IMG/VR virus record: IMGVR_UViG_3300008266_009503
Location: 1-64,000 of that record
Direction: 5' to 3' (one strand)
Length of the DNA: 64,000 nucleotides
From: a virus
Below, piece after piece: positions 1 through 64,000 of this stretch. Position numbers and translations under genes: made by a program. Positions within the stretch are counted from its first letter, which is position 1; each line of letters begins with the position of its first letter. The notes under the pieces were generated by a model. That model ran no database searches. It was not told where the DNA came from and saw only the letters and a list, made by a program, of their open reading frames with translations.

Positions 1-9
1 ACTGAGTCT

Positions 10-372
10 TTACCTATGGTCTTGGCTATTGGATAGGATTGGGAGTAACTTGTAAGGCCTACCAACATTAGTATTAATACTATCTTTAAGTGTTTCATTT
101 GTTTCTTTTAATTCAGTTACGGTCTGTTTTAAATTGTTCATAACCGTAGTCGTAACTTCTATCTTTTTCATAACTGTGCTATCTACTGCTTTATTGATAG
201 TATATATTTTTGACTGGTTTGATTCACTTTTTTTAATTAGATTATCTAAAACACTAGTCTTTTTTTCTTGAGTTGCCTGTTCTAAAACTTCTTGCTTTTC
301 TGGCTCTTCTTCGACATTAGAACTACAGGAAGCAATAAATAGAGTGAATAATATAAGTATTACTTTCTTCAT
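10..372 (-). CDS. Small lipoprotein, possible outer-membrane spanin
   Basis: This 120-residue protein starts with a short lysine-plus-hydrophobic signal ending in the lipobox IASC, so Cys16 should be lipidated and the protein anchored in the outer membrane facing the periplasm. The rest is charged and looks helical or coiled-coil, rich in Glu, Lys, Asn and Thr. Its ATG overlaps the stop of the upstream membrane-anchored coiled-coil gene by one base (TAATG), so the two are probably translationally coupled. A membrane-anchored periplasmic protein followed by a lipoprotein, downstream of a holin-like gene, fits an i-spanin/o-spanin pair. The spanin role is inferred from topology and order only. 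Confidence 0.55.
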   Translation of the reverse strand: MKKVILILFTLFIASCSSNVEEEPEKQEVLEQATQEKKTSVLDNLIKKSESNQSKIYTINKAVDSTVMKKIEVTTTVMNNLKQTVTELKETNETLKDSINTNVGRPYKLLPILSNSQDHR

Positions 373-677
373 TATTGTATTTTTCCTAACTGTTGTAATA
401 TAGATATAGTAGCTATCGCTCCTGATAATGTGCTATCTGATTTTCTAAGTTGAGTTGATAGAATATCTATTTTACCCTCTAGGTTTTCTATTTTTTTACC
501 TTGTTTTTCTATTTGAGAGTTGTAGTTCATTTTACCATCGACATATAAATAACCTATAGCTATTAATACAATAAATAGTAATCCTTTAACAGGATCTTTA
601 CTAAACTCTTTAAAAGAAATAGGTGGTTTAATTGCACCCGCTACTGAGTCTACTGTTGTAGGTTTTTTTGGTGCCAT
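372..677 (-). CDS. Single-pass membrane protein with coiled coil, possible inner-membrane spanin
   Basis: This 101-residue protein has one hydrophobic segment at about residues 32-47 (GLLFIVLIAIGYLYV). A charged helical region follows that looks like a coiled coil (KIENLEGKIDIL and onward). It lies directly upstream of a lipoprotein gene with a TAATG junction. An inner-membrane anchor plus periplasmic coiled coil beside a lipoprotein is the arrangement of Rz/Rz1-type spanins. No sequence homology was recognised. It could instead be an unrelated envelope protein. Confidence 0.5.
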   Translation of the reverse strand: MAPKKPTTVDSVAGAIKPPISFKEFSKDPVKGLLFIVLIAIGYLYVDGKMNYNSQIEKQGKKIENLEGKIDILSTQLRKSDSTLSGAIATISILQQLGKIQ

Positions 678-685
678 TCTGTTTT

Positions 686-1432
686 TTATTTTTTACCACC
701 CTCTTGAGTAGCATATTTTATACCCATTATAGTACCGACTATAGAAAAAGCATTTGTAAGTAGTACACTGAACATATTACTCCAAGTTGAGCCAATAATT
801 TGTGTGTCTTTGCCAGTGACCATAGCCATCCAATATAGCATGGTTGTTATAACACCTACTCCCACAATAACTGCCAAAGCAACTTTAACAATCGTTTTTA
901 TTAATTCGGATTGACTTTTCTTCATCATCACATCCAAATCGTTCAACGCAGCGTCTTTTTCTAGCTCTATTGCATTTTTGAGTTTTTTGGAGTTATCCAA
1001 CTCAATTTGTAGATCTTTAGAAAGAGCGCCTATCTTATTCTTATAATTCACCATTTCCGTAATATCTGTAGCAATCTTCATCACTTTAGTTATGTTATTG
1101 CTATCGTCAAAAATTGGATTATAGGTTGCCTGTAAAAATATTGGACTTCCATCCATCTTCTTTCTTTCAAATTCTCCCTCAAAAAATTTACCACTCCTCA
1201 AGGTATCCCAAAACTTTTTATATTCTTCCGACTTCGAGTATTCGTACGATACAAATATACTATGATGCTTTCCAATGAGTTGCTTGTGGTCTTCTTCCTT
1301 ATAACCCATGACTACTAAGAAGATTGAGTTCATTCCTAGTATATAACCATCGAGGTCAAAGTATATAATGGCATTGCTACGATTAATCGCTTCAAGTCTA
1401 CTTAATAGTTCCTCTTTGGATAAATTTTTCAT
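686..1432 (-). CDS. PAS-domain protein with two C-terminal membrane segments (possible sensor-holin)
   Basis: Residues about 14-127 form a typical PAS fold of the kind found in chemoreceptors and histidine kinases. Visible elements are the N-cap NAIIYFDLDG, the GY..ED.....GKHHS helix region, the FW..L..GKFF.GEF hairpin, and a final strand ending IATDITE. A charged coiled coil follows (about 128-175). Two hydrophobic segments come next, at about 178-205 and 217-240, and the protein ends in a short Lys/Gly tail. There is no kinase, cyclase or methyl-acceptor output domain. It sits between a holin-like gene (upstream) and the spanin-like pair (downstream). The C-terminal two-helix part resembles small phage holins in length and layout. 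I infer a membrane protein that couples a small-molecule or redox signal to lysis. PAS and membrane topology are clear; the role is a guess. Confidence 0.7.
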   Translation of the reverse strand: MKNLSKEELLSRLEAINRSNAIIYFDLDGYILGMNSIFLVVMGYKEEDHKQLIGKHHSIFVSYEYSKSEEYKKFWDTLRSGKFFEGEFERKKMDGSPIFLQATYNPIFDDSNNITKVMKIATDITEMVNYKNKIGALSKDLQIELDNSKKLKNAIELEKDAALNDLDVMMKKSQSELIKTIVKVALAVIVGVGVITTMLYWMAMVTGKDTQIIGSTWSNMFSVLLTNAFSIVGTIMGIKYATQEGGKK

Positions 1433-1456
1433 GTTTGCGTAAATATAATTATTTTA

Positions 1457-1708
1457 CTATTCTCCGTTAGAATCTTCTTTGCCTTTGTTAATAAATTTAT
1501 CTACTGATCCGATTCCAAAAGAACCTAATGTTAACCACAGAAATGAATTAAATATAAACTCTTGAACAACAAGCTCTTTGCCAAGTGTTCCGGTAACAAT
1601 ATCTGCTCCTGCAAATACTACCATCATTACAAATGCTAAAAAACCAACAACTGATTTTTCATTGATGGTGTTGCTGTCATTGAATAACTGTGAGAAGAAG
1701 TGTTTCAT
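1457..1708 (-). CDS. Holin-like small membrane protein
   Basis: This 83-residue protein has two hydrophobic segments, at about 20-41 (VVGFLAFVMMVVFAGADIVTG) and 50-68 (FIFNSFLWLTLGSFGIGSV). A charged N-terminus precedes them and a Lys/Glu-rich C-terminus follows. This size and layout are typical of phage holins, which permeabilise the inner membrane at lysis. The genes below it are a PAS-membrane protein and a spanin-like pair, which supports a lysis cassette. A CTATTTATT element lies about 70 bases upstream. No recognisable endolysin gene adjoins it in the window. Confidence 0.6.
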   Translation of the reverse strand: MKHFFSQLFNDSNTINEKSVVGFLAFVMMVVFAGADIVTGTLGKELVVQEFIFNSFLWLTLGSFGIGSVDKFINKGKEDSNGE

Positions 1709-1775
1709 ATTTTTAATTTTTAATGTATGTAAAACAGAAAAAGGCTGTATATATACTATACAACCTCTTTACATT

Positions 1776-1784
1776 AATAAATAG
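1776..1784 (-). promoter_or_regulatory. CTATTTATT upstream element
   Basis: One of eight exact minus-strand copies of CTATTTATT in non-coding positions of this window. It lies about 70 bases upstream of the holin-like gene. Function unknown; possibly part of a late promoter or a translation-start element. Confidence 0.35.
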
Positions 1785-1798
1785 TCTAGCTTATTAAA

Positions 1799-2008
1799 TT
1801 ACGAAACTCCTCTAGATTCAGTTAGTTTTTTCATGTGCTCAGCTGTTTCTTTATCTCGTACAATAGATACTTCGTATTCTACCTTGTTAGCACCTCCTAC
1901 AAATCCGACGTACTTAAAAGCATTAGAATGGTTTACACAGGTATCTACATACCCTAACTGAACTCTTTTTTCCGGAATAAGACTTTGACACACCCTACAA
2001 AACTTCAT
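1799..2008 (-). CDS. Small Cys-rich protein, possible zinc ribbon
   Basis: This 69-residue protein begins MKFCRVCQSLIP, giving a CxxC knuckle. A second cluster at Cys24 and His27 (DTCVNHSNA) could complete a zinc site. The C-terminal half is charged and lacks recognisable motifs. It lies in a run of very small genes between the tail-adjacent genes and the lysis cassette. No function can be assigned. Confidence 0.55.
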   Translation of the reverse strand: MKFCRVCQSLIPEKRVQLGYVDTCVNHSNAFKYVGFVGGANKVEYEVSIVRDKETAEHMKKLTESRGVS

Positions 2009-2035
2009 AAAATTTTAATTTTTAACTTAGTTAAA

Positions 2036-2212
2036 CTATTTTTTCTTATTATTTCTTTCTTTTTTCTTTTCTGTAAAATTAAAATGCTCTACTAGAACAG
2101 GACCATTTCTAGTCTTACTGTAATTATAATGCCAGCGAGAATCTAATTTTTTATCGTCTGTAAAATACTCTACTACAAATTTTGTATAAACTTCCAGAAC
2201 TGCTTTTGCCAT
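2036..2212 (-). CDS. Hypothetical 58-residue basic protein
   Basis: An ATG at 2212 opens a 58-codon frame ending in TAG. It starts MAKAVLEVYTKFVVEYF and ends in a strongly basic tail rich in Lys, Arg and Asn. The start lies two bases after the stop of the preceding gene, as expected in this tightly packed operon, and no other frame covers the gap. No family is recognised. The start WHYNYSKTRNGP region suggests a beta-strand protein rather than a coiled coil. Confidence 0.5.
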   Translation of the reverse strand: MAKAVLEVYTKFVVEYFTDDKKLDSRWHYNYSKTRNGPVLVEHFNFTEKKKERNNKKK

Positions 2213-2214
2213 TT

Positions 2215-2502
2215 TTATCCATATTTACCTACTAACAAATCTATTCTCTCTTTATTAAGATTAGACTCGTTTAACTGGGATTGAATAAATATAAGATCTT
2301 TTTTTAAGTCTAGCAACTTTGCTGAAGGTCCTTTTCTACTCCATAAATCATATTCTTCTTGTATCTTAGTGTGGAGTGTTTTTATCCTATAGGGATAATT
2401 TTTACGGTTAGCTATCTCTTTTAGCTTTTCAAATTGATCTAACTGCTTAACTAGCTTATTAGCAGTTTTGTTTATCCCTGCTTGTTTATTAAAAAATTTC
2501 AC
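2215..2502 (-). CDS. Hypothetical helical protein, GTG start
   Basis: This 95-residue, Lys/Leu/Asn-rich protein is predicted to be almost wholly helical. Heptad-like spacing is visible in its first half (ANKLVKQLDQFEKLKEIA). The start codon is GTG at 2502 and overlaps the TGA of the upstream membrane peptide gene (GTGA), implying translational coupling. No known family is recognised. Confidence 0.55.
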   Translation of the reverse strand: MKFFNKQAGINKTANKLVKQLDQFEKLKEIANRKNYPYRIKTLHTKIQEEYDLWSRKGPSAKLLDLKKDLIFIQSQLNESNLNKERIDLLVGKYG

Positions 2503-2675
2503 CCTCTACGTTTTCTTCTTTCGTCTTTTACTAATTTACGGAGGGTAAAGATAGATACGGTAATAGCCAAGAGTAGAGATAAGGTCTGCAAGTAAGGCAT
2601 ACTCGCCATGATAAAACTTGATATGTGCAAGCCCCAGGTACTAATAGTTAAAAATTCAGGCGTAGCTTGTTTCAT
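2499..2675 (-). CDS. Small membrane protein (58 residues)
   Basis: An ATG at 2675 opens a 58-codon frame ending in TGA that overlaps the GTG start of the next gene. The middle is hydrophobic (about residues 14-48, including LHISSFIMASMP and LQTLSLLLAITVSIFTL), enough for one or two membrane passes. A basic tail (RKLVKDERRKRRG) points to a cytoplasmic C-terminus. It could be a second holin or antiholin for the nearby lysis genes, but no homology was recognised. Confidence 0.55.
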   Translation of the reverse strand: MKQATPEFLTISTWGLHISSFIMASMPYLQTLSLLLAITVSIFTLRKLVKDERRKRRG

Positions 2676-2676
2676 T

Positions 2677-2895
2677 TTAGTTTTGAATACTGATTTTCTG
2701 TGTAAGTATTACTTCCCATCCTACAGCACACTTAGTAAGTATAGATAACTTTTTACTTATCGTACCTTTTTCTAATAACTCTACCATCAACTCAATCCAC
2801 ATCTCTCTACTATCTACATGCAACATTTTGTGTCTACCCTTCGGTATATGTCTTTCTGCTAAACTTTCTAACGCTTCGTATAAGACCTGAGTCAT
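2677..2895 (-). CDS. Hypothetical 72-residue protein
   Basis: The first two thirds are helical with many acidic residues (MTQVLYEALESLAERH, WIELMVELLEKG), and the end is hydrophobic-basic. A CTATTTATC element lies 7 bases upstream of the ATG. It is part of the run of small genes feeding the lysis region. No function is recognised. Confidence 0.5.
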   Translation of the reverse strand: MTQVLYEALESLAERHIPKGRHKMLHVDSREMWIELMVELLEKGTISKKLSILTKCAVGWEVILTQKISIQN

Positions 2896-2919
2896 AATAA
2901 TGATAAATAGAGTATATAA

Positions 2920-3084
2920 TTACTTCACCCACTCGGTTACTCCCAATGCAAAGGCTTCCGCAGGAGAGAGTTCTGGATTTTTCTTCATAGTAGTAAGAGC
3001 AAAGTAGATTACTTCTAGCTCCAATCCATACTCCAATGCGGTATCGAGCATCTTGCCAATAGCTTCTAACTGTTTTTCTTCCAT
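2920..3084 (-). CDS. Hypothetical 54-residue acidic protein
   Basis: An ATG at 3084 starts a 54-codon frame (MEEKQLEAIGKMLDTALEYG ... GVTEWVK). Its composition is typical of small phage proteins: two amphipathic helices joined by a Pro-containing turn (KNPELSPAEA). Codon use matches the neighbours and nothing else fills the gap. Unknown function; possibly a small adaptor of the tail or terminase type, but that is speculation. Confidence 0.55.
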   Translation of the reverse strand: MEEKQLEAIGKMLDTALEYGLELEVIYFALTTMKKNPELSPAEAFALGVTEWVK

Positions 3085-3119
3085 ATATTAAATATATGAT
3101 TAATTTCTTAAAATTTCAA

Positions 3120-3782
3120 CTATATTTTAGAGATAAATTCAGATCCTGGCTCGTAATTATCTGTAGGTTCTAAACCAAGTTCTTTAAAGTGTTGCATAAA
3201 ACTATCATCTACCTCCCAATCTATCTGATCCTTTACCAGAGTGGTAGCATTTGCATCTTCAAGCCTTAGTATTTGTTTTTCAGAAAAGAGATTACCTACG
3301 TACAGGAAGTAACAATTATAGCATAACATACGAAGATTCTCTAACTTCCAATTATGCTTATTATTATCTTTAAAATTTAAAATAAGAGGCTGTCTGTAAT
3401 CTACAACCCTCTTCTCGTGATGTCCACAGTTATAGCACTCCATTCTAAGAATGCCTTCATATATTAACCTGTTCTTGAGTTTTTGTTGATTGACTGCCCT
3501 ATAGCTTTCGCTGGACATTATCTCGTTAATCTTTTCTACAGAGATGTCGTGATTCCACTTAACTCTTTTTATACCTCTACCTGAATCGTTCTTATGTAAT
3601 TCGTATAAACTCTTTCCTGAGTCCTGGTCAATGTATAACTTTGCATACTTCCTGTATGTTTCAATAGTGACATTCAGATACCGTGCAGCCTGAAAATTAG
3701 ATTGTGTATGCTTCATTGCATTTCTTATAACGGCTTCTGAAAAATCTCTCCTAGGCCTTCCGGCTTGTTTTCTATTCGCCAT
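3120..3782 (-). CDS. HTH plus degenerate HNH/zinc-finger DNA-binding protein
   Basis: I place the start at the ATG at 3782 (MANRKQAGRPRRDF), giving about 220 residues, because the frame extension above it overlaps the upstream gene. The N-terminus is basic, followed by a Fis-like helix-turn-helix (SNFQAARYLNVTIETYRKY). A two-CxxC zinc module spans about 130-175: CYNCGHH ... LENLRMLCYNCYF. The layout matches HNH endonucleases (C..C, H-H, N, C..C), but the expected catalytic His pair is replaced by LILNFKDN. It is therefore probably a catalytically dead HNH fold reused for DNA binding or transcription control. The start overlaps the end of the upstream gene by 11 bases. Confidence 0.6.
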   Translation of the reverse strand: MANRKQAGRPRRDFSEAVIRNAMKHTQSNFQAARYLNVTIETYRKYAKLYIDQDSGKSLYELHKNDSGRGIKRVKWNHDISVEKINEIMSSESYRAVNQQKLKNRLIYEGILRMECYNCGHHEKRVVDYRQPLILNFKDNNKHNWKLENLRMLCYNCYFLYVGNLFSEKQILRLEDANATTLVKDQIDWEVDDSFMQHFKELGLEPTDNYEPGSEFISKI

Positions 3783-4179
3783 AAGCAGGATCAATAGTAA
3801 GTAGTAAGTTCCACAGATCTTGTGCATTCTCTAGAACTACTTCGTTGTTATTAGCGTCTAATAAAGGAACTATACTTCCATCTAAAGCTAATCTCTCCCA
3901 GAGGTAATAACCGATCAACTCTGCTCCTTCTTTTCCAAAATGTAATACAATTAATGCATCAATAGTATCTAGGAAAGCTTCGTCGTATTTAGTTAAATCC
4001 AAATTTAACTCGGCATACATTAAGTTTTGCCTATTTACTACTTGTTCGATAGAATTAATTATAGAAGTAAACAACTCTTTCTTCTTCTCTATACGAGTTT
4101 TTTTCTTCTTTCTGATTAGGCTCTTTACGTTAAGTATTTGATTTATAGCTACTTGAATTTCATTAAGAGGCTGCTCCAT
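3772..4179 (-). CDS. Hypothetical 135-residue helical protein
   Basis: A Lys/Arg-rich segment (about residues 22-35) precedes a long helical, leucine-rich region, and the protein ends in an acidic tail (TIDPAYGE). It overlaps the gene above by 17 bases and the gene below by 11, a sign of coupled translation within the block of small proteins at 3-5 kb. The pair with the upstream gene looks like phage structural or assembly accessory proteins, but I recognise no family. Confidence 0.5.
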   Translation of the reverse strand: MEQPLNEIQVAINQILNVKSLIRKKKKTRIEKKKELFTSIINSIEQVVNRQNLMYAELNLDLTKYDEAFLDTIDALIVLHFGKEGAELIGYYLWERLALDGSIVPLLDANNNEVVLENAQDLWNLLLTIDPAYGE

Positions 4180-4528
4180 TTTCCTTCTTTTTAGTGGTTT
4201 TGTTAGGGAGAGTTTTGACAGGTTGTCTTATTTCGTCAATAAGTTTTTTAAGAGGAATACACTCTTCGAATTTTTCTTCCTCTAGCATAAAATTAATACA
4301 CTGTTCGAGAGCTGGAATCCAGTACTGCTTTGGTATGTCTAGGTAAAAACCTAATCCATTTATCTCAAAAAGAGTAGCAAATGTTTTTCTACTTTCGAAA
4401 GCTTCTTTAATAGCGAGAGGGGTCTCTTTCTTAATTAAATCTAGTAATGCAGAAGTCTCTACAAGATCGACAGTCCTGATATTTTCTAAAGGCTCAAAAA
4501 GGGCTGTTGGAATTTTTCTTTTACTCAT
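4163..4528 (-). CDS. Hypothetical 121-residue protein
   Basis: This acidic, helical protein begins MSKRKIPTALFEPLENI and ends in a Lys-rich disordered tail (TTKKKENGAAS). It overlaps the following gene by 17 bases. No motif is recognised. Its position beside two other mid-sized unknowns suggests a shared virion-assembly role, which is inference from context only. Confidence 0.5.
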   Translation of the reverse strand: MSKRKIPTALFEPLENIRTVDLVETSALLDLIKKETPLAIKEAFESRKTFATLFEINGLGFYLDIPKQYWIPALEQCINFMLEEEKFEECIPLKKLIDEIRQPVKTLPNKTTKKKENGAAS

Positions 4529-4546
4529 AACCTAATTCTGTGTTTA

Positions 4547-4996
4547 TTATTTTAATCCTGCCATTTTCTTAATCCACTCTCTCAACGGCTCTTCTTGTGC
4601 AGGCAATTCCTGCGCCGGTAATTCGGGTTCGGGTTTCTCTTCTGGAGTAGAGTCTTGTACAGAATCTCCTTTTATTACATTCTGTATCAAGTAGTTAGCT
4701 AAAGAAGGAAGTGGTAGTAAAAATCCTATTACATTCTTATACGGATTTTCAACATCATACATTAACTGTAATCCAGCATCACCAAACTTTTGTTGTAACT
4801 CTGTACCAATTTCGTTAGCCATTTGCTGAATTTGCTGCATGTCTTGAGGGGCATCCTTCATTACGAATTGCAACTTAACTCCTTTCTTAGTTTTGTTTAT
4901 ATTAGTATCAAATCTAAGAGTTAAGTGATGACCTGCAATCTCTACAGGGTATTCAGGTATTAACGCCGGCAAGGCTTCTTTTAACGTAGCTTTCAT
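4547..4996 (-). CDS. Hypothetical 149-residue protein with Pro/Glu-rich linker
   Basis: The N-terminal two thirds look globular with beta strands (HHLTLRFDTNINK, VKLQFVMKDAP). A Pro/Glu/Gln linker with an imperfect repeat (ELPAQELPAQEEP) leads to a short terminal helix (LREWIKKMAGLK). That arrangement suggests a flexible tether with a docking peptide. A CTATTTATT element sits between the upstream stop and this ATG. Confidence 0.5.
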   Translation of the reverse strand: MKATLKEALPALIPEYPVEIAGHHLTLRFDTNINKTKKGVKLQFVMKDAPQDMQQIQQMANEIGTELQQKFGDAGLQLMYDVENPYKNVIGFLLPLPSLANYLIQNVIKGDSVQDSTPEEKPEPELPAQELPAQEEPLREWIKKMAGLK

Positions 4997-4999
4997 AAT

Positions 5000-5008
5000 A
5001 ATAAATAG
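5000..5008 (-). promoter_or_regulatory. CTATTTATT upstream element
   Basis: An exact CTATTTATT copy in the 12-base gap between the upstream TAA and the ATG at 4996. It is too close to the start to be a simple promoter for a long leader and may act in translation initiation. Confidence 0.35.
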
Positions 5009-5653
5009 TTACTCCCAAGCGTTCATTTTAAACCTTTCGGCAGGAAGCCCAAAGAACTCTGTTTTCCACTTAGACTGATCGAAAAATTCCAAATTAATCC
5101 ACTCCTCTTTTCTCTCTATAATTTGCTTAGCTGCCCAGTTCCAGTCTACAGAAACTACCTTCTCCTCTACTCTCCCTTTAATCTCCCGTATCTCCTCTAC
5201 ACTGTAAGAGTCATATTCAAAATGTAAAAGTTCCATGGAATTTCCCAAGCTATCAACATAATCCATACTAAAATCAACACCCCATTTACCTTTATAATTT
5301 ATTAACTTGTAGATTAAGTTATTACCTTTTGCAAACTCGTTTAGTTGTTCTAGAGCAAGACCAGAGTAACCTTTTCTTTCAAACAAGAAAGCATGGTTGA
5401 TATGAGGACCTTCTACAATACTCCCGTTACGGTGCTTCATCCAGACTTTTCTTAGAGATTTCTCATCTCCATGCAGTATGTAGGGTTGATCATTTGCGTG
5501 TGAGTATTCCTGTTCAAGCAGAGTAAGCCTATAGCCGTTCTGATCGAATAAGTCTACCCACTGAGGAGTTTTAAAAATCTCCGGTTTACGCCAACCTAGA
5601 GGTTTATCCCAGGTCCGGTTTTGGTAAAATCTTTCGTTTGTAATTTCTATCAT
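5009..5653 (-). CDS. Hypothetical 214-residue protein
   Basis: This soluble protein is rich in aromatic residues (many Trp and Tyr), with mixed alpha/beta character and no signal peptide or membrane segment. It overlaps the upstream flavodoxin-like gene by four bases (ATGA), so the two are probably co-translated and may work together. I recognise no catalytic motif. Confidence 0.45.
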   Translation of the reverse strand: MIEITNERFYQNRTWDKPLGWRKPEIFKTPQWVDLFDQNGYRLTLLEQEYSHANDQPYILHGDEKSLRKVWMKHRNGSIVEGPHINHAFLFERKGYSGLALEQLNEFAKGNNLIYKLINYKGKWGVDFSMDYVDSLGNSMELLHFEYDSYSVEEIREIKGRVEEKVVSVDWNWAAKQIIERKEEWINLEFFDQSKWKTEFFGLPAERFKMNAWE

Positions 5654-6414
5654 AGTAAAGTTCTAATGTCAATAATATTATCTAGAGAATGAACATCTTC
5701 CCTATATCCTTCTTTAGATTCGTCGTAAATATCGTCAGTAAATTGATAACCCAGGTATAATTCTTTTGCAGGCTTAAATCCATAAAATTCGTGTACCTGT
5801 TTTTGAGTCTTGACTACCTGATCTACATTCCAGTTATGTCCTATAAAAATAAATCCTGATTCAAGATCTCTTACTACGTTAGCTTCTTTCAGGGTAGCCC
5901 ATCTATTTTCTATCCAGTTTAACCTCTCAATCAAGTTCTGATAGTAAGCATTCGCCTGTCCCCACCTTACCGATCCTAAAAATACTACTACATTAGACTC
6001 GAAAAGAGGAAGAGATACTTTCCAAAGTTCATCGTCTGAGTTATTAATAGAAGCCCAACATCTATGATATCCGCTAGGATTCTTTTCTTTGTCTTGTAGC
6101 TTAGAAGCTCTTACTCCGCAATTATTTCCGTCCTTACTTGAAACGTTTCCTTCACAGTGGTAAATGTTTAGTTTAGGTATATCAATTAGTGTACATTTAT
6201 GCTCGCCGAGACTTCTTTGAATTACCTGAGCGATTCTAGTAGTCTTTGGGATGTCTTGCCCATCTTTAGAGCTAAATTTACTTCTGTTTGAAGTAGTTAG
6301 TAACAATACTTTTCCCTTAGTATCAAGGTACTTAACAGCTTTCTCTAACTGCTTTTTAAATTTAGTATCAACCTCTACCTTTTCTTCTTCTAATAATATA
6401 GATAAACTTCTCAT
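5650..6414 (-). CDS. Flavodoxin-like NAD(P)H-dependent FMN reductase family protein
   Basis: Of the 254 residues, the central part has the alternating beta/alpha pattern of the flavodoxin fold: VLLLTTSNRS as the phosphate-loop strand, TTRIAQVIQRSL, LIDIPKLNIYHCEGNVS, then VVVFLGSVRWGQANAYYQNLIERLNW, which matches the GS.RWG.....KN..ERL region of FMN reductases. It probably binds FMN and reduces a quinone, flavin or protein partner. It lies at the downstream end of the glycan island. The family call is moderately sure and the substrate is unknown. Confidence 0.55.
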   Translation of the reverse strand: MRSLSILLEEEKVEVDTKFKKQLEKAVKYLDTKGKVLLLTTSNRSKFSSKDGQDIPKTTRIAQVIQRSLGEHKCTLIDIPKLNIYHCEGNVSSKDGNNCGVRASKLQDKEKNPSGYHRCWASINNSDDELWKVSLPLFESNVVVFLGSVRWGQANAYYQNLIERLNWIENRWATLKEANVVRDLESGFIFIGHNWNVDQVVKTQKQVHEFYGFKPAKELYLGYQFTDDIYDESKEGYREDVHSLDNIIDIRTLL

Positions 6415-6417
6415 ACA

Positions 6418-6426
6418 AATAAATAG
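6418..6426 (-). promoter_or_regulatory. CTATTTATT upstream element
   Basis: An exact CTATTTATT copy in the 13-base gap between the glycosyltransferase stop and the ATG of the flavodoxin-like gene at 6414. Confidence 0.35.
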
Positions 6427-6427
6427 A

Positions 6428-7627
6428 TTAAAGAAGCTGATCAGTGTAGTAAGGATTGTTACTAGTAATCAACCTGTTCTCGTAAGTATCAAGGCTTATA
6501 ACCTTAATTTTAAAAATATCCAATTCAAATTCACCAATACCTCCTGATTCAGCTATGATTTGAGGTAGTTGTTGAATAAGGCTGTAAGACTGGTTCGTAA
6601 ACCTAGTTGCATCAAATTCAACCACTATATCATTTTCACCTTCGGGGTTGTTTGCTTTAATGGTTAATACTCGTTTACTTAGATTAAATTCGGTATTAGC
6701 TTGTTCTACTTCAACATAATCCCAAGCACGGCCAATGTTAAATACTTCGTCAACGTATACCCTGTCGCACCAAGGCTCCAATGCCTCTAGTAATGGTAGG
6801 TTGCAGTTATGTATTACATAAGCTAGATTATATTTCGGCGTAAGTACGGGATATTGATATTCATCATTTTTAATCCAACTACCCCATTTTCGAAGATAGT
6901 TCTTCATCGCATTAGTCTTCATTTGATGAAAGGCTGGATCTTGAGTTACTTTTTCAATACCGTCTTGGAATTGTCCACCTCGGCAGGTCAGGTGGTAAAC
7001 AAGTCCTTCCCACGTCTGAACTATTTTATATCCGTTCAGTATAAACCTATTAAACATATCACTATCTTCATGGTAAGAGTGAAAACGTTCATCGTGCATT
7101 CCGATAGACATAATATCTTCTCTGTAACAAGCCCATGGAGCAAAAATACCTCTAGTTGCCTTTCCGTCATTCTCCTTTATTAGAGCTTCACAATACTCAT
7201 TAAACTCTACTTCTTGAAAGTCTTCCGGGTACATACCGAAATGCTTAACTATTTTTTCTTTTCCTTCTGGATGTAGAGGTGGTTCAATTCTAGTACCGCT
7301 AATAACTTTTTTAGGAGCTAAATGTTTTAAAATAGCTACATCAAAGCCTTTAGCCATATACATGTCTGCGTGAAACATACAAACTAACTCTGTCTTAGCT
7401 GCTTCAATACATCTGTTATATCCGTAAGCTATCCCTTTTGGTTCTTGGCTGCTATTTTTAATGTAGACGATTTCATTCTCTACAAGCCATTCTTCTGTAC
7501 CGTCATTATCAGCATCTAAAAAAACTATAATGTCGTGTCCTACTTCTGAATTATTTTTTATAGACCGAATACTGTTCTTTAAGTAACGTAGGTTATTCTT
7601 ACTCGGTATACAGAACGTTATTTTCAT
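6428..7627 (-). CDS. Family 2 glycosyltransferase
   Basis: The N-terminal GT-A domain starts MKITFCIPSKNNLRYLKNSI, typical of GT2 enzymes. Next come IIVFLDADNDGTEEWL and the metal/nucleotide motif region VCMFHADMYM (the DxD-like position). A second acidic motif lies in FHSYHEDSDMFNRF, as expected for an inverting GT2. A C-terminal extension of about 150 residues is unassigned. It transfers a sugar from a nucleotide donor; acceptor unknown. It is the last glycosyltransferase of the island and directly follows a methyltransferase gene. Confidence 0.85.
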   Translation of the reverse strand: MKITFCIPSKNNLRYLKNSIRSIKNNSEVGHDIIVFLDADNDGTEEWLVENEIVYIKNSSQEPKGIAYGYNRCIEAAKTELVCMFHADMYMAKGFDVAILKHLAPKKVISGTRIEPPLHPEGKEKIVKHFGMYPEDFQEVEFNEYCEALIKENDGKATRGIFAPWACYREDIMSIGMHDERFHSYHEDSDMFNRFILNGYKIVQTWEGLVYHLTCRGGQFQDGIEKVTQDPAFHQMKTNAMKNYLRKWGSWIKNDEYQYPVLTPKYNLAYVIHNCNLPLLEALEPWCDRVYVDEVFNIGRAWDYVEVEQANTEFNLSKRVLTIKANNPEGENDIVVEFDATRFTNQSYSLIQQLPQIIAESGGIGEFELDIFKIKVISLDTYENRLITSNNPYYTDQLL

Positions 7628-7630
7628 TAA

Positions 7631-8335
7631 TTAGTTTTTTTGAGTGTAGATATACCAGTTCCAAGAAGTTACAAGTTCATCCGGTAGAGTCTGTTCTGAG
7701 CTTTCTTTCGGAAAGTGCGGACATTTTAACGGAGATCCTGCTACGCTTTCTGGTTCCCATCCATGTATCTTACAGAAATATAAAAAATTATCGTAATCAA
7801 ACAAACCTCTATAAATAAATTCGTGATTCATTCTCCAATTAGGGACTGAAATAAAGAACCCAGACTTCTCTTTTGTAATATTTCTAGCTTGATACATTAC
7901 ATGACTCGGATTAGCAATATGCTCTAAAAAATCATTTGCTATAATCAAATCGTAGTCAGTATCTAGTCCGCTTATATCGAAAGAATGCATTAAATCTTTT
8001 ACGAAAAAGTTATTACCCTTAAACCCTCTCTTCTCAAATATAGCTTTCGACGTAGCTTTATCAATGAACGAGTAATTTAGGTCCGGTATGAGTTCAAGTA
8101 TATACTGACTTAGAAGTCCTGGGCCTGATCCTAGTTCTAAAATTTTTTTGTAGTTATTATCCTTACAAATTTCAGCTAAAATTGCAGCTTCGTACTTATA
8201 CCTACTAATCCAAGACTCTTCATCTATCCTAGATTTCTCTAATTCATCTGCCCATTCATGAGGAGATACTTCTTCTATAGCAGTATTGCCGAAATTGGTA
8301 AAATTGATATCTCCCTGTGTTCTATATAATGCCAT
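7631..8335 (-). CDS. SAM-dependent methyltransferase, class I
   Basis: The 234 residues contain a clear Rossmann SAM site: motif I ILELGSGPGLLSQYI, the acidic turn after SFIDKA, and a later DLIIANDFLEHIANPS motif typical of sugar or small-molecule O-/N-methyltransferases. The C-terminal half (NWRMNHEFIYRG, WEPESVAGSPLKC) is probably the substrate lid. Within the glycan island the likely substrate is a sugar or glycan end. Cytoplasmic. Confidence 0.8.
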   Translation of the reverse strand: MALYRTQGDINFTNFGNTAIEEVSPHEWADELEKSRIDEESWISRYKYEAAILAEICKDNNYKKILELGSGPGLLSQYILELIPDLNYSFIDKATSKAIFEKRGFKGNNFFVKDLMHSFDISGLDTDYDLIIANDFLEHIANPSHVMYQARNITKEKSGFFISVPNWRMNHEFIYRGLFDYDNFLYFCKIHGWEPESVAGSPLKCPHFPKESSEQTLPDELVTSWNWYIYTQKN

Positions 8336-8341
8336 CGTATT

Positions 8342-9304
8342 TTATTTTAAAACTTCCATCCAATGTTCAATCATTTCATCCATCATACTCTCAAAAGTAT
8401 ATTCCGGTTTCCATCCAAGAGCTCTAATTCTACTAGAATCACCTTTCAGGTAAGGAAGTTCTTCTGGACGTAAAAACTTTTGATTTTGTACTACATATTC
8501 CTGATAATCCATTTCTAAGCTTTCAAAAACGTACTTACACATATCTCTTACAGACCTTGTTTCTCCAGTAGCTACCACCCAATCTCCCGGTTGGTTTTGT
8601 TGAAGTATAAGATGCATAGCACGTACGTAGTCCTTTGAATGTCCCCAATCTCTATAAGCATCTAGGTTACCTAGCTCAAGCTCTTTAACCAAGCCTAGTT
8701 TAATCTGTACAGCCGTCTTAACTACTTTGTTAGTTACAAAATTAGAACCTCTACGAGGTGATTCATGATTGAATAAAATACCGTTACTGGCATGCAGTTT
8801 GTATGCGTTTCTATAATTACGGACGATGTTATATCCAAATACTTTTGAACAGCCGTAAGGCGATACAGGAGTCATCGAAGTAGTTTCTCTCTGAAATCCG
8901 TCGGCATCTACAGAGCTTCCAAACATCTCTGAACTACTTGCTTGATAAAACTTAGCTTCCGGACAAGACCTGCGGTAAGCTTCTAATACACTTAGAACTC
9001 CTAGAGCGTTTGTCTGTACTGTAAATTGCGGTATATCGTAACTTACACGTACATGGCTTTGTGCGGCAATATTGTAAATTTCGTCTGGTTGGATTTTATC
9101 AAGAAGATGCTCAATGCTAGACTGATCTAGTAAGTCTCCGTAGTAAATATGCATTTTACTTTTAACAGACTCTATCCTACTCTGTTGATGTTCAGTTACT
9201 GAGTTTCTACGTATAATTCCGTGCACTTCGTACCCAAGGCTAAGCAAATGCTCTGCAAGATACGAGCCATCTTGTCCTCCTATGCCTGTAATAAAAGCTT
9301 TCAT
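8342..9304 (-). CDS. gmd: GDP-mannose 4,6-dehydratase
   Basis: This extended short-chain dehydrogenase has the diagnostic N-terminus FITGIGGQDGSYLAE (NADP site), the RRNS loop, YGDLLDQSS, AQSHV, and the catalytic YGCSK with ASSSEMFG before it. These are hallmarks of Gmd. It converts GDP-mannose to GDP-4-keto-6-deoxymannose, the precursor of GDP-fucose, GDP-rhamnose and GDP-perosamine. The length (320) is slightly short of the usual 340-370. No separate GDP-fucose synthase is seen in the window. The neighbouring fucosyltransferase-like gene and DegT-like gene suggest that the product is used for fucose or an amino sugar. Confidence 0.9.
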   Translation of the reverse strand: MKAFITGIGGQDGSYLAEHLLSLGYEVHGIIRRNSVTEHQQSRIESVKSKMHIYYGDLLDQSSIEHLLDKIQPDEIYNIAAQSHVRVSYDIPQFTVQTNALGVLSVLEAYRRSCPEAKFYQASSSEMFGSSVDADGFQRETTSMTPVSPYGCSKVFGYNIVRNYRNAYKLHASNGILFNHESPRRGSNFVTNKVVKTAVQIKLGLVKELELGNLDAYRDWGHSKDYVRAMHLILQQNQPGDWVVATGETRSVRDMCKYVFESLEMDYQEYVVQNQKFLRPEELPYLKGDSSRIRALGWKPEYTFESMMDEMIEHWMEVLK

Positions 9305-9305
9305 A

Positions 9306-10217
9306 TTAATGTTTAGTATTTAAGAGTTGTATATAATCATTTTTATCTATCCAAGTATCTATAGCTTTGTGGTGAGCTGAAGGAGCAAAGTGGTATACGA
9401 CAGTATTAGGATTTAATAATGCAGCTGCATAACTAAAAGAGGATCCACCTACTATTAAATGATCTGCAAATACCATTTTCTTAAACGTGTTATAATCCTC
9501 TTCTGTATCATCATAAACTATTTCCCATCCTTTATAAGGTTCTGGATCAAACCCTACTCTCTGTGTGTATATTGTAATATCGTACTTTTCTTTGTATTGA
9601 CCTAATATATTTAAAATTTCTAAATAATATTCATCGTTAAAATGCTTATGTACGTGATTTATAGCATCTTTTCTCCTAATGTGAATTGCTACTTTTTTCT
9701 TACTGTAATTACCTTTACTAAGCCCGAAGCTACTTAAAATCTTGTTTCTATATTTCTTAAAATTATTTATATCTAGTATACCGAGATCATACTCTTTATG
9801 TAAATACCTTAGTATGAAAAGTATGTTTGCGTCGTAAGTATTTTTTTGAAATAGGTTAAAAAGATCATACCCCTCTCTAAACTCAAAAGAGCTTATATCC
9901 AAGCTATTAACTGTCTCTCCACTATACACAAAAGCTTGATCCCAAAGCTCTGCTCTTTTAAAGTAACCTCTATGGCTAATATCGTCGTAAGGGTACGGAT
10001 TTGCTAAATCAAAATTACCACGAAGATCTACTCCCTCTACATAATCTTCTCCGATTGGAGGAGGTCCTTGGTAACTAAAAGGAGTATGTACGTAAACTAC
10101 CGGAAGTCTAAGCTCTTCTCTTAAGTGATAAGTGTAACACAGTACAGAGAGGATTCTCTGCATCCTTGCTCCAAAACCATCTTGCGTTACTCCGCTAGTT
10201 ACGTATAGAGGTTTCAT
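9306..10217 (-). CDS. Fucosyltransferase-like protein (GT11-related)
   Basis: The N-terminal GFGARMQRIL segment resembles the donor-binding start of alpha-1,2-fucosyltransferases. VAIHIRRKDA matches the HxRRxD motif, and the C-terminal FADHLIVGGSSFSYAAALL matches the conserved serine-rich GT11 motif. The protein should transfer fucose or another 6-deoxyhexose from a GDP donor, which fits the gmd gene immediately downstream. The frame overlaps the DegT-like gene by 23 bases. Substrate and linkage are inferred. Confidence 0.7.
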   Translation of the reverse strand: MKPLYVTSGVTQDGFGARMQRILSVLCYTYHLREELRLPVVYVHTPFSYQGPPPIGEDYVEGVDLRGNFDLANPYPYDDISHRGYFKRAELWDQAFVYSGETVNSLDISSFEFREGYDLFNLFQKNTYDANILFILRYLHKEYDLGILDINNFKKYRNKILSSFGLSKGNYSKKKVAIHIRRKDAINHVHKHFNDEYYLEILNILGQYKEKYDITIYTQRVGFDPEPYKGWEIVYDDTEEDYNTFKKMVFADHLIVGGSSFSYAAALLNPNTVVYHFAPSAHHKAIDTWIDKNDYIQLLNTKH

Positions 10218-10818
10218 TCTCTGTATTAAAAACTTTCATTTGAGTCAAATCTGGCCAATCGCTTATACTCCACTGCCTAGGCTCTGATAGTATTGCTGTT
10301 GGGAGTTTATCTAATCCTAGTTGAGCTGTCTCTGGTGTCATGTAATAGTGATAGCCAATAGTGTATATGTTTTGATCTCGCCAAGGAATTTCTGGTAGTC
10401 TACCATCGTAAGACATTTTCTTTAAGTTTAGATAGTCGTGCGGCCTACTACAGAGAAGAGCTCCTCCTCTACCTAAAGATAAGTGTTTCTGATATTGAAA
10501 ACTAATTCCCATAAACGTATCTGGAATATAGCTATTAGGTTTCCATAATACAGCTGCATCGATTACGTTTTTTGTTAAGTAGTAATAATCTACCCACTCT
10601 TCGTCTTTCCAAATCCTTTCAATAGAAAGCTTTTCTGCTAGGAAAGGAATAGAAAGGTAAGTACATTTAGGTACTGTGATAGATTTTGCTTCTGTCCATC
10701 TCAAAGCTAATTCAATACCGTGCGTACAACTATCAACTGCAACTGCATACGGAGCTCCAAAAAAGTCTGCGATCTTATTTTCAAACTCTGTAATTACGTT
10801 AAAGTCCAGTTTTGCCAT
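10195..10818 (-). CDS. DegT/DnrJ/EryC1-type sugar aminotransferase, compact form
   Basis: The N-terminus (FENKIADFFGAPYAVAVDSCTHGIELAL, split here by description) and the PLP-lysine region FQYQKHLSLGRGG match nucleotide-sugar aminotransferases. The normal family length is about 370 residues. This one is only 207 and lacks most of the C-terminal small domain, yet it is intact between well-placed start and stop and overlaps both neighbours. It may be a minimal enzyme or a pseudo-enzyme that binds PLP or its partner. An expected role is transamination of a keto-sugar such as the Gmd product. Confidence 0.7.
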   Translation of the reverse strand: MAKLDFNVITEFENKIADFFGAPYAVAVDSCTHGIELALRWTEAKSITVPKCTYLSIPFLAEKLSIERIWKDEEWVDYYYLTKNVIDAAVLWKPNSYIPDTFMGISFQYQKHLSLGRGGALLCSRPHDYLNLKKMSYDGRLPEIPWRDQNIYTIGYHYYMTPETAQLGLDKLPTAILSEPRQWSISDWPDLTQMKVFNTENETSIRN

Positions 10819-11707
10819 CTAAGTATGTTTTAATATTATTATAATCATTACACCACTTAGTAGCGTACCTGCCTTTCAACGGCCTAGAGAACATTGGGTG
10901 ATAGTGCTTGCTACATCCTTTGAAGAAATAATGATTAGCTTGTGTTAACCTTGTTTTACTAAGGTCTGTTACACCTTCTACGTTACATCCACCATGTAAC
11001 ATATTAGCAGCCCATATTAAGGCTTGTCCCTTTTTCAACTTTACTATCTTTTCAGTTGCTTTCTTAGCTTTTACTAATTCAACTAAGAAATCTTCGTATA
11101 CTCTATAGTTAGCTGCTTCACCATCTTCGATATCGTCCGGATGCGGTAGATTGAGGTTGTGGTATTCGTAAACAGGCCATTTATGGCTGCCTGGTACTAT
11201 TCTTAATGATCCATTCGTTTCGTCAACATCTTCAAAAGCAACCCACACCCCTACCATCCATAAGTGCGGTACAGTATGAAAATGAATTGTGTCGCTGTGA
11301 AGCGGTTGATTACTGCCTTTGATGAAATTAATTGTTGAAAACGGAAACGGCTCTTCATCGTACAAGTAACTAAGCGTATCAACAATACCTGGATGCATTG
11401 TTAATTTAGCAATAGCAGCACTCTTTCTCCAATGCTCAAAAATTCTCTTACTTTCTGTGTATTGAAAATGATCTGCATGGTACTTAGTTTTCTCATCTTC
11501 TAAAGCTACATAAGTATCCTTTACTATTTCTCCTATTTCATCATCTTTCAACTCTAAGTCTACTATGAGGTATCCATTTTCATGATAGAAAATACAACCC
11601 TCTTTCTGCTTTTCTGTTAAATCTGATTGTTCTAGTAGTTCATAAAAGAACGGTGATTCAATCCACGGAATGTCTAGTGATCGTTTTGCTGGTTTAAAAT
11701 TATTCAT
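10799..11707 (-). CDS. PhyH-family Fe(II)/2-oxoglutarate dioxygenase
   Basis: This 302-residue protein has the PhyH facial triad region PLHSDTIHFHT (HxD), the SLRIVPGSHKWP segment, and the distal His in IWAANMLHGGCNV followed by TRLTQANHYFF with the 2-oxoglutarate arginine. The family hydroxylates lipids, sugars or amino acids. In this cluster it could hydroxylate an acyl chain or a sugar. It overlaps the genes on both sides by 8-20 bases, showing operon membership. Confidence 0.8.
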   Translation of the reverse strand: MNNFKPAKRSLDIPWIESPFFYELLEQSDLTEKQKEGCIFYHENGYLIVDLELKDDEIGEIVKDTYVALEDEKTKYHADHFQYTESKRIFEHWRKSAAIAKLTMHPGIVDTLSYLYDEEPFPFSTINFIKGSNQPLHSDTIHFHTVPHLWMVGVWVAFEDVDETNGSLRIVPGSHKWPVYEYHNLNLPHPDDIEDGEAANYRVYEDFLVELVKAKKATEKIVKLKKGQALIWAANMLHGGCNVEGVTDLSKTRLTQANHYFFKGCSKHYHPMFSRPLKGRYATKWCNDYNNIKTYLDGKTGL

Positions 11708-12239
11708 AGTTCATAAGTTTTTGTGCGCTTTCTATTATTCTTTTTGAGTCACGAGGCTTTATTGGCTTAGCTGGACAGCCTGCGTACACCGTCCAAGGTT
11801 TAGTATCTTTTGTCACTACTGATCCAGCACCTACTATACAACCTTCTCCTAAAGTTACTCCAGGCAATACCGTACAGTTAACTCCCAGTGTTGCATATCT
11901 TTTAAAGGTTACCGGTTTGTTTATGACAGTTCTATGTTCTAAAGGTACTACCGGTGATATTAGGCCTTGCATAAAGTCGTCTGTAGCACATACAATCCTG
12001 CCGCCAGAGCCTATATTAGTAAAGTCCTCCATAGTAAGCAATGCTGGTGCTCCGCCTATGATTGATACGCTAGGTGCTATATGAATGTAGTTACCCAACA
12101 CAGCTTGTGTCGATAAATAGACCCACATATCGATTGCTATATGGCTACCTACCTCAACTAATTCCGGACGAACAATCACAGCTTGGCTGCTTATTCTAAC
12201 GTCCTCTCCTACTTTTTTATACTTACTATAATCCTCCAT
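11700..12239 (-). CDS. Left-handed beta-helix acyltransferase (hexapeptide repeat)
   Basis: A series of hexapeptide repeats (VRISSQAVIVRPELVEVGS, IHIAPSVSI, TLGVNCTVLPGVTLGEGCIVGAGSVVT) leads to the typical end AGCPAKPIK. This is the WbbJ/LacA/NodL type that O- or N-acetylates sugars with acetyl-CoA. I use the ATG at 12239; the frame one codon further up begins with TTG. It overlaps the SDR gene. It probably acetylates a sugar made or attached by the neighbouring enzymes. Confidence 0.8.
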   Translation of the reverse strand: MEDYSKYKKVGEDVRISSQAVIVRPELVEVGSHIAIDMWVYLSTQAVLGNYIHIAPSVSIIGGAPALLTMEDFTNIGSGGRIVCATDDFMQGLISPVVPLEHRTVINKPVTFKRYATLGVNCTVLPGVTLGEGCIVGAGSVVTKDTKPWTVYAGCPAKPIKPRDSKRIIESAQKLMNYE

Positions 12240-12870
12240 CAATTCTTAAATTAATACCACATGCATATTCATTATCTACGAGATAATTAACAGTGTTGTT
12301 AAGTTCTTCAATACTCCCCCATCTCTTTAATCCTATCTTATCTTTCGCCATATCCTGGTACTCTTGTTCGATTCTATAACACATACCTCCATCCCAATAC
12401 CCTAGCTGTATAGTATTACAGGTTACTCCGTACTTTATATTTTCTCTATTTGCAGAAGACATTAATCTGTCTACAAAAGCTTTAGAAGCAGAGTACAGCG
12501 AATTCTTAGGTACATTTAATTCTGCAAATACAGAGGATATTGCTATCACTCTTCCCCATCTTCTTTCTACCATCTGCGGTAAGCAAGAAGCTAACACGTT
12601 TATGTTTCCTTTAATATTAACGTCTAGCATACTATCTACCTCTACCGTATCTTCTTCAGTAAGCTTGCTTAAAAAAACATCGTACTTTTTACCTGACATA
12701 TTTAATACGATATCTACTTGGTTTTCTTTAAAGAAAGCTTTTGTTTGCTGTAAACTAGTTAAGTCTACTTCTTTACTGCTAGGAGCTAATACTTCATACC
12801 TTTCCTTAAGTAACGGAAGTATCTTAGCTCCAAGACCGCCGCCGCTTCCAAATATAACTAGCTTTTTCAT
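12226..12870 (-). CDS. Short-chain dehydrogenase/reductase (FabG-like)
   Basis: The 214 residues have a Rossmann start LVIFGSGGGLGAKIL and the structural NMSG motif (in place of NNAG). The catalytic Ser is in AISSVFA and the catalytic YSASK sits at the expected spacing. The protein ends with a conserved INLRIDGG. It reduces a keto group with NAD(P)H. It lies immediately downstream of a KAS III gene, so it may reduce a beta-ketoacyl product or a keto-sugar. Confidence 0.8.
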   Translation of the reverse strand: MKKLVIFGSGGGLGAKILPLLKERYEVLAPSSKEVDLTSLQQTKAFFKENQVDIVLNMSGKKYDVFLSKLTEEDTVEVDSMLDVNIKGNINVLASCLPQMVERRWGRVIAISSVFAELNVPKNSLYSASKAFVDRLMSSANRENIKYGVTCNTIQLGYWDGGMCYRIEQEYQDMAKDKIGLKRWGSIEELNNTVNYLVDNEYACGINLRIDGGL

Positions 12871-12875
12871 AATTC

Positions 12876-13817
12876 CTATTTCTTATAATATAGTAAAATA
12901 GACCCCCAGCTCCAACCCGATCCAATAGCTGTAAACATTATTTTATCTCCCTCTACTATTTCCCTACCTTTAATAGCTTCGTCTAAAGCTATTGGTATAG
13001 AAGCACCGGCAATATTAGCGTACTTATGCATAACTGTCTTTACTCTCTCCATAGGTATTGATAGTTCCTGTGCTATTACCTTAAGGATGTTTATACTCGG
13101 CTGGTGTGGAACTAGCATTTTAATTTCATCGATACTAGTCTCTGTTTCTTTAAGTACACTCTTTAATGATTCAGGAAGTACTTTAATAGCTTGATTCCAT
13201 ACTTCTTTTCCTCTCATAATAAAAGTTGATGATAACGGTAAATTAAATCCTGTCATCCCTGTACCTCTTCCATTAGCCTCTAATTTACTATACATCCATC
13301 CTTCTTCAGAAGGGCCCATAACAACAGCTCCGGCTCCGTCCCCAAAGAAGACTGCATGCTGATCTTCCCAATTAGTTATCTTGGAATAAGCTTCTGTGCT
13401 GATTATTAATATGTTTTTATAAGTTTTACTTTCAATTAAAGAAGCTGCTAAAGTCAGAGCATATACAAATCCTGAACATACTGCATTAATATCAAATGCT
13501 GGTATATTTTTCGATGTATTAAACTTATTATGAATAACACAAGAGGTGGGCGGCGAGATTTGTTCCGGACTTGATGTAGCTATTATCATCATATCAATAT
13601 CCTCTATGTCCATACTAGCATCCTTTAATGCATTTATTGCAGCATTATAACCTAGATTAGAAGGTAGCTCTTCTTCTACTACTCTTCTTTCTTTGATTCC
13701 CAGCTTATCGTATATCCACTCCTCGGTCGTATCTACCTTTTCTGCTACCTGTGTATTAGTAACAATCTTAGCCGGTAAATAAGAACCTACCCCTTTTAAC
13801 GTAACTTTATATTTCAT
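12876..13817 (-). CDS. 3-oxoacyl-ACP synthase III family (KAS III)
   Basis: The 313 residues show the thiolase-fold triad of FabH: the nucleophilic Cys in DINAVCSGFVYAL, His in VPHQPSINIL, and Asn in YANIAGASIPIAL. An N-terminal GSYLPAKIV and EEWIYDKLGIKERR also match. FabH condenses acetyl-CoA or another acyl-CoA with malonyl-ACP. Within a glycan cluster, KAS III relatives often make or load unusual acyl groups. An SDR follows and a cupin precedes, forming a small acyl-modification unit. Presence in a phage is unusual. Confidence 0.85.
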   Translation of the reverse strand: MKYKVTLKGVGSYLPAKIVTNTQVAEKVDTTEEWIYDKLGIKERRVVEEELPSNLGYNAAINALKDASMDIEDIDMMIIATSSPEQISPPTSCVIHNKFNTSKNIPAFDINAVCSGFVYALTLAASLIESKTYKNILIISTEAYSKITNWEDQHAVFFGDGAGAVVMGPSEEGWMYSKLEANGRGTGMTGFNLPLSSTFIMRGKEVWNQAIKVLPESLKSVLKETETSIDEIKMLVPHQPSINILKVIAQELSIPMERVKTVMHKYANIAGASIPIALDEAIKGREIVEGDKIMFTAIGSGWSWGSILLYYKK

Positions 13818-14233
13818 TATAAGTCTATGAAAGTTTTATCTAAAGCTTGTCCTTCGTAAGGACCTGTTTTGTATTCATACACTAGAGTATTATCTTCTAA
13901 AATAAAGTAGTTGTGCCCTCCCTGTAAGGTAAAGCTAGCATCTCCAACCTTTAGTACAGGTTCTGCTACGATAGTATCGTCTAAGTCATAAAAAATACAT
14001 CTAACACTTCCCTGTACAACAATCCAACTTTCCTGTGCAATGACATCTCTAGTTCTCTGCTTCCAGATGTGTTTATGAGGTCTAAAAGTTTTCCCTTCTT
14101 CCATGTTGAGAATTGAACACTGTATGAAGTTTTCTTCTGAAACAATATCTTGTCTACCGGAAGTTATATCTTCTTTGCGCACAATTATATGTAACAGCGT
14201 TTCTGGGGATACTTTAGAGTATATTTTTTCCAT
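13817..14233 (-). CDS. Cupin-fold protein
   Basis: This 138-residue, single-domain beta protein has RPHKHIWKQRT as cupin motif 1 (H-x-H), WIVVQGSVRCIFYDLDD as the central strands, and LQGGHNYFILEDNTLVYEYKTGPY as motif 2. It probably binds a metal and acts on a sugar or acyl intermediate, like WbuC or sugar isomerase cupins. It sits directly upstream of the KAS III gene with an overlapping junction (stop and start share one base). Confidence 0.65.
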   Translation of the reverse strand: MEKIYSKVSPETLLHIIVRKEDITSGRQDIVSEENFIQCSILNMEEGKTFRPHKHIWKQRTRDVIAQESWIVVQGSVRCIFYDLDDTIVAEPVLKVGDASFTLQGGHNYFILEDNTLVYEYKTGPYEGQALDKTFIDL

Positions 14234-14234
14234 T

Positions 14235-15698
14235 TTAATTTATATTTAACATAGTAGCAATATGATTAATGTCTTCATCGTTTAATTTGGTATTTTCGAA
14301 AACTGATTGATACCAGTCAGGAAGATATCTACCTCTTGCGTAAAGATGTGAATACATCGTCGGATGATCTTTAAGTGTAGTTAATATTCTCACTCCGTCA
14401 TTTTTAGCATGCTGTGTTTCAAAGTCCCATGGTGATTGGTTTGGCTTTAACAACTGCAAGAAGTAGTCTGTAGACCATATAGCAGACTGTACGCTACTTC
14501 TATAGTCGCATACCTGATTTACATCATGAAACATTCCATTCAATTCTTCGACAGGCGTTAATTCAATATCACCTAATAACGCTTTATTTCCGCTACTTAA
14601 CGATCCTATAAGAAAAGACTTCTTTACTAGCCTGTTCTTTAACATATAGTCAAAAGCAATACGTACTTTGTTAATATCTGATGGCCTAGTCATTAAGCTT
14701 TCATCGCACATATTAATAAAGTGTTGATCTTCGAAAGATTTAAAATAATCAATCAATCCATTAGACCAAGCTCCCGGTCCGTAGTCTTTTCCGAGACTTA
14801 CAAACTCCCAGTTATCTTTGAGTTTAAATTTAGGAGGTTGATATCCTAATACAACAAACTGATTCTTACAAGGCCAGTACTTATCTACTGTATACATTAG
14901 AGCTTCTACAAACTGAATATACCCGTCGCATGTAGGTATAAGTATTTTAAGGTCTTCTACATTTTTTACCTCCCTATACTCTTTAAAGTACGAAACTTCT
15001 TTAGCGTAGTTAGATGCAGGATTCATATAGGGCCTAGTAGGGTATCCATGTACAAACTCATCAATAGAAGATCCTACATCTATGTATTGGTTGTTCGGGT
15101 TTATGTTATACAGTCTGTGAATTATTACTTCCGATACTGGTCCACAGGATATAAAGAAGGTTTTATTCTGTAGCTGCGAAACGTAATCACCGAGCTGGCT
15201 TATATAATCGTCTCCGTATTCTTCCCAGTACTCTATACAGCTGTCAGGGAAAGGAAATATTTCAGCGACAGTAAAAGGAAAAGACTCTTTCTGAGCTTTT
15301 TGATTGCAAACTAAATAAACCTCTTTTTTAAGGTTTTGGTAAAATGCTTTCATCTTCTGATAGTTAGCATTTATCCACAAGTTAGCAAAAGTAATATTAC
15401 TTCGTACTTTTATTTTTCCGTCTAGAAAAGTATTATCTCCAGAAAAATCAGAAGTCGATGATATAGCGTAGTAGTAATTGTCTTCGGTATGGTCTAACGA
15501 TTCTAAGAGCTCTGAACCTACTTTGGTTAACCGGCCAGGCGCATGCCACTTGTCTACGTTATAGGCTTGACTTCCTACATTAATTGCTTTACCTAACATT
15601 AACGCCACCTCTCCATCAGCATATCTTGCATAAGCAAAATTCTTATCCGATAGTATTAAGTCAGTAAAAAATTCAAAATCTTTATTAAAATCCTTCAT
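14235..15698 (-). CDS. Two-domain glycosyltransferase (GT-D-like plus GT-A-like)
   Basis: Residues about 1-230 resemble GT-D enzymes (formerly DUF1792): FAYARYADGEVALM near the start, then FISCGPVSEVIIHRLY and YIDVGSSIDEF. Residues about 245-470 form a second transferase-like domain starting LKILIPTCDGYIQFVEAL with NMCDESLMTRPSD as an acidic motif and a KDYGPGAWSNGL donor loop. A single chain could therefore add two sugars in sequence. It overlaps the epimerase gene above by 14 bases. The domain split is clear and exact families are moderate calls. Confidence 0.7.
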   Translation of the reverse strand: MKDFNKDFEFFTDLILSDKNFAYARYADGEVALMLGKAINVGSQAYNVDKWHAPGRLTKVGSELLESLDHTEDNYYYAISSTSDFSGDNTFLDGKIKVRSNITFANLWINANYQKMKAFYQNLKKEVYLVCNQKAQKESFPFTVAEIFPFPDSCIEYWEEYGDDYISQLGDYVSQLQNKTFFISCGPVSEVIIHRLYNINPNNQYIDVGSSIDEFVHGYPTRPYMNPASNYAKEVSYFKEYREVKNVEDLKILIPTCDGYIQFVEALMYTVDKYWPCKNQFVVLGYQPPKFKLKDNWEFVSLGKDYGPGAWSNGLIDYFKSFEDQHFINMCDESLMTRPSDINKVRIAFDYMLKNRLVKKSFLIGSLSSGNKALLGDIELTPVEELNGMFHDVNQVCDYRSSVQSAIWSTDYFLQLLKPNQSPWDFETQHAKNDGVRILTTLKDHPTMYSHLYARGRYLPDWYQSVFENTKLNDEDINHIATMLNIN

Positions 15699-16677
15699 TG
15701 CGTATGTGAGTTAGTATTTTTATAGCAGCCTTACCGTCTCCGTAAGGACATCTACTGTTAATATAGTAGTTATTTTTCAGAGAGTCAAATATTTCAGGCA
15801 ATTCTGTAGGTGTATTACATAAATGTAGATGCCCGGTTTCTAATGCTTCTGGTCGCTCTGTTACTGTTCTACAGACAATTACTTTCTTATTAAAAAAGGA
15901 TCCTTCTTCTTGTAAACCTCCTGAATCGGAAATTACAAGTTTACATTTAACTAACAGGTCTAGTAGGGAGTTATGATCTAATGGGTCAACTACCTTAACG
16001 TGTTTAAGGATATGTTTATACTTCTGTACATTCGGGTTAGGGTGTATAGGGAGGATAAATTCTATATTAGGATTGTTTAAAGCTATCTCATCAAGCTCTG
16101 TAAACCATTCTAACATCATTGAATGATTTTCTCTTCTATGTAATGTTACTAGTACTTTATCTTTATACTCACATTTGTTTTGATAGGTAACTAGATTATC
16201 TAGTACCGTGTTACCTGTTATGTAAACTCTTCCAGATACTTTTTCCTTAATTAGATTATTAAAAGATAGATCTGTTGGTGCAAAGTTTACATCCGCTATT
16301 CTAGCTATCATCTGCCTATAGGCTTCTTCCGGGTAAGGATGTTGTAAATTATAGCTCCTAAGCCCGGCTTCAAGATAAAAAATTTTTAATCGCCTATTAA
16401 AAGCAGCTACTGCGCAGGCAAAAGCAGAAGCGGTATCTCCTTGTACTAATACTGAAGTAAATTCTCCTCTCGGAAACTGTAACAGGCAGTCACTAATAAG
16501 CTGATCTAACCTATTTTCATTCTCTTGAATCTTAATTTGATAGTCTACCTCTACGTCTTCTAGTAGGTCTAGATGTTGACCTGTAAATAGTAGCTTATAC
16601 TCTACTTTATCCATTATGTGAATAAGAGGTTTAATCTTTAACCATTCGGGTCTAGTCCCAAAACAGAGTAGTATCAT
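15685..16677 (-). CDS. wecB: UDP-N-acetylglucosamine 2-epimerase family
   Basis: Using the ATG at 16677 (MILLCFGTRPEWLKIKPL) gives 330 residues with the family landmarks: GTRPE start, YLEAGLRS followed by PYPEEAYRQMIARIAD, the HRREN motif, and ISDSGGLQEEGSFF. The reaction is UDP-GlcNAc to UDP-ManNAc (or a related 2-epimerisation). The longer upstream frame would run into the methyltransferase gene and lacks homology. It supplies an activated HexNAc to the island glycosyltransferases. Confidence 0.85.
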   Translation of the reverse strand: MILLCFGTRPEWLKIKPLIHIMDKVEYKLLFTGQHLDLLEDVEVDYQIKIQENENRLDQLISDCLLQFPRGEFTSVLVQGDTASAFACAVAAFNRRLKIFYLEAGLRSYNLQHPYPEEAYRQMIARIADVNFAPTDLSFNNLIKEKVSGRVYITGNTVLDNLVTYQNKCEYKDKVLVTLHRRENHSMMLEWFTELDEIALNNPNIEFILPIHPNPNVQKYKHILKHVKVVDPLDHNSLLDLLVKCKLVISDSGGLQEEGSFFNKKVIVCRTVTERPEALETGHLHLCNTPTELPEIFDSLKNNYYINSRCPYGDGKAAIKILTHIRNEGF

Positions 16678-16678
16678 T

Positions 16679-17296
16679 TTATAGGTTTCTGTTTGTAAAT
16701 AAAACTTCTTCGTGAAGATCAGATATCCAACTACAGGCCTTATTCGCACTATGTGTCTGTTCTATATGCTGCAGTAGTTCTTCATACTTCTCTTTCGGTA
16801 ACTGACAATGTAATTCAATTCCGATGTAATCTATACTACTAAGATCTTGATTCATTAAAAAATAATATTCTGATGCTTCACAGTCTACTTTCAAGTAATT
16901 AATATGGCCGCCTACACGCTCTAATACAGTCGGTAAAGAAACTGTAGTTACTTCCTCTATTTTACCTTTCCATCCTTGACTTGTGAGATCTGTTAAGATA
17001 GCATTTGAACCAGCATCCATATTAGGATGCGCTACTAACGGTATTTGAATACTATCTTCTCTGTAAACTGCTTCATTCCATCCAGTTACGTTGCTAAATT
17101 CTTTAGTCTTCTCTTCGACAACTTTAAAACAAACACTAAATGGTTCGTAGTAGTGTACTTTCTTAAAAGACTGAGCCTGTTCTACGGTAAAAGATCCTAC
17201 ATTAGCTCCAATATCTACACATACGTCTTTAACACAGTCCTCTGGAATTGTATAGCTACCGAGGTTATGTTCTGGGATTTTAATTTTATCTTTCAT
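16679..17296 (-). CDS. FkbM-family methyltransferase
   Basis: The 205 residues have the FkbM-type SAM motif VCVDIGANVGSFTVE, the following VHYYEPFS acidic turn, AGSNAIL, and the IDYLKVD-like strand (INYLKVDCEASEY) characteristic of the family. These enzymes O-methylate sugars or polyketides. The start overlaps the downstream end of the next glycosyltransferase by 11 bases. It probably methylates a sugar of the glycan. Confidence 0.8.
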   Translation of the reverse strand: MKDKIKIPEHNLGSYTIPEDCVKDVCVDIGANVGSFTVEQAQSFKKVHYYEPFSVCFKVVEEKTKEFSNVTGWNEAVYREDSIQIPLVAHPNMDAGSNAILTDLTSQGWKGKIEEVTTVSLPTVLERVGGHINYLKVDCEASEYYFLMNQDLSSIDYIGIELHCQLPKEKYEELLQHIEQTHSANKACSWISDLHEEVLFTNRNL

Positions 17297-18056
17297 TTAC
17301 TAGCCTCCAGCCTTTTTTTCTTTGTTCAACAAAATAATCGTGCATTGCTTGCTTGAAAGGAACTCCTGTTGCTGTTTGTTTATTACTCTCCCATAATGAG
17401 TTTTCATCGGCACCGTAAACAGATCCCTTAGTAGATCCCCACATCTCAATATCGTACTTCGAATGAGGAGGAACGTACGTTGGAAGATTTCTATACTTCT
17501 GTAGTATATAACTAAAGTGCATATCTTCTCCGCATAAATTATACTTAGGGTCTGGTTGCTCTCTCCAGTAGTCAGATAGCCACTCTTTCCTAAAAAACCA
17601 AGAATGTCCTACCAAGTCTACTTGAACTGGTTGTTCGTTGGGATTAACCCATCCGTGACGTTCGTAGTACTCGTAGTACGAACATAGCTGATGATTGGCC
17701 GGTAACGGTCTTTGATATAGGAGACCTACAGTACCTAGAAGCCCTTCATGAGTTTGCATCGTATTCATGCAGTTTTCAAGCCACCTTCTACCTGGAATAG
17801 TATCGTCATCGAAAATACAAATATACTCATGCTTAGCCATTAAAGCAAAAGCAAACCTTGCCCACACGCCGAAATTATAATTACAATAAGCTACTGGGAC
17901 TTCAGTGCCTATCTGATAGTTAATTGGAGAATCATCTCCCGGGTTGTTGTACCAAACTAGTATTTCATCAGGTTTTACAGTCTGGTTATTCAGAGCTTCT
18001 AGCTGTTCATCTAAGTTAGTACCTCTTTTATATCCGTTGAGTATTGCAGTTATCAT
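17286..18056 (-). CDS. Family 2 glycosyltransferase
   Basis: This GT-A domain of 256 residues starts ITAILNGYKRGTNLDEQLEAL and has the metal-binding triad IFDDDTIPG. GEDMHFSYILQ provides the catalytic-base ED motif. It lacks any membrane segment, so it acts in the cytoplasm on a soluble or lipid-linked acceptor. Three bases separate it from the upstream glycosyltransferase. Confidence 0.85.
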   Translation of the reverse strand: MITAILNGYKRGTNLDEQLEALNNQTVKPDEILVWYNNPGDDSPINYQIGTEVPVAYCNYNFGVWARFAFALMAKHEYICIFDDDTIPGRRWLENCMNTMQTHEGLLGTVGLLYQRPLPANHQLCSYYEYYERHGWVNPNEQPVQVDLVGHSWFFRKEWLSDYWREQPDPKYNLCGEDMHFSYILQKYRNLPTYVPPHSKYDIEMWGSTKGSVYGADENSLWESNKQTATGVPFKQAMHDYFVEQRKKGWRLVNER

Positions 18057-18058
18057 AG

Positions 18059-19036
18059 CTAAGATATTATTAAATTTAATTTCTGTTTAAACGACTTTAA
18101 ACTATAGTACCTGTTGTAGTTCTGTTTTGCTATATCGCTACAAGAGCTATAAAATTCTGGTTCAGCTACTAATCTTTTAGCTAACTTTCTTGCTTTGTCT
18201 ATATCAGCAACATCAACAGCTAAATCTGGATGGCACAATATTTGTGTATCTACCTTTTCATTACCTATACAAGGAATTCCAAAGTATGCACAGTTAAGAC
18301 TAAAAGTACCGGCTGCTACTGTAGGCATTAAATGTACCGCATACCTAAAAGTACTTAATGCTTTCATCCAGTCAGTCCAGAAAAGTCTAGGTAGTAAGTT
18401 TATCATTTGTTCTTCTCCCTCTCTTTTAGCGTGAGAGGTCTGACCCCAGATTGGAACAGAAAATTCTTGGGCTACTACAAAGCTTTCAAAACCTCCGTAC
18501 CACCTAGCAAAATTGCCACCAACAAAGACTTTTTCTTCCCGTGTAGGTACTACATCTTCAATAGTGTTATGTATTAATAAAGAAGGTAAGACGTGTATAG
18601 GTATACTAGGGAACATTCCTCTATAGTAGGATGTATCGCTTTCATTATGAGCAAAAATACCATCACACGTTGCTAGAAAATTATAAAAGTTTAATTGGTC
18701 AGAAAGTTCATAATCATTAAACCACCAATGCGGACCTTCTTGTATGTAGTATATCTTTTTGTTATTTTGCTTTAAGTGTACGTAGAAGTCAGAGTTTAGT
18801 AGTTCTGTAACGGGATTAATTCCGTTAGTTATTTTAGAGGCTTCTGCACTTAGAAATGTTTTACCTTTAGGAAAGATTATAAATACGTGGTCATACCCTC
18901 TTACTTCTACGTAATGATTAATATGTCTATGTTCAGCCTCCAAAGCATGCATCCAAGCAAACTCTGTTCTCATGTTAAAATGATCAGAAGGTATCTTTCC
19001 TTCGAATCCCATCTCTGTTAAGAAAGCTATTCTCAT
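18059..19036 (-). CDS. GT-B-like glycosyltransferase
   Basis: The 325 residues show Rossmann-like strands (RIAFLTEMGFEG, IFIIFPKG-type, KIYYIQEGPHWWFND) and a C-terminal half with GNFARWYGGFES and FGIPCIGNEKVDTQ, where GT-B enzymes hold the nucleotide-sugar. The end KRLVAEPEFYSSCSDIAKQNYNRYYSLK resembles glycosyltransferase family 1/4 tails. It overlaps the next gene by four bases (ATGA). Confidence 0.65.
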   Translation of the reverse strand: MRIAFLTEMGFEGKIPSDHFNMRTEFAWMHALEAEHRHINHYVEVRGYDHVFIIFPKGKTFLSAEASKITNGINPVTELLNSDFYVHLKQNNKKIYYIQEGPHWWFNDYELSDQLNFYNFLATCDGIFAHNESDTSYYRGMFPSIPIHVLPSLLIHNTIEDVVPTREEKVFVGGNFARWYGGFESFVVAQEFSVPIWGQTSHAKREGEEQMINLLPRLFWTDWMKALSTFRYAVHLMPTVAAGTFSLNCAYFGIPCIGNEKVDTQILCHPDLAVDVADIDKARKLAKRLVAEPEFYSSCSDIAKQNYNRYYSLKSFKQKLNLIIS

Positions 19037-19668
19037 CTCTCAATCTGTTGTAGAGTGTTGTAGTACTTATTCTGAGCTTCTTGTCTCATTATATGCTTTG
19101 GATGTAAAAGACAGTAGCTTTCTTCGGCAGGCAGTAAAGCGTAGTTGTTATGTCCTGTTAAGACTTCGTGTACTCTACTAGCCCAATTAATTTTGGGAGA
19201 ATTCTGCAAGATACGAGTTTGGTAGTCCGGGAAGTTTATCCAACCTTTATCGTCTACTCTCCACCCCCATCTCTTGATATGCTCTTCTGTAAGACCTTCT
19301 ACAGTATTTATCCTCGGTAAAAGAAATAAATCTACTTGAGGATTTTCTTGTAATATCTCCGGCAAAGCTTTAATAAACTCTTCGTAGAGATACTCATCAG
19401 CATCTATCTGAAATATCCAAGCTCTAGTACAATTACTCTTAAGGTTGTTTTTAAATGCTGCAAAATTACCTTTAAGTGGAAAAGATACGATCTTTACCTG
19501 GCTAGCAAACTTGTCTAACACCTGGTATACTTCTAAGGTAGTATTCCCCTGATCACACTGAACTACTATCTCATCAATATCTCTTTTTTGTTGAGTTAGT
19601 TGAGTTAAGAGTCTATCTAACTCTACATGCTCATTACATACAGGGATTGCATAACTTATTCCTACCAT
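19033..19668 (-). CDS. Family 2 glycosyltransferase (short)
   Basis: I choose the ATG at 19668 (MVGISYAIPVCNEHVELDRLL), because the longer frame begins with TTG. The 211 residues contain QIDADEYLYEEF (DxD motif) and RVHEVLTG, as in WaaE/KdtX-like beta-1,4-glucosyltransferases. It probably adds one sugar to a glycan core. Confidence 0.8.
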   Translation of the reverse strand: MVGISYAIPVCNEHVELDRLLTQLTQQKRDIDEIVVQCDQGNTTLEVYQVLDKFASQVKIVSFPLKGNFAAFKNNLKSNCTRAWIFQIDADEYLYEEFIKALPEILQENPQVDLFLLPRINTVEGLTEEHIKRWGWRVDDKGWINFPDYQTRILQNSPKINWASRVHEVLTGHNNYALLPAEESYCLLHPKHIMRQEAQNKYYNTLQQIER

Positions 19669-19672
19669 GGCA

Positions 19673-20113
19673 TTATTTATCAAACATACCTATATAATCA
19701 CAAGCCTCTATAAAATCATTTCCAAAATGTTTCATCGATTTAGGATCTGATTTATATGTAAGGTTTTTATACTTAGGCTGAGTTTTTTCTTCTTCTGTTA
19801 AAAATACGGTTTTAATTGCAGACCAGTAAACCTCTTCTGTACTTTTTCCGTTTAAAAAAACAGTTCCTTTTTCTGTTATGTTAAGACTAATTGGATACCA
19901 GATTCTACTCTCTTGATCTTTATACTTAATACCTTTGTAGAGTTCAGGTAAGGTTTCTTCGTAAGCTTCGAAATTAAACTCACCCTCTTTCATTAGATCA
20001 TTCGTTTGAAAACCACACCCCCAACAGAAGTAACTATTCTTACTCTCATTGATAGGAGTTATGTAACATCCATCACATTCACATTTAGGGCATATTGCCA
20101 ATTGATCAGTCAT
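19673..20113 (-). CDS. Zinc-ribbon protein, 146 residues
   Basis: An N-terminal zinc ribbon has CPKCECDGC and CWGCGF spaced as in TFIIS/primase-type ribbons. A C-terminal part of unknown fold includes a DFIEACDYIGMFDK end. Start ATG at 20113 follows AACAGCTCA, a 15-base sequence that is repeated 200 bases upstream at the start of the next small gene. Similar ribbon-plus-unknown proteins are common in T4-like phages; no function is known. Confidence 0.55.
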   Translation of the reverse strand: MTDQLAICPKCECDGCYITPINESKNSYFCWGCGFQTNDLMKEGEFNFEAYEETLPELYKGIKYKDQESRIWYPISLNITEKGTVFLNGKSTEEVYWSAIKTVFLTEEEKTQPKYKNLTYKSDPKSMKHFGNDFIEACDYIGMFDK

Positions 20114-20322
20114 TGAGCTGTTATTTTTTAGTTAGTATATTTTTTTAATTCATCTTCCAACCACTCCTCTTTACTCTTCATTTCAAATAACTGAGCCGCT
20201 TTAGCTGCATTTGGAGATAATATTTTAATTAAATCTTCTTTTATTTTACTATAATCTTCTTTAGCCTCATTATAGTATTTATCTATATTTTCTAATAACT
20301 CTTGTTTAGTCATTGAGCTGTT
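20108..20322 (-). repeat. 15-bp direct repeat bracketing a small gene
   Basis: AGTCATTGAGCTGTT (plus strand) occurs at 20108-20122 and again at 20308-20322, exactly 200 bases apart. Each copy contains the start codon of a gene (20113 and 20313). The small gene between could be gained or lost by recombination between the copies. Confidence 0.8.
20128..20313 (-). CDS. Hypothetical 61-residue helical protein
   Basis: The start is set at the ATG at 20313 (MTKQELLENIDKYY), which overlaps the stop of the upstream gene (ATGACTAA). A longer in-frame extension begins with a poor codon and lies inside the upstream gene. The product is charged and helical, ending KEEWLEDELKKYTN. Function unknown. The flanking 15-base repeats suggest recent insertion or duplication. 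Confidence 0.55.
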   Translation of the reverse strand: MTKQELLENIDKYYNEAKEDYSKIKEDLIKILSPNAAKAAQLFEMKSKEEWLEDELKKYTN

Positions 20323-20536
20323 GTTTAGTTGTATAAGCAATATTTGTTCCTGGAGTATAATAAGATACAGAGGTACTTCCTCCAGTAGTAATCACAGCTG
20401 GTCTTACATACCCTGGTGTATCTGATACTCTTTCTAGTTCTTCCTTAATACGGTCCCATTGCTTGGACGTAAGAGTACTGTAATCACAGGCTTCCATAAA
20501 ACCTCTTAACCAGTTTGTAAATTCGTTAGAAGTCAT
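20306..20536 (-). CDS. Small conserved phage protein (WL.GF / LT..QW type)
   Basis: This 76-residue protein shows FTNWLRGFMEACDYSTLTSKQWDRIKEELERV (given here as FTNWLRGF and LTSKQWDRI motifs), a pattern I recognise from small proteins in many unrelated phages that have no assigned function. The C-terminal half is Thr/Ser/Gly-rich and probably flexible. It follows the large glycosyltransferase gene by one base. Confidence 0.55.
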   Translation of the reverse strand: MTSNEFTNWLRGFMEACDYSTLTSKQWDRIKEELERVSDTPGYVRPAVITTGGSTSVSYYTPGTNIAYTTKQQLND

Positions 20537-20537
20537 A

Positions 20538-21848
20538 TTACAGTTTTTGTAGTTTGGGTAATTCTATTTTTTTGAGCTGAGGTAGTTTAACCTCTACTTG
20601 CTTAATAACATACCTTTCTAGGTAAGTAGAAAGTAACAGTAACATGTTATCGTAACTAAACTCAGTCTTTACTTTATGCCCTTGCTTCTTAGCTCTCACC
20701 TCATACTTACTGTAGTTTTCAAAAACATCAACCATAGCTTTAGATGCAATAGTAGGATCTACCGAAAACCAAGAAGCTTCCTTAAGTATCATGTTGTTGA
20801 CAGCAGCAGAACTATGTACTGGAGTTATCTCTCCTGGAAGTAATATAGCCATCTCCGGGTCTAGAAAGTCTATATGTCCAGACCATCCTGAAGCTATAAT
20901 AGGTTTTTTCGATAATGTAAACTCGGCAAGAGGTCTTCCATATCCTTCTCCTTTAGTCAGAGACACAAAAGCTTTTACTTTTGGATGATTGTAGAGGTTG
21001 TTAATCTCTTGATCTTCTAAATCTCCATGAACAACGTAGATGTTTGGTAGGTTGTCGCTTTTTATAGAATTTCTTATAATGTTAATCTTCGTCAGTACAT
21101 CTTCTCTGTCCATTATACTTGCTCCTGCTTGAGAAATCTTTAGTATGAGAGCAGGTTGCTTCTTTCTATCTTTAAATGCTTCTAAGAATACCTTAATAAA
21201 CAATCCCGTATTCTTTCTATCCTCTCCTAATGCTCCTTGTAGCCAATGCCCTACATGCAGAAAGCAAAAAGATTCTTTTATAGAGTTTAAATCTACGACT
21301 AGGGAAGTTTTTGTAAGTTCTTTCCCTGTAATATGGAAGTACTTATTAAGATCAACTCCTTCAAAAAGAATTTCGACGGGTTTTTCTAGCTTAATTTTCC
21401 TTTTAACAACATTTGTGTTTTTATCTTTCTCTTCAAAAGTGCTAGCTTCAAAAACTTGCTTAGCGTGACGAGAAGATACTAGGGTAACATTCATTCTATT
21501 ACAGCCTTCAATCCAAGAAGGATCACATACTGTAGTCTCAATACCGGCTGTAACTCCAATGTTGACTTTACCTACTGCTTGAAATTCATTTGGTACTGTA
21601 ATCTGAAACCAAATATCAGGTTGTCTAGGAAGACGTCCGTCGTATATAAACATCTCTTCCATCCACCCCCACTCTTCTTTGTTATTTTCTATAAAGCCCC
21701 AAGGAGTTTGACCCCATCTCTGAGGGAGTACTTTTATTTCCCATTCTTCTTGTTTTAGGTCTCGAATAGCTTTAATAAAGTCTCTTGCTCTTGCTCCATA
21801 GCCGCTGTAAGTATCGGGAGGGGCAGATATAACACACAACTGTTTCAT
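20538..21848 (-). CDS. GT-B glycosyltransferase (family 4-like)
   Basis: This 436-residue enzyme has a GT4-type donor site TKGEGYGRPLAEFTLSKKPII and an N-terminal SAPPDTYSGYGARARDFI glycine loop for the acceptor/phosphate. FLHVGHWLQGALGEDRKN starts the second Rossmann domain. It uses a nucleotide-sugar donor in the cytoplasm. The C-terminal tail is rich in Leu/Lys repeats (LPQLKKIELPKLQKL). A second GT-B gene lies 24 bases upstream; the two probably act in sequence. Confidence 0.85.
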   Translation of the reverse strand: MKQLCVISAPPDTYSGYGARARDFIKAIRDLKQEEWEIKVLPQRWGQTPWGFIENNKEEWGWMEEMFIYDGRLPRQPDIWFQITVPNEFQAVGKVNIGVTAGIETTVCDPSWIEGCNRMNVTLVSSRHAKQVFEASTFEEKDKNTNVVKRKIKLEKPVEILFEGVDLNKYFHITGKELTKTSLVVDLNSIKESFCFLHVGHWLQGALGEDRKNTGLFIKVFLEAFKDRKKQPALILKISQAGASIMDREDVLTKINIIRNSIKSDNLPNIYVVHGDLEDQEINNLYNHPKVKAFVSLTKGEGYGRPLAEFTLSKKPIIASGWSGHIDFLDPEMAILLPGEITPVHSSAAVNNMILKEASWFSVDPTIASKAMVDVFENYSKYEVRAKKQGHKVKTEFSYDNMLLLLSTYLERYVIKQVEVKLPQLKKIELPKLQKL

Positions 21849-21871
21849 ATTATAAATGTAGTTAAGATTAA

Positions 21872-23323
21872 TTAATAAACCAACGGATGCACCATGGCTT
21901 TTCTTCCAAGTTTTTCTACTTTAATGAATTCGTATTCAAACCGCGGTTCCCACTTCTTAAAAGTTTCTTCAATAGAATCAATAACATTCTCACACATCAA
22001 CCTGGCAGACATCATAGACTCATCCGAGGTTACCCACTCACGAGCTGCTTTACTAATCTCTGCATAACGTTCTGGTGTTTCTATTTTAGTTCGGTAAGCT
22101 TTTTCAATCTGATCTGCTATTTCTCTAAAGTCTGCTCTATCGTCCCAAATATAAGGGGTAGGTATAGATCCTACAATACTAGTACTTTTAGGATAGACCG
22201 GGAATGCCCACTCTCCATGCTTTTTAGAAGTACCAAAATGATTAGAAGGAAACTTATCATTAAACTTAATCCAATCTCCGTTCTCGTCTTCGAACCTCAT
22301 CTGATCTTGCATACCTCCTGTTACTGTAGCGATAATAGGTTTACCGCACATCATACCTTCTGTTAAAGATAATCCCCATCCTTCGTTGGAAGAAACCAGA
22401 GCTACTACATCGCCGCAGTTATACATTAAATTCATCTCTTGAGTAGAGTATCTGTAATCCGAAAAAACTACTCTCTGGTATTCAGGGTCACAAAAAAGGT
22501 CTACTACTACAGGAAGATCTGTTCCATTTTCGTCCCTAGGTTGAGTGTGTAGTAATAGAGCACATTTCTTTGCTGCTTCCTTACCTATGCTGTCACAAAA
22601 CAAAGCATAAGCGGCAACCAAGTCGGAAGTACTCTTACGCCTAATATTTCTTGCATTGTACGTAACAACAAACTCGGGTTGATTATCTCCGAAGTATTTT
22701 TGTCTCATCTCCTGCAACTTACTATAATCTTCAGTCTTATCAGGAGTGATAGGGTAGAACATATTTTCGTTAATCCCATGAGGTACATACTTAATGATCT
22801 TTCCCTTAGCTTTATCTCCTAATACCATCCTGTTAATATTTTCAGTCTGTTTAGAGATAGCCATTAGGGTATCACAGGATTCATAGTATACTTTGTTGTA
22901 AAGCGGTGCAGGAAGATCATCCCAGATGTTTAAATAGATCATAGGGATTTTTCTCCTAACTTCATTTTCCATTTGAAATAACCATATCCAATACCTTGGA
23001 TCAGTAAAGAATATAATCGCGTCAGGTTTTTCAATGTGTAAAAATTGACGAAGTAGTTCCTGAGAACCGTACCCAGACGAAGGGTAAATGTATACAGAAG
23101 CATCAGGAATGCCTGCAATGTTGCTGGTATCTTGTGATACGTCTAACTTTTTACCTACCTCTGGATGATTAATTGCAGCACCTAAATTAACCCAGTTGTA
23201 CTTGTGTGCAGTACCTATGACAATCTCTTTAGCCATAGTCGAGATACCGGAAGTAAATCTAATATCATCGCATAGAAAAAGAATCTTCTTTCTCTGTTCT
23301 CTTGGAATGTAACCTTTTTTCAT
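21872..23323 (-). CDS. GT-B glycosyltransferase (family 4-like)
   Basis: The 483 residues comprise an N-terminal Rossmann region (KKILFLCDDIRFTSGISTMAKE, described in parts) and a C-terminal donor-binding domain with ALVSSNEGWGLSLTEGMMCGKPII, the E-x7-E signature of retaining GT4 enzymes. It is the first gene of the glycan island in transcription order and follows a ribbon-helix-helix gene by five bases. Confidence 0.85.
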   Translation of the reverse strand: MKKGYIPREQRKKILFLCDDIRFTSGISTMAKEIVIGTAHKYNWVNLGAAINHPEVGKKLDVSQDTSNIAGIPDASVYIYPSSGYGSQELLRQFLHIEKPDAIIFFTDPRYWIWLFQMENEVRRKIPMIYLNIWDDLPAPLYNKVYYESCDTLMAISKQTENINRMVLGDKAKGKIIKYVPHGINENMFYPITPDKTEDYSKLQEMRQKYFGDNQPEFVVTYNARNIRRKSTSDLVAAYALFCDSIGKEAAKKCALLLHTQPRDENGTDLPVVVDLFCDPEYQRVVFSDYRYSTQEMNLMYNCGDVVALVSSNEGWGLSLTEGMMCGKPIIATVTGGMQDQMRFEDENGDWIKFNDKFPSNHFGTSKKHGEWAFPVYPKSTSIVGSIPTPYIWDDRADFREIADQIEKAYRTKIETPERYAEISKAAREWVTSDESMMSARLMCENVIDSIEETFKKWEPRFEYEFIKVEKLGRKAMVHPLVY

Positions 23324-23328
23324 GTAAC

Positions 23329-23535
23329 TTATTCTGATGGTTTTATGTAGCGAGCGTTTAATTGATTGTTAATCTTCTTTCTAAATTCTTCCTCTGTTAG
23401 GTATAAGAACATTGCTCTCTCTAACAGATTTCTCATAGTAATTTTATTCTTTACAGCTTCAGCTTTAAAATTCTCGAATAACTCATCCTGAAGTCTTACT
23501 GTTGTGAGTATATCCCCTTTTTTTCCAATGTGCAT
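23329..23535 (-). CDS. Ribbon-helix-helix-like DNA-binding protein
   Basis: The 68 residues contain ILTTVRLQDELFENFKAEAVKNKITMRNLLERAM (in parts: TTVRLQDEL strand, FENFKAEAVK helix 1, ITMRNLLERAM helix 2), the CopG/Arc pattern. It would dimerise and bind DNA through the strand. Its place at the head of the glycan island with a CTATTTATT element upstream makes an autoregulatory or island regulator role plausible. Confidence 0.6.
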   Translation of the reverse strand: MHIGKKGDILTTVRLQDELFENFKAEAVKNKITMRNLLERAMFLYLTEEEFRKKINNQLNARYIKPSE

Positions 23536-23550
23536 AGTTTTCTATTTTAT

Positions 23551-23559
23551 AATAAATAG
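23551..23559 (-). promoter_or_regulatory. CTATTTATT upstream element
   Basis: An exact CTATTTATT copy 16 bases upstream of the ribbon-helix-helix gene start at 23535, in the gap before the nuclease gene. Confidence 0.35.
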
Positions 23560-23585
23560 ATAGTACTATATATAGAATTATATAT

Positions 23586-24455
23586 CTAGTTATTTTTTTT
23601 ATCACAGAGATTAGGTTTATCGTTGTATGGACAAAACTTACATTTTTTAGGGTCTTTAGGATACTCTTTTTCCCGGTAGTCTCCTTCCGGTGTGAATGCC
23701 TCTACAACAAACTTCTGAATATCTTCAAAAGCGTCTTTTACTTTCTTAGTTCCGTTTGCAGGTATAAACTCTTGAACTCTCTTAGGTGCAAATTCTAAAT
23801 TCTCATTGATTTTCCTACGTACTATGAAAAATTGAACGTCTATCTTATCTTCCGGGATTCCCTTTAAATTTGAAAAGAATCTCTTGTATAAGAGTATTTG
23901 ATTCACCTTTACCTGGTCTTTCTTTTCGTAATCAGACCAGCCTCTAGTAGAAGTTTTAATATCGTAGACTGTATACTTATCTAGAATTTTATCATAGGTT
24001 ATTAAATCAATAAAACCTTTCATAGTGACTCCAGGAACACTCTCTACGATAGGTCCGTTAATAGGAATCTCTATACCAATAAGCTCAGTATTCTTTTTAC
24101 TAAAGAACAAATTCCTCTTCTTCTTAAAAAAATCTAAGATAGATACTGCATCCTCGTAAAACTCTGAAAGTTCTTCTGGAGTAGAGAAATGGTCTGGTTG
24201 ACAGTTTTCTCTGTAAAGCTCTATAAACTTTGTTTTAAAGTAAGTCGGAAGGTGTATCTTATCTGCTGCAGTGGCGGATTCCTCATACATAACTTTCAGG
24301 TAGTTCTGCAGGGTCTCATGAAAAGCAGTACCGAATATTAAATGTATACTAGGTTTAAACGGCTGAAGCTTTTTAACGTAGTCAAGATACCACCGGTAGT
24401 TACACTGTTTGTAAATAGAGTATTGTGAAAATGAAACTGTCTTACCTTTGACCAT
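23586..24455 (-). CDS. PD-(D/E)XK nuclease, Cas4/RecB-like
   Basis: The 289 residues show the RecB-family motifs: SFSQYSIYKQCNYRWYLDYV near the start (first Cys of a metal cluster), FGTAFHETLQ (motif I His), KGFIDLIT (catalytic Asp), VYDIKTS (D-x-K core), and QILLYKRFF (motif QxxxY). A C-terminal CKFCPY...LC cluster completes a four-cysteine, probably 4Fe-4S, site as in Cas4 and AddB. In phages such proteins act as 5'-3' exonucleases in recombination or host DNA breakdown. Confidence 0.8.
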   Translation of the reverse strand: MVKGKTVSFSQYSIYKQCNYRWYLDYVKKLQPFKPSIHLIFGTAFHETLQNYLKVMYEESATAADKIHLPTYFKTKFIELYRENCQPDHFSTPEELSEFYEDAVSILDFFKKKRNLFFSKKNTELIGIEIPINGPIVESVPGVTMKGFIDLITYDKILDKYTVYDIKTSTRGWSDYEKKDQVKVNQILLYKRFFSNLKGIPEDKIDVQFFIVRRKINENLEFAPKRVQEFIPANGTKKVKDAFEDIQKFVVEAFTPEGDYREKEYPKDPKKCKFCPYNDKPNLCDKKNN

Positions 24456-24837
24456 ACAACTCTCTTATTTTTACTCCTAGTTCTAAATCATTAGAATACT
24501 GTTTAGTTAAATCTTGAACTGTATTGAGAGTTGTGATTTCTTTTTTTAAATACTGAGCTAGGTCAAGAGCTTCTTCGTAGGCATGCTGTAGCATATTCTG
24601 ATGATTATTTTCTGCTAGAGTTGTATTATATTTTTCTACACCTCTTTTTGCTCTAGAAGTTAAGTCCTTCATTACTTCCCAAGTAATATCGTCTTTGGGT
24701 CTATCTATTTTATCATTCACCTGGTAAAAATTTACGTCTATAAAAGTTTCTTCGCTTTCTTTTTCAGCACACTTCCAACACCATCCCTCCTCGTCTGTAG
24801 CCCACGGATGCCAAATACACTTATCTACTAAGTTCAT
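24442..24837 (-). CDS. Zinc-finger plus MazG-like helical protein
   Basis: The N-terminus has CIWHPW...GWCWKC, a likely zinc knuckle. The second half, SRAKRGVEKYNTTL followed by NMLQHAYEEALDLAQYLKKEI, matches phage all-alpha NTP-pyrophosphohydrolase-type proteins (EE..D helix). Such proteins may hydrolyse nucleoside triphosphates. It overlaps the nuclease gene by 14 bases. Function is tentative. Confidence 0.55.
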   Translation of the reverse strand: MNLVDKCIWHPWATDEEGWCWKCAEKESEETFIDVNFYQVNDKIDRPKDDITWEVMKDLTSRAKRGVEKYNTTLAENNHQNMLQHAYEEALDLAQYLKKEITTLNTVQDLTKQYSNDLELGVKIRELYGQR

Positions 24838-25056
24838 TTATTGCAAATCTTTTGGTAAAAATTCTACGTTTACATGTCCGCATTTACTACAAGAAAAACT
24901 CGGGACAGGAATCAAAGCATCTTGATCAGTTCCTGTAATAAACTTACTTACTTTGCGGAGAAACGTGACTTGTATAAAACTCTCGTTGCTACATTCTTCG
25001 CAAACGATAGGAGTAGTCTTATCTAATGAAATGTTGAGGTTAAAATTTTGTGACAT
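24838..25056 (-). CDS. Small zinc-ribbon protein
   Basis: This 72-residue protein has two CxxC knuckles: VCEECSNE at residues 18-21 and FSCSKCGHVN at about 54-57. Together they should bind one zinc ion. The middle (RKVSKFITGTDQDAL) is charged. It abuts the MazG-like gene. Similar mini-ribbons accompany transcription or structural genes in phages, but no role can be given. Confidence 0.55.
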   Translation of the reverse strand: MSQNFNLNISLDKTTPIVCEECSNESFIQVTFLRKVSKFITGTDQDALIPVPSFSCSKCGHVNVEFLPKDLQ

Positions 25057-25138
25057 AGTATTTTATTTATAATTGAATATTAAAAAGAAAAAAGCAACCT
25101 ACCAACTTTTAGCTTGACTTTTGAATTTAATAATCAAG

Positions 25139-25155
25139 ACAGAATTCGAACCTAT
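25139..25155 (-). other. Orphan tRNA T-arm-like sequence (possible tRNA remnant)
   Basis: On the minus strand ATAGGTTCGAATTCTGT looks like a T-stem and TTCGAAT loop. CTTGATT follows and would be the acceptor 3' strand, but no matching AATCAAG is found within normal tRNA length. It is probably the 3' relic of a tRNA, or chance. Confidence 0.3.
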
Positions 25156-25164
25156 ACGTAGTAG

Positions 25165-25353
25165 TTATTGCTTAATATAGACTAACTTACCGCCTCTAGG
25201 ATTATTGTAGTAGTATCCGTTCGATGTTTTTATAGGTCTAATATAATCTTCCTCTTTGGATAACTCTACCAGTCCATTATTCACTACGGGTTTAGTACTT
25301 ACACATCCTGATAGGAGTAATAAGAGCAGTGCAACTTTCCAAACTAAGTTCAT
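25165..25353 (-). CDS. Small lipoprotein
   Basis: I use the internal ATG at 25353 (MNLVWKVALLLLLLSGCVS). It creates a perfect lipoprotein signal with lipobox LSGC, whereas the longer frame would run into the tRNA-Leu gene. The mature part is about 45 residues, with NGYYYNNPRGGKL near the end. It is probably exported and anchored in the outer membrane; possible roles are superinfection immunity or envelope modification. It lies between tRNA-like elements. Confidence 0.6.
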   Translation of the reverse strand: MNLVWKVALLLLLLSGCVSTKPVVNNGLVELSKEEDYIRPIKTSNGYYYNNPRGGKLVYIKQ

Positions 25354-25374
25354 ATGGATTTCTATTAACGTATG

Positions 25375-25456
25375 TGCCCTGAGTCGGACTCGAACCGACA
25401 TGCCTTGCGGCGCTAGATCCTAAGTCTAGTCTGTCTACCAATTTCAGCATCGGGGC
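25375..25456 (-). tRNA. tRNA-Leu (anticodon UAG)
   Basis: The acceptor stem GCCCCGA/TCAGGGC has one C-A mismatch and the discriminator base is A. The anticodon arm CTAGA-CTTAGGA-TCTAG gives anticodon UAG with U33 and G37. A long variable arm (GCGCCGCAAGGCAT) and T-arm GTCGG-TTCGAGT-CCGAC complete a class II tRNA of 82 nt. It reads CUN leucine codons. CCA is not encoded (ACATA follows). Confidence 0.85.
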
Positions 25457-25577
25457 TGGTCGGGTCTCTCCCCGTGGTCACTTTCTGAGTTTCATTACCG
25501 GCGGTCGCACTGTACCTAGCCTAGACAAGCTGTACAGATTCTCCATTTAGGGCCCTCTTTAAGTTACTTTCCCCTCG
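25457..25577 (-). other. Spacer between tRNA elements with hairpins
   Basis: No open frame is seen here. The stretch holds a perfect inverted repeat CTGTAC...GTACAG (about 25510-25537 on the plus strand) and CGGG...CCCG near 25460. It may be precursor RNA that is trimmed around the flanking tRNAs, or an unrecognised small RNA. Confidence 0.35.
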
Positions 25578-25655
25578 CAGTCAGGACAGGATTCGAACCT
25601 GTGACGTACCACCACGGAATGAAAATAATGTACAAAAACGTTCCGCCACCCGACT
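25578..25655 (-). tRNA. tRNA-like element, isotype not assignable
   Basis: The ends fold as a tRNA: acceptor AGTCGGG/CCTGACT with one G-U pair, T-arm ACAGG-TTCGAAT-CCTGT, and discriminator G. The 46-base interior does not give a standard D arm or anticodon arm. The best pairing is CGGAA...TTCCG with a 17-base T-rich loop. It could be a decayed tRNA or a tRNA mimic. Confidence 0.5.
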
Positions 25656-25788
25656 ATAGAGTGGGTCTATTCCCCACAGTCAGAAGAACTTGATACTTAC
25701 CTACGCACCGTGAGGTATTCTTCGTGTTCGTTCGCATTGCCTTAGCAGTGTCTAGTATGCCTTCGGTTGCCGTGCGTGTTAAAGTTTC
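25656..25788 (-). other. Structured spacer
   Basis: No open frame. It contains a GTGGG...CCCAC hairpin at about 25661-25677 and a 75-base segment at 25703-25777 closed by ACGCAC/GTGCGT. The latter has tRNA size but no T-loop. It could be an unrecognised small RNA. Confidence 0.3.
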
Positions 25789-26064
25789 TTATTTTCCATG
25801 AATTAAAAGTGATAAATAGATTCCTATAAGGGATCCTACTAATCCACCTAAGGCGTAACCAAACCAGAGATGCCAAGAGTCTTCAGACTTAGCTATCTTC
25901 TTAATAATAAAGAAGCTAAAAGAAGCCAAAACAAAATCTGATATTCCACTCCAAAAGTAACTTGCTTGCGCAACTGCTCTATAGTTAACAACTATTAATC
26001 CGTAATTAATGACTTGAGTAAAAAACAATAGGCTCATGTCTTTAAAATCTTTCCATGTTTTCAT
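25789..26064 (-). CDS. Multi-pass membrane protein, 91 residues
   Basis: Two to three hydrophobic stretches are visible: LLFFTQVINYGLIVV, SDFVLASFSFFIIKK and WFGYALGGLVGSLIGIYLSLLI. It has a short charged N-terminus (MKTWKDFKD). It lies alone between two tRNA-like elements. Small phage membrane proteins in such positions often act in host takeover or superinfection exclusion. No family is recognised. Confidence 0.6.
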   Translation of the reverse strand: MKTWKDFKDMSLLFFTQVINYGLIVVNYRAVAQASYFWSGISDFVLASFSFFIIKKIAKSEDSWHLWFGYALGGLVGSLIGIYLSLLIHGK

Positions 26065-26078
26065 ATAAAAATCATTTG

Positions 26079-26149
26079 TAGTCAGGGCAGGATTCGAACC
26101 TACAACGGAAACTATCGCAACCGCTTTTCCAAGTTTAAGCTACCTGACT
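26079..26149 (-). tRNA. tRNA-like element, isotype not assignable
   Basis: A perfect seven-pair acceptor AGTCAGG/CCTGACT, D-arm GCTT-AAACTTGGAA-AAGC, and T-arm GTAGG-TTCGAAT-CCTGC are present, with discriminator A. The 19 bases between D and T arms are three to four short of a normal anticodon arm plus variable loop and do not pair. An alternative pairing GGAAA/TTTCC crosses the D arm. It is shorter (71 nt) than a normal tRNA. Confidence 0.5.
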
Positions 26150-26276
26150 ATTTAGGAAAGCAGAAGATGGGTGAGTGGACATCTGCTTTTATGATTGGCG
26201 TTTCTAACCGAGTTTCCAATCAACCTTTTAGACTTCACTGTGTTCAGAAGTTTAGTTACTGTTCTATGACTAGTTT
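26150..26276 (-). other. Structured spacer
   Basis: No open frame. The stretch includes a perfect GATTGG...CCAATC inverted repeat (about 26194-26222), ACTTC...GAAGT (about 26232-26251) and the right-hand member of a 13-bp inverted repeat that recurs beyond the next gene. Confidence 0.35.
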
Positions 26277-26588
26277 TTATTTTTTATTAATTAACCTGTT
26301 TTCTAACTTGTCTAATCTAGAATCTAATTGACCGAATATTTCTTTTTCAAATAAATCTACCCTCCGGTGAATTTGTGTATTCTCTTCGGCTATACTTTGA
26401 TAAATTTGATTGATGGCTGTATTAAGGTATCTTTGAATTTCATCTAATTCATTTTTTACTTTGATTACCTTAACGAAAGCATAAGTTGCAACTACAGTTA
26501 AAGCTATAACCACAATAAATGCTATCCCTAAAATAAATGATAGTGTTTCCATAATTTATTTCTCCTTTATGTCAAAGAACAGTAACTA
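26253..26588. repeat. 13-bp perfect inverted repeat flanking a small membrane gene
   Basis: TAGTTACTGTTCT at 26253-26265 is the exact reverse complement of AGAACAGTAACTA at 26576-26588. The 91-residue membrane gene 26277-26552 lies between. In RNA the two arms could pair and loop out the gene. Confidence 0.75.
26277..26552 (-). CDS. Membrane-anchored coiled-coil protein, 91 residues
   Basis: An N-terminal hydrophobic segment (LSFILGIAFIVVIALTVVATYAFV) is followed by a charged helical region with heptads (KNELDEIQRYLNTAINQ, VDLFEKEIFGQLDSRLDKLENRL). The layout resembles phage i-spanin- or toxin/immunity-type small proteins. It is flanked by a perfect 13-bp inverted repeat and by tRNA-like elements. 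Function unknown. Confidence 0.6.
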   Translation of the reverse strand: METLSFILGIAFIVVIALTVVATYAFVKVIKVKNELDEIQRYLNTAINQIYQSIAEENTQIHRRVDLFEKEIFGQLDSRLDKLENRLINKK

Positions 26589-26590
26589 GG

Positions 26591-26746
26591 CTGTCAGGGA
26601 AGGATTCGAACCTCCATGCTGTGATTCGGTAGTAGACAAAATAGCCGGCTTTGTGGTCAACCCATATCCAGTTACCTATCTCAAATTCAGCGCCCACGAG
26701 ACGAGTGGGTGTGTATGCCGTGGATATATCCTTTCACCACCTGACA
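26591..26746 (-). tRNA. tRNA-like element with about 100-nt expanded interior
   Basis: The ends form acceptor TGTCAGG/CCTGACA, a D-arm GTG-AAAGGATATATC-CAC, and T-arm GGAGG-TTCGAAT-CCTTC with discriminator G. Between D and T arms lie about 103 bases instead of about 25-40, including a hairpin CCCAC-TCGTCTC-GTGGG and an ACAAA...TTTGT stem. It may be a tRNA with an intron or insertion, or a tRNA-ended small RNA. The hairpin loop lacks U33. Confidence 0.45.
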
Positions 26747-26751
26747 ATTAA

Positions 26752-26979
26752 TTAAAATATGTCGTTATTCCTTCTCTTAGCTTCTTCGGCTTCTTTGTAG
26801 ATACGAATCCAAATAAGAGTAATGTCGACAATAGCGAGTACGGGTGCAAAGACTATAATAGCAAGAGTTTCTAATCCCGGTGTAGTACCAGTGACGCCGT
26901 CCATAGAAGTACGTTTATAACTCTTAAAGACTCTCCAAAGACAGTACGTAACACTTACAAGATAGATATAAAAAAACAT
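26752..26979 (-). CDS. Small two-pass membrane protein, 75 residues
   Basis: There are hydrophobic segments at the start (FFYIYLVSVTYCLWRVF) and around residues 35-60 (LETLAIIVFAPVLAIVDITLIWI), followed by a charged KEAEEAKRRN tail. A Cys is present in the first segment. It lies between the tRNA-like element and tRNA-Leu(UAA). It has no recognised family and could be another host-envelope effector. Confidence 0.55.
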   Translation of the reverse strand: MFFYIYLVSVTYCLWRVFKSYKRTSMDGVTGTTPGLETLAIIVFAPVLAIVDITLIWIRIYKEAEEAKRRNNDIF

Positions 26980-26993
26980 AATTTAAACTTTAG

Positions 26994-27079
26994 TACCGGG
27001 AGCGGGACTCGAACCCGCACGGGCTTTTTCTGCCCAAAGGATTTTAAGTCCTCCTCGGCTACCTTTACGACACCCCGGC
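26994..27079 (-). tRNA. tRNA-Leu (anticodon UAA)
   Basis: Acceptor GCCGGGG/TCCCGGT has two G-U pairs; discriminator A. The anticodon arm GAGGA-CTTAAAA-TCCTT gives UAA with U33 and A37. A 17-base variable arm (TGGGCAGAAAAAGCCCG) and T-arm GCGGG-TTCGAGT-CCCGC complete a clean 86-nt class II tRNA. It reads UUA/UUG leucine codons, which are common in this AT-rich genome. Confidence 0.9.
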
Positions 27080-27094
27080 ATTGATTATAAAATG

Positions 27095-27537
27095 TGGACC
27101 TAGCAGGACTCGAACCTGCGTCTCCGAAAGCGATAATAATACTAACGTCTCACATGCTTAGTACTGTATTTCTACTGCACCGTAGGGCTGACCTTTATGG
27201 TCGTTTCCACCACCTAGTTTACCAACTAGGAAATTACCTATCTTTTTACGACTTTAGCTTCAGTCGGAGAGATGATTCAAGATGTCTCGAAGTCTCCCAT
27301 TCCACGGTCCTTATTTAGCGAGTCGATCGTGAACGCTCAGAGTAGTTCTGTTCCTAGGTTACTCACCCGAGGCTAATTAGGCTGCTAGAGCGTAATCAGC
27401 GCCTACGAAAGACATTACGTCATCGAAGGTCATTGTTGACATTTCGTCAGTTATTGTTTGCAGTTTTTTAAGGCGACTCTACCAAACGCCTGCATGTAGT
27501 ATTACCTCAACATCCGGATCAATTCCAAGATAGGCCC
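27095..27537 (-). ncRNA. ssrA: Transfer-messenger RNA (tmRNA)
   Basis: The 5' end GGGCCTA pairs with TAGGTCC at the 3' end (one G-U), and the discriminator is A. The 3' half shows the conserved ACTAAGCATGT, the TTTCGGA...CGCAGG-TTCGAGT-CCTGC T-arm and the acceptor, as in bacterial tmRNA. The 5' half shows the TTGGAATTGA counterpart of the usual GGATTCGA. A tag frame ends in codons for ADYALAA followed by TAA. At about 443 nt it is longer than most (about 360-400). It rescues stalled ribosomes with SmpB. CCA is not encoded. A CTATTTATT element lies about 20 bases upstream of the 5' end. Confidence 0.85.
27377..27448 (-). other. tmRNA tag reading frame, up to 23 codons
   Basis: After CAATAACT, the position of the resume codon in Bacteroidota tmRNAs, the frame GAC GAA ATG ... 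runs 23 sense codons to TAA. The product begins Asp-Glu-Met, contains FDDVMSFVG, and ends ADYALAA. The common Bacteroidota tag is about nine residues (G/D-E-x-x-YALAA), so about 14 residues appear inserted between the start and the YALAA degron. A later resume codon would give a shorter tag. Confidence 0.65.
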
Positions 27538-27556
27538 ATATGTACAAAGAACTTAT

Positions 27557-27565
27557 AATAAATAG
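27557..27565 (-). promoter_or_regulatory. CTATTTATT element upstream of tmRNA
   Basis: An exact CTATTTATT copy about 20 bases 5' of the tmRNA. Since tmRNA has no ribosome-binding site at its 5' end, this argues that the element is transcriptional rather than translational. Confidence 0.4.
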
Positions 27566-27621
27566 TAAAAGGAGTTTCAACGGTATCCTTTCCGAGCGTT
27601 ACCCTCGACATCTCGGGATTG

Positions 27622-27786
27622 TTATTTAGCTACTGCACTATCAGCAGCAATTTGAGCTACAGTCGAATCAACTGCACCAACAGCACTGTCAACTTGAACA
27701 GCAACTGAGTCGGTGGTTACTTCTGTAGAAGTACCTCCACAAGCAGCCAAAGCTACGATTGCGAAAATTGCGATTACTTTTTTCAT
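27622..27786 (-). CDS. Very small lipoprotein (54 residues)
   Basis: The frame from ATG 27786 encodes MKKVIAIFAIVALAAC followed by a Ser/Thr/Val/Ala-rich, acidic mature part with imperfect repeats of a DS.V..V motif (TTDSVAVQVDSAVGAVDS in part). Lipobox LAAC sits at Cys16. Such tiny lipoproteins are typical of Bacteroidota genomes and may alter the host envelope. It is followed by the tmRNA. Confidence 0.7.
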   Translation of the reverse strand: MKKVIAIFAIVALAACGGTSTEVTTDSVAVQVDSAVGAVDSTVAQIAADSAVAK

Positions 27787-27812
27787 TTTTCTTTTTTTAG
27801 TTAATAAATAAA

Positions 27813-28064
27813 TTATCTGAATTGTGATAATACTTGAGTCAGTTGCGGTTTAGACATTACACCGGAGTTTCTATAAACTATACTACCGTTACTCTCTACT
27901 AGGATAGTAGGAACGCTAGTAATACCGTACTTTTGTGCGAGATCTTTTTGAGTATCTACATCGACAATATTTACATTAATTCCAAGCTCTGACTGAACCT
28001 GTTGTAAGGTAGGTCTAAACATTTTGCAAGGGGAGCACCGTGATGCTGTAAAATAAAATACCAT
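27813..28064 (-). CDS. Thioredoxin-like protein
   Basis: This 83-residue thioredoxin fold has the active-site motif RCSPCKMF (CSPC, where thioredoxin has CGPC), the cis-proline loop GITSVPTILV, and the start MVFYFTAS. It is short, lacking the first strand. It could reduce the ribonucleotide reductase or other phage proteins. The changed middle residue may shift its redox potential. Confidence 0.8.
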   Translation of the reverse strand: MVFYFTASRCSPCKMFRPTLQQVQSELGINVNIVDVDTQKDLAQKYGITSVPTILVESNGSIVYRNSGVMSKPQLTQVLSQFR

Positions 28065-28091
28065 TTATCTTCTTTTTATAAAAATATGAAC

Positions 28092-28433
28092 TTATTCTGG
28101 ATCTTCCAACTTCAACGAATACTTTTCTTGAACTCCCGGTATGGCACTCATTGTAAATTCTACTCTGTAAGTTGAGTTTAGAGTTGTTACAAGATAATAT
28201 CCTTGATGTTCTTCAATTTTCTTTACTTCGGAGGTATGAAAATATCTATCCGGACCATCTAAAATAAAGAAGCATTGATACTTGTTAGACAACTCTAAAT
28301 GTAAAATACCCTCTTTCACAGCTCCCTCGTAGATTTGATTTGGATGTTCTCCGAAAAACCTATTGTCTCTAAGTTTTGTGAGCTTTAGTGGAATTTTTGC
28401 GTACTTATCAAAGTCTATTAATTTCTTTTCCAT
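28092..28433 (-). CDS. Hypothetical 113-residue protein
   Basis: This beta-rich protein has strands such as GILHLELSNKYQCFFIL and YYLVTTLNSTYRVEFTM. It has no signal or membrane segment. It lies between the phosphoesterase and thioredoxin genes with one-base spacing, so it is co-transcribed with them. No family is recognised. Confidence 0.5.
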   Translation of the reverse strand: MEKKLIDFDKYAKIPLKLTKLRDNRFFGEHPNQIYEGAVKEGILHLELSNKYQCFFILDGPDRYFHTSEVKKIEEHQGYYLVTTLNSTYRVEFTMSAIPGVQEKYSLKLEDPE

Positions 28434-28434
28434 A

Positions 28435-29172
28435 TTATAAAATGTTTATTTCTCTATTACTCCAATCAGCTTCTACTTCCCAGGGTTTATTAGACGGATA
28501 GTAAAACTCATCACAAGTACTAGCATTGAAGTAATGTGTATCCACATCATAGTCGTACCCGTAACTCTCATGTATATGTCCACTTATGTGTATAAGAGGT
28601 TTTACCTTCTGTACAGCAGTCCGTAACTGATCACATCCCACATACTCTTGTGTCCCTGGAATATAATCTAACTTATAAGAAACTGGTCCGTGTGTAACTA
28701 CTACATCTGTTTCTTGCGGTATTTGATCCCACACTTCCCAAATCTCAGCTCCTCTATGCTTATTAAAAGCCCACCTGTCTCCGTGAAACCAAGGAGTAAT
28801 TGGAGACCCCCAGATATTAACTCCCCCTATGTTTACCGAACTATTTTCTAAGTAAGCTACGTTTGAAGGTAAGCCGAGCAACTCTTTTTGAAGCCAAACC
28901 GGCTTTACACCTTCCGTATCATCTTCGTAACGGTTAAACTTAGGATCAAAAGAACGGTCATGGTTTCCAGCTACGAAGACAATACCGTAAGTATAGTTAC
29001 TCGCAAACTTAGTACACCACTCCAAAAAGCTTTCTACTTCGTCTTTTCCTCCAACTCCGGAAAAATCTCCTGCATGGATAAGCAAATCTCCAGGGGGAAG
29101 AAAATAGTTTGTTCCTTTAGAAGTTAAGTGTTTATGCCTGTTATGTGTATCACTAATTAAAACTAATTTCAT
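28435..29172 (-). CDS. Calcineurin-like metallophosphoesterase
   Basis: The dinuclear-metal motifs are in order: DTHNRH (D-x-H), HAGDFSGVGG (GD), VAGNHDRSF (GNHD), VVTHGPVS (H) and HISGHIHES (GH-x-H). The 245-residue, single-domain form resembles phage and bacterial enzymes that hydrolyse phosphodiesters such as cyclic nucleotides or RNA 2',3' phosphates. It may act on a host signal or nucleotide second messenger. Substrate unknown. Confidence 0.85.
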   Translation of the reverse strand: MKLVLISDTHNRHKHLTSKGTNYFLPPGDLLIHAGDFSGVGGKDEVESFLEWCTKFASNYTYGIVFVAGNHDRSFDPKFNRYEDDTEGVKPVWLQKELLGLPSNVAYLENSSVNIGGVNIWGSPITPWFHGDRWAFNKHRGAEIWEVWDQIPQETDVVVTHGPVSYKLDYIPGTQEYVGCDQLRTAVQKVKPLIHISGHIHESYGYDYDVDTHYFNASTCDEFYYPSNKPWEVEADWSNREINIL

Positions 29173-29235
29173 CTCCTAAATATATGGATTCTTTACTGAA
29201 ATGCCTAATATAAATAGAACTTTGAGAGAAACTAA

Positions 29236-30900
29236 TTAGAAATTACCCATATTCATCTCTTCTTCCTTCTTTTTATCGTCTTTTTTCTCAAAAATAACTG
29301 ATTCAGTAGTAAGAATTGTTCCGGCAACAGAAGCTGCATTTTCGATAGCAGTACGTGTTACTTTAGCTGGATCGAGAAGACCTGATTCTTGGGCTGTAAC
29401 TACGTTTTGAGTCTTAGCATTATAGGTAAACAGCATATCTTCACCGCCATTACCTACTAAGTCCATCCTAGCATCAGCAACTTCTCTGAGAATAGAGTAG
29501 TAATCTTCTATTCCGCAGTTACTGAGAATTGTTTTAAATGGCTGAAAGCATGCTTTACGTACTATATCAAAGCCAAGCATTTCATCTGCAGAGACTTCTT
29601 TTGGTTTAATTGAAAGACCGTTAAATGCTTCGATAAGAGCAATGCCTCCTCCGGGTACTACCCCTTCTACGAGTGCTGCTTTAGTAGCAAATAAAGCATC
29701 TTCTACTCTATCTCTTTTCTCTTTAATTTCGATATCAGAGTTACCGCCTACTGAAATAATAGCTACACCGCCTACCAGTTTTCCAAGCCTTTCTTGAAGC
29801 TTTTCTTTTTCGTAGAAAGAAGTAGCTTTTTCAACCTGATCTTTAATCTCTTCTGCTCTTGCACCAATCGCTTCTACAGTTCCTTGTCCGTCTACTACTG
29901 TAGTGTTTTCTTTAGATACGTTAACTATCCTAGCTTTTCCAAACATTTCTACAAGCTGTATAGGAGTAAGTTTGTCGAGTTTATGTCCTTTGTTCTTAGA
30001 AATAACTTGGCCTCCTGTTAGGATAGCTAGATCTTCTAGAATCAATGTACGCCTTTCTCCAAAATCGGGAGCTTTTACTGCTACTACACTTACAACTCCT
30101 CTCATTTTATTTACGATCAAAGTAGCCAACGCCTCATCTTCAATATCTTCTGCTACAACAAGGATAGATTTACTATCAGAATTAGCTTTACTCAAAGCAT
30201 TGAGAAGTTCTGCAGCTTTTGTAATACGTCCGTCGTAGATCATAATATACGGCTCATTTAGTACAGCCTGCATACTTGTATTATTCGTAACAAAGTACGG
30301 AGATTTATAACCTCTATCAAATTGCATACCTTCTACGATCTCAAGACTTGTCTCTCCTGTTTTAGATTCTTCGATAGTAACAATACCTTCACGGCCTACT
30401 TTCTCAATCGCCGTAGAAATTAACTCACCTACCTCGGTGTCATTATTAGCTGAAATAGTAGCTACTTGCTTAATTTGATCTTGAGAGGCAATATCCTTAG
30501 CAATCTCTTTAAGCCTGCTAACAACCTGTCCTACATACTTATCAATACCTTTTTTTACTTCTACGGGATTAGAACCTTGGTTAATCAACTTCAGACCCTC
30601 TTCTACCATAGTAGTAGCAAGTAGAGTGGAAGTTGTAGTACCATCGCCTGCTTCGTTAGCAGACTTAATGGATACCTGTTTTACAAGCTGTGCACCGAGA
30701 TCTTCTACTTGATCTTCTAATTCATGAAAAGAACGAGCAACTGTAACACCATCCTTAGTTACTTTAACCTCTCCTGATTGTTCTTTAATTAAGACTGTTC
30801 TACCTCCAGGGCCTAGTGTGGAAGAAACTGATTGATTTAGTTTCTTAATACCTGCTAGTAGTTTGTTCTTTAATTCTGTTCCGAAAACTGTTGTTGTCAT
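29236..30900 (-). CDS. groEL: GroEL-type chaperonin
   Basis: The 554 residues align throughout with group I chaperonin: [10 protein letters not shown], the ATP loop [25 protein letters not shown], the apical [20 protein letters not shown], and [12 protein letters not shown] near the end. It ends in an acidic, Lys-rich tail with MNMGNF in place of GGM repeats. It folds nascent phage proteins in a 14-mer cage with GroES. Its partner lies two bases upstream, so both are made from one mRNA. Confidence 0.95.
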
Positions 30901-30901
30901 A

Positions 30902-31192
30902 TTAAGCTATTTTTGAGTAAATGTCTTGTTCTTTGCAAATAAAATATTCGTCACCTTCTACTGTAATTCTTACAGAACCTAACTTTGGAATAAGGACTTT
31001 ATCTCCAACGGAGAGTTGAGAAGGTACAAACTTATCTGAGTTGTAGTTATAAGTTTCTGAAATAGAAACTACTTCTCCCATCTCTGGTCTTTCTTTTCCG
31101 AGATCTGGAATAACAATGTTACCGTACATCTGTTCTTCCTCTTCGATCGGTTTAATAACGATGTAACCGTTTAGTGGACTTAAATTACTCAT
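30902..31192 (-). CDS. groES: GroES-type co-chaperonin
   Basis: Its 96 residues match GroES/gp31-like co-chaperonins: NGYIVIKPIEEEE start, a mobile loop region (EEQMYGNIVIPDLG), GEVVSIS strand, and SVGDKVLIPKLGSVRI near the end. It caps the GroEL ring. It precedes groEL by two bases. Phage co-chaperonins may enlarge the cage for big capsid proteins. Confidence 0.9.
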   Translation of the reverse strand: MSNLSPLNGYIVIKPIEEEEQMYGNIVIPDLGKERPEMGEVVSISETYNYNSDKFVPSQLSVGDKVLIPKLGSVRITVEGDEYFICKEQDIYSKIA

Positions 31193-31197
31193 GTTTT

Positions 31198-31386
31198 TTA
31201 TTTAAATTCTTCAATAATTTCTAAATCGGGGATAGTTTCAAGAAAGTATAGTACCCCGTCTTTCTTCAATACGGTATCGGCTCTAAGATATTCTTTCCAA
31301 GCATCTATGTTTGGATTCAAGTCTTCTCTTAGAAGTCTTTTAACTACAAAAATCTTATCTTGAAATTTAAGGAATTCTGATTTCAT
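31198..31386 (-). CDS. Hypothetical 62-residue protein
   Basis: This short charged protein starts MKSEFLKFQDKIFVV and has a DLEIIEEFK C-terminus, with alpha/beta pattern and no known motif. It lies between the groES and hsp20 genes, just after the inverted-repeat arm (31393-31408), so it belongs to the chaperone block. Function unknown. Confidence 0.45.
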   Translation of the reverse strand: MKSEFLKFQDKIFVVKRLLREDLNPNIDAWKEYLRADTVLKKDGVLYFLETIPDLEIIEEFK

Positions 31387-31392
31387 AACCTA

Positions 31393-31918
31393 GTACTTAG
31401 CAGGCCTTTTTTTATTTTTTCTGGGAAAGTGTTTTTAAAGGTTTAATTTCAACCTTACGTATAGCCTTTCCTTCAGCAACTGGAATGCCTAGTACAAGCA
31501 ATCCTTTATCGAGAGAAGCTTCTAGTTTGGAGAGATCAAACTTAGAAGAAATCTTCCAGCTTAAATCAAATCCAGATCTTTTAATTCCTCTGTATATTAT
31601 TGCTTCCTGGTCTATTGGTTTTGTTCTTTCGTATCTAATACGAAGCTGCTCTCCTTCAACGAGAATTTCAATATCTTCTTCGTTAAGACCTACTGCAGCA
31701 ATCTCAAAACGAATACCGTCTTGTGTTTCAAAGATGTCTACGGGGTGTGTAATTTTCTGTGTGATGTCGTAAAATTGCGGAGAAGCATTGAATAAATCTT
31801 TCCACAAAAGATCAAATTGATCCAATTCGAATGGTCTAATGAACGTCATAGTTTCAAGTTTGTGTTCCCTTCCGGTGAACGGTTAATTAATGTTTATAAC
31901 TGAAGGCCTGCTAAGTAC
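31393..31918. repeat. 16-bp perfect inverted repeat flanking the Hsp20 gene
   Basis: GTACTTAGCAGGCCTT at 31393-31408 is the exact reverse complement of AAGGCCTGCTAAGTAC at 31903-31918. The Hsp20 gene (31412-31849) lies exactly between. It could form a long-range RNA stem or mark a mobile cassette. Confidence 0.85.
31412..31849 (-). CDS. Hsp20 family small heat-shock protein
   Basis: The 145 residues carry an alpha-crystallin domain: GIRFEIAAVGLNEEDIEILVEGEQLRIRYE (in part) and the late GLLVLGIPVAE motif with KVEIK. It forms oligomers that hold unfolded proteins. Its position upstream of groES-groEL suggests a chaperone module, but it is bounded by a 16-bp inverted repeat, so it may have arrived separately. 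Confidence 0.85.
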   Translation of the reverse strand: MTFIRPFELDQFDLLWKDLFNASPQFYDITQKITHPVDIFETQDGIRFEIAAVGLNEEDIEILVEGEQLRIRYERTKPIDQEAIIYRGIKRSGFDLSWKISSKFDLSKLEASLDKGLLVLGIPVAEGKAIRKVEIKPLKTLSQKK

Positions 31919-31959
31919 CTTGTTTATTTTTGATAAATATATAGAACTCTGCAAAACAT

Positions 31960-32262
31960 TTATTTTTTCTCGGGTTTAATTTTTTCTAAGTATTCCCATA
32001 AAGACTCAAAACTCTGACAAATTAAGTTTTTATTTTCGTCCCAAGCTTCAAATCCTCTACTACCGTATTCATTTTCATAACAAAACCAACTCCACCAATC
32101 ATATCCCTCCTCTCCATACACTTCTTTAATCAACTCGGTAATTACAGCGTTGTACGGATCTACAAAATCTATTAAATCAATTCGCTTTGTGTATAACTCA
32201 CTTAACAATTCATCTTGCTGTTTAAGCTGCATTGTTATTTTTAAAAATCTTTCGTATGTCAT
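31960..32262 (-). CDS. Hypothetical 100-residue protein
   Basis: This is rich in Trp, Tyr and acidic residues (DWWSWFCYENEYGSRGFEAWDENK in part), with helical ends. It lies between a tRNA-like gene and the Hsp20 cassette. No motif is recognised. The aromatic cluster suggests a binding surface for a protein or a nucleotide. Confidence 0.45.
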   Translation of the reverse strand: MTYERFLKITMQLKQQDELLSELYTKRIDLIDFVDPYNAVITELIKEVYGEEGYDWWSWFCYENEYGSRGFEAWDENKNLICQSFESLWEYLEKIKPEKK

Positions 32263-32275
32263 AACTTAATTTTAG

Positions 32276-32369
32276 TAGTCAGGACAGGATTCGAACCTGT
32301 GTAAAGTTTACAAGCTTTAACTACCACATTCATTAGTGGTATGCGTTATACCTATTCCATCACCTGACT
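32276..32369 (-). tRNA. tRNA-like element, class II shape, anticodon uncertain
   Basis: Acceptor AGTCAGG/CCTGACT, D-arm ATG...CAT with GGT in the loop, long variable arm (TAAAG/CTTTA stem) and T-arm ACAGG-TTCGAAT-CCTGT give a 94-nt class II tRNA with discriminator A. The anticodon stem ACCAC/GTGGT closes an eight-base loop (TAATGAAT), so no triplet has both U33 and a purine at 37. A TTG-N20-TATCTTTAG promoter lies about 27 bases upstream, suggesting it is expressed. Confidence 0.6.
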
Positions 32370-32395
32370 ATTTGCTCTCTATACTCTTTAACAAC

Positions 32396-32427
32396 CTAAA
32401 GATAGAAGTTTTCTGTTAAAAAAACAA
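32396..32427 (-). promoter_or_regulatory. Promoter-like site TTG-N20-TATCTTTAG
   Basis: TATCTTTAG at 32396-32404 and TTG at 32425-32427 with 20 bases between them, on the minus strand. It faces the tRNA-like element 32276-32369 and lies between it and the polymerase gene stop. Confidence 0.55.
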
Positions 32428-32428
32428 C

Positions 32429-34741
32429 CTAATGGCCATCTCTAAAATTTACCGAAACTTCTGGAATTGCAATCAACTCTACTCCGTCCAGTTTAGTTGT
32501 ATTTTCCATACAGTCTTGAACTATCTCACAAGCCCTTGATACATCTTCTTCCCTAACTTGACAGATTAACTGGTCATGTATCTGACAAATAACCTGTCCT
32601 ACAATATTCTCCCTTTGAAATCTCCTGTTTATTTGTAAAGCTGCACGGTTTACTATACTTGCAGAATAACTTTGAATTTGAAAGTTTAAACAGTTATTAA
32701 GTGCATTCTTATAGTCCCGGTATAGACTAGTAACATACTCAATTCCATAGTCTTTTTCGAGTTCTTTTCTAAATCGCCAATCTTCAATAAGCTTATCTCC
32801 TAGTGCAGCATAAATCTCTTTAGCTTGCGGTAGGTGTCTCACACGTCCTACTTTATTTTTAATATAACCTTGCTCCTTTACAAACTTACGAGAATTCTCT
32901 CTCCACTCTCTCAGTTGAGGAAATCCGTCAAGGTAACCTTCTATAAGCCTTTCTCCTTCTTTTCTATCTACGCCCAGTGACATTGCTAGAGCATACCCGG
33001 ACATACCGTACGGCACACCCAGAGAATAAGCTTTTGCTGTCTGTCTTTTAACCGGATCTACTTTTTTAAGGAAGTTAGGAGCTTTTGTGTGGGCACTAAC
33101 TCCTTCTAATTTTTCAGTTTTTATAGCAATGTGAGAATAAAAGTCAAGATCGTTGTTAAAGATATCTTTTAATCCCTGATCACCTGCCACAGTAGCGAAT
33201 ACTCTAGGTTCTAGTGAAGCATAGTCAGTATCTAAAACCTTAGTACCTTCGTCTGCAATAAAGAACGCTCGAACTAGGTTAGTATAGTTCATAATCATTT
33301 CTTCATCCTGTCCTGGTTCAAGAGGTTTAGGTAATTGCTGCATATCCGATCCATAACGTCCCGATACGGTGCCGTTTTGCTTAAAGTACGGGTAAAACTT
33401 ACCATCTTCTGCTGAATCTAAAAATCGATCTACATACGCAGTTTTAATCTTAGTAAGCTTGTTGTATAAACGAAGGTGTTTTGCCCAAGTATATTTGTCT
33501 TTAATAGACTGAATCATATCTTCGTCGAACTGTGCTTTACCTTTAGTAGTTGACGAAATAGGTTTTTCGCCTAGAACATTAAAAGCTATTTTACCCATTT
33601 GATCCTTAGACTGAATATTAAAAAACTGCCCACTATTATCTTCTTTCCAAAGAGAGAGGCTAGTTCTTACTATTTGATCTTTAGTTAGGTAGGTTGTATC
33701 GCCAGTTATTAGAAAATCTTTAAGAGCTGAGTTAGGAAGTCCAGATACAGCTGCTTTGTTAATCGTAAACTTACCTGTTTTTTCTGATTTAGGTAATTCT
33801 ATGTTATTATGCTCAAGCAGTCTTTGTGCAAAAATACCTTTACTCTTAGGAGGGTAAGCTTCTACAGCCTGATCTATAATCCAACCCCTGACTTTAGGCT
33901 CTTTTAATAGTTCTTGAACTACCAAGACAGACTGCTCTTCTAAGTCCTTAGCTATTCTGTCTCTAGTTTCTTGAATTAGAGGGATATCTAACCTTATACC
34001 GTGTTCTTCCATTGGTATAGTAACCTCTCTATAAACAGGCATAACTTCCTCTTCAAAGAAAAACTTATCTAGACCTTCTTTGATTAACACTTCTAAGAAA
34101 TGCTTATAGATACGTAGAGTCAAGTCAGTATCGGCTGCTGCATACTTAGATAAAATCTCTAGGTCTGCTTTGTAAATTTCGTAACTCTCCTTAGAAGTAG
34201 ATCCGCCATTAGCTTTAATACTATCCTTCAATGCTACCTGCTCTTCATTAGCTTCCTTCTCAACATCCAATCCAATTTCTTTCTGTACCATTATAGCAAT
34301 CGGTTTCAAACCAAACGGACTACCGTATCCGAAAGCTCCTTCTTCTTTTACTGTATGTACTAGTAAAGAAGTATCTGCATGAAGAGAAGGAAGCAAATTA
34401 ATCCCATAAAAACACTTTACATACCGTAAGTCGAAAGAGGCGTTATGGCATATAAGTTTTTTATTTATGAGTTGATTAATAACAAACTTAGTTAATTCAT
34501 GCGCTCCTTTACCTTCTATCTGTACTTCCTCTAATCGGTCTACATTCCATATCATAGTAGGCATATAAAAACCTTTACCTACCTCTCCGGAGACAGAAAA
34601 TCCTATAATACGCCCTTTACGCGGGTTCAGACTATCAGTCTCGGTATCGAAAGCTATGTACTCATTTTCCCTAATGTGTTGAATTAGTTCTTTTAAAGTT
34701 TCTTTGCTGTTTACAGTTACATAACTTTTTTGTTGTACCAT
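32429..34741 (-). CDS. polA: Family A DNA polymerase with 3'-5' exonuclease
   Basis: The 770 residues carry a proofreading domain with FDTETDS (residues 31-37; D32, E34), HNASFDLRY (Exo II, about 99-107) and AAADTDL (Exo III, D204). The polymerase domain follows: SGRYGSDMQQLP, motif A TDYASLEPR (D506, E511), motif B RQTAKAYSLGVPYG (K570) and motif C QIHDQLICQ (D723). Residue 574, the equivalent of E. coli 762, is Leu. The usual HDE motif is HDQ. There is no 5'-3' nuclease domain; a FEN-type gene lies separately at 48.3 kb. This is the main replicative polymerase. Confidence 0.92.
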   Translation of the reverse strand: MVQQKSYVTVNSKETLKELIQHIRENEYIAFDTETDSLNPRKGRIIGFSVSGEVGKGFYMPTMIWNVDRLEEVQIEGKGAHELTKFVINQLINKKLICHNASFDLRYVKCFYGINLLPSLHADTSLLVHTVKEEGAFGYGSPFGLKPIAIMVQKEIGLDVEKEANEEQVALKDSIKANGGSTSKESYEIYKADLEILSKYAAADTDLTLRIYKHFLEVLIKEGLDKFFFEEEVMPVYREVTIPMEEHGIRLDIPLIQETRDRIAKDLEEQSVLVVQELLKEPKVRGWIIDQAVEAYPPKSKGIFAQRLLEHNNIELPKSEKTGKFTINKAAVSGLPNSALKDFLITGDTTYLTKDQIVRTSLSLWKEDNSGQFFNIQSKDQMGKIAFNVLGEKPISSTTKGKAQFDEDMIQSIKDKYTWAKHLRLYNKLTKIKTAYVDRFLDSAEDGKFYPYFKQNGTVSGRYGSDMQQLPKPLEPGQDEEMIMNYTNLVRAFFIADEGTKVLDTDYASLEPRVFATVAGDQGLKDIFNNDLDFYSHIAIKTEKLEGVSAHTKAPNFLKKVDPVKRQTAKAYSLGVPYGMSGYALAMSLGVDRKEGERLIEGYLDGFPQLREWRENSRKFVKEQGYIKNKVGRVRHLPQAKEIYAALGDKLIEDWRFRKELEKDYGIEYVTSLYRDYKNALNNCLNFQIQSYSASIVNRAALQINRRFQRENIVGQVICQIHDQLICQVREEDVSRACEIVQDCMENTTKLDGVELIAIPEVSVNFRDGH

Positions 34742-34779
34742 ACTAATTCTTTAGCTTACTACACTTACCTACTAGCGTT

Positions 34780-34950
34780 TTAAAATTCTTCTACTATACC
34801 AAGTATCTCAGCTCCAATCAATAGCCCTCCGGCTGTATTGAAATACCACTGATCGGCGTACATTAAAGCGATACCAGCGCATATTCGTACTCCTGATTTA
34901 ATCAAGCTGATATTGAAGTGCCAAGTTGATTTACTTTCTTTCGGTTGCAT
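34780..34950 (-). CDS. Hypothetical 56-residue membrane-like protein
   Basis: ATG 34950 to TAA 34780 encodes a small protein with hydrophobic stretches (VRICAGIALMYADQWYF, GGLLIGAEILGIV). It could be a single-span membrane protein. It fills the gap between the deaminase-like and polymerase genes. No function is recognised. Confidence 0.5.
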   Translation of the reverse strand: MQPKESKSTWHFNISLIKSGVRICAGIALMYADQWYFNTAGGLLIGAEILGIVEEF

Positions 34951-34960
34951 AGTTTATGTT

Positions 34961-35503
34961 TTATAGACTTGAACTTCTCTGCTTATCGTTTTGCCACTGC
35001 CCGTCATAGAGCTCTTCTACAGGACTGCATTCATGAAAATAAATCTGAGCTACTCTAGCATCCTCTTCAATAAAAATAGTTTCAGTAACAAGCATGATAG
35101 TACCCATATTCTCTGTTTCGAATCCTGGATCAAATACTGGAGAGTTAATCAATGTACCGTTACGCCACAGAGATGAACGCTGCTTAATAAAAGCTGTTCT
35201 GTTTGCAGGAATTTTACATCCTTCCCAAAAGGTGATATCGTAAGTTCCTGGATATAGTAACCATCCTTCTACTCCGTCTACTTGTTTAGTATCGACAGCT
35301 GTATAGGTAGTTAATTCAGTTTTGTCTTTTAGTACTTTACCTATTTTATTATCAGAGTAAATACTATTAGCCATACCCTCAACACTAATACCTATTCGCT
35401 GTACTTCTTTAAGTGATAAATCATAACCTACTTGTGCAGGTTTGCCTTTAGAATCCTCTACCTTAAGTAAGTTTTCCTCTAAGATCTGTTTTGAATTTAG
35501 CAT
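34961..35503 (-). CDS. dcd: dCTP deaminase/dUTPase superfamily protein
   Basis: Its 180 residues include AQVGYDLSL, KQRSSLWRNGTLINSPVFDPGF, and a TIMLVTE strand with AQIYF, all matching trimeric dCTP deaminase/dUTPase folds (RSSL motif with active-site Ser and Arg). The glutamate of the usual LEF motif is replaced by Val-Thr, so deaminase activity is uncertain and dUTPase activity is possible. It supplies or protects the dUMP/dTTP pool. Confidence 0.75.
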   Translation of the reverse strand: MLNSKQILEENLLKVEDSKGKPAQVGYDLSLKEVQRIGISVEGMANSIYSDNKIGKVLKDKTELTTYTAVDTKQVDGVEGWLLYPGTYDITFWEGCKIPANRTAFIKQRSSLWRNGTLINSPVFDPGFETENMGTIMLVTETIFIEEDARVAQIYFHECSPVEELYDGQWQNDKQRSSSL

Positions 35504-35504
35504 A

Positions 35505-35693
35505 TTATTTCTTTTTAAATGGAAATTTTTTATTTAACGTACGTTTTCTCCTCTCACAACCGCAATCCTCTTTACCGAAAAAACGTGCTACCTTCTCGGC
35601 TAACTTATCAATACCGAGAACATTAGTTATCTTAGCAATAACATCGCCAAGTCCTTCGGAAGGTTTCTTTGAATTAAATTCCTCTGTTTTCAT
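35505..35693 (-). CDS. Small conserved phage protein (GLGD ... CGC ... LN type)
   Basis: The 62 residues show GLGDVIAKITNVLGIDKLA and EDCGCERRKRTLNKKFP. I recognise this pattern from small proteins in several phages (GLGD, CGC and LN..FP positions), of unknown role. The three-residue CGC and the basic end suggest a metal or nucleic-acid contact. It follows folE by 13 bases. Confidence 0.6.
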   Translation of the reverse strand: MKTEEFNSKKPSEGLGDVIAKITNVLGIDKLAEKVARFFGKEDCGCERRKRTLNKKFPFKKK

Positions 35694-35706
35694 ATAAATT
35701 TTTAAC

Positions 35707-36414
35707 TTACTTTACAGCTAAGTCAATATTCTTATAGAACTCCGCTCTTGCTGAATCTTCTTCTAAGAAACATCCTGATAGCTTTGTGGTTTGCATAGAA
35801 GCACCTTGGTGTTTAATTCCTCTACAACTAACACAGTTATGAGTAGCATTTACCATGACAGCTACACCTAGGTTCCCTTCGCAGATTTTATTTACAGCAT
35901 TGTGTATAGCTACAGTCAACTGTTCTTGAATTGCTCCCCTTCTTCCAAAATGCTCTACAATACGGTTCAGCTTACTCAACCCTACCACTCTTCCGTTCTC
36001 ACTAGGGATATACGCAATCGATACAAGACCAGAAATCGTTTCATGATGGTGACTACAAACACTAGTAACAGGTATATTACTTTCCTGCACTATTCCGGTA
36101 TATCCATCACTAGGAAAACTTGTTATCTCCGCTAGAGGATTAAACCTGCCGGCGAATTTATCATTTACATAAGCTTTAGCTACTCTTCTCGGAGTATTAG
36201 AACTATTAGGATCATTCTCCCAATCCACACCCAATGCAGTTAAGAAGTTACCGTAATGCTTTGCTGCTTCTTCAATAATATAGTACTTATCGCTATCAGT
36301 CAGGGAGTGCTCTCCTCTTAAAATAGCATCTCTTAGGTAAGTACTAATACCATTAGCATGACCTGCTTGCGCTAATTCTAATTCTTCGATGTTTATGTGT
36401 TTGTCTCTATTCAT
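35707..36414 (-). CDS. folE: GTP cyclohydrolase I
   Basis: The 235 residues include NTPRRVAKAY, SVCSHHHETISG (zinc Cys and His, folate-type CEHH motif), GLSKLNRIVEHFGRRGAIQEQLT, and NCVSCRGIKHQGA, all diagnostic of FolE. It makes 7,8-dihydroneopterin triphosphate from GTP, the first step to preQ0. It is the last gene of the 7-deazaguanine block in transcription order. Confidence 0.93.
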   Translation of the reverse strand: MNRDKHINIEELELAQAGHANGISTYLRDAILRGEHSLTDSDKYYIIEEAAKHYGNFLTALGVDWENDPNSSNTPRRVAKAYVNDKFAGRFNPLAEITSFPSDGYTGIVQESNIPVTSVCSHHHETISGLVSIAYIPSENGRVVGLSKLNRIVEHFGRRGAIQEQLTVAIHNAVNKICEGNLGVAVMVNATHNCVSCRGIKHQGASMQTTKLSGCFLEEDSARAEFYKNIDLAVK

Positions 36415-36421
36415 ACGTATT

Positions 36422-36940
36422 TTATAAGTAATTAGAAATTTGATTTAGACGCTGTTCTACCGTTCCTGTTAAAGTTACGATTTTTTCTGCAGGAATATGC
36501 TCCTTAATAAAATCTTGTATAACTCTATCAATCTTAACCTGTAATTCCTGCCAAACACCGCCTGGCCTTTCGTCGTCTATTACGTAGTCAAACTCAATAG
36601 GAATATAGAAAAAGTATTCCACTTGGTGCTTAGTTTGCTGAAATAGCTCTAACATTCCAGTAACATCCACGTCAGGAGCTACAATTTGAGAGTATATAAT
36701 ACAGTCTACAATACTTCGAGTACTTATTACATTCTTATGAGATAAGTAATTTTGATAAGCCCAAGCAGATAATTCGTTAATTACAAACTGCTTTTCGTTA
36801 TTAGTAAACTCTAAGTATTTAGCAATCTTAGTAACAGGCCTTGAGAATCCGTCTGTAACGTAGTAATCAGGAAACCGAGTAGGTACTTCCTTAAGTAAGG
36901 TAGTTTTACCGGTTCCATGCGAACCAATTAGTATTTTCAT
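36422..36940 (-). CDS. P-loop ATPase/kinase (AAA_28/NadR-like)
   Basis: The 172 residues start MKILIGSHGTGKTTLLKEV (Walker A GSHGTGKT). SRSIVDCIIYSQ then provides an acidic strand and YFFYIPIEFDYVIDDERPGG an R-rich lid. It resembles small nucleotide or nucleoside kinases of the NadR ribosylnicotinamide-kinase type. Positioned between folE and the formyltransferase in the modification block, it may phosphorylate a modified nucleotide or intermediate. Substrate is unknown. Confidence 0.65.
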   Translation of the reverse strand: MKILIGSHGTGKTTLLKEVPTRFPDYYVTDGFSRPVTKIAKYLEFTNNEKQFVINELSAWAYQNYLSHKNVISTRSIVDCIIYSQIVAPDVDVTGMLELFQQTKHQVEYFFYIPIEFDYVIDDERPGGVWQELQVKIDRVIQDFIKEHIPAEKIVTLTGTVEQRLNQISNYL

Positions 36941-36968
36941 GAGAATGTTTTAGTAAAAGTAAGTACCT

Positions 36969-37526
36969 TTATTCGAAGTTCCAATTATTTTTGAAAAATC
37001 TTATCCAGGAATCGAGGGAAGTTCCGCGAAGTAGGTTGTACATATCGTCTAAACTCTGTGCAGTATTTGAAATAGCAGCGAATCTCACTACCTCTCCTTC
37101 GTCAACTCCTTCTGTTACTTTGTGTACTACAGATCCGATAGTATCATACTTTCCTTCCCAAGCCCTGATTTGAGGATCTTTTCCTTTTAACTCTGGAAAA
37201 TAAGTAATCAGTCCAGGATGTCCGTTGTAAATCTTGCCAGTTAAGTACTGAAATAACTCTGGAGGTAGTATTCTCAAAAAGCCATGCAACGTAATTAACT
37301 TCTTTTCTAGTAGTTCTGGAATAAGATAATCTTCTAGAGTAGGTCTAAACGGCATCTCTTTTACGGTCACCCCTAATTCTACAAGAGATTTTAAGGTCTC
37401 TAGGGGCATCTTACGTATGTTATTGGTAATAAGAAGACTGGGGAGAAACCCAGTCTCTTTACTTATAGCAATAACTTCTGATCCGGTCTGCGAGATAAGT
37501 ACTCCCCAGTCTTTACATACTTTCAT
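36969..37526 (-). CDS. dpdN: PurN-like formyltransferase, predicted preQ1 formylase (DpdN type)
   Basis: The 185 residues have the formyltransferase core: ALSSL-type start, LITLHGFLRILPPEL, IYNGHPGLITYFPELKG (the N-x-H-P-x-L motif with catalytic Asn and His) and VTEGVDEGEVV (the catalytic Asp loop). It transfers a formyl group from 10-formyl-tetrahydrofolate to an amine. It lies directly beside queF with its start abutting the queF stop. In published phage work a DpdN formyltransferase converts dPreQ1 to 7-(formylamino)methyl-7-deazaguanine, and this gene fits that role. Fold sure, substrate inferred. Confidence 0.75.
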   Translation of the reverse strand: MKVCKDWGVLISQTGSEVIAISKETGFLPSLLITNNIRKMPLETLKSLVELGVTVKEMPFRPTLEDYLIPELLEKKLITLHGFLRILPPELFQYLTGKIYNGHPGLITYFPELKGKDPQIRAWEGKYDTIGSVVHKVTEGVDEGEVVRFAAISNTAQSLDDMYNLLRGTSLDSWIRFFKNNWNFE

Positions 37527-38446
37527 TACTGTCCCATTGCTTTTTTAGTGTAATAGTTTTTAGACCTTAAAGCTACCGGAATAAGTGCTTCTTTACTTGC
37601 ACGTACTGGACAGATATCTAGAGACCCTCTTCGTGCATAAAGTAGCATTACGCAGCAATCCTGTACTAGAGGGTTAGACATAATCTCAGTATAGAGCTTT
37701 TCTGCACAAAACTCATGAAACTCGTTTACTTCCCGTAGGGAGATAACTAACTTCAAAAGTTCTTTTTCTTTAATTGATCCTTCTTTAGTTATAATCTGAA
37801 AATAAGCAGCTCCAGTATCTTTTTGCTTTGTATGCCTGCAGCGAGACCTAAGTATGTTAGTAAAGAAAGAGATATCTTCACTTGCTTCACCGTCTTGTGC
37901 TACAATCTCATACTTCCCTGAAGCGTTGTAGTCGCTTATTTCCATAGAAGCTAATTCTTTATCCGAAATATAACCGTATAGATCAATAAAACCTTCTGTT
38001 GGGTTACCTTCTAGCATTTCATCGTCTCCAGAACCGAAGAAAGCGACTTCTACGGGGGCTCCAATACAGGCGCTAATATCCTTCTTTACTTGGTTTTCAT
38101 AATTAGCAACAGCTTCAGGAATAGTAGCTCCCATCTTACACATGTCAAACGTATTCAAGTAGAGCTTAAAGGATTTAGACTCTACCATAAATTCAGAACT
38201 TGCAGGACATACTATTTTCAATGTACCTGCTAGAGGAAGACCATTGTTAAGCAGGAAAGTAGCTTCGTGGCAATGCCATACATCATATCCTACAAATTCA
38301 TCTCCTTTAATACCCCAATCTTGACGTGCAAGAATACGCGGCATAGGATTAAGTTGTGAAGCATCAAACTGGTCTGTATAGACAGCATACGAGTTGGCCG
38401 AGCCAAGAGATTTAGCGGCGGCATCTGACATGTTATTAATTGACAT
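37526..38446 (-). CDS. queF: NADPH-dependent 7-cyano-7-deazaguanine reductase (bimodular type)
   Basis: The 306 residues match E. coli-type bimodular QueF: VESKSFKLYLNTF (residues about 88-100; the substrate motif E-S-K-x-x-K), ILRSRCRHTKQKDTG with the catalytic Cys203, and LREVNEFHEFCAEKLYTE in the C-terminal half. It reduces preQ0 to preQ1 with two NADPH. It is the first of the two genes that turn preQ0 into a formylated preQ1, with the homing endonuclease upstream. Confidence 0.92.
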   Translation of the reverse strand: MSINNMSDAAAKSLGSANSYAVYTDQFDASQLNPMPRILARQDWGIKGDEFVGYDVWHCHEATFLLNNGLPLAGTLKIVCPASSEFMVESKSFKLYLNTFDMCKMGATIPEAVANYENQVKKDISACIGAPVEVAFFGSGDDEMLEGNPTEGFIDLYGYISDKELASMEISDYNASGKYEIVAQDGEASEDISFFTNILRSRCRHTKQKDTGAAYFQIITKEGSIKEKELLKLVISLREVNEFHEFCAEKLYTEIMSNPLVQDCCVMLLYARRGSLDICPVRASKEALIPVALRSKNYYTKKAMGQ

Positions 38447-38466
38447 AAACTTTGTTTTTTATTAAA

Positions 38467-39129
38467 TTAAGGTATTTTATTTAACTTTCCAACTTTTTTA
38501 TAAGGACCTCTAGGCTTGCTAATCCGTTTTTTTCGAATTACTAACCTCATCTTTTCTTTTGTTTCTTCAGAATGGACGTATTTACCTACGTTACCTTTGT
38601 TATTGCTAGGCTTTCCTTTCTTGCTTTCAGACATCTTTTTTTTAGTTTCGTCCGAGCGTTTTTTATCCCTATTACTCTGCTTTATTTTTTCAATCGTCTC
38701 TCTAGAATGAAATTTACCTAGCATACCTCTAGAAGGATTTTGCTTAGCTATTTCAGATCTTTTAAGCCTTGCTGCTTGAGATAGTGTTCTATCTGATTTA
38801 GAAAAAAGTTCTTTCGCTTCTTCGTATACCCTGTTACCAGCCTTACCTCTCTTCTGGTACTGGTTCCCGCTATTACACATTTTGTAAAAAGTGTAGACTG
38901 CTTTCTTATTTGTAGGGTATATTCGTGCTAGTAGCCAATGACATAAAAAATGCTCTCGAGCAGTTAACAGTACAAGGTTAGGATGCCATTTCCATTGATG
39001 GGCTTTTCCTTCTCCGCCTAAAAACTTAGGACGTATATGGTGAGCTTCGTAGTAAGACCCGTTTCCCCTACTACGGCACTCTTTCTTAGCTTTTTCAATA
39101 ATCTGATCGTAAATTTTTTGATAGTCCAT
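38467..39129 (-). CDS. HNH homing endonuclease with NUMOD3 repeats
   Basis: The 220 residues start with an HNH core: YEAHHIRPKFLGGEG ... HPNLVLLTAREHFLCHWLL. Lys/Ser/Glu-rich DNA-binding repeats of the NUMOD3 type follow (SRETIEKIKQSNRDKK, SDETKKKMSESKKGKP, SEETKEKMRLVIRKK). It is a free-standing homing endonuclease lying between dpdA and queF. Its start is directly preceded by a tightly paired leader (39130-39240) that could limit translation. Confidence 0.85.
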   Translation of the reverse strand: MDYQKIYDQIIEKAKKECRSRGNGSYYEAHHIRPKFLGGEGKAHQWKWHPNLVLLTAREHFLCHWLLARIYPTNKKAVYTFYKMCNSGNQYQKRGKAGNRVYEEAKELFSKSDRTLSQAARLKRSEIAKQNPSRGMLGKFHSRETIEKIKQSNRDKKRSDETKKKMSESKKGKPSNNKGNVGKYVHSEETKEKMRLVIRKKRISKPRGPYKKVGKLNKIP

Positions 39130-39240
39130 ACAGTAAAAAATTGGCTCTTAGTCTAAGAGAGTACGGCAATACTCAATTAAACCTCGAGCCAAAAGTTTAT
39201 AGCTGTTGCCGCAGCTTTTACTGTAATAAATATTTAAAAG
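39130..39240 (-). promoter_or_regulatory. Structured leader of the homing endonuclease gene
   Basis: The 111 bases between dpdA stop and the endonuclease ATG form nested stems: outer ACAGTAAAA/TTTTACTGT (9 bp, the right arm ending at the ATG), then AGCTG-CGGCAA-CAGCT, then TTGGCTC/GAGCCAA enclosing GAGTA-TTGCCG-TACTC. A rival stem CTCTTA-GAC-TAAGAG shares GAG with the third stem, and TTTTTT follows it. It could act as an attenuator or start-site sequester. It matches no riboswitch I know (preQ1-I not seen). Confidence 0.55.
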
Positions 39241-40017
39241 CTACAAATAATTTCTAAAAGTTTTTACGTTTTTAAAAATTAAATCTAACTGCTCTTCTTT
39301 TAACTCGATATCAAGATTATCAGCAAGCTTAGCTTTAGGTTTAGGAGTAGTTAACCCGTGAGGACCTAGTTCACTACCTACCCACCCGTTTACGACAGGG
39401 GAACTTGTATCTAGGGAATATATGAGGTTAGTTATATGCCTCTGATTATACTTATAGAGTATAAATTCGACAGGGTTTTGACATCCTAGTAGGTGGAATT
39501 TAGGCATTTTACCTGAAAACTTAAACCTATTAGCATACCACCAGTTTAGAAACCTAAACCTAACTGTTACGTAATCTGAATCAGGTACTAGATCAAAAGG
39601 TAATGCAATAATATCTACATTTTTTTGCATATACAAATCAATGCAATCAGCAATTTGATCAAAAGTCTCTCCTTGACATACGCCGATATAATTTAACTTA
39701 TCAGACGCAAACTCATCGAGGTATTTTATAGCATTGCTTACGGTCTGATCATGATCGTTTACCTTATCCGGAAGTACGAGGTGAGTAGGCTTGTACGCCT
39801 CTCCTAACTCATATAACTCTTCCATTGGAATAGACTGCCCTAATTCAAAAGCAGAATTGTCTAGGATAGAATAAGGGGCTGTTTGTAACTTCTCTTTATA
39901 AAACTCTGCATACTCCTTATCTTGATTTAGCAAATGACCTAACACGTAAGGGTAATCGCTAATTAAATCGTGGTAAGGAAATAACTGCTTTGGAATTTCG
40001 TGACTAATCTGTATCAT
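39241..40017 (-). CDS. dpdA: DpdA-like DNA 7-deazaguanine transglycosylase
   Basis: The 258 residues show a TIM-barrel-like pattern: YVLGHLLNQDKEY, ILDNSAFELGQS (D53, S55), HLVLPDKVND, YIGVCQGETFDQI and KFHLLGC. The DNSAFE and LPD...D motifs resemble phage DpdA, a relative of tRNA-guanine transglycosylase that exchanges guanine in DNA for a 7-deazaguanine base. It lacks the zinc cysteines of TGT. It lies between queC and queF in the preQ cluster, consistent with inserting preQ0 or preQ1. Confidence 0.82.
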   Translation of the reverse strand: MIQISHEIPKQLFPYHDLISDYPYVLGHLLNQDKEYAEFYKEKLQTAPYSILDNSAFELGQSIPMEELYELGEAYKPTHLVLPDKVNDHDQTVSNAIKYLDEFASDKLNYIGVCQGETFDQIADCIDLYMQKNVDIIALPFDLVPDSDYVTVRFRFLNWWYANRFKFSGKMPKFHLLGCQNPVEFILYKYNQRHITNLIYSLDTSSPVVNGWVGSELGPHGLTTPKPKAKLADNLDIELKEEQLDLIFKNVKTFRNYL

Positions 40018-40020
40018 CTT

Positions 40021-40878
40021 TTATTTATTATGTTCTGCTAATACATTTTCAACGTGTGCTCTAGCTACTTCCCAGCTAACAGGACCTCTTTCATCAGCAT
40101 AATCTACAGGATCAGGACGTCCTAGTTTAATAAATGCTTCAATACGCTCTACTGATGCTGCTGATTTATAGTCGCTAAACCAGTACCCTTCTTTCGATTC
40201 ATACAGAACTATGTCTCCATCTAATGTCTGAGCTTTAGGAATCCAAATAGGTTTATAGCTTGTATTGGTTCTTTTGTATACTTCATCAAAGTTAATACCA
40301 AGCTTCTCACAACACTCGAGACCGTCTTTTAAAATATCGAACTTATTAACTTCCAAATAAGGCGTGTAATAAGAAACGCGATCAGCATGCCAGTTACCAA
40401 CCCTAAAAGCGGTATCATCTGCATCACGGAATTCTTGACGGCAGTCCGGGTAGATAGCATGATCGCCTGCATGAATACCCATAGCGATTTTAACTTCTGT
40501 TTCATTTTTAGTGGCAATTGATAAAGCTACCGCCTGAATAAGCGAGCTAAAAATTTTATTACGGTTAGGTACTACAGTATCTTTCATATTATCCTGTTCG
40601 TAGTGTCCTTCGGGTATATCCCATCCGCCTTCTACAAGGGCTGAATTGAGTAGTTGAGTAATACCGTCAATCTTAATTACCTGGTGTCTCACATAAGGAG
40701 TAGTACAGTCTGAATTAAGATACTCGATCAGAGATTTAGCTCTTTCAAGCTCTACTCTATGTTTTTGTCCGTAGTCAAAGCTAAGAGCTGTTACTTCATA
40801 ACCGTTTGCAAGAAGGTGAAGAAGGAGAGAACTTGAGTCCATTCCACCTGACAGTGATAATACTGCTTGTTTTTTCAT
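40021..40878 (-). CDS. queC: 7-cyano-7-deazaguanine synthase, zinc cysteines lost
   Basis: The 285 residues have the PP-loop LSLSGGMDSSSLLLHL, SFDYGQKHRVEL, VVPNRNKIFSSLIQAVALSIA and MGIHAGDHAIYPDCRQEF, all typical of QueC. The enzyme makes preQ0 from carboxy-deazaguanine, ammonia and ATP. The C-terminal zinc motif (usually CY...CG.C.SC) is replaced by TSYKPIW and FSDYKSAASVERIEAF, with no cysteines. The rest (KLGRPDPVDYAD) is conserved. It sits four bases from dpdA. Confidence 0.9.
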   Translation of the reverse strand: MKKQAVLSLSGGMDSSSLLLHLLANGYEVTALSFDYGQKHRVELERAKSLIEYLNSDCTTPYVRHQVIKIDGITQLLNSALVEGGWDIPEGHYEQDNMKDTVVPNRNKIFSSLIQAVALSIATKNETEVKIAMGIHAGDHAIYPDCRQEFRDADDTAFRVGNWHADRVSYYTPYLEVNKFDILKDGLECCEKLGINFDEVYKRTNTSYKPIWIPKAQTLDGDIVLYESKEGYWFSDYKSAASVERIEAFIKLGRPDPVDYADERGPVSWEVARAHVENVLAEHNK

Positions 40879-40930
40879 TGTTAAAATAATTAAAATATAG
40901 AGCGTATTATTTTATGAATCGATTAGCTCT

Positions 40931-41143
40931 TTAACCGATTTTTTTATCTTCTTTCTTACTAATCTCCTGCTGCATAGATATTATTTGTGCAGCTAGACTA
41001 GCAGCTAAAGTTCCGAGCTGGGTCCAGAGATGGTCGCATTCTTTTTGAAACTTAAAAATTACTCTCCACTGCCAAACTTGTATAGCCATTAGGATTAAAA
41101 TAATAGCTACATAAACGTGTTCAGAACCTATTGTAAATGTCAT
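40931..41143 (-). CDS. Small membrane-anchored coiled-coil protein
   Basis: The 70 residues have one hydrophobic segment (VYVAIILILMAIQVW) followed by a charged helical tail (WTQLGTLAASLAAQIISMQQEISKKEDKK). A promoter-like TTG-N20-TATCTTTAT site ends three bases before the ATG, implying a nearly leaderless transcript. Function unknown; lies within the deazaguanine block. Confidence 0.55.
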   Translation of the reverse strand: MTFTIGSEHVYVAIILILMAIQVWQWRVIFKFQKECDHLWTQLGTLAASLAAQIISMQQEISKKEDKKIG

Positions 41144-41146
41144 ACT

Positions 41147-41178
41147 ATAAAGATACTACTTCTCTTCTGAATTAGCAA
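41147..41178 (-). promoter_or_regulatory. Promoter-like site TTG-N20-TATCTTTAT
   Basis: The -7-like TATCTTTAT (41147-41155) and TTG (41176-41178) are spaced 20 bases, on the minus strand. It lies immediately before the 70-residue membrane gene and upstream of queC and dpdA. Confidence 0.5.
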
Positions 41179-41410
41179 CTGTCTCTCTCATAAAGTTATA
41201 AGCTTCTGGAGTTCCTGGAAAAGCTATAAAATTAGGTTCATTCATAGCTCTTTGTAGAATCTTAATAGTCAAATCTCTATTACGGGCATCTATCATAAGA
41301 GGTTCAAAAACAAATTCAGTATTAGAACCTTTCTTACGAACTAAGTAGTAGAGGCTTCCTGCGCCTACATGCTTAATTGCTTCGTAAAAACTTTCAGCTG
41401 TTGTTTGCAT
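41156..41410 (-). CDS. Hypothetical 84-residue protein
   Basis: The 84 residues show a plausible alpha/beta fold (LYYLVRKKGSNTEFVFEPLMI, LTIKILQRAMNEPNFIAF) with no known motif. It overlaps the upstream zinc-binding gene by 17 bases. Its presence within the deazaguanine gene block suggests a shared transcript. Function unknown. Confidence 0.45.
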   Translation of the reverse strand: MQTTAESFYEAIKHVGAGSLYYLVRKKGSNTEFVFEPLMIDARNRDLTIKILQRAMNEPNFIAFPGTPEAYNFMRETVANSEEK

Positions 41411-41636
41411 AATATAGGTGTCTTACTTTTTTTCCTAGTTCTTGATCGTTAGGTGTATCGTGAATTATCTTCTTTGGAATGAAGAAATGTGTCTTTTCTT
41501 CTGGGTTATCGTAGCAAAGTCTGCAGAGTTGACCCATTCCTTTAATGTAGCCGTATCTAAAATCAATGTGAGTATCGACAGTGTATGGAGTTTCACCTCC
41601 ACATATTATACAATTTTCTGTTTGTGGCATATTCAT
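41394..41636 (-). CDS. Small zinc-binding protein, 80 residues
   Basis: Two CxxC knuckles (CIICGGETPY and LCRLCYDN) are 26 residues apart, so a treble-clef zinc finger is likely. The ATG overlaps the stop of a 35-residue upstream frame (ATGA). Similar mini-proteins are found in phage metabolic operons without known role. Confidence 0.5.
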   Translation of the reverse strand: MNMPQTENCIICGGETPYTVDTHIDFRYGYIKGMGQLCRLCYDNPEEKTHFFIPKKIIHDTPNDQELGKKVRHLYYANNS

Positions 41637-41740
41637 TGGTTTTTATCTTGTTTATCTGCATACCACATGGCTAACTTCAACATACCTAGCGGTACTGCAA
41701 AGGTTACTACTACTCCTAATATTAGATAAGGAACATTCAC
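41633..41740 (-). CDS. Putative 35-residue membrane peptide, GTG start
   Basis: The frame starts at GTG, overlapping the queE stop (TAGTG), and ends at TGA overlapping the next ATG (ATGA). It encodes MNVPYLILGVVVTFAVPLG and a KQDKNQ tail, a single membrane span. Coupling at both ends supports translation, but the size leaves doubt. Confidence 0.4.
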   Translation of the reverse strand: MNVPYLILGVVVTFAVPLGMLKLAMWYADKQDKNQ

Positions 41741-42576
41741 TATACATTCAATGTTTTATTCCAAGCAGCAATATGTAATCTAGTCAATCCACGGAATTTA
41801 TATTTCTTAGCCATTTCAAGAACGAACTGTGTACGCTCTTCAAAGTTAGCTACATCATCCAAACCAGGCATGCAAACTACATTTTTAAGAGGTATGCTAA
41901 ATGGTACGACAAAGTCCCTAAAAAGTTCCAATACATCTTCTTCATTGCTGATTACGAATTTAAATTGATAATTTTTATGTTCCATTACTCGCCTAATAGC
42001 GGCTTCGTTGATACGTTGTTTAGCTTCTAGTCCTGAATTGGATAGCTTGGGTGAGCAGTTAATTTGATCAAGCATAGTGAATAGCTTGTCTTCAATTTTA
42101 ACTGTACCGTTTGTTTCAATTTCATAGAACGGACTAACAGTATTATCAAGATGTTTACCTAACCAGTAGTTAGTGAAGTTAACAATTGCTTGCTGATGAC
42201 CTTTAATTGTTGGTTCTCCACCCGTCCAAATAATATGAATTACACCGTTTAGAATATCATCGTAAATACCTTCATCTTTCCAGCGTTTAATTAGATAGTC
42301 AAATTCTTTATCTTCGCCTCTCCACAACCATTGGCTTGTAGAATCACAAGTCCAAGTTGCTTTACCTTCAGCCTGTAAATCACCGACGAATATTTCACCG
42401 TCTTCAAGCTTTTGTTCTTTAGCAAGTTGGTTAGCAAACTGACGAGACATTCCGCAAGTTAAGTTACAGATACCTAGACGAACAAAGTAAGAAGGTACTC
42501 CAGAGGAGATTCCCTCTCCTTGTACAGAATAAAAGTCTGAACTAATTAAAAGTTTACTTGAATCTATTTTACTCAT
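41740..42576 (-). CDS. queE: 7-carboxy-7-deazaguanine synthase (radical SAM), expanded cluster loop
   Basis: The 278 residues show SDFYSVQGEG, the Cys cluster in RLGICNLTC, the substrate region IIWTGGEPTIKGHQ and SPKLSNSG, matching QueE. The iron-sulfur motif is stretched: CNLTC is followed by about 35 residues before TWTCDST, giving CX3CX35C where short forms have CX3CX2C. It makes 7-carboxy-7-deazaguanine from carboxy-tetrahydropterin. It sits between queD upstream and queC downstream in the pathway block. Confidence 0.9.
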   Translation of the reverse strand: MSKIDSSKLLISSDFYSVQGEGISSGVPSYFVRLGICNLTCGMSRQFANQLAKEQKLEDGEIFVGDLQAEGKATWTCDSTSQWLWRGEDKEFDYLIKRWKDEGIYDDILNGVIHIIWTGGEPTIKGHQQAIVNFTNYWLGKHLDNTVSPFYEIETNGTVKIEDKLFTMLDQINCSPKLSNSGLEAKQRINEAAIRRVMEHKNYQFKFVISNEEDVLELFRDFVVPFSIPLKNVVCMPGLDDVANFEERTQFVLEMAKKYKFRGLTRLHIAAWNKTLNV

Positions 42577-42768
42577 TTATAAAAATTTTTCTTTTTTAAG
42601 TTTATTATAAGTTGCGTTAGCTATAGCCAAAGTCCATAACACAAAGCATAGCCTTCCAATCCATCCCCAACTAACAATACTAGACTCCCATGTTATAAGA
42701 GCTATGCAAATATAAGGTACAACTATAGCACCAACGGCTATTAGACAATAGACTAAGAACTTTCTCAT
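42577..42768 (-). CDS. Small membrane protein, 63 residues
   Basis: It has two hydrophobic segments (FLVYCLIAVGAIVVPYICIALI and WIGRLCFVLWTLAIANA) with a positive tail. The ATG overlaps the stop of the upstream 41-residue frame (ATGA). It ends directly before the queE start. No function is recognised. Confidence 0.55.
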   Translation of the reverse strand: MRKFLVYCLIAVGAIVVPYICIALITWESSIVSWGWIGRLCFVLWTLAIANATYNKLKKEKFL

Positions 42769-42890
42769 CTGAATAATGTTTTTATATAGGTGAATATAGG
42801 ATTTAATTGGGGTGTTTCCAACAAAAAAGCAGCAAGTGAGGGATGACTATCTCCACAAAAGCCTAGTGTGTGACTAATTACTTCTACCAT
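42765..42890 (-). CDS. Putative 41-residue peptide
   Basis: A frame from ATG 42890 encodes MVEVISHTLGFCGDSHPSLAAFL and ends in TGA overlapping the next ATG. The LGFCGDSHPSL motif looks familiar from short phage peptides. Short length and lack of other frames make it likely but not certain. Confidence 0.45.
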   Translation of the reverse strand: MVEVISHTLGFCGDSHPSLAAFLLETPQLNPIFTYIKTLFR

Positions 42891-42893
42891 AGT

Positions 42894-43172
42894 TTATTTA
42901 TAATGTTGTAACTTAGCTCTATACTTATCAATCTGAATTTGACAATACCATTTACCTAACCAGCTACTAGCTTCAGCGTACTTTTTTTCCCACTTTTCTA
43001 TATTCCTGAATACAGGTCTATTTGCTTTATTAATAATGTCTATATCGTAGTAGCTATCATTTTCTAACATACTCTCTTCCCAATGCCCTTCTGTATAGGG
43101 AGGAGGAGCTTGTTCAGCCTTTTCAATAAATTCTTTTTTCTTACTGTTCTTGGTAGATTTTTTATTCTGCAT
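42894..43172 (-). CDS. Hypothetical 92-residue basic protein
   Basis: The start at 43172 (MQNKKSTKNSKKKEF) lies within the queD end, overlapping by 11 bases. The longer frame would overlap queD by far more. The product is rich in Lys and Glu with a Trp/Tyr-rich C-terminal half (WLGKWYCQIQIDKYRAKL). Function unknown. Confidence 0.5.
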   Translation of the reverse strand: MQNKKSTKNSKKKEFIEKAEQAPPPYTEGHWEESMLENDSYYDIDIINKANRPVFRNIEKWEKKYAEASSWLGKWYCQIQIDKYRAKLQHYK

Positions 43173-43626
43173 ATATGGCGGTATTTTTACTGTGTTCCAT
43201 AAATTCAACCTTTGCAGCCCGTACTCTACCCTCGGTCTCTACCTGTACAAAAGTATTAATTTTCTCAAAAATAAATTTTGCAAATTGCTCCGCTCCGACG
43301 CCAGGAATAACTCTTAATTGAATAATACCTTGCTCATGCATTTTTTGAAATTCTGACAAGAAAGGATCGTCTTCGGCTACAAGGGTTGTATGGTCGAACA
43401 TATAATCCATCCACGCTTTAGGATTCATTCCGTCGATAGTACCTTGAGCACGTTTCATACCTCCGAAATCCCAAACCCAATTACGGTGATCTAAATCACC
43501 CTGAAACCATACTCTAAAGGATATTCCATATCCATGCATGAACCTGCAGTGGGTACCTGCTGCTTTCCATTGACGGAATACACAACTATAACCGTCAAAA
43601 ACTTTTGTTGATTGAAACTTAGGCAT
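43162..43626 (-). CDS. queD: 6-carboxy-tetrahydropterin synthase, CxxxHGY variant
   Basis: The 154 residues align with QueD/PTPS: FRQWKAAGTHCRFMHGYGI, NWVWDFGGMKRA, FDHTTLVAEDDP, and AAKVEFMEHSKNTAIY. It converts dihydroneopterin triphosphate to carboxy-tetrahydropterin. The zinc motif C-x3-H-G-H-x has Tyr in place of the second His, a form I recall in phage and alphaproteobacterial relatives. It is the first enzyme of the deazaguanine block in transcription order. Confidence 0.85.
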   Translation of the reverse strand: MPKFQSTKVFDGYSCVFRQWKAAGTHCRFMHGYGISFRVWFQGDLDHRNWVWDFGGMKRAQGTIDGMNPKAWMDYMFDHTTLVAEDDPFLSEFQKMHEQGIIQLRVIPGVGAEQFAKFIFEKINTFVQVETEGRVRAAKVEFMEHSKNTAIYAE

Positions 43627-43669
43627 TTTAATAACTTTTTAATAAGATGGGATATACCTTTACTTAAAT

Positions 43670-43873
43670 TTACGGTTTTTCTTCTAAATAAGCAAATTTT
43701 TCTGCTACTTTATCGCTATTTCTTTTATGTCTTGGTTCAAAAGGACAGCTAGAGCATCCATTTCCACAGCACTTACCTCTTTGAATGTGAAAAAGGGCAG
43801 TAAATATAATCTGCCCTCTCTCTTTGTGGTAGTGAATTTCTTCTATAAAACCGTCTCTATAATGTGGTTGCAT
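43670..43873 (-). CDS. Small Cys-rich protein (CC..GC..CP type)
   Basis: The 67 residues contain RGKCCGNGCSSCPFEP with the CCxxGCxxCP motif of DUF5522-like proteins, likely a zinc or iron-sulfur cluster. His residues in the N-terminal half (HYRDGF, HYHKE) may add ligands. Located between the ribonucleotide reductase and queD. Function unknown. Confidence 0.55.
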   Translation of the reverse strand: MQPHYRDGFIEEIHYHKERGQIIFTALFHIQRGKCCGNGCSSCPFEPRHKRNSDKVAEKFAYLEEKP

Positions 43874-43904
43874 AGTAGTTTGTACCTATTTTAATTTTTA
43901 CTAG

Positions 43905-45764
43905 TTATACAACCTCACAAGCTCCTCCTGCACAAGCTGCTTCTCCGGCTAAGTTTGTATTGTCTACAAATTCTATAACTTGGGAGAGATCTACCTTGTG
44001 CAGGCTTTTCATTTTTTCGTTATAAATCTCTTCTGTACAGTCTTCAAATGGAGCTTGAATATAGGTTCCGCCGTCGTAAGGTAGTACTGAAAGTCCGTTA
44101 TAAAACTTTCTGTTCTCCCACATCCACTTACCTACCTCTTCCCATTCTTCTGCTTTTATAGAGACTGTAGCAGAAATATTGTGAGTATTACTTCCTGTTC
44201 TATGTCCAGGTTTAATCCAGTTTTGGTAAAAATGCTTAACCCTTTCTAAAAGATCCAAAGCAGATTCATGCCTCAGTATAGCACCTTCTGGTGCTTTTTG
44301 CGGTACTGAAATTACAGCAGTATCGTGTGGACGGAAGTACTCGTCTTCAATAAGTTCTGGATGATTTATCAACAGGTGAGTATAAATTGATTCGTTCTTA
44401 CCGACTCTAATCCTACGAAGGTAGTAATCGTTATGCCAAGCATGAATACCGCTTGAAGTACCTAAAGTCAGAGAAGAAGTACCGGAAGGTTTAATAGTAG
44501 TACACCTTGCGGCAGAGTTAATACCGAGTAACTTAGCTACTCTGTCGTTTTCCTGCTTTACTATTTCAGCAGCTTCTTTTAAATTTAACTTCTGTGCAGC
44601 ACCAGATCCAATTCCAGTCATACCTACACCAATCAAAGCATCTTTCTCGGTAGTACGTTGCCATACTGGTCTTAGGTAGTGAAAGTTAGTGTACGAGGCT
44701 TGTAAAGTTCCAATAAAAGTAGCAGCTTTTACTCTTGCATTCAAGTCTTCTTGATCTACTACATCAGAAACATTTACCTCACAGAGGTTACAAAACTGAA
44801 AAGGACGTAAAGCAATCTCACAGCACGGGTTAGTACCCCAATCCTTGTCGTTATTAAAATAAATCCCGGGTTCACCAGCTCCACTAGCTTTAATTTTCTC
44901 CCATAAGTCAGAAAAGAACTCCTCTGTTACTTTGCTTCTGAGGAGAACTGCTGAATTATTGGCACGGCCTCGTTGAGGATGGAGCTCCCACCAAGCACCG
45001 GATTTAGCAGCAATCATATCTTCATCATCAGCACTAAATAGACTGATAAGAGCTGCTCTACGTATACCTCCTGCAAGTACTGCATCAGCAATGTGACATA
45101 CCATGTCATGTACTTCGCTCGGAGTTAATTTATCGTTAGTTTCTTTACTATCTAGAATTCCTTGAACCTTAATCAAACACTCTTTAAGAGGTTGAGGACC
45201 AGGAGCTTTACCTCCTGAAGTTATTAACGCTGCTCCTTTTGGACGGATATCAGAAAAATCGAATATAGGAGTTGTCCCACCTTCGAAATACGATTTAACC
45301 AGTACTTTTACTGCATCGGCCCACCCTTCAATACTATCGCCAATCAAAAAACGTCTATGCTTCTTAGAATCTGGTTTTCTTATTTCCGGTAGCTGCTCTA
45401 CATGGTGTTTTTGAACAGAGTATCCTACCCCTGTACCGCCTAGAAGCAAAAACATTACCTCTCCAAAAGCTCTCCAATCGTCAATCGGTAAATAAGCGCA
45501 ATTATAAATACGGTTAGGACTGATCTCGACAGGTTTACCGGCGAATTGCATAGACCTCATAGAAGGAAGTGCTTTCTTTTCGTAGACAAATCTATAGTTT
45601 TCTTCAATCTCTTCAGCTAGCTGCGGAAATTTTTTTAAATGCATACCTTTATTCCTGTCGACTAACTCTTTCCAGCTTTCCCTTCTTTCTTTTTCGGGAT
45701 TGAATTTTGCATATTTCATGTAGACTGTTAGATCCGACAAAATACTCTTACTTACTTCCATCAT
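43905..45764 (-). CDS. nrdJ: Adenosylcobalamin-dependent (class II) ribonucleotide reductase
   Basis: The 619-residue monomer has the landmarks of class II enzymes: NCAYLPI (C89), LLGGTGVGYSV, GGIRRAA, NPCCEI (residues 312-317; C314 thiyl, E316), CTTIKPSGT, and a C-terminal CAGGACEVV redox pair. Usually NPCGEI; here Gly is Cys. It reduces ribonucleotides to deoxyribonucleotides with B12 and needs no second subunit. A thioredoxin-like gene elsewhere in the window may re-reduce it. A promoter-like site lies about 75 bases upstream. Confidence 0.92.
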   Translation of the reverse strand: MMEVSKSILSDLTVYMKYAKFNPEKERRESWKELVDRNKGMHLKKFPQLAEEIEENYRFVYEKKALPSMRSMQFAGKPVEISPNRIYNCAYLPIDDWRAFGEVMFLLLGGTGVGYSVQKHHVEQLPEIRKPDSKKHRRFLIGDSIEGWADAVKVLVKSYFEGGTTPIFDFSDIRPKGAALITSGGKAPGPQPLKECLIKVQGILDSKETNDKLTPSEVHDMVCHIADAVLAGGIRRAALISLFSADDEDMIAAKSGAWWELHPQRGRANNSAVLLRSKVTEEFFSDLWEKIKASGAGEPGIYFNNDKDWGTNPCCEIALRPFQFCNLCEVNVSDVVDQEDLNARVKAATFIGTLQASYTNFHYLRPVWQRTTEKDALIGVGMTGIGSGAAQKLNLKEAAEIVKQENDRVAKLLGINSAARCTTIKPSGTSSLTLGTSSGIHAWHNDYYLRRIRVGKNESIYTHLLINHPELIEDEYFRPHDTAVISVPQKAPEGAILRHESALDLLERVKHFYQNWIKPGHRTGSNTHNISATVSIKAEEWEEVGKWMWENRKFYNGLSVLPYDGGTYIQAPFEDCTEEIYNEKMKSLHKVDLSQVIEFVDNTNLAGEAACAGGACEVV

Positions 45765-45840
45765 TTAAATGTTTATCTATATTTTTAAAATTTCAATACT
45801 ACGTTCAAACTACCCTAACTGTTACAGACAGTACTATTAG

Positions 45841-45870
45841 CTAAAGATAGGTATTTCAGCTAAAAATCAA
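45841..45870 (-). promoter_or_regulatory. Promoter-like site TTG-N18-TATCTTTAG
   Basis: TATCTTTAG (45841-45849) and TTG (45868-45870) are spaced 18 bases, on the minus strand. It lies in the 144-base gap upstream of nrdJ. A short hairpin ACTGT-CTGTA-ACAGT follows in the leader; no cobalamin-riboswitch features are seen. Confidence 0.6.
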
Positions 45871-45908
45871 AAGATTCTCAGAAAGATTCAAAACCTATTT
45901 ACTAAAAA

Positions 45909-46127
45909 TTAAAGTAATCTGCTTGCTCCTGCATTCTGCTTGAATGTCTGAGCGATATACGAATCTTCAGGAAGAGGAGGTCTAAACGTAGGATCAACCT
46001 GATTTCTTTCGACAAGATCATTAGTTCCGTTCCTTTCCATATTGAAAACGAACTGCTCATAAGTATCCTGTACTGGAGGAGGCCCAAAGGCTGATTTTTT
46101 CTCGTCGTAAAGTGTAATAAGACTCAT
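45909..46127 (-). CDS. Hypothetical 72-residue protein
   Basis: This polar protein (MSLITLYDEKKSAFGPPPVQDTYEQ in part) is rich in Pro, Asn and Gln. It has no signal or membrane segment. It lies between the helicase gene and nrdJ, and a CTATTTATT element is 20 bases upstream. Function unknown; possibly a small virion protein. Confidence 0.5.
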   Translation of the reverse strand: MSLITLYDEKKSAFGPPPVQDTYEQFVFNMERNGTNDLVERNQVDPTFRPPLPEDSYIAQTFKQNAGASRLL

Positions 46128-46146
46128 ATTAAGGCAGTTTTATAGT

Positions 46147-46155
46147 AATAAATAG
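46147..46155 (-). promoter_or_regulatory. CTATTTATT upstream element
   Basis: An exact CTATTTATT copy 20 bases upstream of the 72-residue gene, just after the helicase stop. Confidence 0.35.
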
Positions 46156-46156
46156 A

Positions 46157-47530
46157 CTATTTCCCTAATTCAAAGAATTTTTGCTGTAAATAATTTCGTT
46201 CTTCTGTACTAAATCCAGTTACAGGAGTCTTTCCTGGAATCACTGATCCTTCCGGAGTTAATTCATCTTCTCCGATTTCACGTGCTTCGATTTCAATATT
46301 ACCATTCTCTGTGTTAATTTTCATAGGATAAGTCATTCCATCGGCACCATATCTATTTTTCATAATATGTCCTCTTCCTGTTCCGTTTACCTTGTCTAGC
46401 CTTTTTCTAGAAAGAGACATAGCAAAATCGGCGATCATAATCTTATTATATGAACCTGCTGCTTTATCTCCTTCAATAACATCGTCTTTTGCACCAGCCC
46501 TATTCACCTGAGATACTGTCCATACAGGTATTTTTAATTCCCGGGCTAGAGCTTTAGTAGATATATAGACATCGTCAATTTCATCTTTCCTGTCTATTGA
46601 CTTTCTCTTAGACTTTAGCAAATCTACGTAGTCAATAATAATAAGATCAGGTTTATGACCGAGATCTGCAGTTTTCTGAATATGGCTTTCAATAGTAGAT
46701 ATAGACGCTTTACCCATTGGAAACTCCTTGATAATAAGCTTACCGGGTAGTTTATTAATAGCAGCATCTACCTCTGCTCTATGCAGGCCTAACTCTTGAA
46801 TTCGAATCCCGGTAAATACTGCATCATATCTCTTACCTACGTAGGCTTCTGATAACTCTAAAGTGTAGTGACATACTGTACGTCCTGCAGAAACTGCCAT
46901 AGCTCCCAAGGCTGTTAACATCCAGCTCTTACCTCCGCCTGGATTACCGAAGACAATACCGAGGTCTCCTGAACCTAATCCTCCTTCAAGTAATACGTTA
47001 ATATGTTCCCATGGTGTAGCAACAGGACTTCTTTCTTCTAGTCTATAACGAGTTTCAGTGTCCTTTTCGTACTCGTGTCCAATATTTTTATCAGACCCTG
47101 CTTTTAATGCAGTATCAATAAGGTATCTAATATCATCGTACTGCCCTTTTTCAAGAAGCTCCACCGAGGAGAGCAGGGCTTTTTTAAGTTGTTGGTTCTT
47201 ACAGAAATTAGCAAATTCCTGTTCTACAAACTCTCTATCTTCGTTAGAGGCTTTATAAGCTTCTTTTAATTGCTCGATAACAGAAACCTTCAGTACTTCG
47301 TTATCAATTTTTTTAACCTCTACCTGCAGTACGTCAAGAGTCGGAGAGGTATTATACTTGTAGTAGTACTTAAGAATCTCTTCTACAATCCATTTGTGAG
47401 CGGGGTTATCAAAATAATCTTCCTCTAAGATATCGTAGATACCTTGTAAAAACTCTTTATGCTTTAGTAAGCTTGATAGTACCTTAATCTGAAAACTTAC
47501 CCCGTATTGGTTCAGCTGATTCAAAACCAT
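46157..47530 (-). CDS. dnaB: Replicative DNA helicase, DnaB-like
   Basis: The 457 residues include a helical N-terminal domain (about 1-160) and a RecA-like motor with FGNPGGGKSWMLTALGA (Walker A GNPGGGKS), LELSEAYVGKRYDA, DLIIIDYVDLLKSK (Walker B), and VWTVSQVNRAGAK, then RLDKVNGTGRGHI-type arginine region. It is the hexameric helicase that unwinds the fork in front of the phage polymerase. No primase gene is seen in the window. It lies between the FEN nuclease block and nrdJ. Confidence 0.9.
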   Translation of the reverse strand: MVLNQLNQYGVSFQIKVLSSLLKHKEFLQGIYDILEEDYFDNPAHKWIVEEILKYYYKYNTSPTLDVLQVEVKKIDNEVLKVSVIEQLKEAYKASNEDREFVEQEFANFCKNQQLKKALLSSVELLEKGQYDDIRYLIDTALKAGSDKNIGHEYEKDTETRYRLEERSPVATPWEHINVLLEGGLGSGDLGIVFGNPGGGKSWMLTALGAMAVSAGRTVCHYTLELSEAYVGKRYDAVFTGIRIQELGLHRAEVDAAINKLPGKLIIKEFPMGKASISTIESHIQKTADLGHKPDLIIIDYVDLLKSKRKSIDRKDEIDDVYISTKALARELKIPVWTVSQVNRAGAKDDVIEGDKAAGSYNKIMIADFAMSLSRKRLDKVNGTGRGHIMKNRYGADGMTYPMKINTENGNIEIEAREIGEDELTPEGSVIPGKTPVTGFSTEERNYLQQKFFELGK

Positions 47531-47560
47531 GTTTATGTTGTTTGTTTAAATATAAAACTT

Positions 47561-48256
47561 CTATATGTAACTAAAAACTTTTTTTCTTACGTAATAGCTC
47601 ATATTACTCGGAGCTATGTTGAAAGTTTTTGCTGCTTCTGCTGCAGATTCATATACCTCTCCGGTAGCTACATGCTGTACTTTTTTTCTAAGAGTACTAT
47701 ACTTTTCTATACGTAATTGAATTTTAGTTTTACTTCTTTTTTCATATTCCTGTTTTGTAATAAAACTAAATTCTCCTTTTTTTAACCGGCCTGTAATAGT
47801 TCCCGGAGTTAATCCCAGTATTTTTGCAGCATGCTTTCCAGATTCAAAAACAGCCCCTGTTTCATTATGTATAATTGCTGTTTTACGAGCTTCCCCTATT
47901 TTTGTCTTAGTTTCTTCGGAATGTTTCATACCGGTTCTAGTACTACTTATTCTTCTATTTCTTTCTAAAGAGTGTTTTACTCCTTTTCTGATTTTACTGA
48001 AATGTTCTTTCATTTCTTCTGTATGATGCCACCCTTTCAGAGTCTCTTTTTCCATTCGTAACCTTATGGCGTGACATGCAATTTCATCTCCCTGCTCTAA
48101 ATGTATTTTATAGTGATCCTCTATGGTAATACATTTTAAATTTTCTAAAGAGTTATTTTTTCTGTTTCCGTCAACATGATGTATCTCGTAACTCCTACCT
48201 TGTTCGTCTACCGGGATAGGGCCGTAGTGTTTTTCCCAAAGTTTTCGATAGTTCAT
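47561..48256 (-). CDS. HNH homing endonuclease
   Basis: I start at ATG 48256 (MNYRKLWEKHYGPIP). The HNH core is SYEIHHVDGNRKNNSLENLKCI, followed by NUMOD3-like motifs (SLERNRRISSTRTG, SEETKTKIGEARK) and two NUMOD1-like helices (SGKHAAKILGL, SAAEAAKTFNIAPSNMSYYV). It lies between the helicase and the FEN nuclease gene, a typical position for free-standing homing endonucleases. It is unlikely to be essential. Confidence 0.85.
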   Translation of the reverse strand: MNYRKLWEKHYGPIPVDEQGRSYEIHHVDGNRKNNSLENLKCITIEDHYKIHLEQGDEIACHAIRLRMEKETLKGWHHTEEMKEHFSKIRKGVKHSLERNRRISSTRTGMKHSEETKTKIGEARKTAIIHNETGAVFESGKHAAKILGLTPGTITGRLKKGEFSFITKQEYEKRSKTKIQLRIEKYSTLRKKVQHVATGEVYESAAEAAKTFNIAPSNMSYYVRKKVFSYI

Positions 48257-48320
48257 ATTTAAATTTATAATAAATATCAACTAATTTAAAACACTCATAA
48301 CTTAATTTAACTTATTTTTA

Positions 48321-49337
48321 TTAATCTTTCAACTTATACTGCAATAGTTTAGTAAAAGTTTCATTTAACCACATCTGCGGATTGAGTAAAGTCTTTCCTA
48401 GCAAATCCTCTTTATACAAGTCTACAAACTTTTCAGGAGTATAGCTTATAGTCGGATTAGCAATAAGAAAATCTAATCTAGCTACATCTTCTTCCGGAAT
48501 GTTAGGATTGTGTAAATCCATTAGTTGTTTATTAATCTGTAGCTGAGCTTTAAAGTTAATAATATCTACAAATTTTTTATCTTTTCCGTTACACTCCTGT
48601 AGTAGATCTTCTAGACTAACTTTCTTTTCGCTAGCTAGACTAGGAAACATTTTTAGCAGAGTCTTAATTTGAATACCTTTTACTCCAGGCACGTTATCCC
48701 CCTTATCCCCTACGATAACCTTATGGGTTAAAAAGTTATGTGGTGGTATACCATACTCCTTTAGAACCTGCTGAGGGCTATAGATAACCTTTTTAACAGG
48801 GGAATAAATACTGGTATTATTAGAAGTGAGTTGTAGATAGTCTTGATCGGTAGAAAGTATAACTACTTTTTCAGAAAATTTCTGTGCTAGGTAGCCAATA
48901 ACATCGTCTGCTTCAATCTTATTAATAGCAATTAAGTCTACCGGTAAGCACTTAAGGTAGTCAATAAGTCGTATGATTTGACTCGTTATTGACTCTGACT
49001 CTTCTTCTTGACTGTCGAATGCATCCCAGTTAGAGATTTTAGTAATATGGCGGTTAGCTTTGTAGTCAGGGTACAGGTACCTTTTGTTGGTAGAACCTCC
49101 CTGTCCGTCAAAAACTAGTATTACTCTGGTGGGTTGAATCTGTCTAATTACAGCTCCTATAGATTTTAAAAATCCTCCTAATCCTCCAACATGATTGCCG
49201 ACTGGATTAATATGATGAATAGCTACAAAGTTACGTAAGAAAGTATTAAGAGAATCTACAATTAAAACTTTACTATTCCTGTGTAAATGTACTTCCGGCT
49301 CTTTCTCCATCTGCTCGAACATCTTTCTGTAGTCCAT
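48321..49337 (-). CDS. 5'-3' exonuclease/flap endonuclease
   Basis: The 338 residues match the FEN/5'-exonuclease family: VLIVDSLNTFLRNF, LVFDGQGGSTNKRYLYPDYKANR, EADDVIGYLA, LSTDQDYLQL, and GDKGDNVPGVKGIQIKTLLK (helix-3-turn-helix). Metal-binding Asp residues are intact. It removes RNA primers and flaps, the role of T4 RNase H or the PolI N-terminal domain that this phage polymerase lacks. It overlaps the denV gene by 65 bases. Confidence 0.9.
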   Translation of the reverse strand: MDYRKMFEQMEKEPEVHLHRNSKVLIVDSLNTFLRNFVAIHHINPVGNHVGGLGGFLKSIGAVIRQIQPTRVILVFDGQGGSTNKRYLYPDYKANRHITKISNWDAFDSQEEESESITSQIIRLIDYLKCLPVDLIAINKIEADDVIGYLAQKFSEKVVILSTDQDYLQLTSNNTSIYSPVKKVIYSPQQVLKEYGIPPHNFLTHKVIVGDKGDNVPGVKGIQIKTLLKMFPSLASEKKVSLEDLLQECNGKDKKFVDIINFKAQLQINKQLMDLHNPNIPEEDVARLDFLIANPTISYTPEKFVDLYKEDLLGKTLLNPQMWLNETFTKLLQYKLKD

Positions 49338-49716
49338 TTTTCTTTTGTTTAGCGATAGGATTAGCCAACCTTTCAGCTATTCTTTCTCGAATTATTTCAA
49401 TATCCTTGATAGTAGGAATGTATCCATTCATTAATTCCTGTGGAACTCCGTCCCAAGATACTAGATAGCTCTGCACATTAAAGCCCCTGTTTAAACACTC
49501 GTTGTAAAGGCCAACGTACCTATCTCTTAAGTAGCCGAGCTTATCATAAAAGAAAGATACGTGACCTTTACCGAGAGTAAACTGTGTTGGTATGTTGTTA
49601 AGATTACACCTACCTTTTGCTACAACATTAGGAATACGTTTTAATTCCCTATGTTCAGCAATCAAATGCTTATTTGTTAATTCTATAGGAGGAATACCTA
49701 CATTAATTCTTGTCAT
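49273..49716 (-). CDS. denV: Pyrimidine-dimer DNA glycosylase (T4 endonuclease V type)
   Basis: The 147 residues begin MTRINVGI with the catalytic Thr at position 2. They contain LIAEHRELKR (catalytic Glu, position 24), LGKGHVSFFYDKLGYLRDRY, NECLNRGFNVQ and the expected DGVPQEL region, matching T4 DenV. It cuts at UV-induced cyclobutane dimers. The last 20 residues overlap the FEN gene in another frame, showing tight packing. Confidence 0.9.
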   Translation of the reverse strand: MTRINVGIPPIELTNKHLIAEHRELKRIPNVVAKGRCNLNNIPTQFTLGKGHVSFFYDKLGYLRDRYVGLYNECLNRGFNVQSYLVSWDGVPQELMNGYIPTIKDIEIIRERIAERLANPIAKQKKNGLQKDVRADGERAGSTFTQE

Positions 49717-49728
49717 AACCTATTTTAG

Positions 49729-49760
49729 CTAAAGATAAGGTTATTCCTCTGATACGTCAA
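49729..49760 (-). promoter_or_regulatory. Promoter-like site TTG-N20-TATCTTTAG
   Basis: TATCTTTAG at 49729-49737 and TTG at 49758-49760 on the minus strand. It lies at the 3' end of the recA-like gene and 13 bases before the denV start, so it can drive denV and the FEN nuclease. Confidence 0.55.
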
Positions 49761-50817
49761 AGATATCTTTATTATCTTCGTCGGTTTCTATCACTACATC
49801 AAAATCTGTAGACCCTAAAGTCTTTAACCAGTCTTTTGAGTATTGCTTTTTGTAAGCATCAATAGCTTGTTTAGTATCATCGATAAAACCGTGAGCAGTC
49901 ATAATGACCCTTCCGGTAGATGTTACATCATTAACGTGGTTTTTATCGCAACTAACCTTAGTTCGCTTTGCAAACTCTACATCCTTACCGTTCTTAGTAG
50001 CTTTTATTTTATTAGTCCCGGAATTAGTTACATTACCGAACGTGATAATCAAAGAAGAATCAAAGTACATAGTGTCGCCGCCTTTATTTTTCATTTTAGG
50101 CTGCGCCATAATATTTTCTGCTTTAGCTACCCAGATTTTATTTACTGCAAGCATGGTATTAGTGTAGGGTTGACTTTGCTTGCGGGATAGTACAATTTTC
50201 TGATTGATAAAGTTACCAAACTGCTGAGACATTGCACCTGCATTCCACTCGTTATTATTCTTATTAGACTCAACAGATAACCTGCTAGGAATAGATCCTA
50301 CAGAATCCCATAGAAGCAGTAGATCGTGTGGAAGCCTTCCGTTCTTTTGCTCATCAAGTAGATCAGCAATAAAAGCAGCAACGTCTTCAATGGTATTTAA
50401 TCTCTCTCTATCAATGTATATAAAAAAACCTTTATAATCCGATACCACACCGTTACTGTCTGGTACGTCTTCAAACTGTAGACCCATCTGCCGGGCATGT
50501 TCCCAGTTCCACTTCATCTCCGTAATAATAAAAACAGGTAAGATGCTCATTTTCTGGGCATTTACTGCTGCTTCTAGTAATGCGGTGGTTTTTCCTGTAT
50601 CAGAATGACCTCTTAGTAAGGTAATATGTCCGATAGGAATACCTGGGATAGACAAGCAGTCTTGAAAAGCTTGTGATAAAGGAATCCACCTTTGTTCTTT
50701 CATTTTGATGGAAGTACTAGATAGATTTTTAGCTTGAATAAACTTCTCAAGGTCAAAAGAACCTTTCAAAGCACCTGCAACACTTTCGTTAAGTGAAGCT
50801 TTATTTGCTTTCGACAT
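49741..50817 (-). CDS. uvsX: RecA/UvsX-like recombinase
   Basis: The 358 residues show ITLLRGHSDTGKTTALLEAA (Walker A), FIITEMKWNWEHARQMG, LLLLWDSVGSIPSR (Walker B), and the MFFDSSLI-type loop MYFDSSLIITFG. The layout follows phage UvsX, which pairs single-stranded DNA with homologous duplex. It lies upstream of denV and downstream of the ssDNA-binding protein gene, as in T4-like replication clusters. Confidence 0.85.
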   Translation of the reverse strand: MSKANKASLNESVAGALKGSFDLEKFIQAKNLSSTSIKMKEQRWIPLSQAFQDCLSIPGIPIGHITLLRGHSDTGKTTALLEAAVNAQKMSILPVFIITEMKWNWEHARQMGLQFEDVPDSNGVVSDYKGFFIYIDRERLNTIEDVAAFIADLLDEQKNGRLPHDLLLLWDSVGSIPSRLSVESNKNNNEWNAGAMSQQFGNFINQKIVLSRKQSQPYTNTMLAVNKIWVAKAENIMAQPKMKNKGGDTMYFDSSLIITFGNVTNSGTNKIKATKNGKDVEFAKRTKVSCDKNHVNDVTSTGRVIMTAHGFIDDTKQAIDAYKKQYSKDWLKTLGSTDFDVVIETDEDNKDIFDVSEE

Positions 50818-50886
50818 ACTCTTATTTATTTTATTTGCAATTACCGATTATTTTTCTTAATTCACTGCTCTATAGGCAGTAAGCTA

Positions 50887-51687
50887 TTACTTGAAAAGCT
50901 CATCAAATTCGTCATCAATGCTTACTTTTGGTTTTGCATTGAGAGTAAAAGAAGCAGGCGGAACAGCGGGCTTAGGAGCTTCTGCCTCTGGTGCAGCTGC
51001 TTTCTCTGCAGTTTCTTCTGGATTTAACCAAGAGAACAATGATTCTTTCATTTCGTCGTAAGAGTACTTCTTAAAGATAGAAAATACTTCGGGTTGATTA
51101 TTTAACCACTTTTCTACCTCTGCAGCATTGTCTGAAAGAGGAGTTGTTTTAGTACGTACGCGTACTTTGGACTGATTAAAACTAGTTCCGTTACTTTCAG
51201 GACCTGTAGTTTCAATAGTAATATCACGACCCTGGATTACATCGGTATAATCACCAACATCTGGATCATCAGCAAGGCTGAGTAGTTCGGCATAAATTTG
51301 CTTACCGAATTCCCAGAGACGAACTCCTTTCTCTTCTTCCCCACGTACAATTACAGGAGCAAATACACGCATCTTTGGTTCAAGCTTACGTGACATCATC
51401 CAATTCTCCTTATCGCCCGTAGTAGCTAGTTGTTTAGCAAACTCTACAATAGGGTCTTTTTCGCCAAAATTTGCTAAAGAAATCATAGTACGGTTACCAA
51501 TACCGTAGTGTACGAAAACTTCCTTAAAAGGATTTGACTTATCCCACATAGCAGGAACAATTCGTACAGAATGCTTTCCTACTGCTGGCTTCCAGAGAAT
51601 AAGAGACATATCTCTTTTCTGTCCGCCCTGTTTTTGGTTTTGCAATGCGCTTAATTTAGACTTAATGGTGCTGAGATCCATTCCCAT
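50887..51687 (-). CDS. Single-stranded DNA-binding protein, gp32-like
   Basis: The 266 residues begin MGMDLSTIKSKLSALQNQ (a basic cooperativity-type N-terminus). A beta-rich core contains HSVRIVPAMWDKSNPF, and an acidic/Pro-rich tail ends DDEFDELFK. The T4 gp32 zinc motif is not evident. It coats single-stranded DNA for UvsX, the helicase and the polymerase. Confidence 0.8.
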   Translation of the reverse strand: MGMDLSTIKSKLSALQNQKQGGQKRDMSLILWKPAVGKHSVRIVPAMWDKSNPFKEVFVHYGIGNRTMISLANFGEKDPIVEFAKQLATTGDKENWMMSRKLEPKMRVFAPVIVRGEEEKGVRLWEFGKQIYAELLSLADDPDVGDYTDVIQGRDITIETTGPESNGTSFNQSKVRVRTKTTPLSDNAAEVEKWLNNQPEVFSIFKKYSYDEMKESLFSWLNPEETAEKAAAPEAEAPKPAVPPASFTLNAKPKVSIDDEFDELFK

Positions 51688-51752
51688 AACTTTTTTTTTA
51701 ATTAAGAATTATTTGACTAAGGAAAAATAAAAAGAAATTTTCAATCTAGCAA

Positions 51753-52172
51753 CTAAATGTTGACTATTCTGTAAATTTTTGTAGAAAGCTTCTTAAGCTC
51801 GTCTCCTTGTGATAGGAGTACAGTGTTTCTGTAGTTTTGCCATTCGACTTTAAACGTAGTATCGAGAATACCTTCGTTTAGAGATTTAATCAACAGATTA
51901 AGACTGTTAATTGTGTATAGAGTATTAGTCTCTTTCTTTCTATGCAAGAGTATCGTGTTAGGAAGCACTCTAGCACTACTTCCTTGAAGCTCAATATTGT
52001 AAGTACATAAATATTCTTCAGAATCTTCCGATTCTAGTACAAAAATCTTACCGTACATGATAATGTACTCGGATCTAATAGTAGTCAGGATATCTTCTAG
52101 CTTATCCTTAGTAGAAAAAGTACAAAATAACTTATTTTTCAACTGATCTTGTGTTAATTCAATATATTCCAT
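51753..52172 (-). CDS. Hypothetical 139-residue protein
   Basis: This alpha/beta protein is rich in Thr, Leu and Lys (LFCTFSTKDKLEDILTTIRSEY in part; YTINSLNLLIKSLNEG). A CTATTTATT element abuts its start. Position between the polymerase-like and ssDNA-binding genes suggests a replication-related role, but no motif supports this. Confidence 0.45.
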   Translation of the reverse strand: MEYIELTQDQLKNKLFCTFSTKDKLEDILTTIRSEYIIMYGKIFVLESEDSEEYLCTYNIELQGSSARVLPNTILLHRKKETNTLYTINSLNLLIKSLNEGILDTTFKVEWQNYRNTVLLSQGDELKKLSTKIYRIVNI

Positions 52173-52181
52173 AATAAATAG
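52173..52181 (-). promoter_or_regulatory. CTATTTATT upstream element
   Basis: An exact CTATTTATT copy whose final T is the T of the ATG context; it ends directly before the start at 52172. Because it is so close, a transcriptional role would give a leaderless mRNA. Confidence 0.35.
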
Positions 52182-52193
52182 GATTAAACCCTT

Positions 52194-53489
52194 CTAAAAG
52201 TTGTAGTTATGACCTTTTTTTGCTTTTACTTTATAATTACCTATCTCAATGACGTTTTTAATTTCAGTTAGAAACCCTTTTCCGTCCTCTGCTGAATAAT
52301 CTATTAGAATAGAGTCGTAGACAACTAGTATTACTTTACTTTTCTTTCCTCTTAGTAATTCTTTTAGGTCTATCAGCTTTTTTACATTATTTACCGTCTC
52401 TAAACATTGAACATAGTAGTTAAAGAGTTTTTGAGGTGTGAAATCTCCTTTAAAAATCTTCCTACCGTTAGGTAAGGTTAACTTTCCTACACGTCTATAC
52501 TCAACCCACATAGCCTCAACAAATTCAGCAATTTCTTTAAATAGTTCAATATGTTTATATTCCTCTTCTACTCCATTATACAGTTGCCTAAAGGTAATTT
52601 TTTTAGACTCCTGGTATTCTTCCGGAGTTAATTCTTCTTTTTTAAAATACTCCTCACCTAAGAATACATGGATTGACTTATCTACAGGTATTTCTGTTCC
52701 TAACATGTTTGCAATTAACCTCAAATGATATCCATCGAAGTCAAATTCAACAAAAGCATCGTTTTCAGGAATAAAAGCTGTTCTGGAATTGTTATCTTTG
52801 TTAAAGGCTAGGAAGTTTATACCATTAAAAGCGTTAGTAGGCCTAGAAGTTATGTTATAAAGGTTATAGCTTGTGTATATCCTACTCTCTTTCATAGATC
52901 TACCCTTCCATACGGGTTCGAAGAACTTATCGAAAACCCGGGGATCTGTAAGCAGACCCTGTTCTTCTACCCACCTATAGGCCTCTACATACTTTTCCTG
53001 CCATTCTACATTAGTTTCCTGTCCAATATAGGATTTTACTTTTTCAAACATACACTCACACCTCTCGTAATGTTTTGAAATAGGAATGAGAGTGTTAACC
53101 TCTACGTTATACTTAAACTTATTATAGAAATCAAAATGCAATGTAGTATAGCACTGTAAGTCCTTTAACTCGTTATCATGATCAAGGATAGTAAAGTATA
53201 CATCTACAGCTTGCGGCAGGTCGAGGTAATAGGAATGCCACTTCTTATCTAAGAGATAGACTTTTGGAATGTTTTGTAAAAAGGTTTGAATATCTTCTAA
53301 CCTAAGAGAAAAGGCTTCTGAATGTTTAATTGGAAAAATATAGCCTTTCTGAAAATCGTTGTAATATAGTAGACAAGGAGCAGTAAGCAGTGGATGAGAT
53401 TCTTCAGATAGAGAAACAAGCTCAATGAAACACTTCTCCGGTTTCGGTAAACTCTCTAACTGCTCTTTTGTTTCTATCACGAAGTACAT
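52194..53489 (-). CDS. Divergent family A DNA polymerase-like protein
   Basis: The 431 residues have a PolA palm: TSRPTNAF and NSRTAFIPENDAFVEFDFDGYHLR (motif A; D250), ESKKITFRQLYNG (motif B; K296, F300, Y304) and VVYDSILIDY (motif C; D392, with HDE changed to YDS). The Asp residues for metal are kept, but Glu of motif A (H here) and Glu of motif C (S here) are not. The N-terminal 180 residues look like a degenerate exonuclease domain. A second, canonical PolA is at 32.4 kb. It may be a specialised polymerase, or a primase-like or inactive clamp-type factor. Confidence 0.7.
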   Translation of the reverse strand: MYFVIETKEQLESLPKPEKCFIELVSLSEESHPLLTAPCLLYYNDFQKGYIFPIKHSEAFSLRLEDIQTFLQNIPKVYLLDKKWHSYYLDLPQAVDVYFTILDHDNELKDLQCYTTLHFDFYNKFKYNVEVNTLIPISKHYERCECMFEKVKSYIGQETNVEWQEKYVEAYRWVEEQGLLTDPRVFDKFFEPVWKGRSMKESRIYTSYNLYNITSRPTNAFNGINFLAFNKDNNSRTAFIPENDAFVEFDFDGYHLRLIANMLGTEIPVDKSIHVFLGEEYFKKEELTPEEYQESKKITFRQLYNGVEEEYKHIELFKEIAEFVEAMWVEYRRVGKLTLPNGRKIFKGDFTPQKLFNYYVQCLETVNNVKKLIDLKELLRGKKSKVILVVYDSILIDYSAEDGKGFLTEIKNVIEIGNYKVKAKKGHNYNF

Positions 53490-53510
53490 AACTTTTATTT
53501 TTACCCTTAC

Positions 53511-53542
53511 CTAAAGATAGATAGTCTACCTTTATATACCAA
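53511..53542 (-). promoter_or_regulatory. Promoter-like site TTG-N20-TATCTTTAG
   Basis: TATCTTTAG (53511-53519) and TTG (53540-53542) with 20 bases between, 22 bases upstream of the polymerase-like gene start. Confidence 0.55.
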
Positions 53543-53544
53543 CT

Positions 53545-54171
53545 CTATGGTGTCACTCTAGCAAACTTAGTATAGTCTCCCCCTATGTAAGAAATAATTC
53601 CTTTAAAAGAAGCTTCCTTAGCTTCTGTAACTCTTTTATTAGTGTCTACAATACCTCCCTGTATCTGGTACTGAGATATTCTCTTATTGTTTAGAGGTCC
53701 GGTTAGTTGCCAAAACATACTAGTTACTTCATAAGCAAGAACAGTTTGTTCTGTAAGTCCGTTTTGTAAATTAGACCAATCGTTTTCTGAAATTTCAAGT
53801 ATGTAACCAGGGCCAGTTAATTGCTTGGCAAAATATCTAGTAAAATACCCTCTTGCATAATCTGATTCTAAAGGTATGGGATAGTACGGTACAAGTTGTC
53901 CGAGTTCGACACTAGTAGCTATTGTTGCTCCCTGTGTTGCAGATTGAATTGCTTCTGCACGTAGAGCAGGTCTACGGGTAAGAACTTCTTCCTGTTCACT
54001 TTTAACGAGAAGTATATTGGTTCCTAGCAGAGGATTAACTCCTGTAAAAGCTTTTCCATCAAACGTCAAGTAATACCTTCCGCTATAAGGTTTTCCATCA
54101 GGCAGAAAAAAGTCTCCTCCTCGTGTGTAAAGGTTTGTTTTTATTCTAGTGGAAGGGTAATATTTAACCAT
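53545..54171 (-). CDS. Putative tail/baseplate protein
   Basis: The 208 residues are Tyr/Gly/Thr-rich and beta-like (YLTFDGKAFTGVNPLLGTNILL in part), with no signal or catalytic motif. It lies two bases downstream of the giant tail protein gene and is therefore part of the baseplate block. The N-terminal motif DFFLPDGKPYSGRYYL suggests a trimeric fibre-type domain. Function by position only. Confidence 0.5.
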   Translation of the reverse strand: MVKYYPSTRIKTNLYTRGGDFFLPDGKPYSGRYYLTFDGKAFTGVNPLLGTNILLVKSEQEEVLTRRPALRAEAIQSATQGATIATSVELGQLVPYYPIPLESDYARGYFTRYFAKQLTGPGYILEISENDWSNLQNGLTEQTVLAYEVTSMFWQLTGPLNNKRISQYQIQGGIVDTNKRVTEAKEASFKGIISYIGGDYTKFARVTP

Positions 54172-54173
54172 GA

Positions 54174-57100
54174 TTAAAACTGTAGATTATTAGATTCATA
54201 AATAGAAAAATGCATTGGATCTTTCGACTTAAACCAACTCACTCCGTACTTGTTTAAGATCAAGGCAACTCTTTCAAATCCTCTGTTAAAATCATTCTGA
54301 GGTAAGCTATTCCATGAAACGTCATACCCGTACACACTAGCATTAATGTCAATAGCAAAGCCCCAAGCATGAAAAGAGAGAGCTGTTCCGTTAGTTACGT
54401 TTCTAACAGCTAAACCTCCTGCTACGTCTACAATATACCTCTGAAGTCCTTGCTGACGCACTTCTGTAAAGGCAGGTACTAGTCTAGTAGCAAAGGCCGG
54501 ACTTACCCTAACTGTAACGTCTCCTGTATTTGTTGGAATTGTTACATTTACTAACCTTGATAGATATGTTGGGTTTGGCTGTAACCAGTATCGGCTTCCT
54601 TCTATTCTAGCGATCTGGAAAGTACCGTCTGCTAACTGTACTGCAGGTAATACTCCACCTGTATATTGGTTAGCAAAAGCAATATCAGACTGCGATACAG
54701 GGTATCCATCCCCTATTACAAATCTTCCTTGATCTGTATCTAATTTTTTCTTTAATGCATTTTGTCTCTTGTTTACTTCTGTAACAACTGATACGGTTGA
54801 GACATCTCTTAGCTTAATCATCTGACCTCTAATCTTAGTAAGCCATTGATTATTTACAATACTATGAGAGAGTCCTGCGACAATAAAGCCTACTTTCGGC
54901 CTACCCGGTTCTCCCCTTAACGAAAGAGGTAACCTATCTTCCGGAATCGTAAAAGCGTTTCCTATCAGTATACCTGCAATCCCGTCTATAGTGATTTCAA
55001 GATCAGCAGGAATAAACGGTGCAGCCGAAGTAACAGAGTCTTCTGATTTAGATTTAGAGATACATTCAATATAGTAATTCTTAGCTGCATCTACTTTATC
55101 GAAATCAAGATCAAAATTAGAATAAATACTCTCTACTAAAGCATTAAACTGTTCGGCTACTACCAAGTCGTTGTTCGTTTGGTCTGTAGATTTTTTCTCT
55201 ACAGCCTTTGTAGCAGCATTACCGGAAACAGGATCTCCTGATCCTTCTGTGATATAGGGTTTAAACCTATCTTGATAGGTAGCGTTTAAGTAGCTAAAGG
55301 AAGAGGGATCGGTAGCATTAATAGAACCTGTAGCTGCTTGTGCAGAGATAGCTACCATACTACCTAACTTAGTAGATACATTCGTTCTAAACTGAAAACT
55401 TCTAACTAAGCTCTGAAGACCGAAAACAGGTAATTCTCCTAGCCGTAGTTTACTTGTAGCGTTAACAGGAGTGTTTCTGTTTAGTATAGATACTTCACCA
55501 GCAGCACCCGGTACCCACTGATCGTCTTTTATCTGTACTGTATTCGAATCATCTCTATAGGCTACTCTAAATAAATTTAAATTACCTAAACTCTTATTTA
55601 CCTCTGTTAAAATAGCTTCAAGAAACGGCTGTAAGTTGACGGCATGGTCAGGACTTGAAGCAGTAAAACTATTTGCAACTTTCATTAAAAAGTCAACATT
55701 CAATAAGATGTTCATCGTTTTACCCTGGTATGGATTCCCTGCTAAGGTTTTAAACTCAGGTAATTGTCCGGATAATTCATCTTCTTGCTTAGGTAAGAAA
55801 ATTCCCTGTACAGCAGAAGAAACATTACTTGGAAAAATCTCTTTATAATCTTCGTTACTTCCTTGAAAAGGAATTAAGCATATTCTGGGGTCTATAGATA
55901 AATGCTGCGGGGAGGTAAGACAAAAGTTTGTATCGGGATTAAAATCGATATAAACGTACGGAGTCTTATCTGAACCTTGCGGTGAGTTGTTGGAACCTAT
56001 CTTCTGTTTTGAATCGTAAATTAAACACATATTGTTTATAAACGCAAGAAGATACCCTAAACTAATGTATACCGGATACTCAATGTTCTCAGAAGTTTGA
56101 TTACTTAGCTGATACTGTGTTAAGTATGCTCTACATAGCTTGTTAAAATCTACACTGCCTACTTGTCCAAATAGTTCCGGAGTACTTAAAGCATCGGCTA
56201 ATAAATTACTATTAAATCCTTTTTGGGCATAAGAAGTTAGGTTGAAAGGAGTCGTTCTAAAAATTTCTACAGACGGTACCGGATTAAATACATTTTTTAA
56301 TACTCCATCTTGGTAGAAAGCTTTAGTAGCAGAGACTAGATCTACAACAATTGTCTTTTTTGTAGCATTTTCTGCTAAAGTTGCTTGATTTAGGGATAAA
56401 GTCTTGACATAAGCTAGCATAACATGAAGTGCTGACTCATATCCTGGTGCTGCATCTGTTTGAGTGGCAGTAGCAGTATTTTCAGCTGCAGAAGTATCTC
56501 CGAGATTAGGAGTTTGAGTAGCTCTTACAGCAGGTAAGCTCTTAGTAATAGGCGGAAGAACTTTTTCAATGAAAGCAGTATTATTAAAGGTAACGCTTAT
56601 ATTAGGAATAAAATCTCCTACCTTAATATCTAGCAAGTTACCCTGTACTACAATGTTAGATCTTTTATTCTTAAGATTAGGGTTAAGACCGTAATCTATT
56701 TTACCGAGAAGATCTTCATCTACGGTAGTATCAATCGTAGTAATACTTATTTTACGGCTACCTGAAAACCATTTCTGCAAAGCCTCTATTAGCTGTTGAC
56801 GTGTAGGCCTGAATCCGGTAGACTCTGCTGAAGGAGGTTGGTAATTTAGTACGAGAAAAAAAGTTTTTAACTCTTCTACTCCTTGTGCATTTTTTACCCT
56901 AGTTACATACGATACTTTAAAAGCTATCCCAGAAGAAACAGGATCTACCAAGTTAATATTAGCTAAAACTCTAGTAAGTCCAGCTCCTAGTATGTTAGCT
57001 GCAGTAGAGAAAACAGGAAAAACCGGTTCATTCGGATCTACGTACAAATCACCAGACAGAAACCTATTTACGGTACTTGCGATATTAGGAGTTGTACTAG

Positions 57101-58496
57101 TTCTGATAGTCTCATCATAGAGCTTAACAAAGTTATCCTCTCCTAAATTATTTTGCAGATTCACTCCTTCTGCTTCTATAAAAAACCGAGCTGCTTGATT
57201 TAACAGGGTAGCAGAAAGGGCTACGGGTGGTGAGTTTTCTGCAAAAACTACTTGCCAATCACTTCTAACACCCGGGACAGGGTTTAAAAATAGTCCGGTA
57301 TACTTAGTATTAAGCTCTCTTACGTAAGGTACACTGTTACTGGTACCTCCTTTTTGTGCTCTATAAAAATAATCAAAAACGTTATTAGTAACGGTTAGAC
57401 TAGGTTGATAAGAAACAGGGTAAGAAACTACTTCTAAGAAAGATTGCTCGTTCTGAGTAACGGCATTACCTCCTCTATCATTTTTAAAGATATACTGGTA
57501 GATTTGCGAAGGGTTACTCGGCACAGCAGGCGGGGAAGGAGGTAATCCCTGTCCTTGTCTCTCTCTAGCAAGCCTGTCTTCTTCGGCTGCAATAGCTTTT
57601 CTCTGTATTTCAGCTTCGATAGATTGAGTAGCTTTTTTAAACTCTTTAACTAACCCAGAGGGCATTTTATAGGATTGATTAATTCTTACCGTATCGATAA
57701 TAGAGCCAAGCCCTACAATCTTTACACTACAATCATATCCTCCTTCTTGATTAAAAGACCAAGTAAAGTTAGAAACAATACCTAACATTCCGTCGTAGTT
57801 ACCGCTCAACTCTTTTGACTTTTTAGTAATTTTTTGCTGAACAGTTGCCTTATCTGTACCTACTGCAAAAGGATCGTCTAATCCAAAAGTATTAGTAGCT
57901 ATTTCAAATTTTCCTCCCGGTGTATTGACAGTAGGGTTGTTAAAAAATTGAGTATGTCCCCATTCTAGTAACATTGAATATCCTAGCCTAAAATATAAAG
58001 CTTCAACTATGTTAAGTTGATTCATATTCCAGACCTTAAAGTTGATCATAGCTTGTCTTAGAGATCCTAATCTTCCTGCTGTTTCAACTTCTACTGTGGT
58101 AAGTCCGGGCATTGGTCTATACCCGAGTTCTTCAATACCTCCTAATCCGTAAGCTCCTTCTGCCCCTATTCCCGATCTTAAAGCTATACCTTGACCTGTT
58201 CCTATAGAAGTACCTCCTTGTAAGATCCAGTTCTTCGCTAAATCTTCAGGCTTTGTATAAGTAGAACCCAGACCCAAAGTCTTATAAAACTCAGTTAAAG
58301 GTTTTGTGTTGGCAGAATCGCCTACATTTATGTTAACAGAAGAAATGAGTCTAGCCCATCCTGTTTTATTCGCTAAAAACAAAACCTCTTCATTACTTCT
58401 CTGAGAAGTGCTGTTACGTGTAGCTCTTATGTAGAGTTGATCTAAAACATAATTACTAAATGGAGCTCCTATTACATTAGATAACTTCTCAGCCAT
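54174..58496 (-). CDS. Giant tail/baseplate protein with C-terminal M15 peptidase
   Basis: The 1440-residue protein is beta-rich and full of Asn, Thr, Gly and Ser, as in tail-hub or spike proteins. The last about 160 residues form a VanY/M15-type peptidase: TALSFHAWGFAIDINA (H about 1376, D about 1383) and KDPMHFSIY (H about 1429) are the zinc ligands and catalytic region. It probably cuts peptidoglycan stem peptides during entry. The gene overlaps the LysM-like wedge gene by eight bases. Fusing an endolysin-like domain to the hub gives a local hole in the cell wall. Confidence 0.8.
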   Translation of the reverse strand: MAEKLSNVIGAPFSNYVLDQLYIRATRNSTSQRSNEEVLFLANKTGWARLISSVNINVGDSANTKPLTEFYKTLGLGSTYTKPEDLAKNWILQGGTSIGTGQGIALRSGIGAEGAYGLGGIEELGYRPMPGLTTVEVETAGRLGSLRQAMINFKVWNMNQLNIVEALYFRLGYSMLLEWGHTQFFNNPTVNTPGGKFEIATNTFGLDDPFAVGTDKATVQQKITKKSKELSGNYDGMLGIVSNFTWSFNQEGGYDCSVKIVGLGSIIDTVRINQSYKMPSGLVKEFKKATQSIEAEIQRKAIAAEEDRLARERQGQGLPPSPPAVPSNPSQIYQYIFKNDRGGNAVTQNEQSFLEVVSYPVSYQPSLTVTNNVFDYFYRAQKGGTSNSVPYVRELNTKYTGLFLNPVPGVRSDWQVVFAENSPPVALSATLLNQAARFFIEAEGVNLQNNLGEDNFVKLYDETIRTSTTPNIASTVNRFLSGDLYVDPNEPVFPVFSTAANILGAGLTRVLANINLVDPVSSGIAFKVSYVTRVKNAQGVEELKTFFLVLNYQPPSAESTGFRPTRQQLIEALQKWFSGSRKISITTIDTTVDEDLLGKIDYGLNPNLKNKRSNIVVQGNLLDIKVGDFIPNISVTFNNTAFIEKVLPPITKSLPAVRATQTPNLGDTSAAENTATATQTDAAPGYESALHVMLAYVKTLSLNQATLAENATKKTIVVDLVSATKAFYQDGVLKNVFNPVPSVEIFRTTPFNLTSYAQKGFNSNLLADALSTPELFGQVGSVDFNKLCRAYLTQYQLSNQTSENIEYPVYISLGYLLAFINNMCLIYDSKQKIGSNNSPQGSDKTPYVYIDFNPDTNFCLTSPQHLSIDPRICLIPFQGSNEDYKEIFPSNVSSAVQGIFLPKQEDELSGQLPEFKTLAGNPYQGKTMNILLNVDFLMKVANSFTASSPDHAVNLQPFLEAILTEVNKSLGNLNLFRVAYRDDSNTVQIKDDQWVPGAAGEVSILNRNTPVNATSKLRLGELPVFGLQSLVRSFQFRTNVSTKLGSMVAISAQAATGSINATDPSSFSYLNATYQDRFKPYITEGSGDPVSGNAATKAVEKKSTDQTNNDLVVAEQFNALVESIYSNFDLDFDKVDAAKNYYIECISKSKSEDSVTSAAPFIPADLEITIDGIAGILIGNAFTIPEDRLPLSLRGEPGRPKVGFIVAGLSHSIVNNQWLTKIRGQMIKLRDVSTVSVVTEVNKRQNALKKKLDTDQGRFVIGDGYPVSQSDIAFANQYTGGVLPAVQLADGTFQIARIEGSRYWLQPNPTYLSRLVNVTIPTNTGDVTVRVSPAFATRLVPAFTEVRQQGLQRYIVDVAGGLAVRNVTNGTALSFHAWGFAIDINASVYGYDVSWNSLPQNDFNRGFERVALILNKYGVSWFKSKDPMHFSIYESNNLQF

Positions 58497-58794
58497 TATT
58501 TTCTATATTATAAGAACTTAAAACTCTTTGAACGTCTGTTGGAATTCTTAACTGTATACCAATGGGCGGGTAGATTGAATCCCCCGGAAGAGCATTAGCA
58601 GAAGCTATGATCCACCATAGACTTGAGTCTTGGTAAAAATCATATGCAAGTAAGTCAAGCCTGTCTTCTGCTGTTGTAATAACATAGTAATCGGTGTCGG
58701 TCGGTGTAATGGAAGGATAAATATTATTCCTATAATACAGACTTCCTGTTCCGTCTAATTTGACTATCGGTATGTTCTGATATCTTGATGCCAT
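58489..58794 (-). CDS. Baseplate wedge protein with LysM-like fold (gp53-like)
   Basis: The 101 residues contain DYYVITTAEDRLDLLAYDFYQDSSLWWIIASANAL and GIQLRIP, matching the LysM-type region of T4 gp53 and related wedge proteins (DTLDSIA-type strand followed by WWLIA and QLRIP). It would bridge neighbouring wedges in the baseplate. It lies between two large tail genes. Confidence 0.7.
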   Translation of the reverse strand: MASRYQNIPIVKLDGTGSLYYRNNIYPSITPTDTDYYVITTAEDRLDLLAYDFYQDSSLWWIIASANALPGDSIYPPIGIQLRIPTDVQRVLSSYNIENNG

Positions 58795-58804
58795 AAGTTA
58801 AAAT

Positions 58805-60895
58805 TTAAAAACCACCTCCAAACTGTCCAGGAGCTCCCTCTGGTCTAAACCGGTTTACATTACTTCTAGTAGGAGTGGGTTGAGAGGGAGTTCTTCCTGG
58901 TTGATTTGTTAATCCAATACCATACGCAGGACCTTGTGGGATAAAACCTTGCTTAGCTTTTGCATTTGCTTTAGCTGCTGCTTGTTTATTTGCTTTATTG
59001 ACTACTGCTTTTTTCTTTGTAGCAGTATCAGCAGAATTAGCCCCTACCTGTATGGCAGGAATTCTCACATCTTCGTCTACAATGACTATTTCATCCTCCT
59101 GTGGGATCGGAATTTGCGGTGTAGGAGTCTTGTCTACAATGTTACCCATAAAGATATCTTTCTCTACATTACCTATTAAGGATACACGCGGGTTAGCCAT
59201 TGTTACCCTGGATGGTAAAATGTCCATAATAGGTCTAAAAGAACAGTATACAGTAACCATGTGAGGTAGCTGTGCTACATCGGATTCAACTAGCGGACCG
59301 TATAACTGTATCTCCCACGGAGTATTACTGTTATCAATAGTAATAGAAATATTCTCTAAAAATCCTGGCATTCTATAAATATAATCTCCAATCGTCAATC
59401 TAACAACAGATCCTCTCATTAACTTAGATTGTGGAGAGTAGTCTGGGTATAGCTGTGATAATAAAGTATTAAGCTTAGTATAGAGAGGTCTTACTTCTTC
59501 ACGTGTTTGTGCAAAAACTTTAAAACTAAATCCAATAGTTCTATCAAAGCCTTGATATGTCCTAAAAGTTTCACCCCTACCTAAATACTTAAAAGAGTCA
59601 AACTCCGCTGAATTACTATCTGAGATTTGTCCTTCAAGAAAAGCTCTAAAGATTAAAGCTACTGCGTAGTCTGGATTGTCATTAGACATACACTCGAAAG
59701 CAAACTTTATAATATCTTTCGTATCATTACCTCCTGCTGTCCAAGGGGTTTCAGTGCTGGCATTATAGTAAAAAGGATTTACCTTATTTAATAAATCTAC
59801 ACCTCCAGGCTTGGCAAAAAGAGGGTTAGTTTCTCGTAGAGGTTCTCCTGGATTACCTATACCTAATCCTCCTGCAAGACCGTCGTATGGTTTTGCAATA
59901 TTGTAAAGAGTATAATCAGTCCAAGGAATAACAGGACTACCGTTATTAGTTTGACTTCTAAAGTCCTGTATTGCAGCTTGAGTAGGAGATACAGGGTTAG
60001 TTGTACGAGTATCTTGATCAGCTAACTGCTGATAGGTTAATGCAATAGCAGAATATGGACGAGAAACTCCTACCGGGGTTGGATCTCCGCCAATAGTAAA
60101 TCCTACTGTATTATTGTCTAAAAAATTGGTAGCTTCTGTATTAGAGTATCTAAAAATTCTAGTATTTCCAATACCGTAGACAGATCCAGGACCTCCGGGG
60201 TAGTTAAATAGTTGATTACTTATAGGAGAAATACCTAGCTCTTCAATCTTATCTACAGCTACTCCAATATCAATAATATCTCCCCTTGTAGGTGCAAAGC
60301 CGCTTAAGTTTCCTAGCTTTAAAGACTTTAAAATAAGTAACCTATTAGTAGAGGCAGTATTATTTTGCGGTGCTCCGGCAATATATTCGTAGGTTTGTTG
60401 TAAACTTTCTGTTATTGTTGGAACGACTCCTTGTCTATTAAAATGTGCTCCTGTTCCCTGTACTTGTACCTGGGCTAAAGTGTTTAAAGGGTTATAAGTC
60501 TGCGTAACAGGTAGTACAGCATTGCCTAGTACACTACCTGCAAATTGTATAGTGTTAGGTACTTGAGTTCTGGGATTGGTTAACTGTAATCCTACCTGTT
60601 TTTGGATAAAAGCAGTACCGCGTGGAGCGTCTTTAAAAAATTTTTGAATCCTCTCTCTATCCACCGTTGCAGTAACAGCAGAAAAAGCTCCATCCACTAG
60701 TGCTGATATTGCACCCCCTCTAATTGGAAAATCTAAACCAGTTCTATTAATCTCATAGTACCTTCTTGTAGCAGAAGGAGTGTTAGGACCTTCAATAGGG
60801 TTTTGAATATAGGGTTGCCCGCTATACCCTCCTCCTGGTTGATCAAGTCCGTACTTGAGGCTAGTTAAATTCGTTTTAAAGTCTATTAATGGCAT
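58805..60895 (-). CDS. Large tail/baseplate protein, 696 residues
   Basis: This Asn/Thr/Gly/Pro-rich protein has a beta-rich core and a disordered C-terminus (QKGFIPQGPAYGIG-type, ending GAPGQFGGGF). It contains no catalytic motif. It follows the tape measure block and precedes the gp53-like gene. It is probably a structural hub or fibre-attachment protein. Family unknown. Confidence 0.6.
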   Translation of the reverse strand: MPLIDFKTNLTSLKYGLDQPGGGYSGQPYIQNPIEGPNTPSATRRYYEINRTGLDFPIRGGAISALVDGAFSAVTATVDRERIQKFFKDAPRGTAFIQKQVGLQLTNPRTQVPNTIQFAGSVLGNAVLPVTQTYNPLNTLAQVQVQGTGAHFNRQGVVPTITESLQQTYEYIAGAPQNNTASTNRLLILKSLKLGNLSGFAPTRGDIIDIGVAVDKIEELGISPISNQLFNYPGGPGSVYGIGNTRIFRYSNTEATNFLDNNTVGFTIGGDPTPVGVSRPYSAIALTYQQLADQDTRTTNPVSPTQAAIQDFRSQTNNGSPVIPWTDYTLYNIAKPYDGLAGGLGIGNPGEPLRETNPLFAKPGGVDLLNKVNPFYYNASTETPWTAGGNDTKDIIKFAFECMSNDNPDYAVALIFRAFLEGQISDSNSAEFDSFKYLGRGETFRTYQGFDRTIGFSFKVFAQTREEVRPLYTKLNTLLSQLYPDYSPQSKLMRGSVVRLTIGDYIYRMPGFLENISITIDNSNTPWEIQLYGPLVESDVAQLPHMVTVYCSFRPIMDILPSRVTMANPRVSLIGNVEKDIFMGNIVDKTPTPQIPIPQEDEIVIVDEDVRIPAIQVGANSADTATKKKAVVNKANKQAAAKANAKAKQGFIPQGPAYGIGLTNQPGRTPSQPTPTRSNVNRFRPEGAPGQFGGGF

Positions 60896-60896
60896 A

Positions 60897-61127
60897 TTAC
60901 TTGGCTGGTGAAGATCTTAGAAAATCGAGGTAAGTAGGTTGCGCAACACTATTAGTACTAATGTCAATCGGACTCTGTATAGGAGGTATAGCACGAGATG
61001 TTATAGGGACTTGTACCCCTCTCTCTACTAAAGATACATTATCAGGAGTTCCTTCAAATACACCTGTAGGGTTGGTTAGCCCCTGTTTACTAAGTTTTGA
61101 AGTTTTTATTTGATCAAGGATAGCCAT
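60897..61127 (-). CDS. Hypothetical 76-residue tail-adjacent protein
   Basis: This short, Ser/Thr/Pro/Ile-rich protein starts MAILDQIKTSKLSKQG and ends LRSSPAK. Its spacing (two to three bases from both neighbours) shows operon membership. It could be a baseplate linker. No motif is recognised. Confidence 0.5.
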   Translation of the reverse strand: MAILDQIKTSKLSKQGLTNPTGVFEGTPDNVSLVERGVQVPITSRAIPPIQSPIDISTNSVAQPTYLDFLRSSPAK

Positions 61128-61129
61128 AG

Positions 61130-63433
61130 TTATTTAAGATTAGTTTGAAACATACCTGGGACTCTATTAACAACCTGTTTTGCAATTACTTCACCGTCTA
61201 CTACCATGTATACAGTCGTGGTTTGGTTACCAGTAGTGGTCGGGATTGGTCCATAGGCTGCAGCAGGTGCAACCGTTTCTCCTCTAGCCCCTCTCTCTAA
61301 TACCGATCCTACAGAAGGTGCAGCAGTTCCTTCTACAGCAGAAGTAGCAGCAGTAATACCGCTAGCAAAACCTGCCGCACCAGACCTTACCGAAGAAGCT
61401 AGACCTCTTAATTTTGTTGCTCTATCTTCACTAAAAAAGCCAGTAATGTCGGCCATTAGTTCTACAATTCCTGCTACAAGTTCACCTACCATGTTAACAG
61501 CACCTGCTAATCTATTCATAAGTCCTGTTATAAATCCTTGAATCTTATCTGGATTGGTAATAAAATCTAAAATACCAGACTTTTCAACAAACTCAACAAA
61601 AGTTGTTTTGATTCTGTTCATCAACTCGGCAAGACGTTCAGCAGTAGAAGTTTGCGTAATGTAATTATAAGCGTCTTCTCCAATTCTCTTACTAATTTCT
61701 TCCTGCGTTAGTCCTTTTTCTTTTAGAGCTTTTAATTCTTTCTGTGCTTGATCTAAATTAGTAGCACCTAACTTTCTATAGTAGTCTTGTTGTTTTAGAA
61801 CATCCGCTAAACCATCTCTAGTCATACCAACAGATTCTGCAATTGCTTCTTGCTGAATTCTATTCATTCTTAAGTACTCGTCTGTACTACCTATTTGGGA
61901 TGTGATTTCTCTAGCTACAGTTACAAGATCGTTATTTAGGGCAGCTTCCCGGGCTTTTGTTAAATTTAATTCTTTTCCTGTTAAAATTTGAGCTTCTATT
62001 TCTTTAGAGATACTACTTTCAAAATCTAGAAAACTACTAGCTATACCGTCAAGCTGTTTAAGCTCAATACCCATAGCTTTTGTAGTCATTAAGGCTTTTG
62101 TTAATTTTTCTGGATACTTTGTAAAAGTCAATCCCAATACTCCGGCCTGTTTTGAAGCCTCTCCCAGTATTTGCCTATATTCAAAAGCAACACCTGTTTG
62201 AAATTCAAAAGCTTTAGACTGTGCAAGAACATTCTTTGTTAACTGTGTAGCACTCCTGCCTTGAATTACGCTAGTTTGTGCAATAGCTTTTCTAGTCTCT
62301 AACTCAAGACCTGCTATCTCTTTTAACTTAATATTATTTTCAAGAATATCTCCTGAAAGTTGATTTCTAACACCAAGAGCTCTAGTTAATTCAACTTGAG
62401 ACTCCATTAATCTAGTCTCGTTGACTACTATGTTATCACTAGCCTTAGCTATTGCTCTAAAGTCTTCTTTTACTGCTTTGGCTTGATCTTTTGAAATACC
62501 GAGGTTACGAGCAAAATTAGTTATACCCTGATCAAGGCCTAAAACAAGGTCAGCGATGCCTTTAAAGATTCCTATCAAGCCTCCAAGCAATCCTCCTATG
62601 AAAGGTATTTTGCTAGCTATTTCTTGAAATCCTCCTAATATACTTGTTGCACCTGTACCTGATATTGCTCCTCCGCCTACGCCATAACCTCCCCCTATTC
62701 CTCCTGATACTAGCCCTGATACTTGTTGTAAGGGCCCTGCAAGAGAGGTAAGAATTAATTTACCGATTCCTAAAAGTGTATTTTTAATTCCCTGTACAAC
62801 AGTTACTAACCCTGCCGCTAAAGCACCGTAAGGACCTCCTGCAGCAGCTCCTGCAGCAGCGGCACCAGTAACACCGCCTCTTCCACCACCGCCGCCGGCA
62901 TTGCCTCCGCCTCCTGCTCTTGCACGAGCTATGTCTATGTCTCTCTGCCTGGCTTCCTTACTTCTAAATAAATCAGCAATCCTACCGGTAATGGTCCGCT
63001 GTTTATTAATATCCTTAATTAAGTCCCTTTCAGCAGTTAAGGCTCTTCTAGTAGCATCGGCTTGAGTTTTCCGAGCAGCTAGCATACCTCCTTCTGTCTT
63101 AGCTAAATCTTTTAACTTGGCTTGTTGCTCATTAAGCATTCTCTTGGCTTGCCTAGCAACTTGATTATTTCCGTTTCTCTTAGCTTGAATTAAGCTTTCC
63201 TCTAAATTCTTTATGACATTTAACTTCCCTTGATATTGAACTGCATTCCGGGCCTGTTCTCCTTGGAGTTTGTTTATAGCTTTATCGAAAACTTCTTGCT
63301 CTTTAGCAGCATCTTTGATCTTTCCCCTTAACCTGAGTATATTAGTCCAGGCGAGTTGTTCACGTTCTAGTCTTTCGACCCGTGATCTCTGTTCTCTTTC
63401 TTCCGGAGTTAGTGGATTTTGTGATAATGACAT
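61130..63433 (-). CDS. Tape measure protein
   Basis: The 767 residues are helical with an N-terminal coiled coil (RVERLEREQLAW, KNLEESLIQAKRNG). A Gly/Ala-rich hydrophobic stretch follows, with several potential membrane helices at about 170-310 (GGGGNAGGGGGRGG, GGLLGGLIGIFKGIADL). More coiled coil and a Gly/Ala C-terminus complete it. This layout is that of tail length-determining proteins that form a channel through the inner membrane. At 767 residues, with about 1.5 angstrom per residue, the tail would be about 115 nm long. Confidence 0.85.
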   Translation of the reverse strand: MSLSQNPLTPEEREQRSRVERLEREQLAWTNILRLRGKIKDAAKEQEVFDKAINKLQGEQARNAVQYQGKLNVIKNLEESLIQAKRNGNNQVARQAKRMLNEQQAKLKDLAKTEGGMLAARKTQADATRRALTAERDLIKDINKQRTITGRIADLFRSKEARQRDIDIARARAGGGGNAGGGGGRGGVTGAAAAGAAAGGPYGALAAGLVTVVQGIKNTLLGIGKLILTSLAGPLQQVSGLVSGGIGGGYGVGGGAISGTGATSILGGFQEIASKIPFIGGLLGGLIGIFKGIADLVLGLDQGITNFARNLGISKDQAKAVKEDFRAIAKASDNIVVNETRLMESQVELTRALGVRNQLSGDILENNIKLKEIAGLELETRKAIAQTSVIQGRSATQLTKNVLAQSKAFEFQTGVAFEYRQILGEASKQAGVLGLTFTKYPEKLTKALMTTKAMGIELKQLDGIASSFLDFESSISKEIEAQILTGKELNLTKAREAALNNDLVTVAREITSQIGSTDEYLRMNRIQQEAIAESVGMTRDGLADVLKQQDYYRKLGATNLDQAQKELKALKEKGLTQEEISKRIGEDAYNYITQTSTAERLAELMNRIKTTFVEFVEKSGILDFITNPDKIQGFITGLMNRLAGAVNMVGELVAGIVELMADITGFFSEDRATKLRGLASSVRSGAAGFASGITAATSAVEGTAAPSVGSVLERGARGETVAPAAAYGPIPTTTGNQTTTVYMVVDGEVIAKQVVNRVPGMFQTNLK

Positions 63434-63455
63434 AAGACTACAACGTTACTGTACA

Positions 63456-63464
63456 AATAAATAG
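63456..63464 (-). promoter_or_regulatory. CTATTTATT upstream element
   Basis: An exact CTATTTATT copy 23 bases upstream of the tape measure gene start at 63433. Confidence 0.4.
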
Positions 63465-63468
63465 CTAC

Positions 63469-63702
63469 TTACTTCTTTTTTACCTTAGACGTATAGGTAG
63501 GTGTGACGTCTTGAGATTTGATCCCCGGTTTAGCAAGTAAGGGCTTATCTGCCGTAACTGTTTGTCTCTCATTACGGATCTCTTGTAGCTTTTCTAGATG
63601 CTCGGTAATAAACTTGATGTTGAGTCGTCTTTCAGCCACAGGCATATCCATGACTTCAGACCATGAAAACCCGCCACCACCGTGGTAGGTAAGTTCAAAC
63701 AC
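63469..63702 (-). CDS. Tail assembly chaperone, second frame (GT-like)
   Basis: The 77 residues begin with GTG (VFELTYHGGGGFSWSEVMDMP in part). The frame is open far upstream, so the GTG may not be the real start. The upstream gene at 63728 ends in a T9-CCC-GGG run, and a +1 shift there (or -2) would join FFFPG to VEYRQVFKREVFELTYHGG. This is the position of lambda gpG/gpGT-type fusions, directly upstream of the tape measure gene. It is probably a fusion partner and not a free protein. Confidence 0.65.
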   Translation of the reverse strand: MFELTYHGGGGFSWSEVMDMPVAERRLNIKFITEHLEKLQEIRNERQTVTADKPLLAKPGIKSQDVTPTYTSKVKKK

Positions 63703-63727
63703 CTCTCTCTTAAATACCTGGCGGTAT

Positions 63728-64000
63728 TCAACTCCCGGGAAAAAAAAATTCCGCCGTAAGCGGGAGGCTCTCCTCTACCTCTTTACCGTTGGATAGGGTA
63801 AAGTTAACAGTTAAATCGATATCTGGAGTGAGATTTGTCATATAAGCTCTTAGTGGACTAGAATCCTTAGCTATGAGGTAGTTGTCTACAAAATCTCGTA
63901 CGTTCTTTGCTTCGTAATCACTGTTTACTGATAGAATCTGCTTTTTTAACCTGGTTGTAATTTCACCGGCAGTTAAATTAGCTTTTTTCAATCCTTTCAA
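63728..64000 (-). CDS. Tail assembly chaperone-like protein, first frame (partial)
   Basis: The 90 residues at the window edge have no clear start, since the edge codon is TTG, so the gene probably continues beyond 64000. Visible motifs are TAGEITTRLKKQILSVN, RDFVDNYLIAKDSSPLRAYM and LTVNFTLSNGKEVEESLPL. Short, acidic, positioned upstream of the tape measure; it matches the role of gpG-type chaperones. The C-terminus ends EFFFPGS at the slippery run. Confidence 0.6.
   Translation of the reverse strand: MKGLKKANLTAGEITTRLKKQILSVNSDYEAKNVRDFVDNYLIAKDSSPLRAYMTNLTPDIDLTVNFTLSNGKEVEESLPLTAEFFFPGS
63734..63748 (-). promoter_or_regulatory. Putative ribosomal frameshift site, TTTTTTTTTCCCGGG
   Basis: On the minus strand, codons read TTT TTT TTT CCC GGG AGT TGA. 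A +1 slip at CCC-G or a -2 slip on the T run enters the frame of the downstream 77-residue gene, which is open through the junction. Homopolymer length errors in sequencing could mimic this. Confidence 0.6.

Follow-up and report, generated by a model that had tools for sequence, protein, structure and literature searches.

What would a phage do with a set of 7-deazaguanine genes, and why does a nucleotide kinase sit among them? This question is raised by a freshwater-type phage represented by a 73.7 kb genome fragment (IMG/VR record IMGVR_UViG_3300008266_009503), of which we analysed positions 1 to 64,000 (the window). Genes for FolE, QueD, QueE, QueC, a short DpdA, QueF and a PurN-like formyltransferase (FT) all lie on the minus strand between 35707 and 43626, together with a P-loop kinase-like gene (Kin). 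By homology, this set would suffice for a decorated guanine substitute, probably formyl-preQ1, in phage DNA. Pfam, PHROG and fold searches upheld the genes, positions and strand that an earlier note on this DNA had listed, although it had overlooked an HNH homing-endonuclease gene between dpdA and queF. The minus strand encodes almost all of the window, which makes the shared strand weak evidence.

A gene block predicted to make and transfer preQ1

The block and its downstream neighbours comprise the following features:

43162..43626, minus strand: QueD-like 6-carboxytetrahydropterin synthase (PF01242, 7.9e-14; phrog_2389, 1.3e-39; HGY in place of the HGH zinc motif)
41740..42576, minus strand: QueE-like radical SAM 7-carboxy-7-deazaguanine synthase (phrog_2076, 1.4e-38)
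40021..40878, minus strand: QueC-like 7-cyano-7-deazaguanine (preQ0) synthase (PF06508, 1e-39)
39241..40017, minus strand: short DpdA, 258 aa, putative DNA/nucleotide guanine transglycosylase homologue (AlphaFold2 and Foldseek; alignment of 25 sequences)
38467..39129, minus strand: NUMOD3/HNH homing-endonuclease gene (PF07460, 6.4e-9; phrog_655, 1.8e-38)
37526..38446, minus strand: QueF, bimodular preQ0 nitrile reductase (PF14819, QueF_N, 9.9e-25; PF14489, QueF, 8.4e-9)
36969..37526, minus strand: PurN-like FT, predicted preQ1 N-formyltransferase (PF00551, 2.1e-11; PurN structures, 7e-19 by profile)
36422..36940, minus strand: P-loop nucleotide kinase-like gene (Kin), predicted 7-deaza-dGMP kinase (PF13521, 4.3e-7)
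35707..36414, minus strand: FolE, GTP cyclohydrolase I (PF01227, 1.3e-42; zinc ligands C120, H123 and C194 conserved)
34961..35503, minus strand: dCTP deaminase/dUTPase-like protein, directly downstream of FolE (PF22769, 1.2e-11)
32429..34741, minus strand: family A DNA polymerase, at the end of the same gene cluster (PF00476, 2.7e-60)

Small ORFs without assignment lie between queD, queE and queC, and the window also holds a large glycan gene cluster. The deaminase-like neighbour of FolE is kept in relatives, according to gene-order tables. The family A polymerase would need to use or copy a modified base. As had been noted, FT abuts queF, and a single base (37526) is shared between the FT start and the queF stop. 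Of 34 relatives with this gene order, 32 represent empty sites: their dpdA and queF overlap where the window has the homing-endonuclease gene.

The route to preQ1 is well preserved in sequence. QueF retains both domains, and its residues C203, D210, H244 and E245 and NADPH motif E89-S90-K91-S92-x-K94 are at least 97% conserved among 74 relatives, in agreement with the predicted preQ1 route. Similarity alone is ambiguous between phage QueF and QueF-L, which forms an amidine (PMC6884629). Matches to QueF from Acinetobacter lie in host-like DNA and were set aside. The QueE cysteines C37, C41 and C77 are conserved across 43 sequences. Motif comparison showed that the QueC family found here lacks the C-terminal zinc cysteines while retaining the PP-loop SGGMDSS. 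Together with the altered QueD motif, this means that the pathway, which had been called complete, is so by homology only.

Searches with the short DpdA sequence returned no match in Pfam, a PHROG match only to a family of unknown function, and nothing significant in the PDB, hence a fold search was needed. The AlphaFold2 model (pLDDT 92.7) matched tRNA-guanine transglycosylase (TGT; E 1.8e-8) and the solved bacterial DpdA 7ui4 (E 9.5e-7) in Foldseek, and this predicted TGT/DpdA fold bears out the earlier description of the gene as DpdA-like. Among 25 sequences, D53, D84 and D203 are invariant and Q115 nearly so; these are candidate counterparts, matched by motif, of the catalytic Asp pair and base-recognition residues of TGT. 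No sequence homology was detected to DpdA1 of phage 9g or DpdA2 of KVP40 (hhalign E 0.32 and 0.18), and none of the viral contigs scanned with a Bacillus-type DpdA alignment matched. Campylobacter CP220-type DpdA aligned in tblastn with ~32% identity over 98-99% (E 2e-20 to 7e-20). We take these homologues to be the published 'DpdA3' subfamily, which reportedly replaces G completely.

FT residues N101, H103 and D142 align with the catalytic Asn, His and Asp of PurN and are invariant among 29 relatives, as the earlier note had supposed for this triad. The phosphate-binding loop of PurN, SGxGSN, is changed to SQTGSE, and conservation of G15 and E17 in the same relatives reaches at least 90%. FT lies within the DpdA/QueF/Kin block in 61/62 relatives, and no other purine-biosynthesis genes were found within the block. 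Given a preQ1 route, a DpdA-family transglycosylase and an FT with the PurN triad, formylated preQ1 in DNA is a reasonable prediction, and the best one for this block. A GNAT acetyltransferase fills the FT slot in L066 (complete) and L169, while L067 has only the start of the ORF; phages of the L066/L169 type are accordingly predicted to carry N-acetyl-preQ1.

Linkage of a nucleotide kinase to short DpdA

The earlier note had mentioned the P-loop gene as a possible extra step in the pathway. All 24 members of the Kin alignment matched PF13521 (AAA_28), the Kin profile matched thymidylate kinase over its full length (2.5e-7), and the AlphaFold2 model matched NadR, TMPK and dNK folds in Foldseek. 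G11, K12, R75, D79 and R164 are invariant and R125 nearly so, with Walker A, DRx and a lid Arg present. Judged by its modelled structure, Kin is a P-loop kinase of thymidylate-kinase/NadR/dNK fold, and its activity may simply be that of an ordinary dTMP/dNMP or GMP kinase. Members of the kinase family also occur outside the pathway: Streptomyces phages have a Kin homologue with no 7-deazaguanine genes within 12 kb. A match to the Kin profile in KVP40 was left uncounted: the reading frame, of 327 aa, lies at 114 kb, a long way from the dpdA2 operon, and is probably NadR-like.

Kin was present in 62/62 distinct IMG/VR relatives, each a separate short-DpdA locus with 2.6 kb or more of downstream sequence; these relatives share ancestry and are not 62 independent events. 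It adjoins or lies within the dpdA/FT/queF genes, often overlapping them, in two gene orders. Kin is kept without FT or QueF in L070, L174, CP220 and CC_R7, without FT but with QueF in L170, and where GNAT replaces FT in L066 and L169. On this gene content, Kin follows the short-DpdA class rather than formylation, and we infer that it is a core member of the short-DpdA ('DpdA3'-like) pathway.

Kinases of other families recur in the same setting. One adjoins short DpdA in 6/6 records of Bacillus/Weizmannia phages and another does so in Chryseobacterium MA9V-3, while in Brevundimonas StAshley a dNMP kinase of the T4 type (PF21448) lies beside folE, ~6 kb from short DpdA. In a motif scan, a verified P-loop nucleotide kinase lay within 5 kb of 8/9 short-DpdA loci versus 0/14 DpdA1/DpdA2 loci (p = 1.8e-5 by a Fisher test that treats lineages as independent). 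The ninth locus is StAshley, and the L066 kinase, cut by a contig end, was still counted. Two P-loop regex matches at DpdA2 loci were rejected by inspection rather than by profile, one as an over-extended reading frame (L164) and one as a cut ATPase/helicase-like ORF (L166). The divergent short-DpdA loci L168 and L172 had no kinase within 6 kb.

The closest parallel in an isolated phage is Flavobacterium phage vB_FspM_immuto_2-6A (MW353175), which encodes the same enzymes, namely QueD, QueE, FolE, DpdA, a PurN-like FT, a 'thymidylate kinase' and QueF. Identity to the window is 40% for FT, 37% for QueF, 34% for DpdA and 28% for the kinase. FT and kinase are adjacent in the same relative order in both, but the overall order is DpdA-FT-Kin-QueF in immuto_2-6A and DpdA-QueF-FT-Kin in the window. 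The immuto_2-6A cluster additionally has MazG-like and phosphoribosyltransferase genes, the former directly upstream of dpdA in loci of this type, and no QueC was found within the 16.5 kb examined. In Campylobacter phage CP220 (Firehammervirus), homologues of short DpdA and Kin likewise lie side by side; unlike the window, this phage has an HD-domain/P-loop protein upstream and no QueF or FT beside the pair. Its modified-base product is reportedly dADG.

Formylated preQ1 itself was probably proposed earlier for such phages. Cui and colleagues (2023, NAR) reportedly described, in DpdA-bearing phages, a DpdN/fdPreQ1 pathway that combines QueF with a formyltransferase of dPreQ1, and FT is a candidate DpdN-like enzyme. 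A search of the searchable full-text literature, outside which the 2023 DpdN and 2019 Campylobacter studies fell, returned no mention of fdPreQ1, N-acetyl-preQ1, a DpdA-kinase link, or a kinase or acetyltransferase variant of the fdPreQ1 pathway. The novel element of this analysis is the linkage of the P-loop kinase. The earlier interpretation was supported in part, namely in its preQ1 route, DpdA-family transglycosylase and FT triad. Its side remark on the P-loop gene, a gene that goes with short DpdA and not with formylation, became the most interesting part.

Nucleotide-level or post-replicative exchange

Alongside the gene identities, folds, conserved residues and linkage observed, we infer chemical steps for this phage that would run as follows. 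FolE, QueD, QueE and QueC would convert GTP to preQ0, and QueF would reduce preQ0 to preQ1. Short DpdA would exchange the base of dGMP for a 7-deazaguanine base, yielding 7-deaza-dGMP and guanine. FT would pass the formyl group of 10-formyl-tetrahydrofolate to the aminomethyl nitrogen of preQ1, before or after base exchange; GNAT in its place would acylate the same amine. Kin would then carry the 7-deaza-dGMP product toward 7-deaza-dGTP for the phage polymerase. We give somewhat under an even chance to the full proposal that the block replaces phage guanine with 7-(formylamino)methyl-7-deazaguanine by nucleotide-level exchange, with Kin feeding the triphosphate. The generalization is a shade more tentative: short DpdAs may be nucleotide-level guanine exchangers with a co-inherited kinase, the polymerase writing the base, and the acyl slot being exchangeable (FT, GNAT or none), with N-acetyl-preQ1 in L066/L169-type phages.

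There is precedent for such logic, as modified pyrimidines reach the polymerase as triphosphates in T4 and SPO1. T4 gp1 dNMP kinase and other nucleotide-level systems (5hmdC, 5hmdU, dZ) likewise couple a dedicated kinase to a modified-nucleotide pathway, and the StAshley kinase belongs to the T4 gp1 family, PF21448. Those systems alter the base with a dNMP-modifying enzyme, whereas the window has a transglycosylase. The repeated occurrence of nucleotide-pool genes in short-DpdA clusters, MazG-like and phosphoribosyltransferase genes among them, also speaks for the nucleotide-level reading. A polymerase writing 7-deaza-dGTP would explain complete replacement of dG, as is found with 7-deazaguanine in Firehammervirus DNA (PMC10273834). 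For Campylobacter phages, a modified-dGTP route was proposed and left undecided (PMC6884629).

Rather unlikely, though to be taken seriously, is a post-replicative route in which DpdA exchanges guanine in DNA, FT formylates dPreQ1 there, and Kin is a GMP/dNMP supply kinase that might, for instance, help to return released guanine via GMP to the GTP used by FolE. DpdA1 enzymes do modify DNA in trans, acting on plasmids in E. coli and conferring restriction protection (PMC6884629). Phosphoribosyltransferases, which fit guanine recycling, recur in several short-DpdA clusters, and a xanthine-guanine phosphoribosyltransferase occurs in one DpdA2 cluster. However, they are present at only 9/68 short-DpdA loci, far less constant than Kin, and hosts already supply guanylate kinase. 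The DpdA1 (9g, CAjan) and DpdA2 (KVP40, nt-1) systems share FolE, QueD, QueE, QueC and a transglycosylase with the window, but lack detectable similarity to short DpdA and any verified kinase near dpdA, while short DpdA repeatedly has kinases of unrelated families beside it. The same absence bears on the still less probable reading of Kin as a general thymidylate/deoxynucleotide kinase that lies by chance in a nucleotide-metabolism operon (RNR, DCD, DNA polymerase). Its nearest fold and profile are indeed thymidylate kinase, and DCD and RNR flank the block. Paralogues point both ways: CP220 and CC_R7 retain two each, and in CP220 one lies beside dUTPase, as a general kinase might, and the other beside DpdA. 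Overlap with dpdA/FT/queF genes in two orders also argues against chance.

That FT is a captured PurN of purine biosynthesis or a sugar-nucleotide formyltransferase seems very improbable. Its nearest relative of solved structure is PurN, purN genes do occur in phages (phrog_9240 match) and the glycan cluster lies in the window, but the nearly constant company of DpdA, QueF and Kin, the changed phosphate-binding loop and the GNAT acyltransferase in the same slot of L066 and L169 speak for a role in the block. We give least credence, and very little, to the possibility that the pathway raises queuosine precursors for host tRNA and leaves phage DNA unmodified. PreQ1 is a substrate of host TGT, and this role was proposed for phages without DpdA (PMC6884629). 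Here, however, both the block and its relatives encode a protein of TGT/DpdA fold that is not as long as tRNA-type TGT, and FT would be expected to block the preQ1 amine needed for queuosine.

Implications for phage deazaguanine DNA

Deazaguanine in phage DNA is generally described as installed post-replicatively, and the 2023 literature is said to term all such insertions so. That one DpdA class keeps company with a nucleotide kinase suggests that there is a second logic, a pre-replicative one. If true, this route would account for the near-total replacement of dG in some phages, and the question left undecided for Campylobacter phages (PMC6884629) would become one for simple enzyme tests. 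A nucleotide-level pathway also suggests a source of 7-deaza-dNTPs, and from the GNAT loci one more base, N-acetyl-preQ1, is predicted for phages not yet in culture.

Organization of the putative modification block

The putative preQ1 DNA-modification genes of the window, which belongs to an IMG/VR virus record of 73,670 bases, run on the minus strand from 43626 down to 35707 in the following order:

43162-43626, minus strand, QueD
minus strand, QueE
40021-40878, minus strand, QueC
minus strand, DpdA-like protein, 258 aa
38467-39129, minus strand, HNH/NUMOD3 homing endonuclease
minus strand, QueF
36969-37526, minus strand, PurN-like formyltransferase (FT)
36422-36940, minus strand, P-loop nucleotide kinase-like protein (Kin), 172 aa
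minus strand, FolE
downstream of the block, dCTP deaminase-like gene, then family A DNA polymerase

The start codon of FT and the stop codon of QueF overlap. Every gene named in the earlier note was present, but the note had overlooked the homing endonuclease gene inside the block. Among the 34 relatives with the window's gene order (DpdA-QueF-FT-Kin), dpdA and queF overlap in 32, and an HNH insertion at their junction was found only in the window family and locus L059. Locus L018 has a GIY-YIG-like homing endonuclease gene at its queF/FT junction, and empty insertion sites exist among relatives.

Scanning IMG/VR with a DpdA profile and a QueF yielded well over a hundred loci, with some contigs appearing twice. 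DpdA, QueF, FT and Kin occurred together in 68 distinct loci, with the window order in 34 and the order DpdA-FT-Kin-QueF in 33. FT and Kin were almost always adjacent (median spacing 19 bases). The closest isolated FT-bearing phage was Flavobacterium phage immuto_2-6A, whose cluster has the latter order and comprises QueD, QueE, a phosphoribosyltransferase, FolE, a MazG-like protein, DpdA, FT, Kin and QueF. Phosphoribosyltransferase genes occurred in the 7-deazaguanine clusters of L001 (4893-5288), L159 (2303-2776) and L164 (1733-2194), one being annotated as xanthine-guanine; they possibly recycle guanine freed by base exchange. In immuto-type clusters, a MazG-like pyrophosphohydrolase reminiscent of the dGTP-handling MazZ of Z-genome phages lies immediately upstream of dpdA (L001 6332-6856; L169 5143-5802).

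The route from GTP through preQ0 to preQ1, a transglycosylase and an N-acyl transfer are well supported by homology. The QueF NADPH motif and catalytic Cys, Asp, His and Glu were kept across 74 relatives, so that reduction of the nitrile to preQ1 is the natural reading. The FolE zinc ligands and three QueE cysteines were likewise conserved. QueC of the window and relatives keeps the PP-loop and lacks the zinc cysteines at its C-terminus; QueD, likewise in relatives too, has HGY in place of the usual HGH. We treat these departures as a caveat because L149, a phage locus of the DpdA1 type (as in phage 9g), has them as well.

Elsewhere, the window encodes a tmRNA (27094-27537, tag ADYALAA), two tRNA-Leu (25374-25456 and 26993-27079), and a long stretch of apparent glycosyltransferase and sugar-nucleotide genes (6428-23323) containing what by eye is a ketoacyl-ACP-synthase-III-like ORF (12876-13817). 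GroEL/GroES, small heat-shock-like genes and a metallophosphatase adjoin the replication genes (28435-31849); GroEL/GroES likewise flank the immuto polymerase.

Linkage of a nucleotide kinase to the short DpdA

Although the DpdA-like protein had no Pfam match, a structure search with its AlphaFold2 model (pLDDT 92.7) returned tRNA-guanine transglycosylase (1.8e-8) as well as the experimental DpdA structure 7ui4 (9.5e-7). The protein has 258 aa, fewer than the solved transglycosylases listed among these matches (355-373 aa) or the bacterial DpdA listed there (413 aa). Profile comparison placed the short DpdAs of the kinase loci described below, those of CP220, the Bacillus/Weizmannia phages, MA9V-3 and StAshley among them, in one family, with no detectable similarity to DpdA1 of phage 9g or DpdA2 of KVP40. 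The model of Kin has a thymidylate-kinase/NadR/deoxynucleoside-kinase fold, and its profile matched thymidylate kinase across the full length (2.5e-7).

Where at least 2.6 kb was available downstream of a distinct DpdA gene, Kin was present in 62 of 62 cases, and FT and QueF in 61 each. The one locus lacking both QueF and FT was L070, which encodes QueC, Kin and DpdA. Kin immediately follows DpdA in Campylobacter phages CP220 and CC_R7, with neither FT nor QueF there; L170 reads DpdA-Kin-QueF without FT, and L174 reads Kin-DpdA with QueC close by. Kin is thus separable from formylation in its occurrence. CP220 and CC_R7 each have two Kin paralogues, one of which in CP220 adjoins a dUTPase (L155 5407-5940, CPT_0006) and the other DpdA.

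Other kinases accompany short DpdAs elsewhere. A different P-loop kinase overlaps dpdA in all six Bacillus/Weizmannia phage records bearing dpdA, an AAA_18-type kinase lies two bases upstream of dpdA in Chryseobacterium MA9V-3, and a T4-type dNMP kinase (PF21448) sits beside folE, ~6 kb from dpdA, in Brevundimonas StAshley. Applied to control loci (eight DpdA1 and six DpdA2) with a 5-kb limit, a motif scan yielded a verified P-loop nucleotide kinase in 0 of 14, compared with 8 of 9 short-DpdA loci, seven of them from the scan and one (L066, with its kinase cut by the contig end) read separately. P-loop regex matches in the DpdA2 loci L164 and L166 were set aside by inspection. No kinase lay within 6 kb of dpdA in L168 or L172, and another contig of the L172 assembly has Kin overlapping queC. 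Kin homologues in Streptomyces phages have no 7-deazaguanine genes nearby, and the family occurs outside this pathway as well.

Level of base exchange

The earlier note predicted formylated preQ1 in the DNA and considered the P-loop gene a possible extra step. In our reading, formyl-preQ1 would be the base of the phage DNA, the exchange would act on dGMP, and Kin would take the modified dNMP toward the triphosphate. Alternatively, the base may be inserted into DNA after replication. DpdA1 acts at the DNA level, and work from 2023 reportedly viewed 7-deazaguanine insertion as post-replicative; both weigh against exchange on nucleotides. Exchange at the nucleotide level is suggested by the kinase linkage, the short transglycosylase, and the MazG-like and phosphoribosyltransferase genes of relatives. 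It is also suggested by complete replacement of dG in Firehammervirus DNA (PMC10273834) and by an earlier proposal of modified dGTP for Campylobacter phages, as quoted in PMC6884629. On balance, we give nucleotide-level exchange somewhat less than an even chance.

A proposed acyl slot

The FT profile matched PurN structures (7e-19), and the catalytic Asn, His and Asp were invariant. The SGxGSN loop of PurN contacts the GAR phosphate, whereas FT has SQTGSE in its place, a change that speaks against GAR as its substrate. A GNAT acetyltransferase occupies the position between QueF and Kin in L066, and the same ORF begins at the contig end in L067. The immuto-type cluster of L169 has no FT, and between its Kin and QueF genes a GNAT domain is clearly recognizable (2e-8). 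Between dpdA and Kin, L169 also encodes a 332-aa protein (6980-7978) that weakly matches amidoligase (0.0021).

The preQ1-formyl pathway most likely belongs to a described kind, which we take to be DpdN/fdPreQ1. The kinase linkage and acyl-slot swap seem to be undescribed in the searchable literature text, which did not include the two most relevant papers. A full-text literature search likewise returned no mention of N-acetyl-preQ1 as a base. Replacement of FT by GNAT in two gene orders supports acylation of the preQ1 amine through an exchangeable slot, and predicts that the base of GNAT-type loci would be N-acetyl-preQ1.
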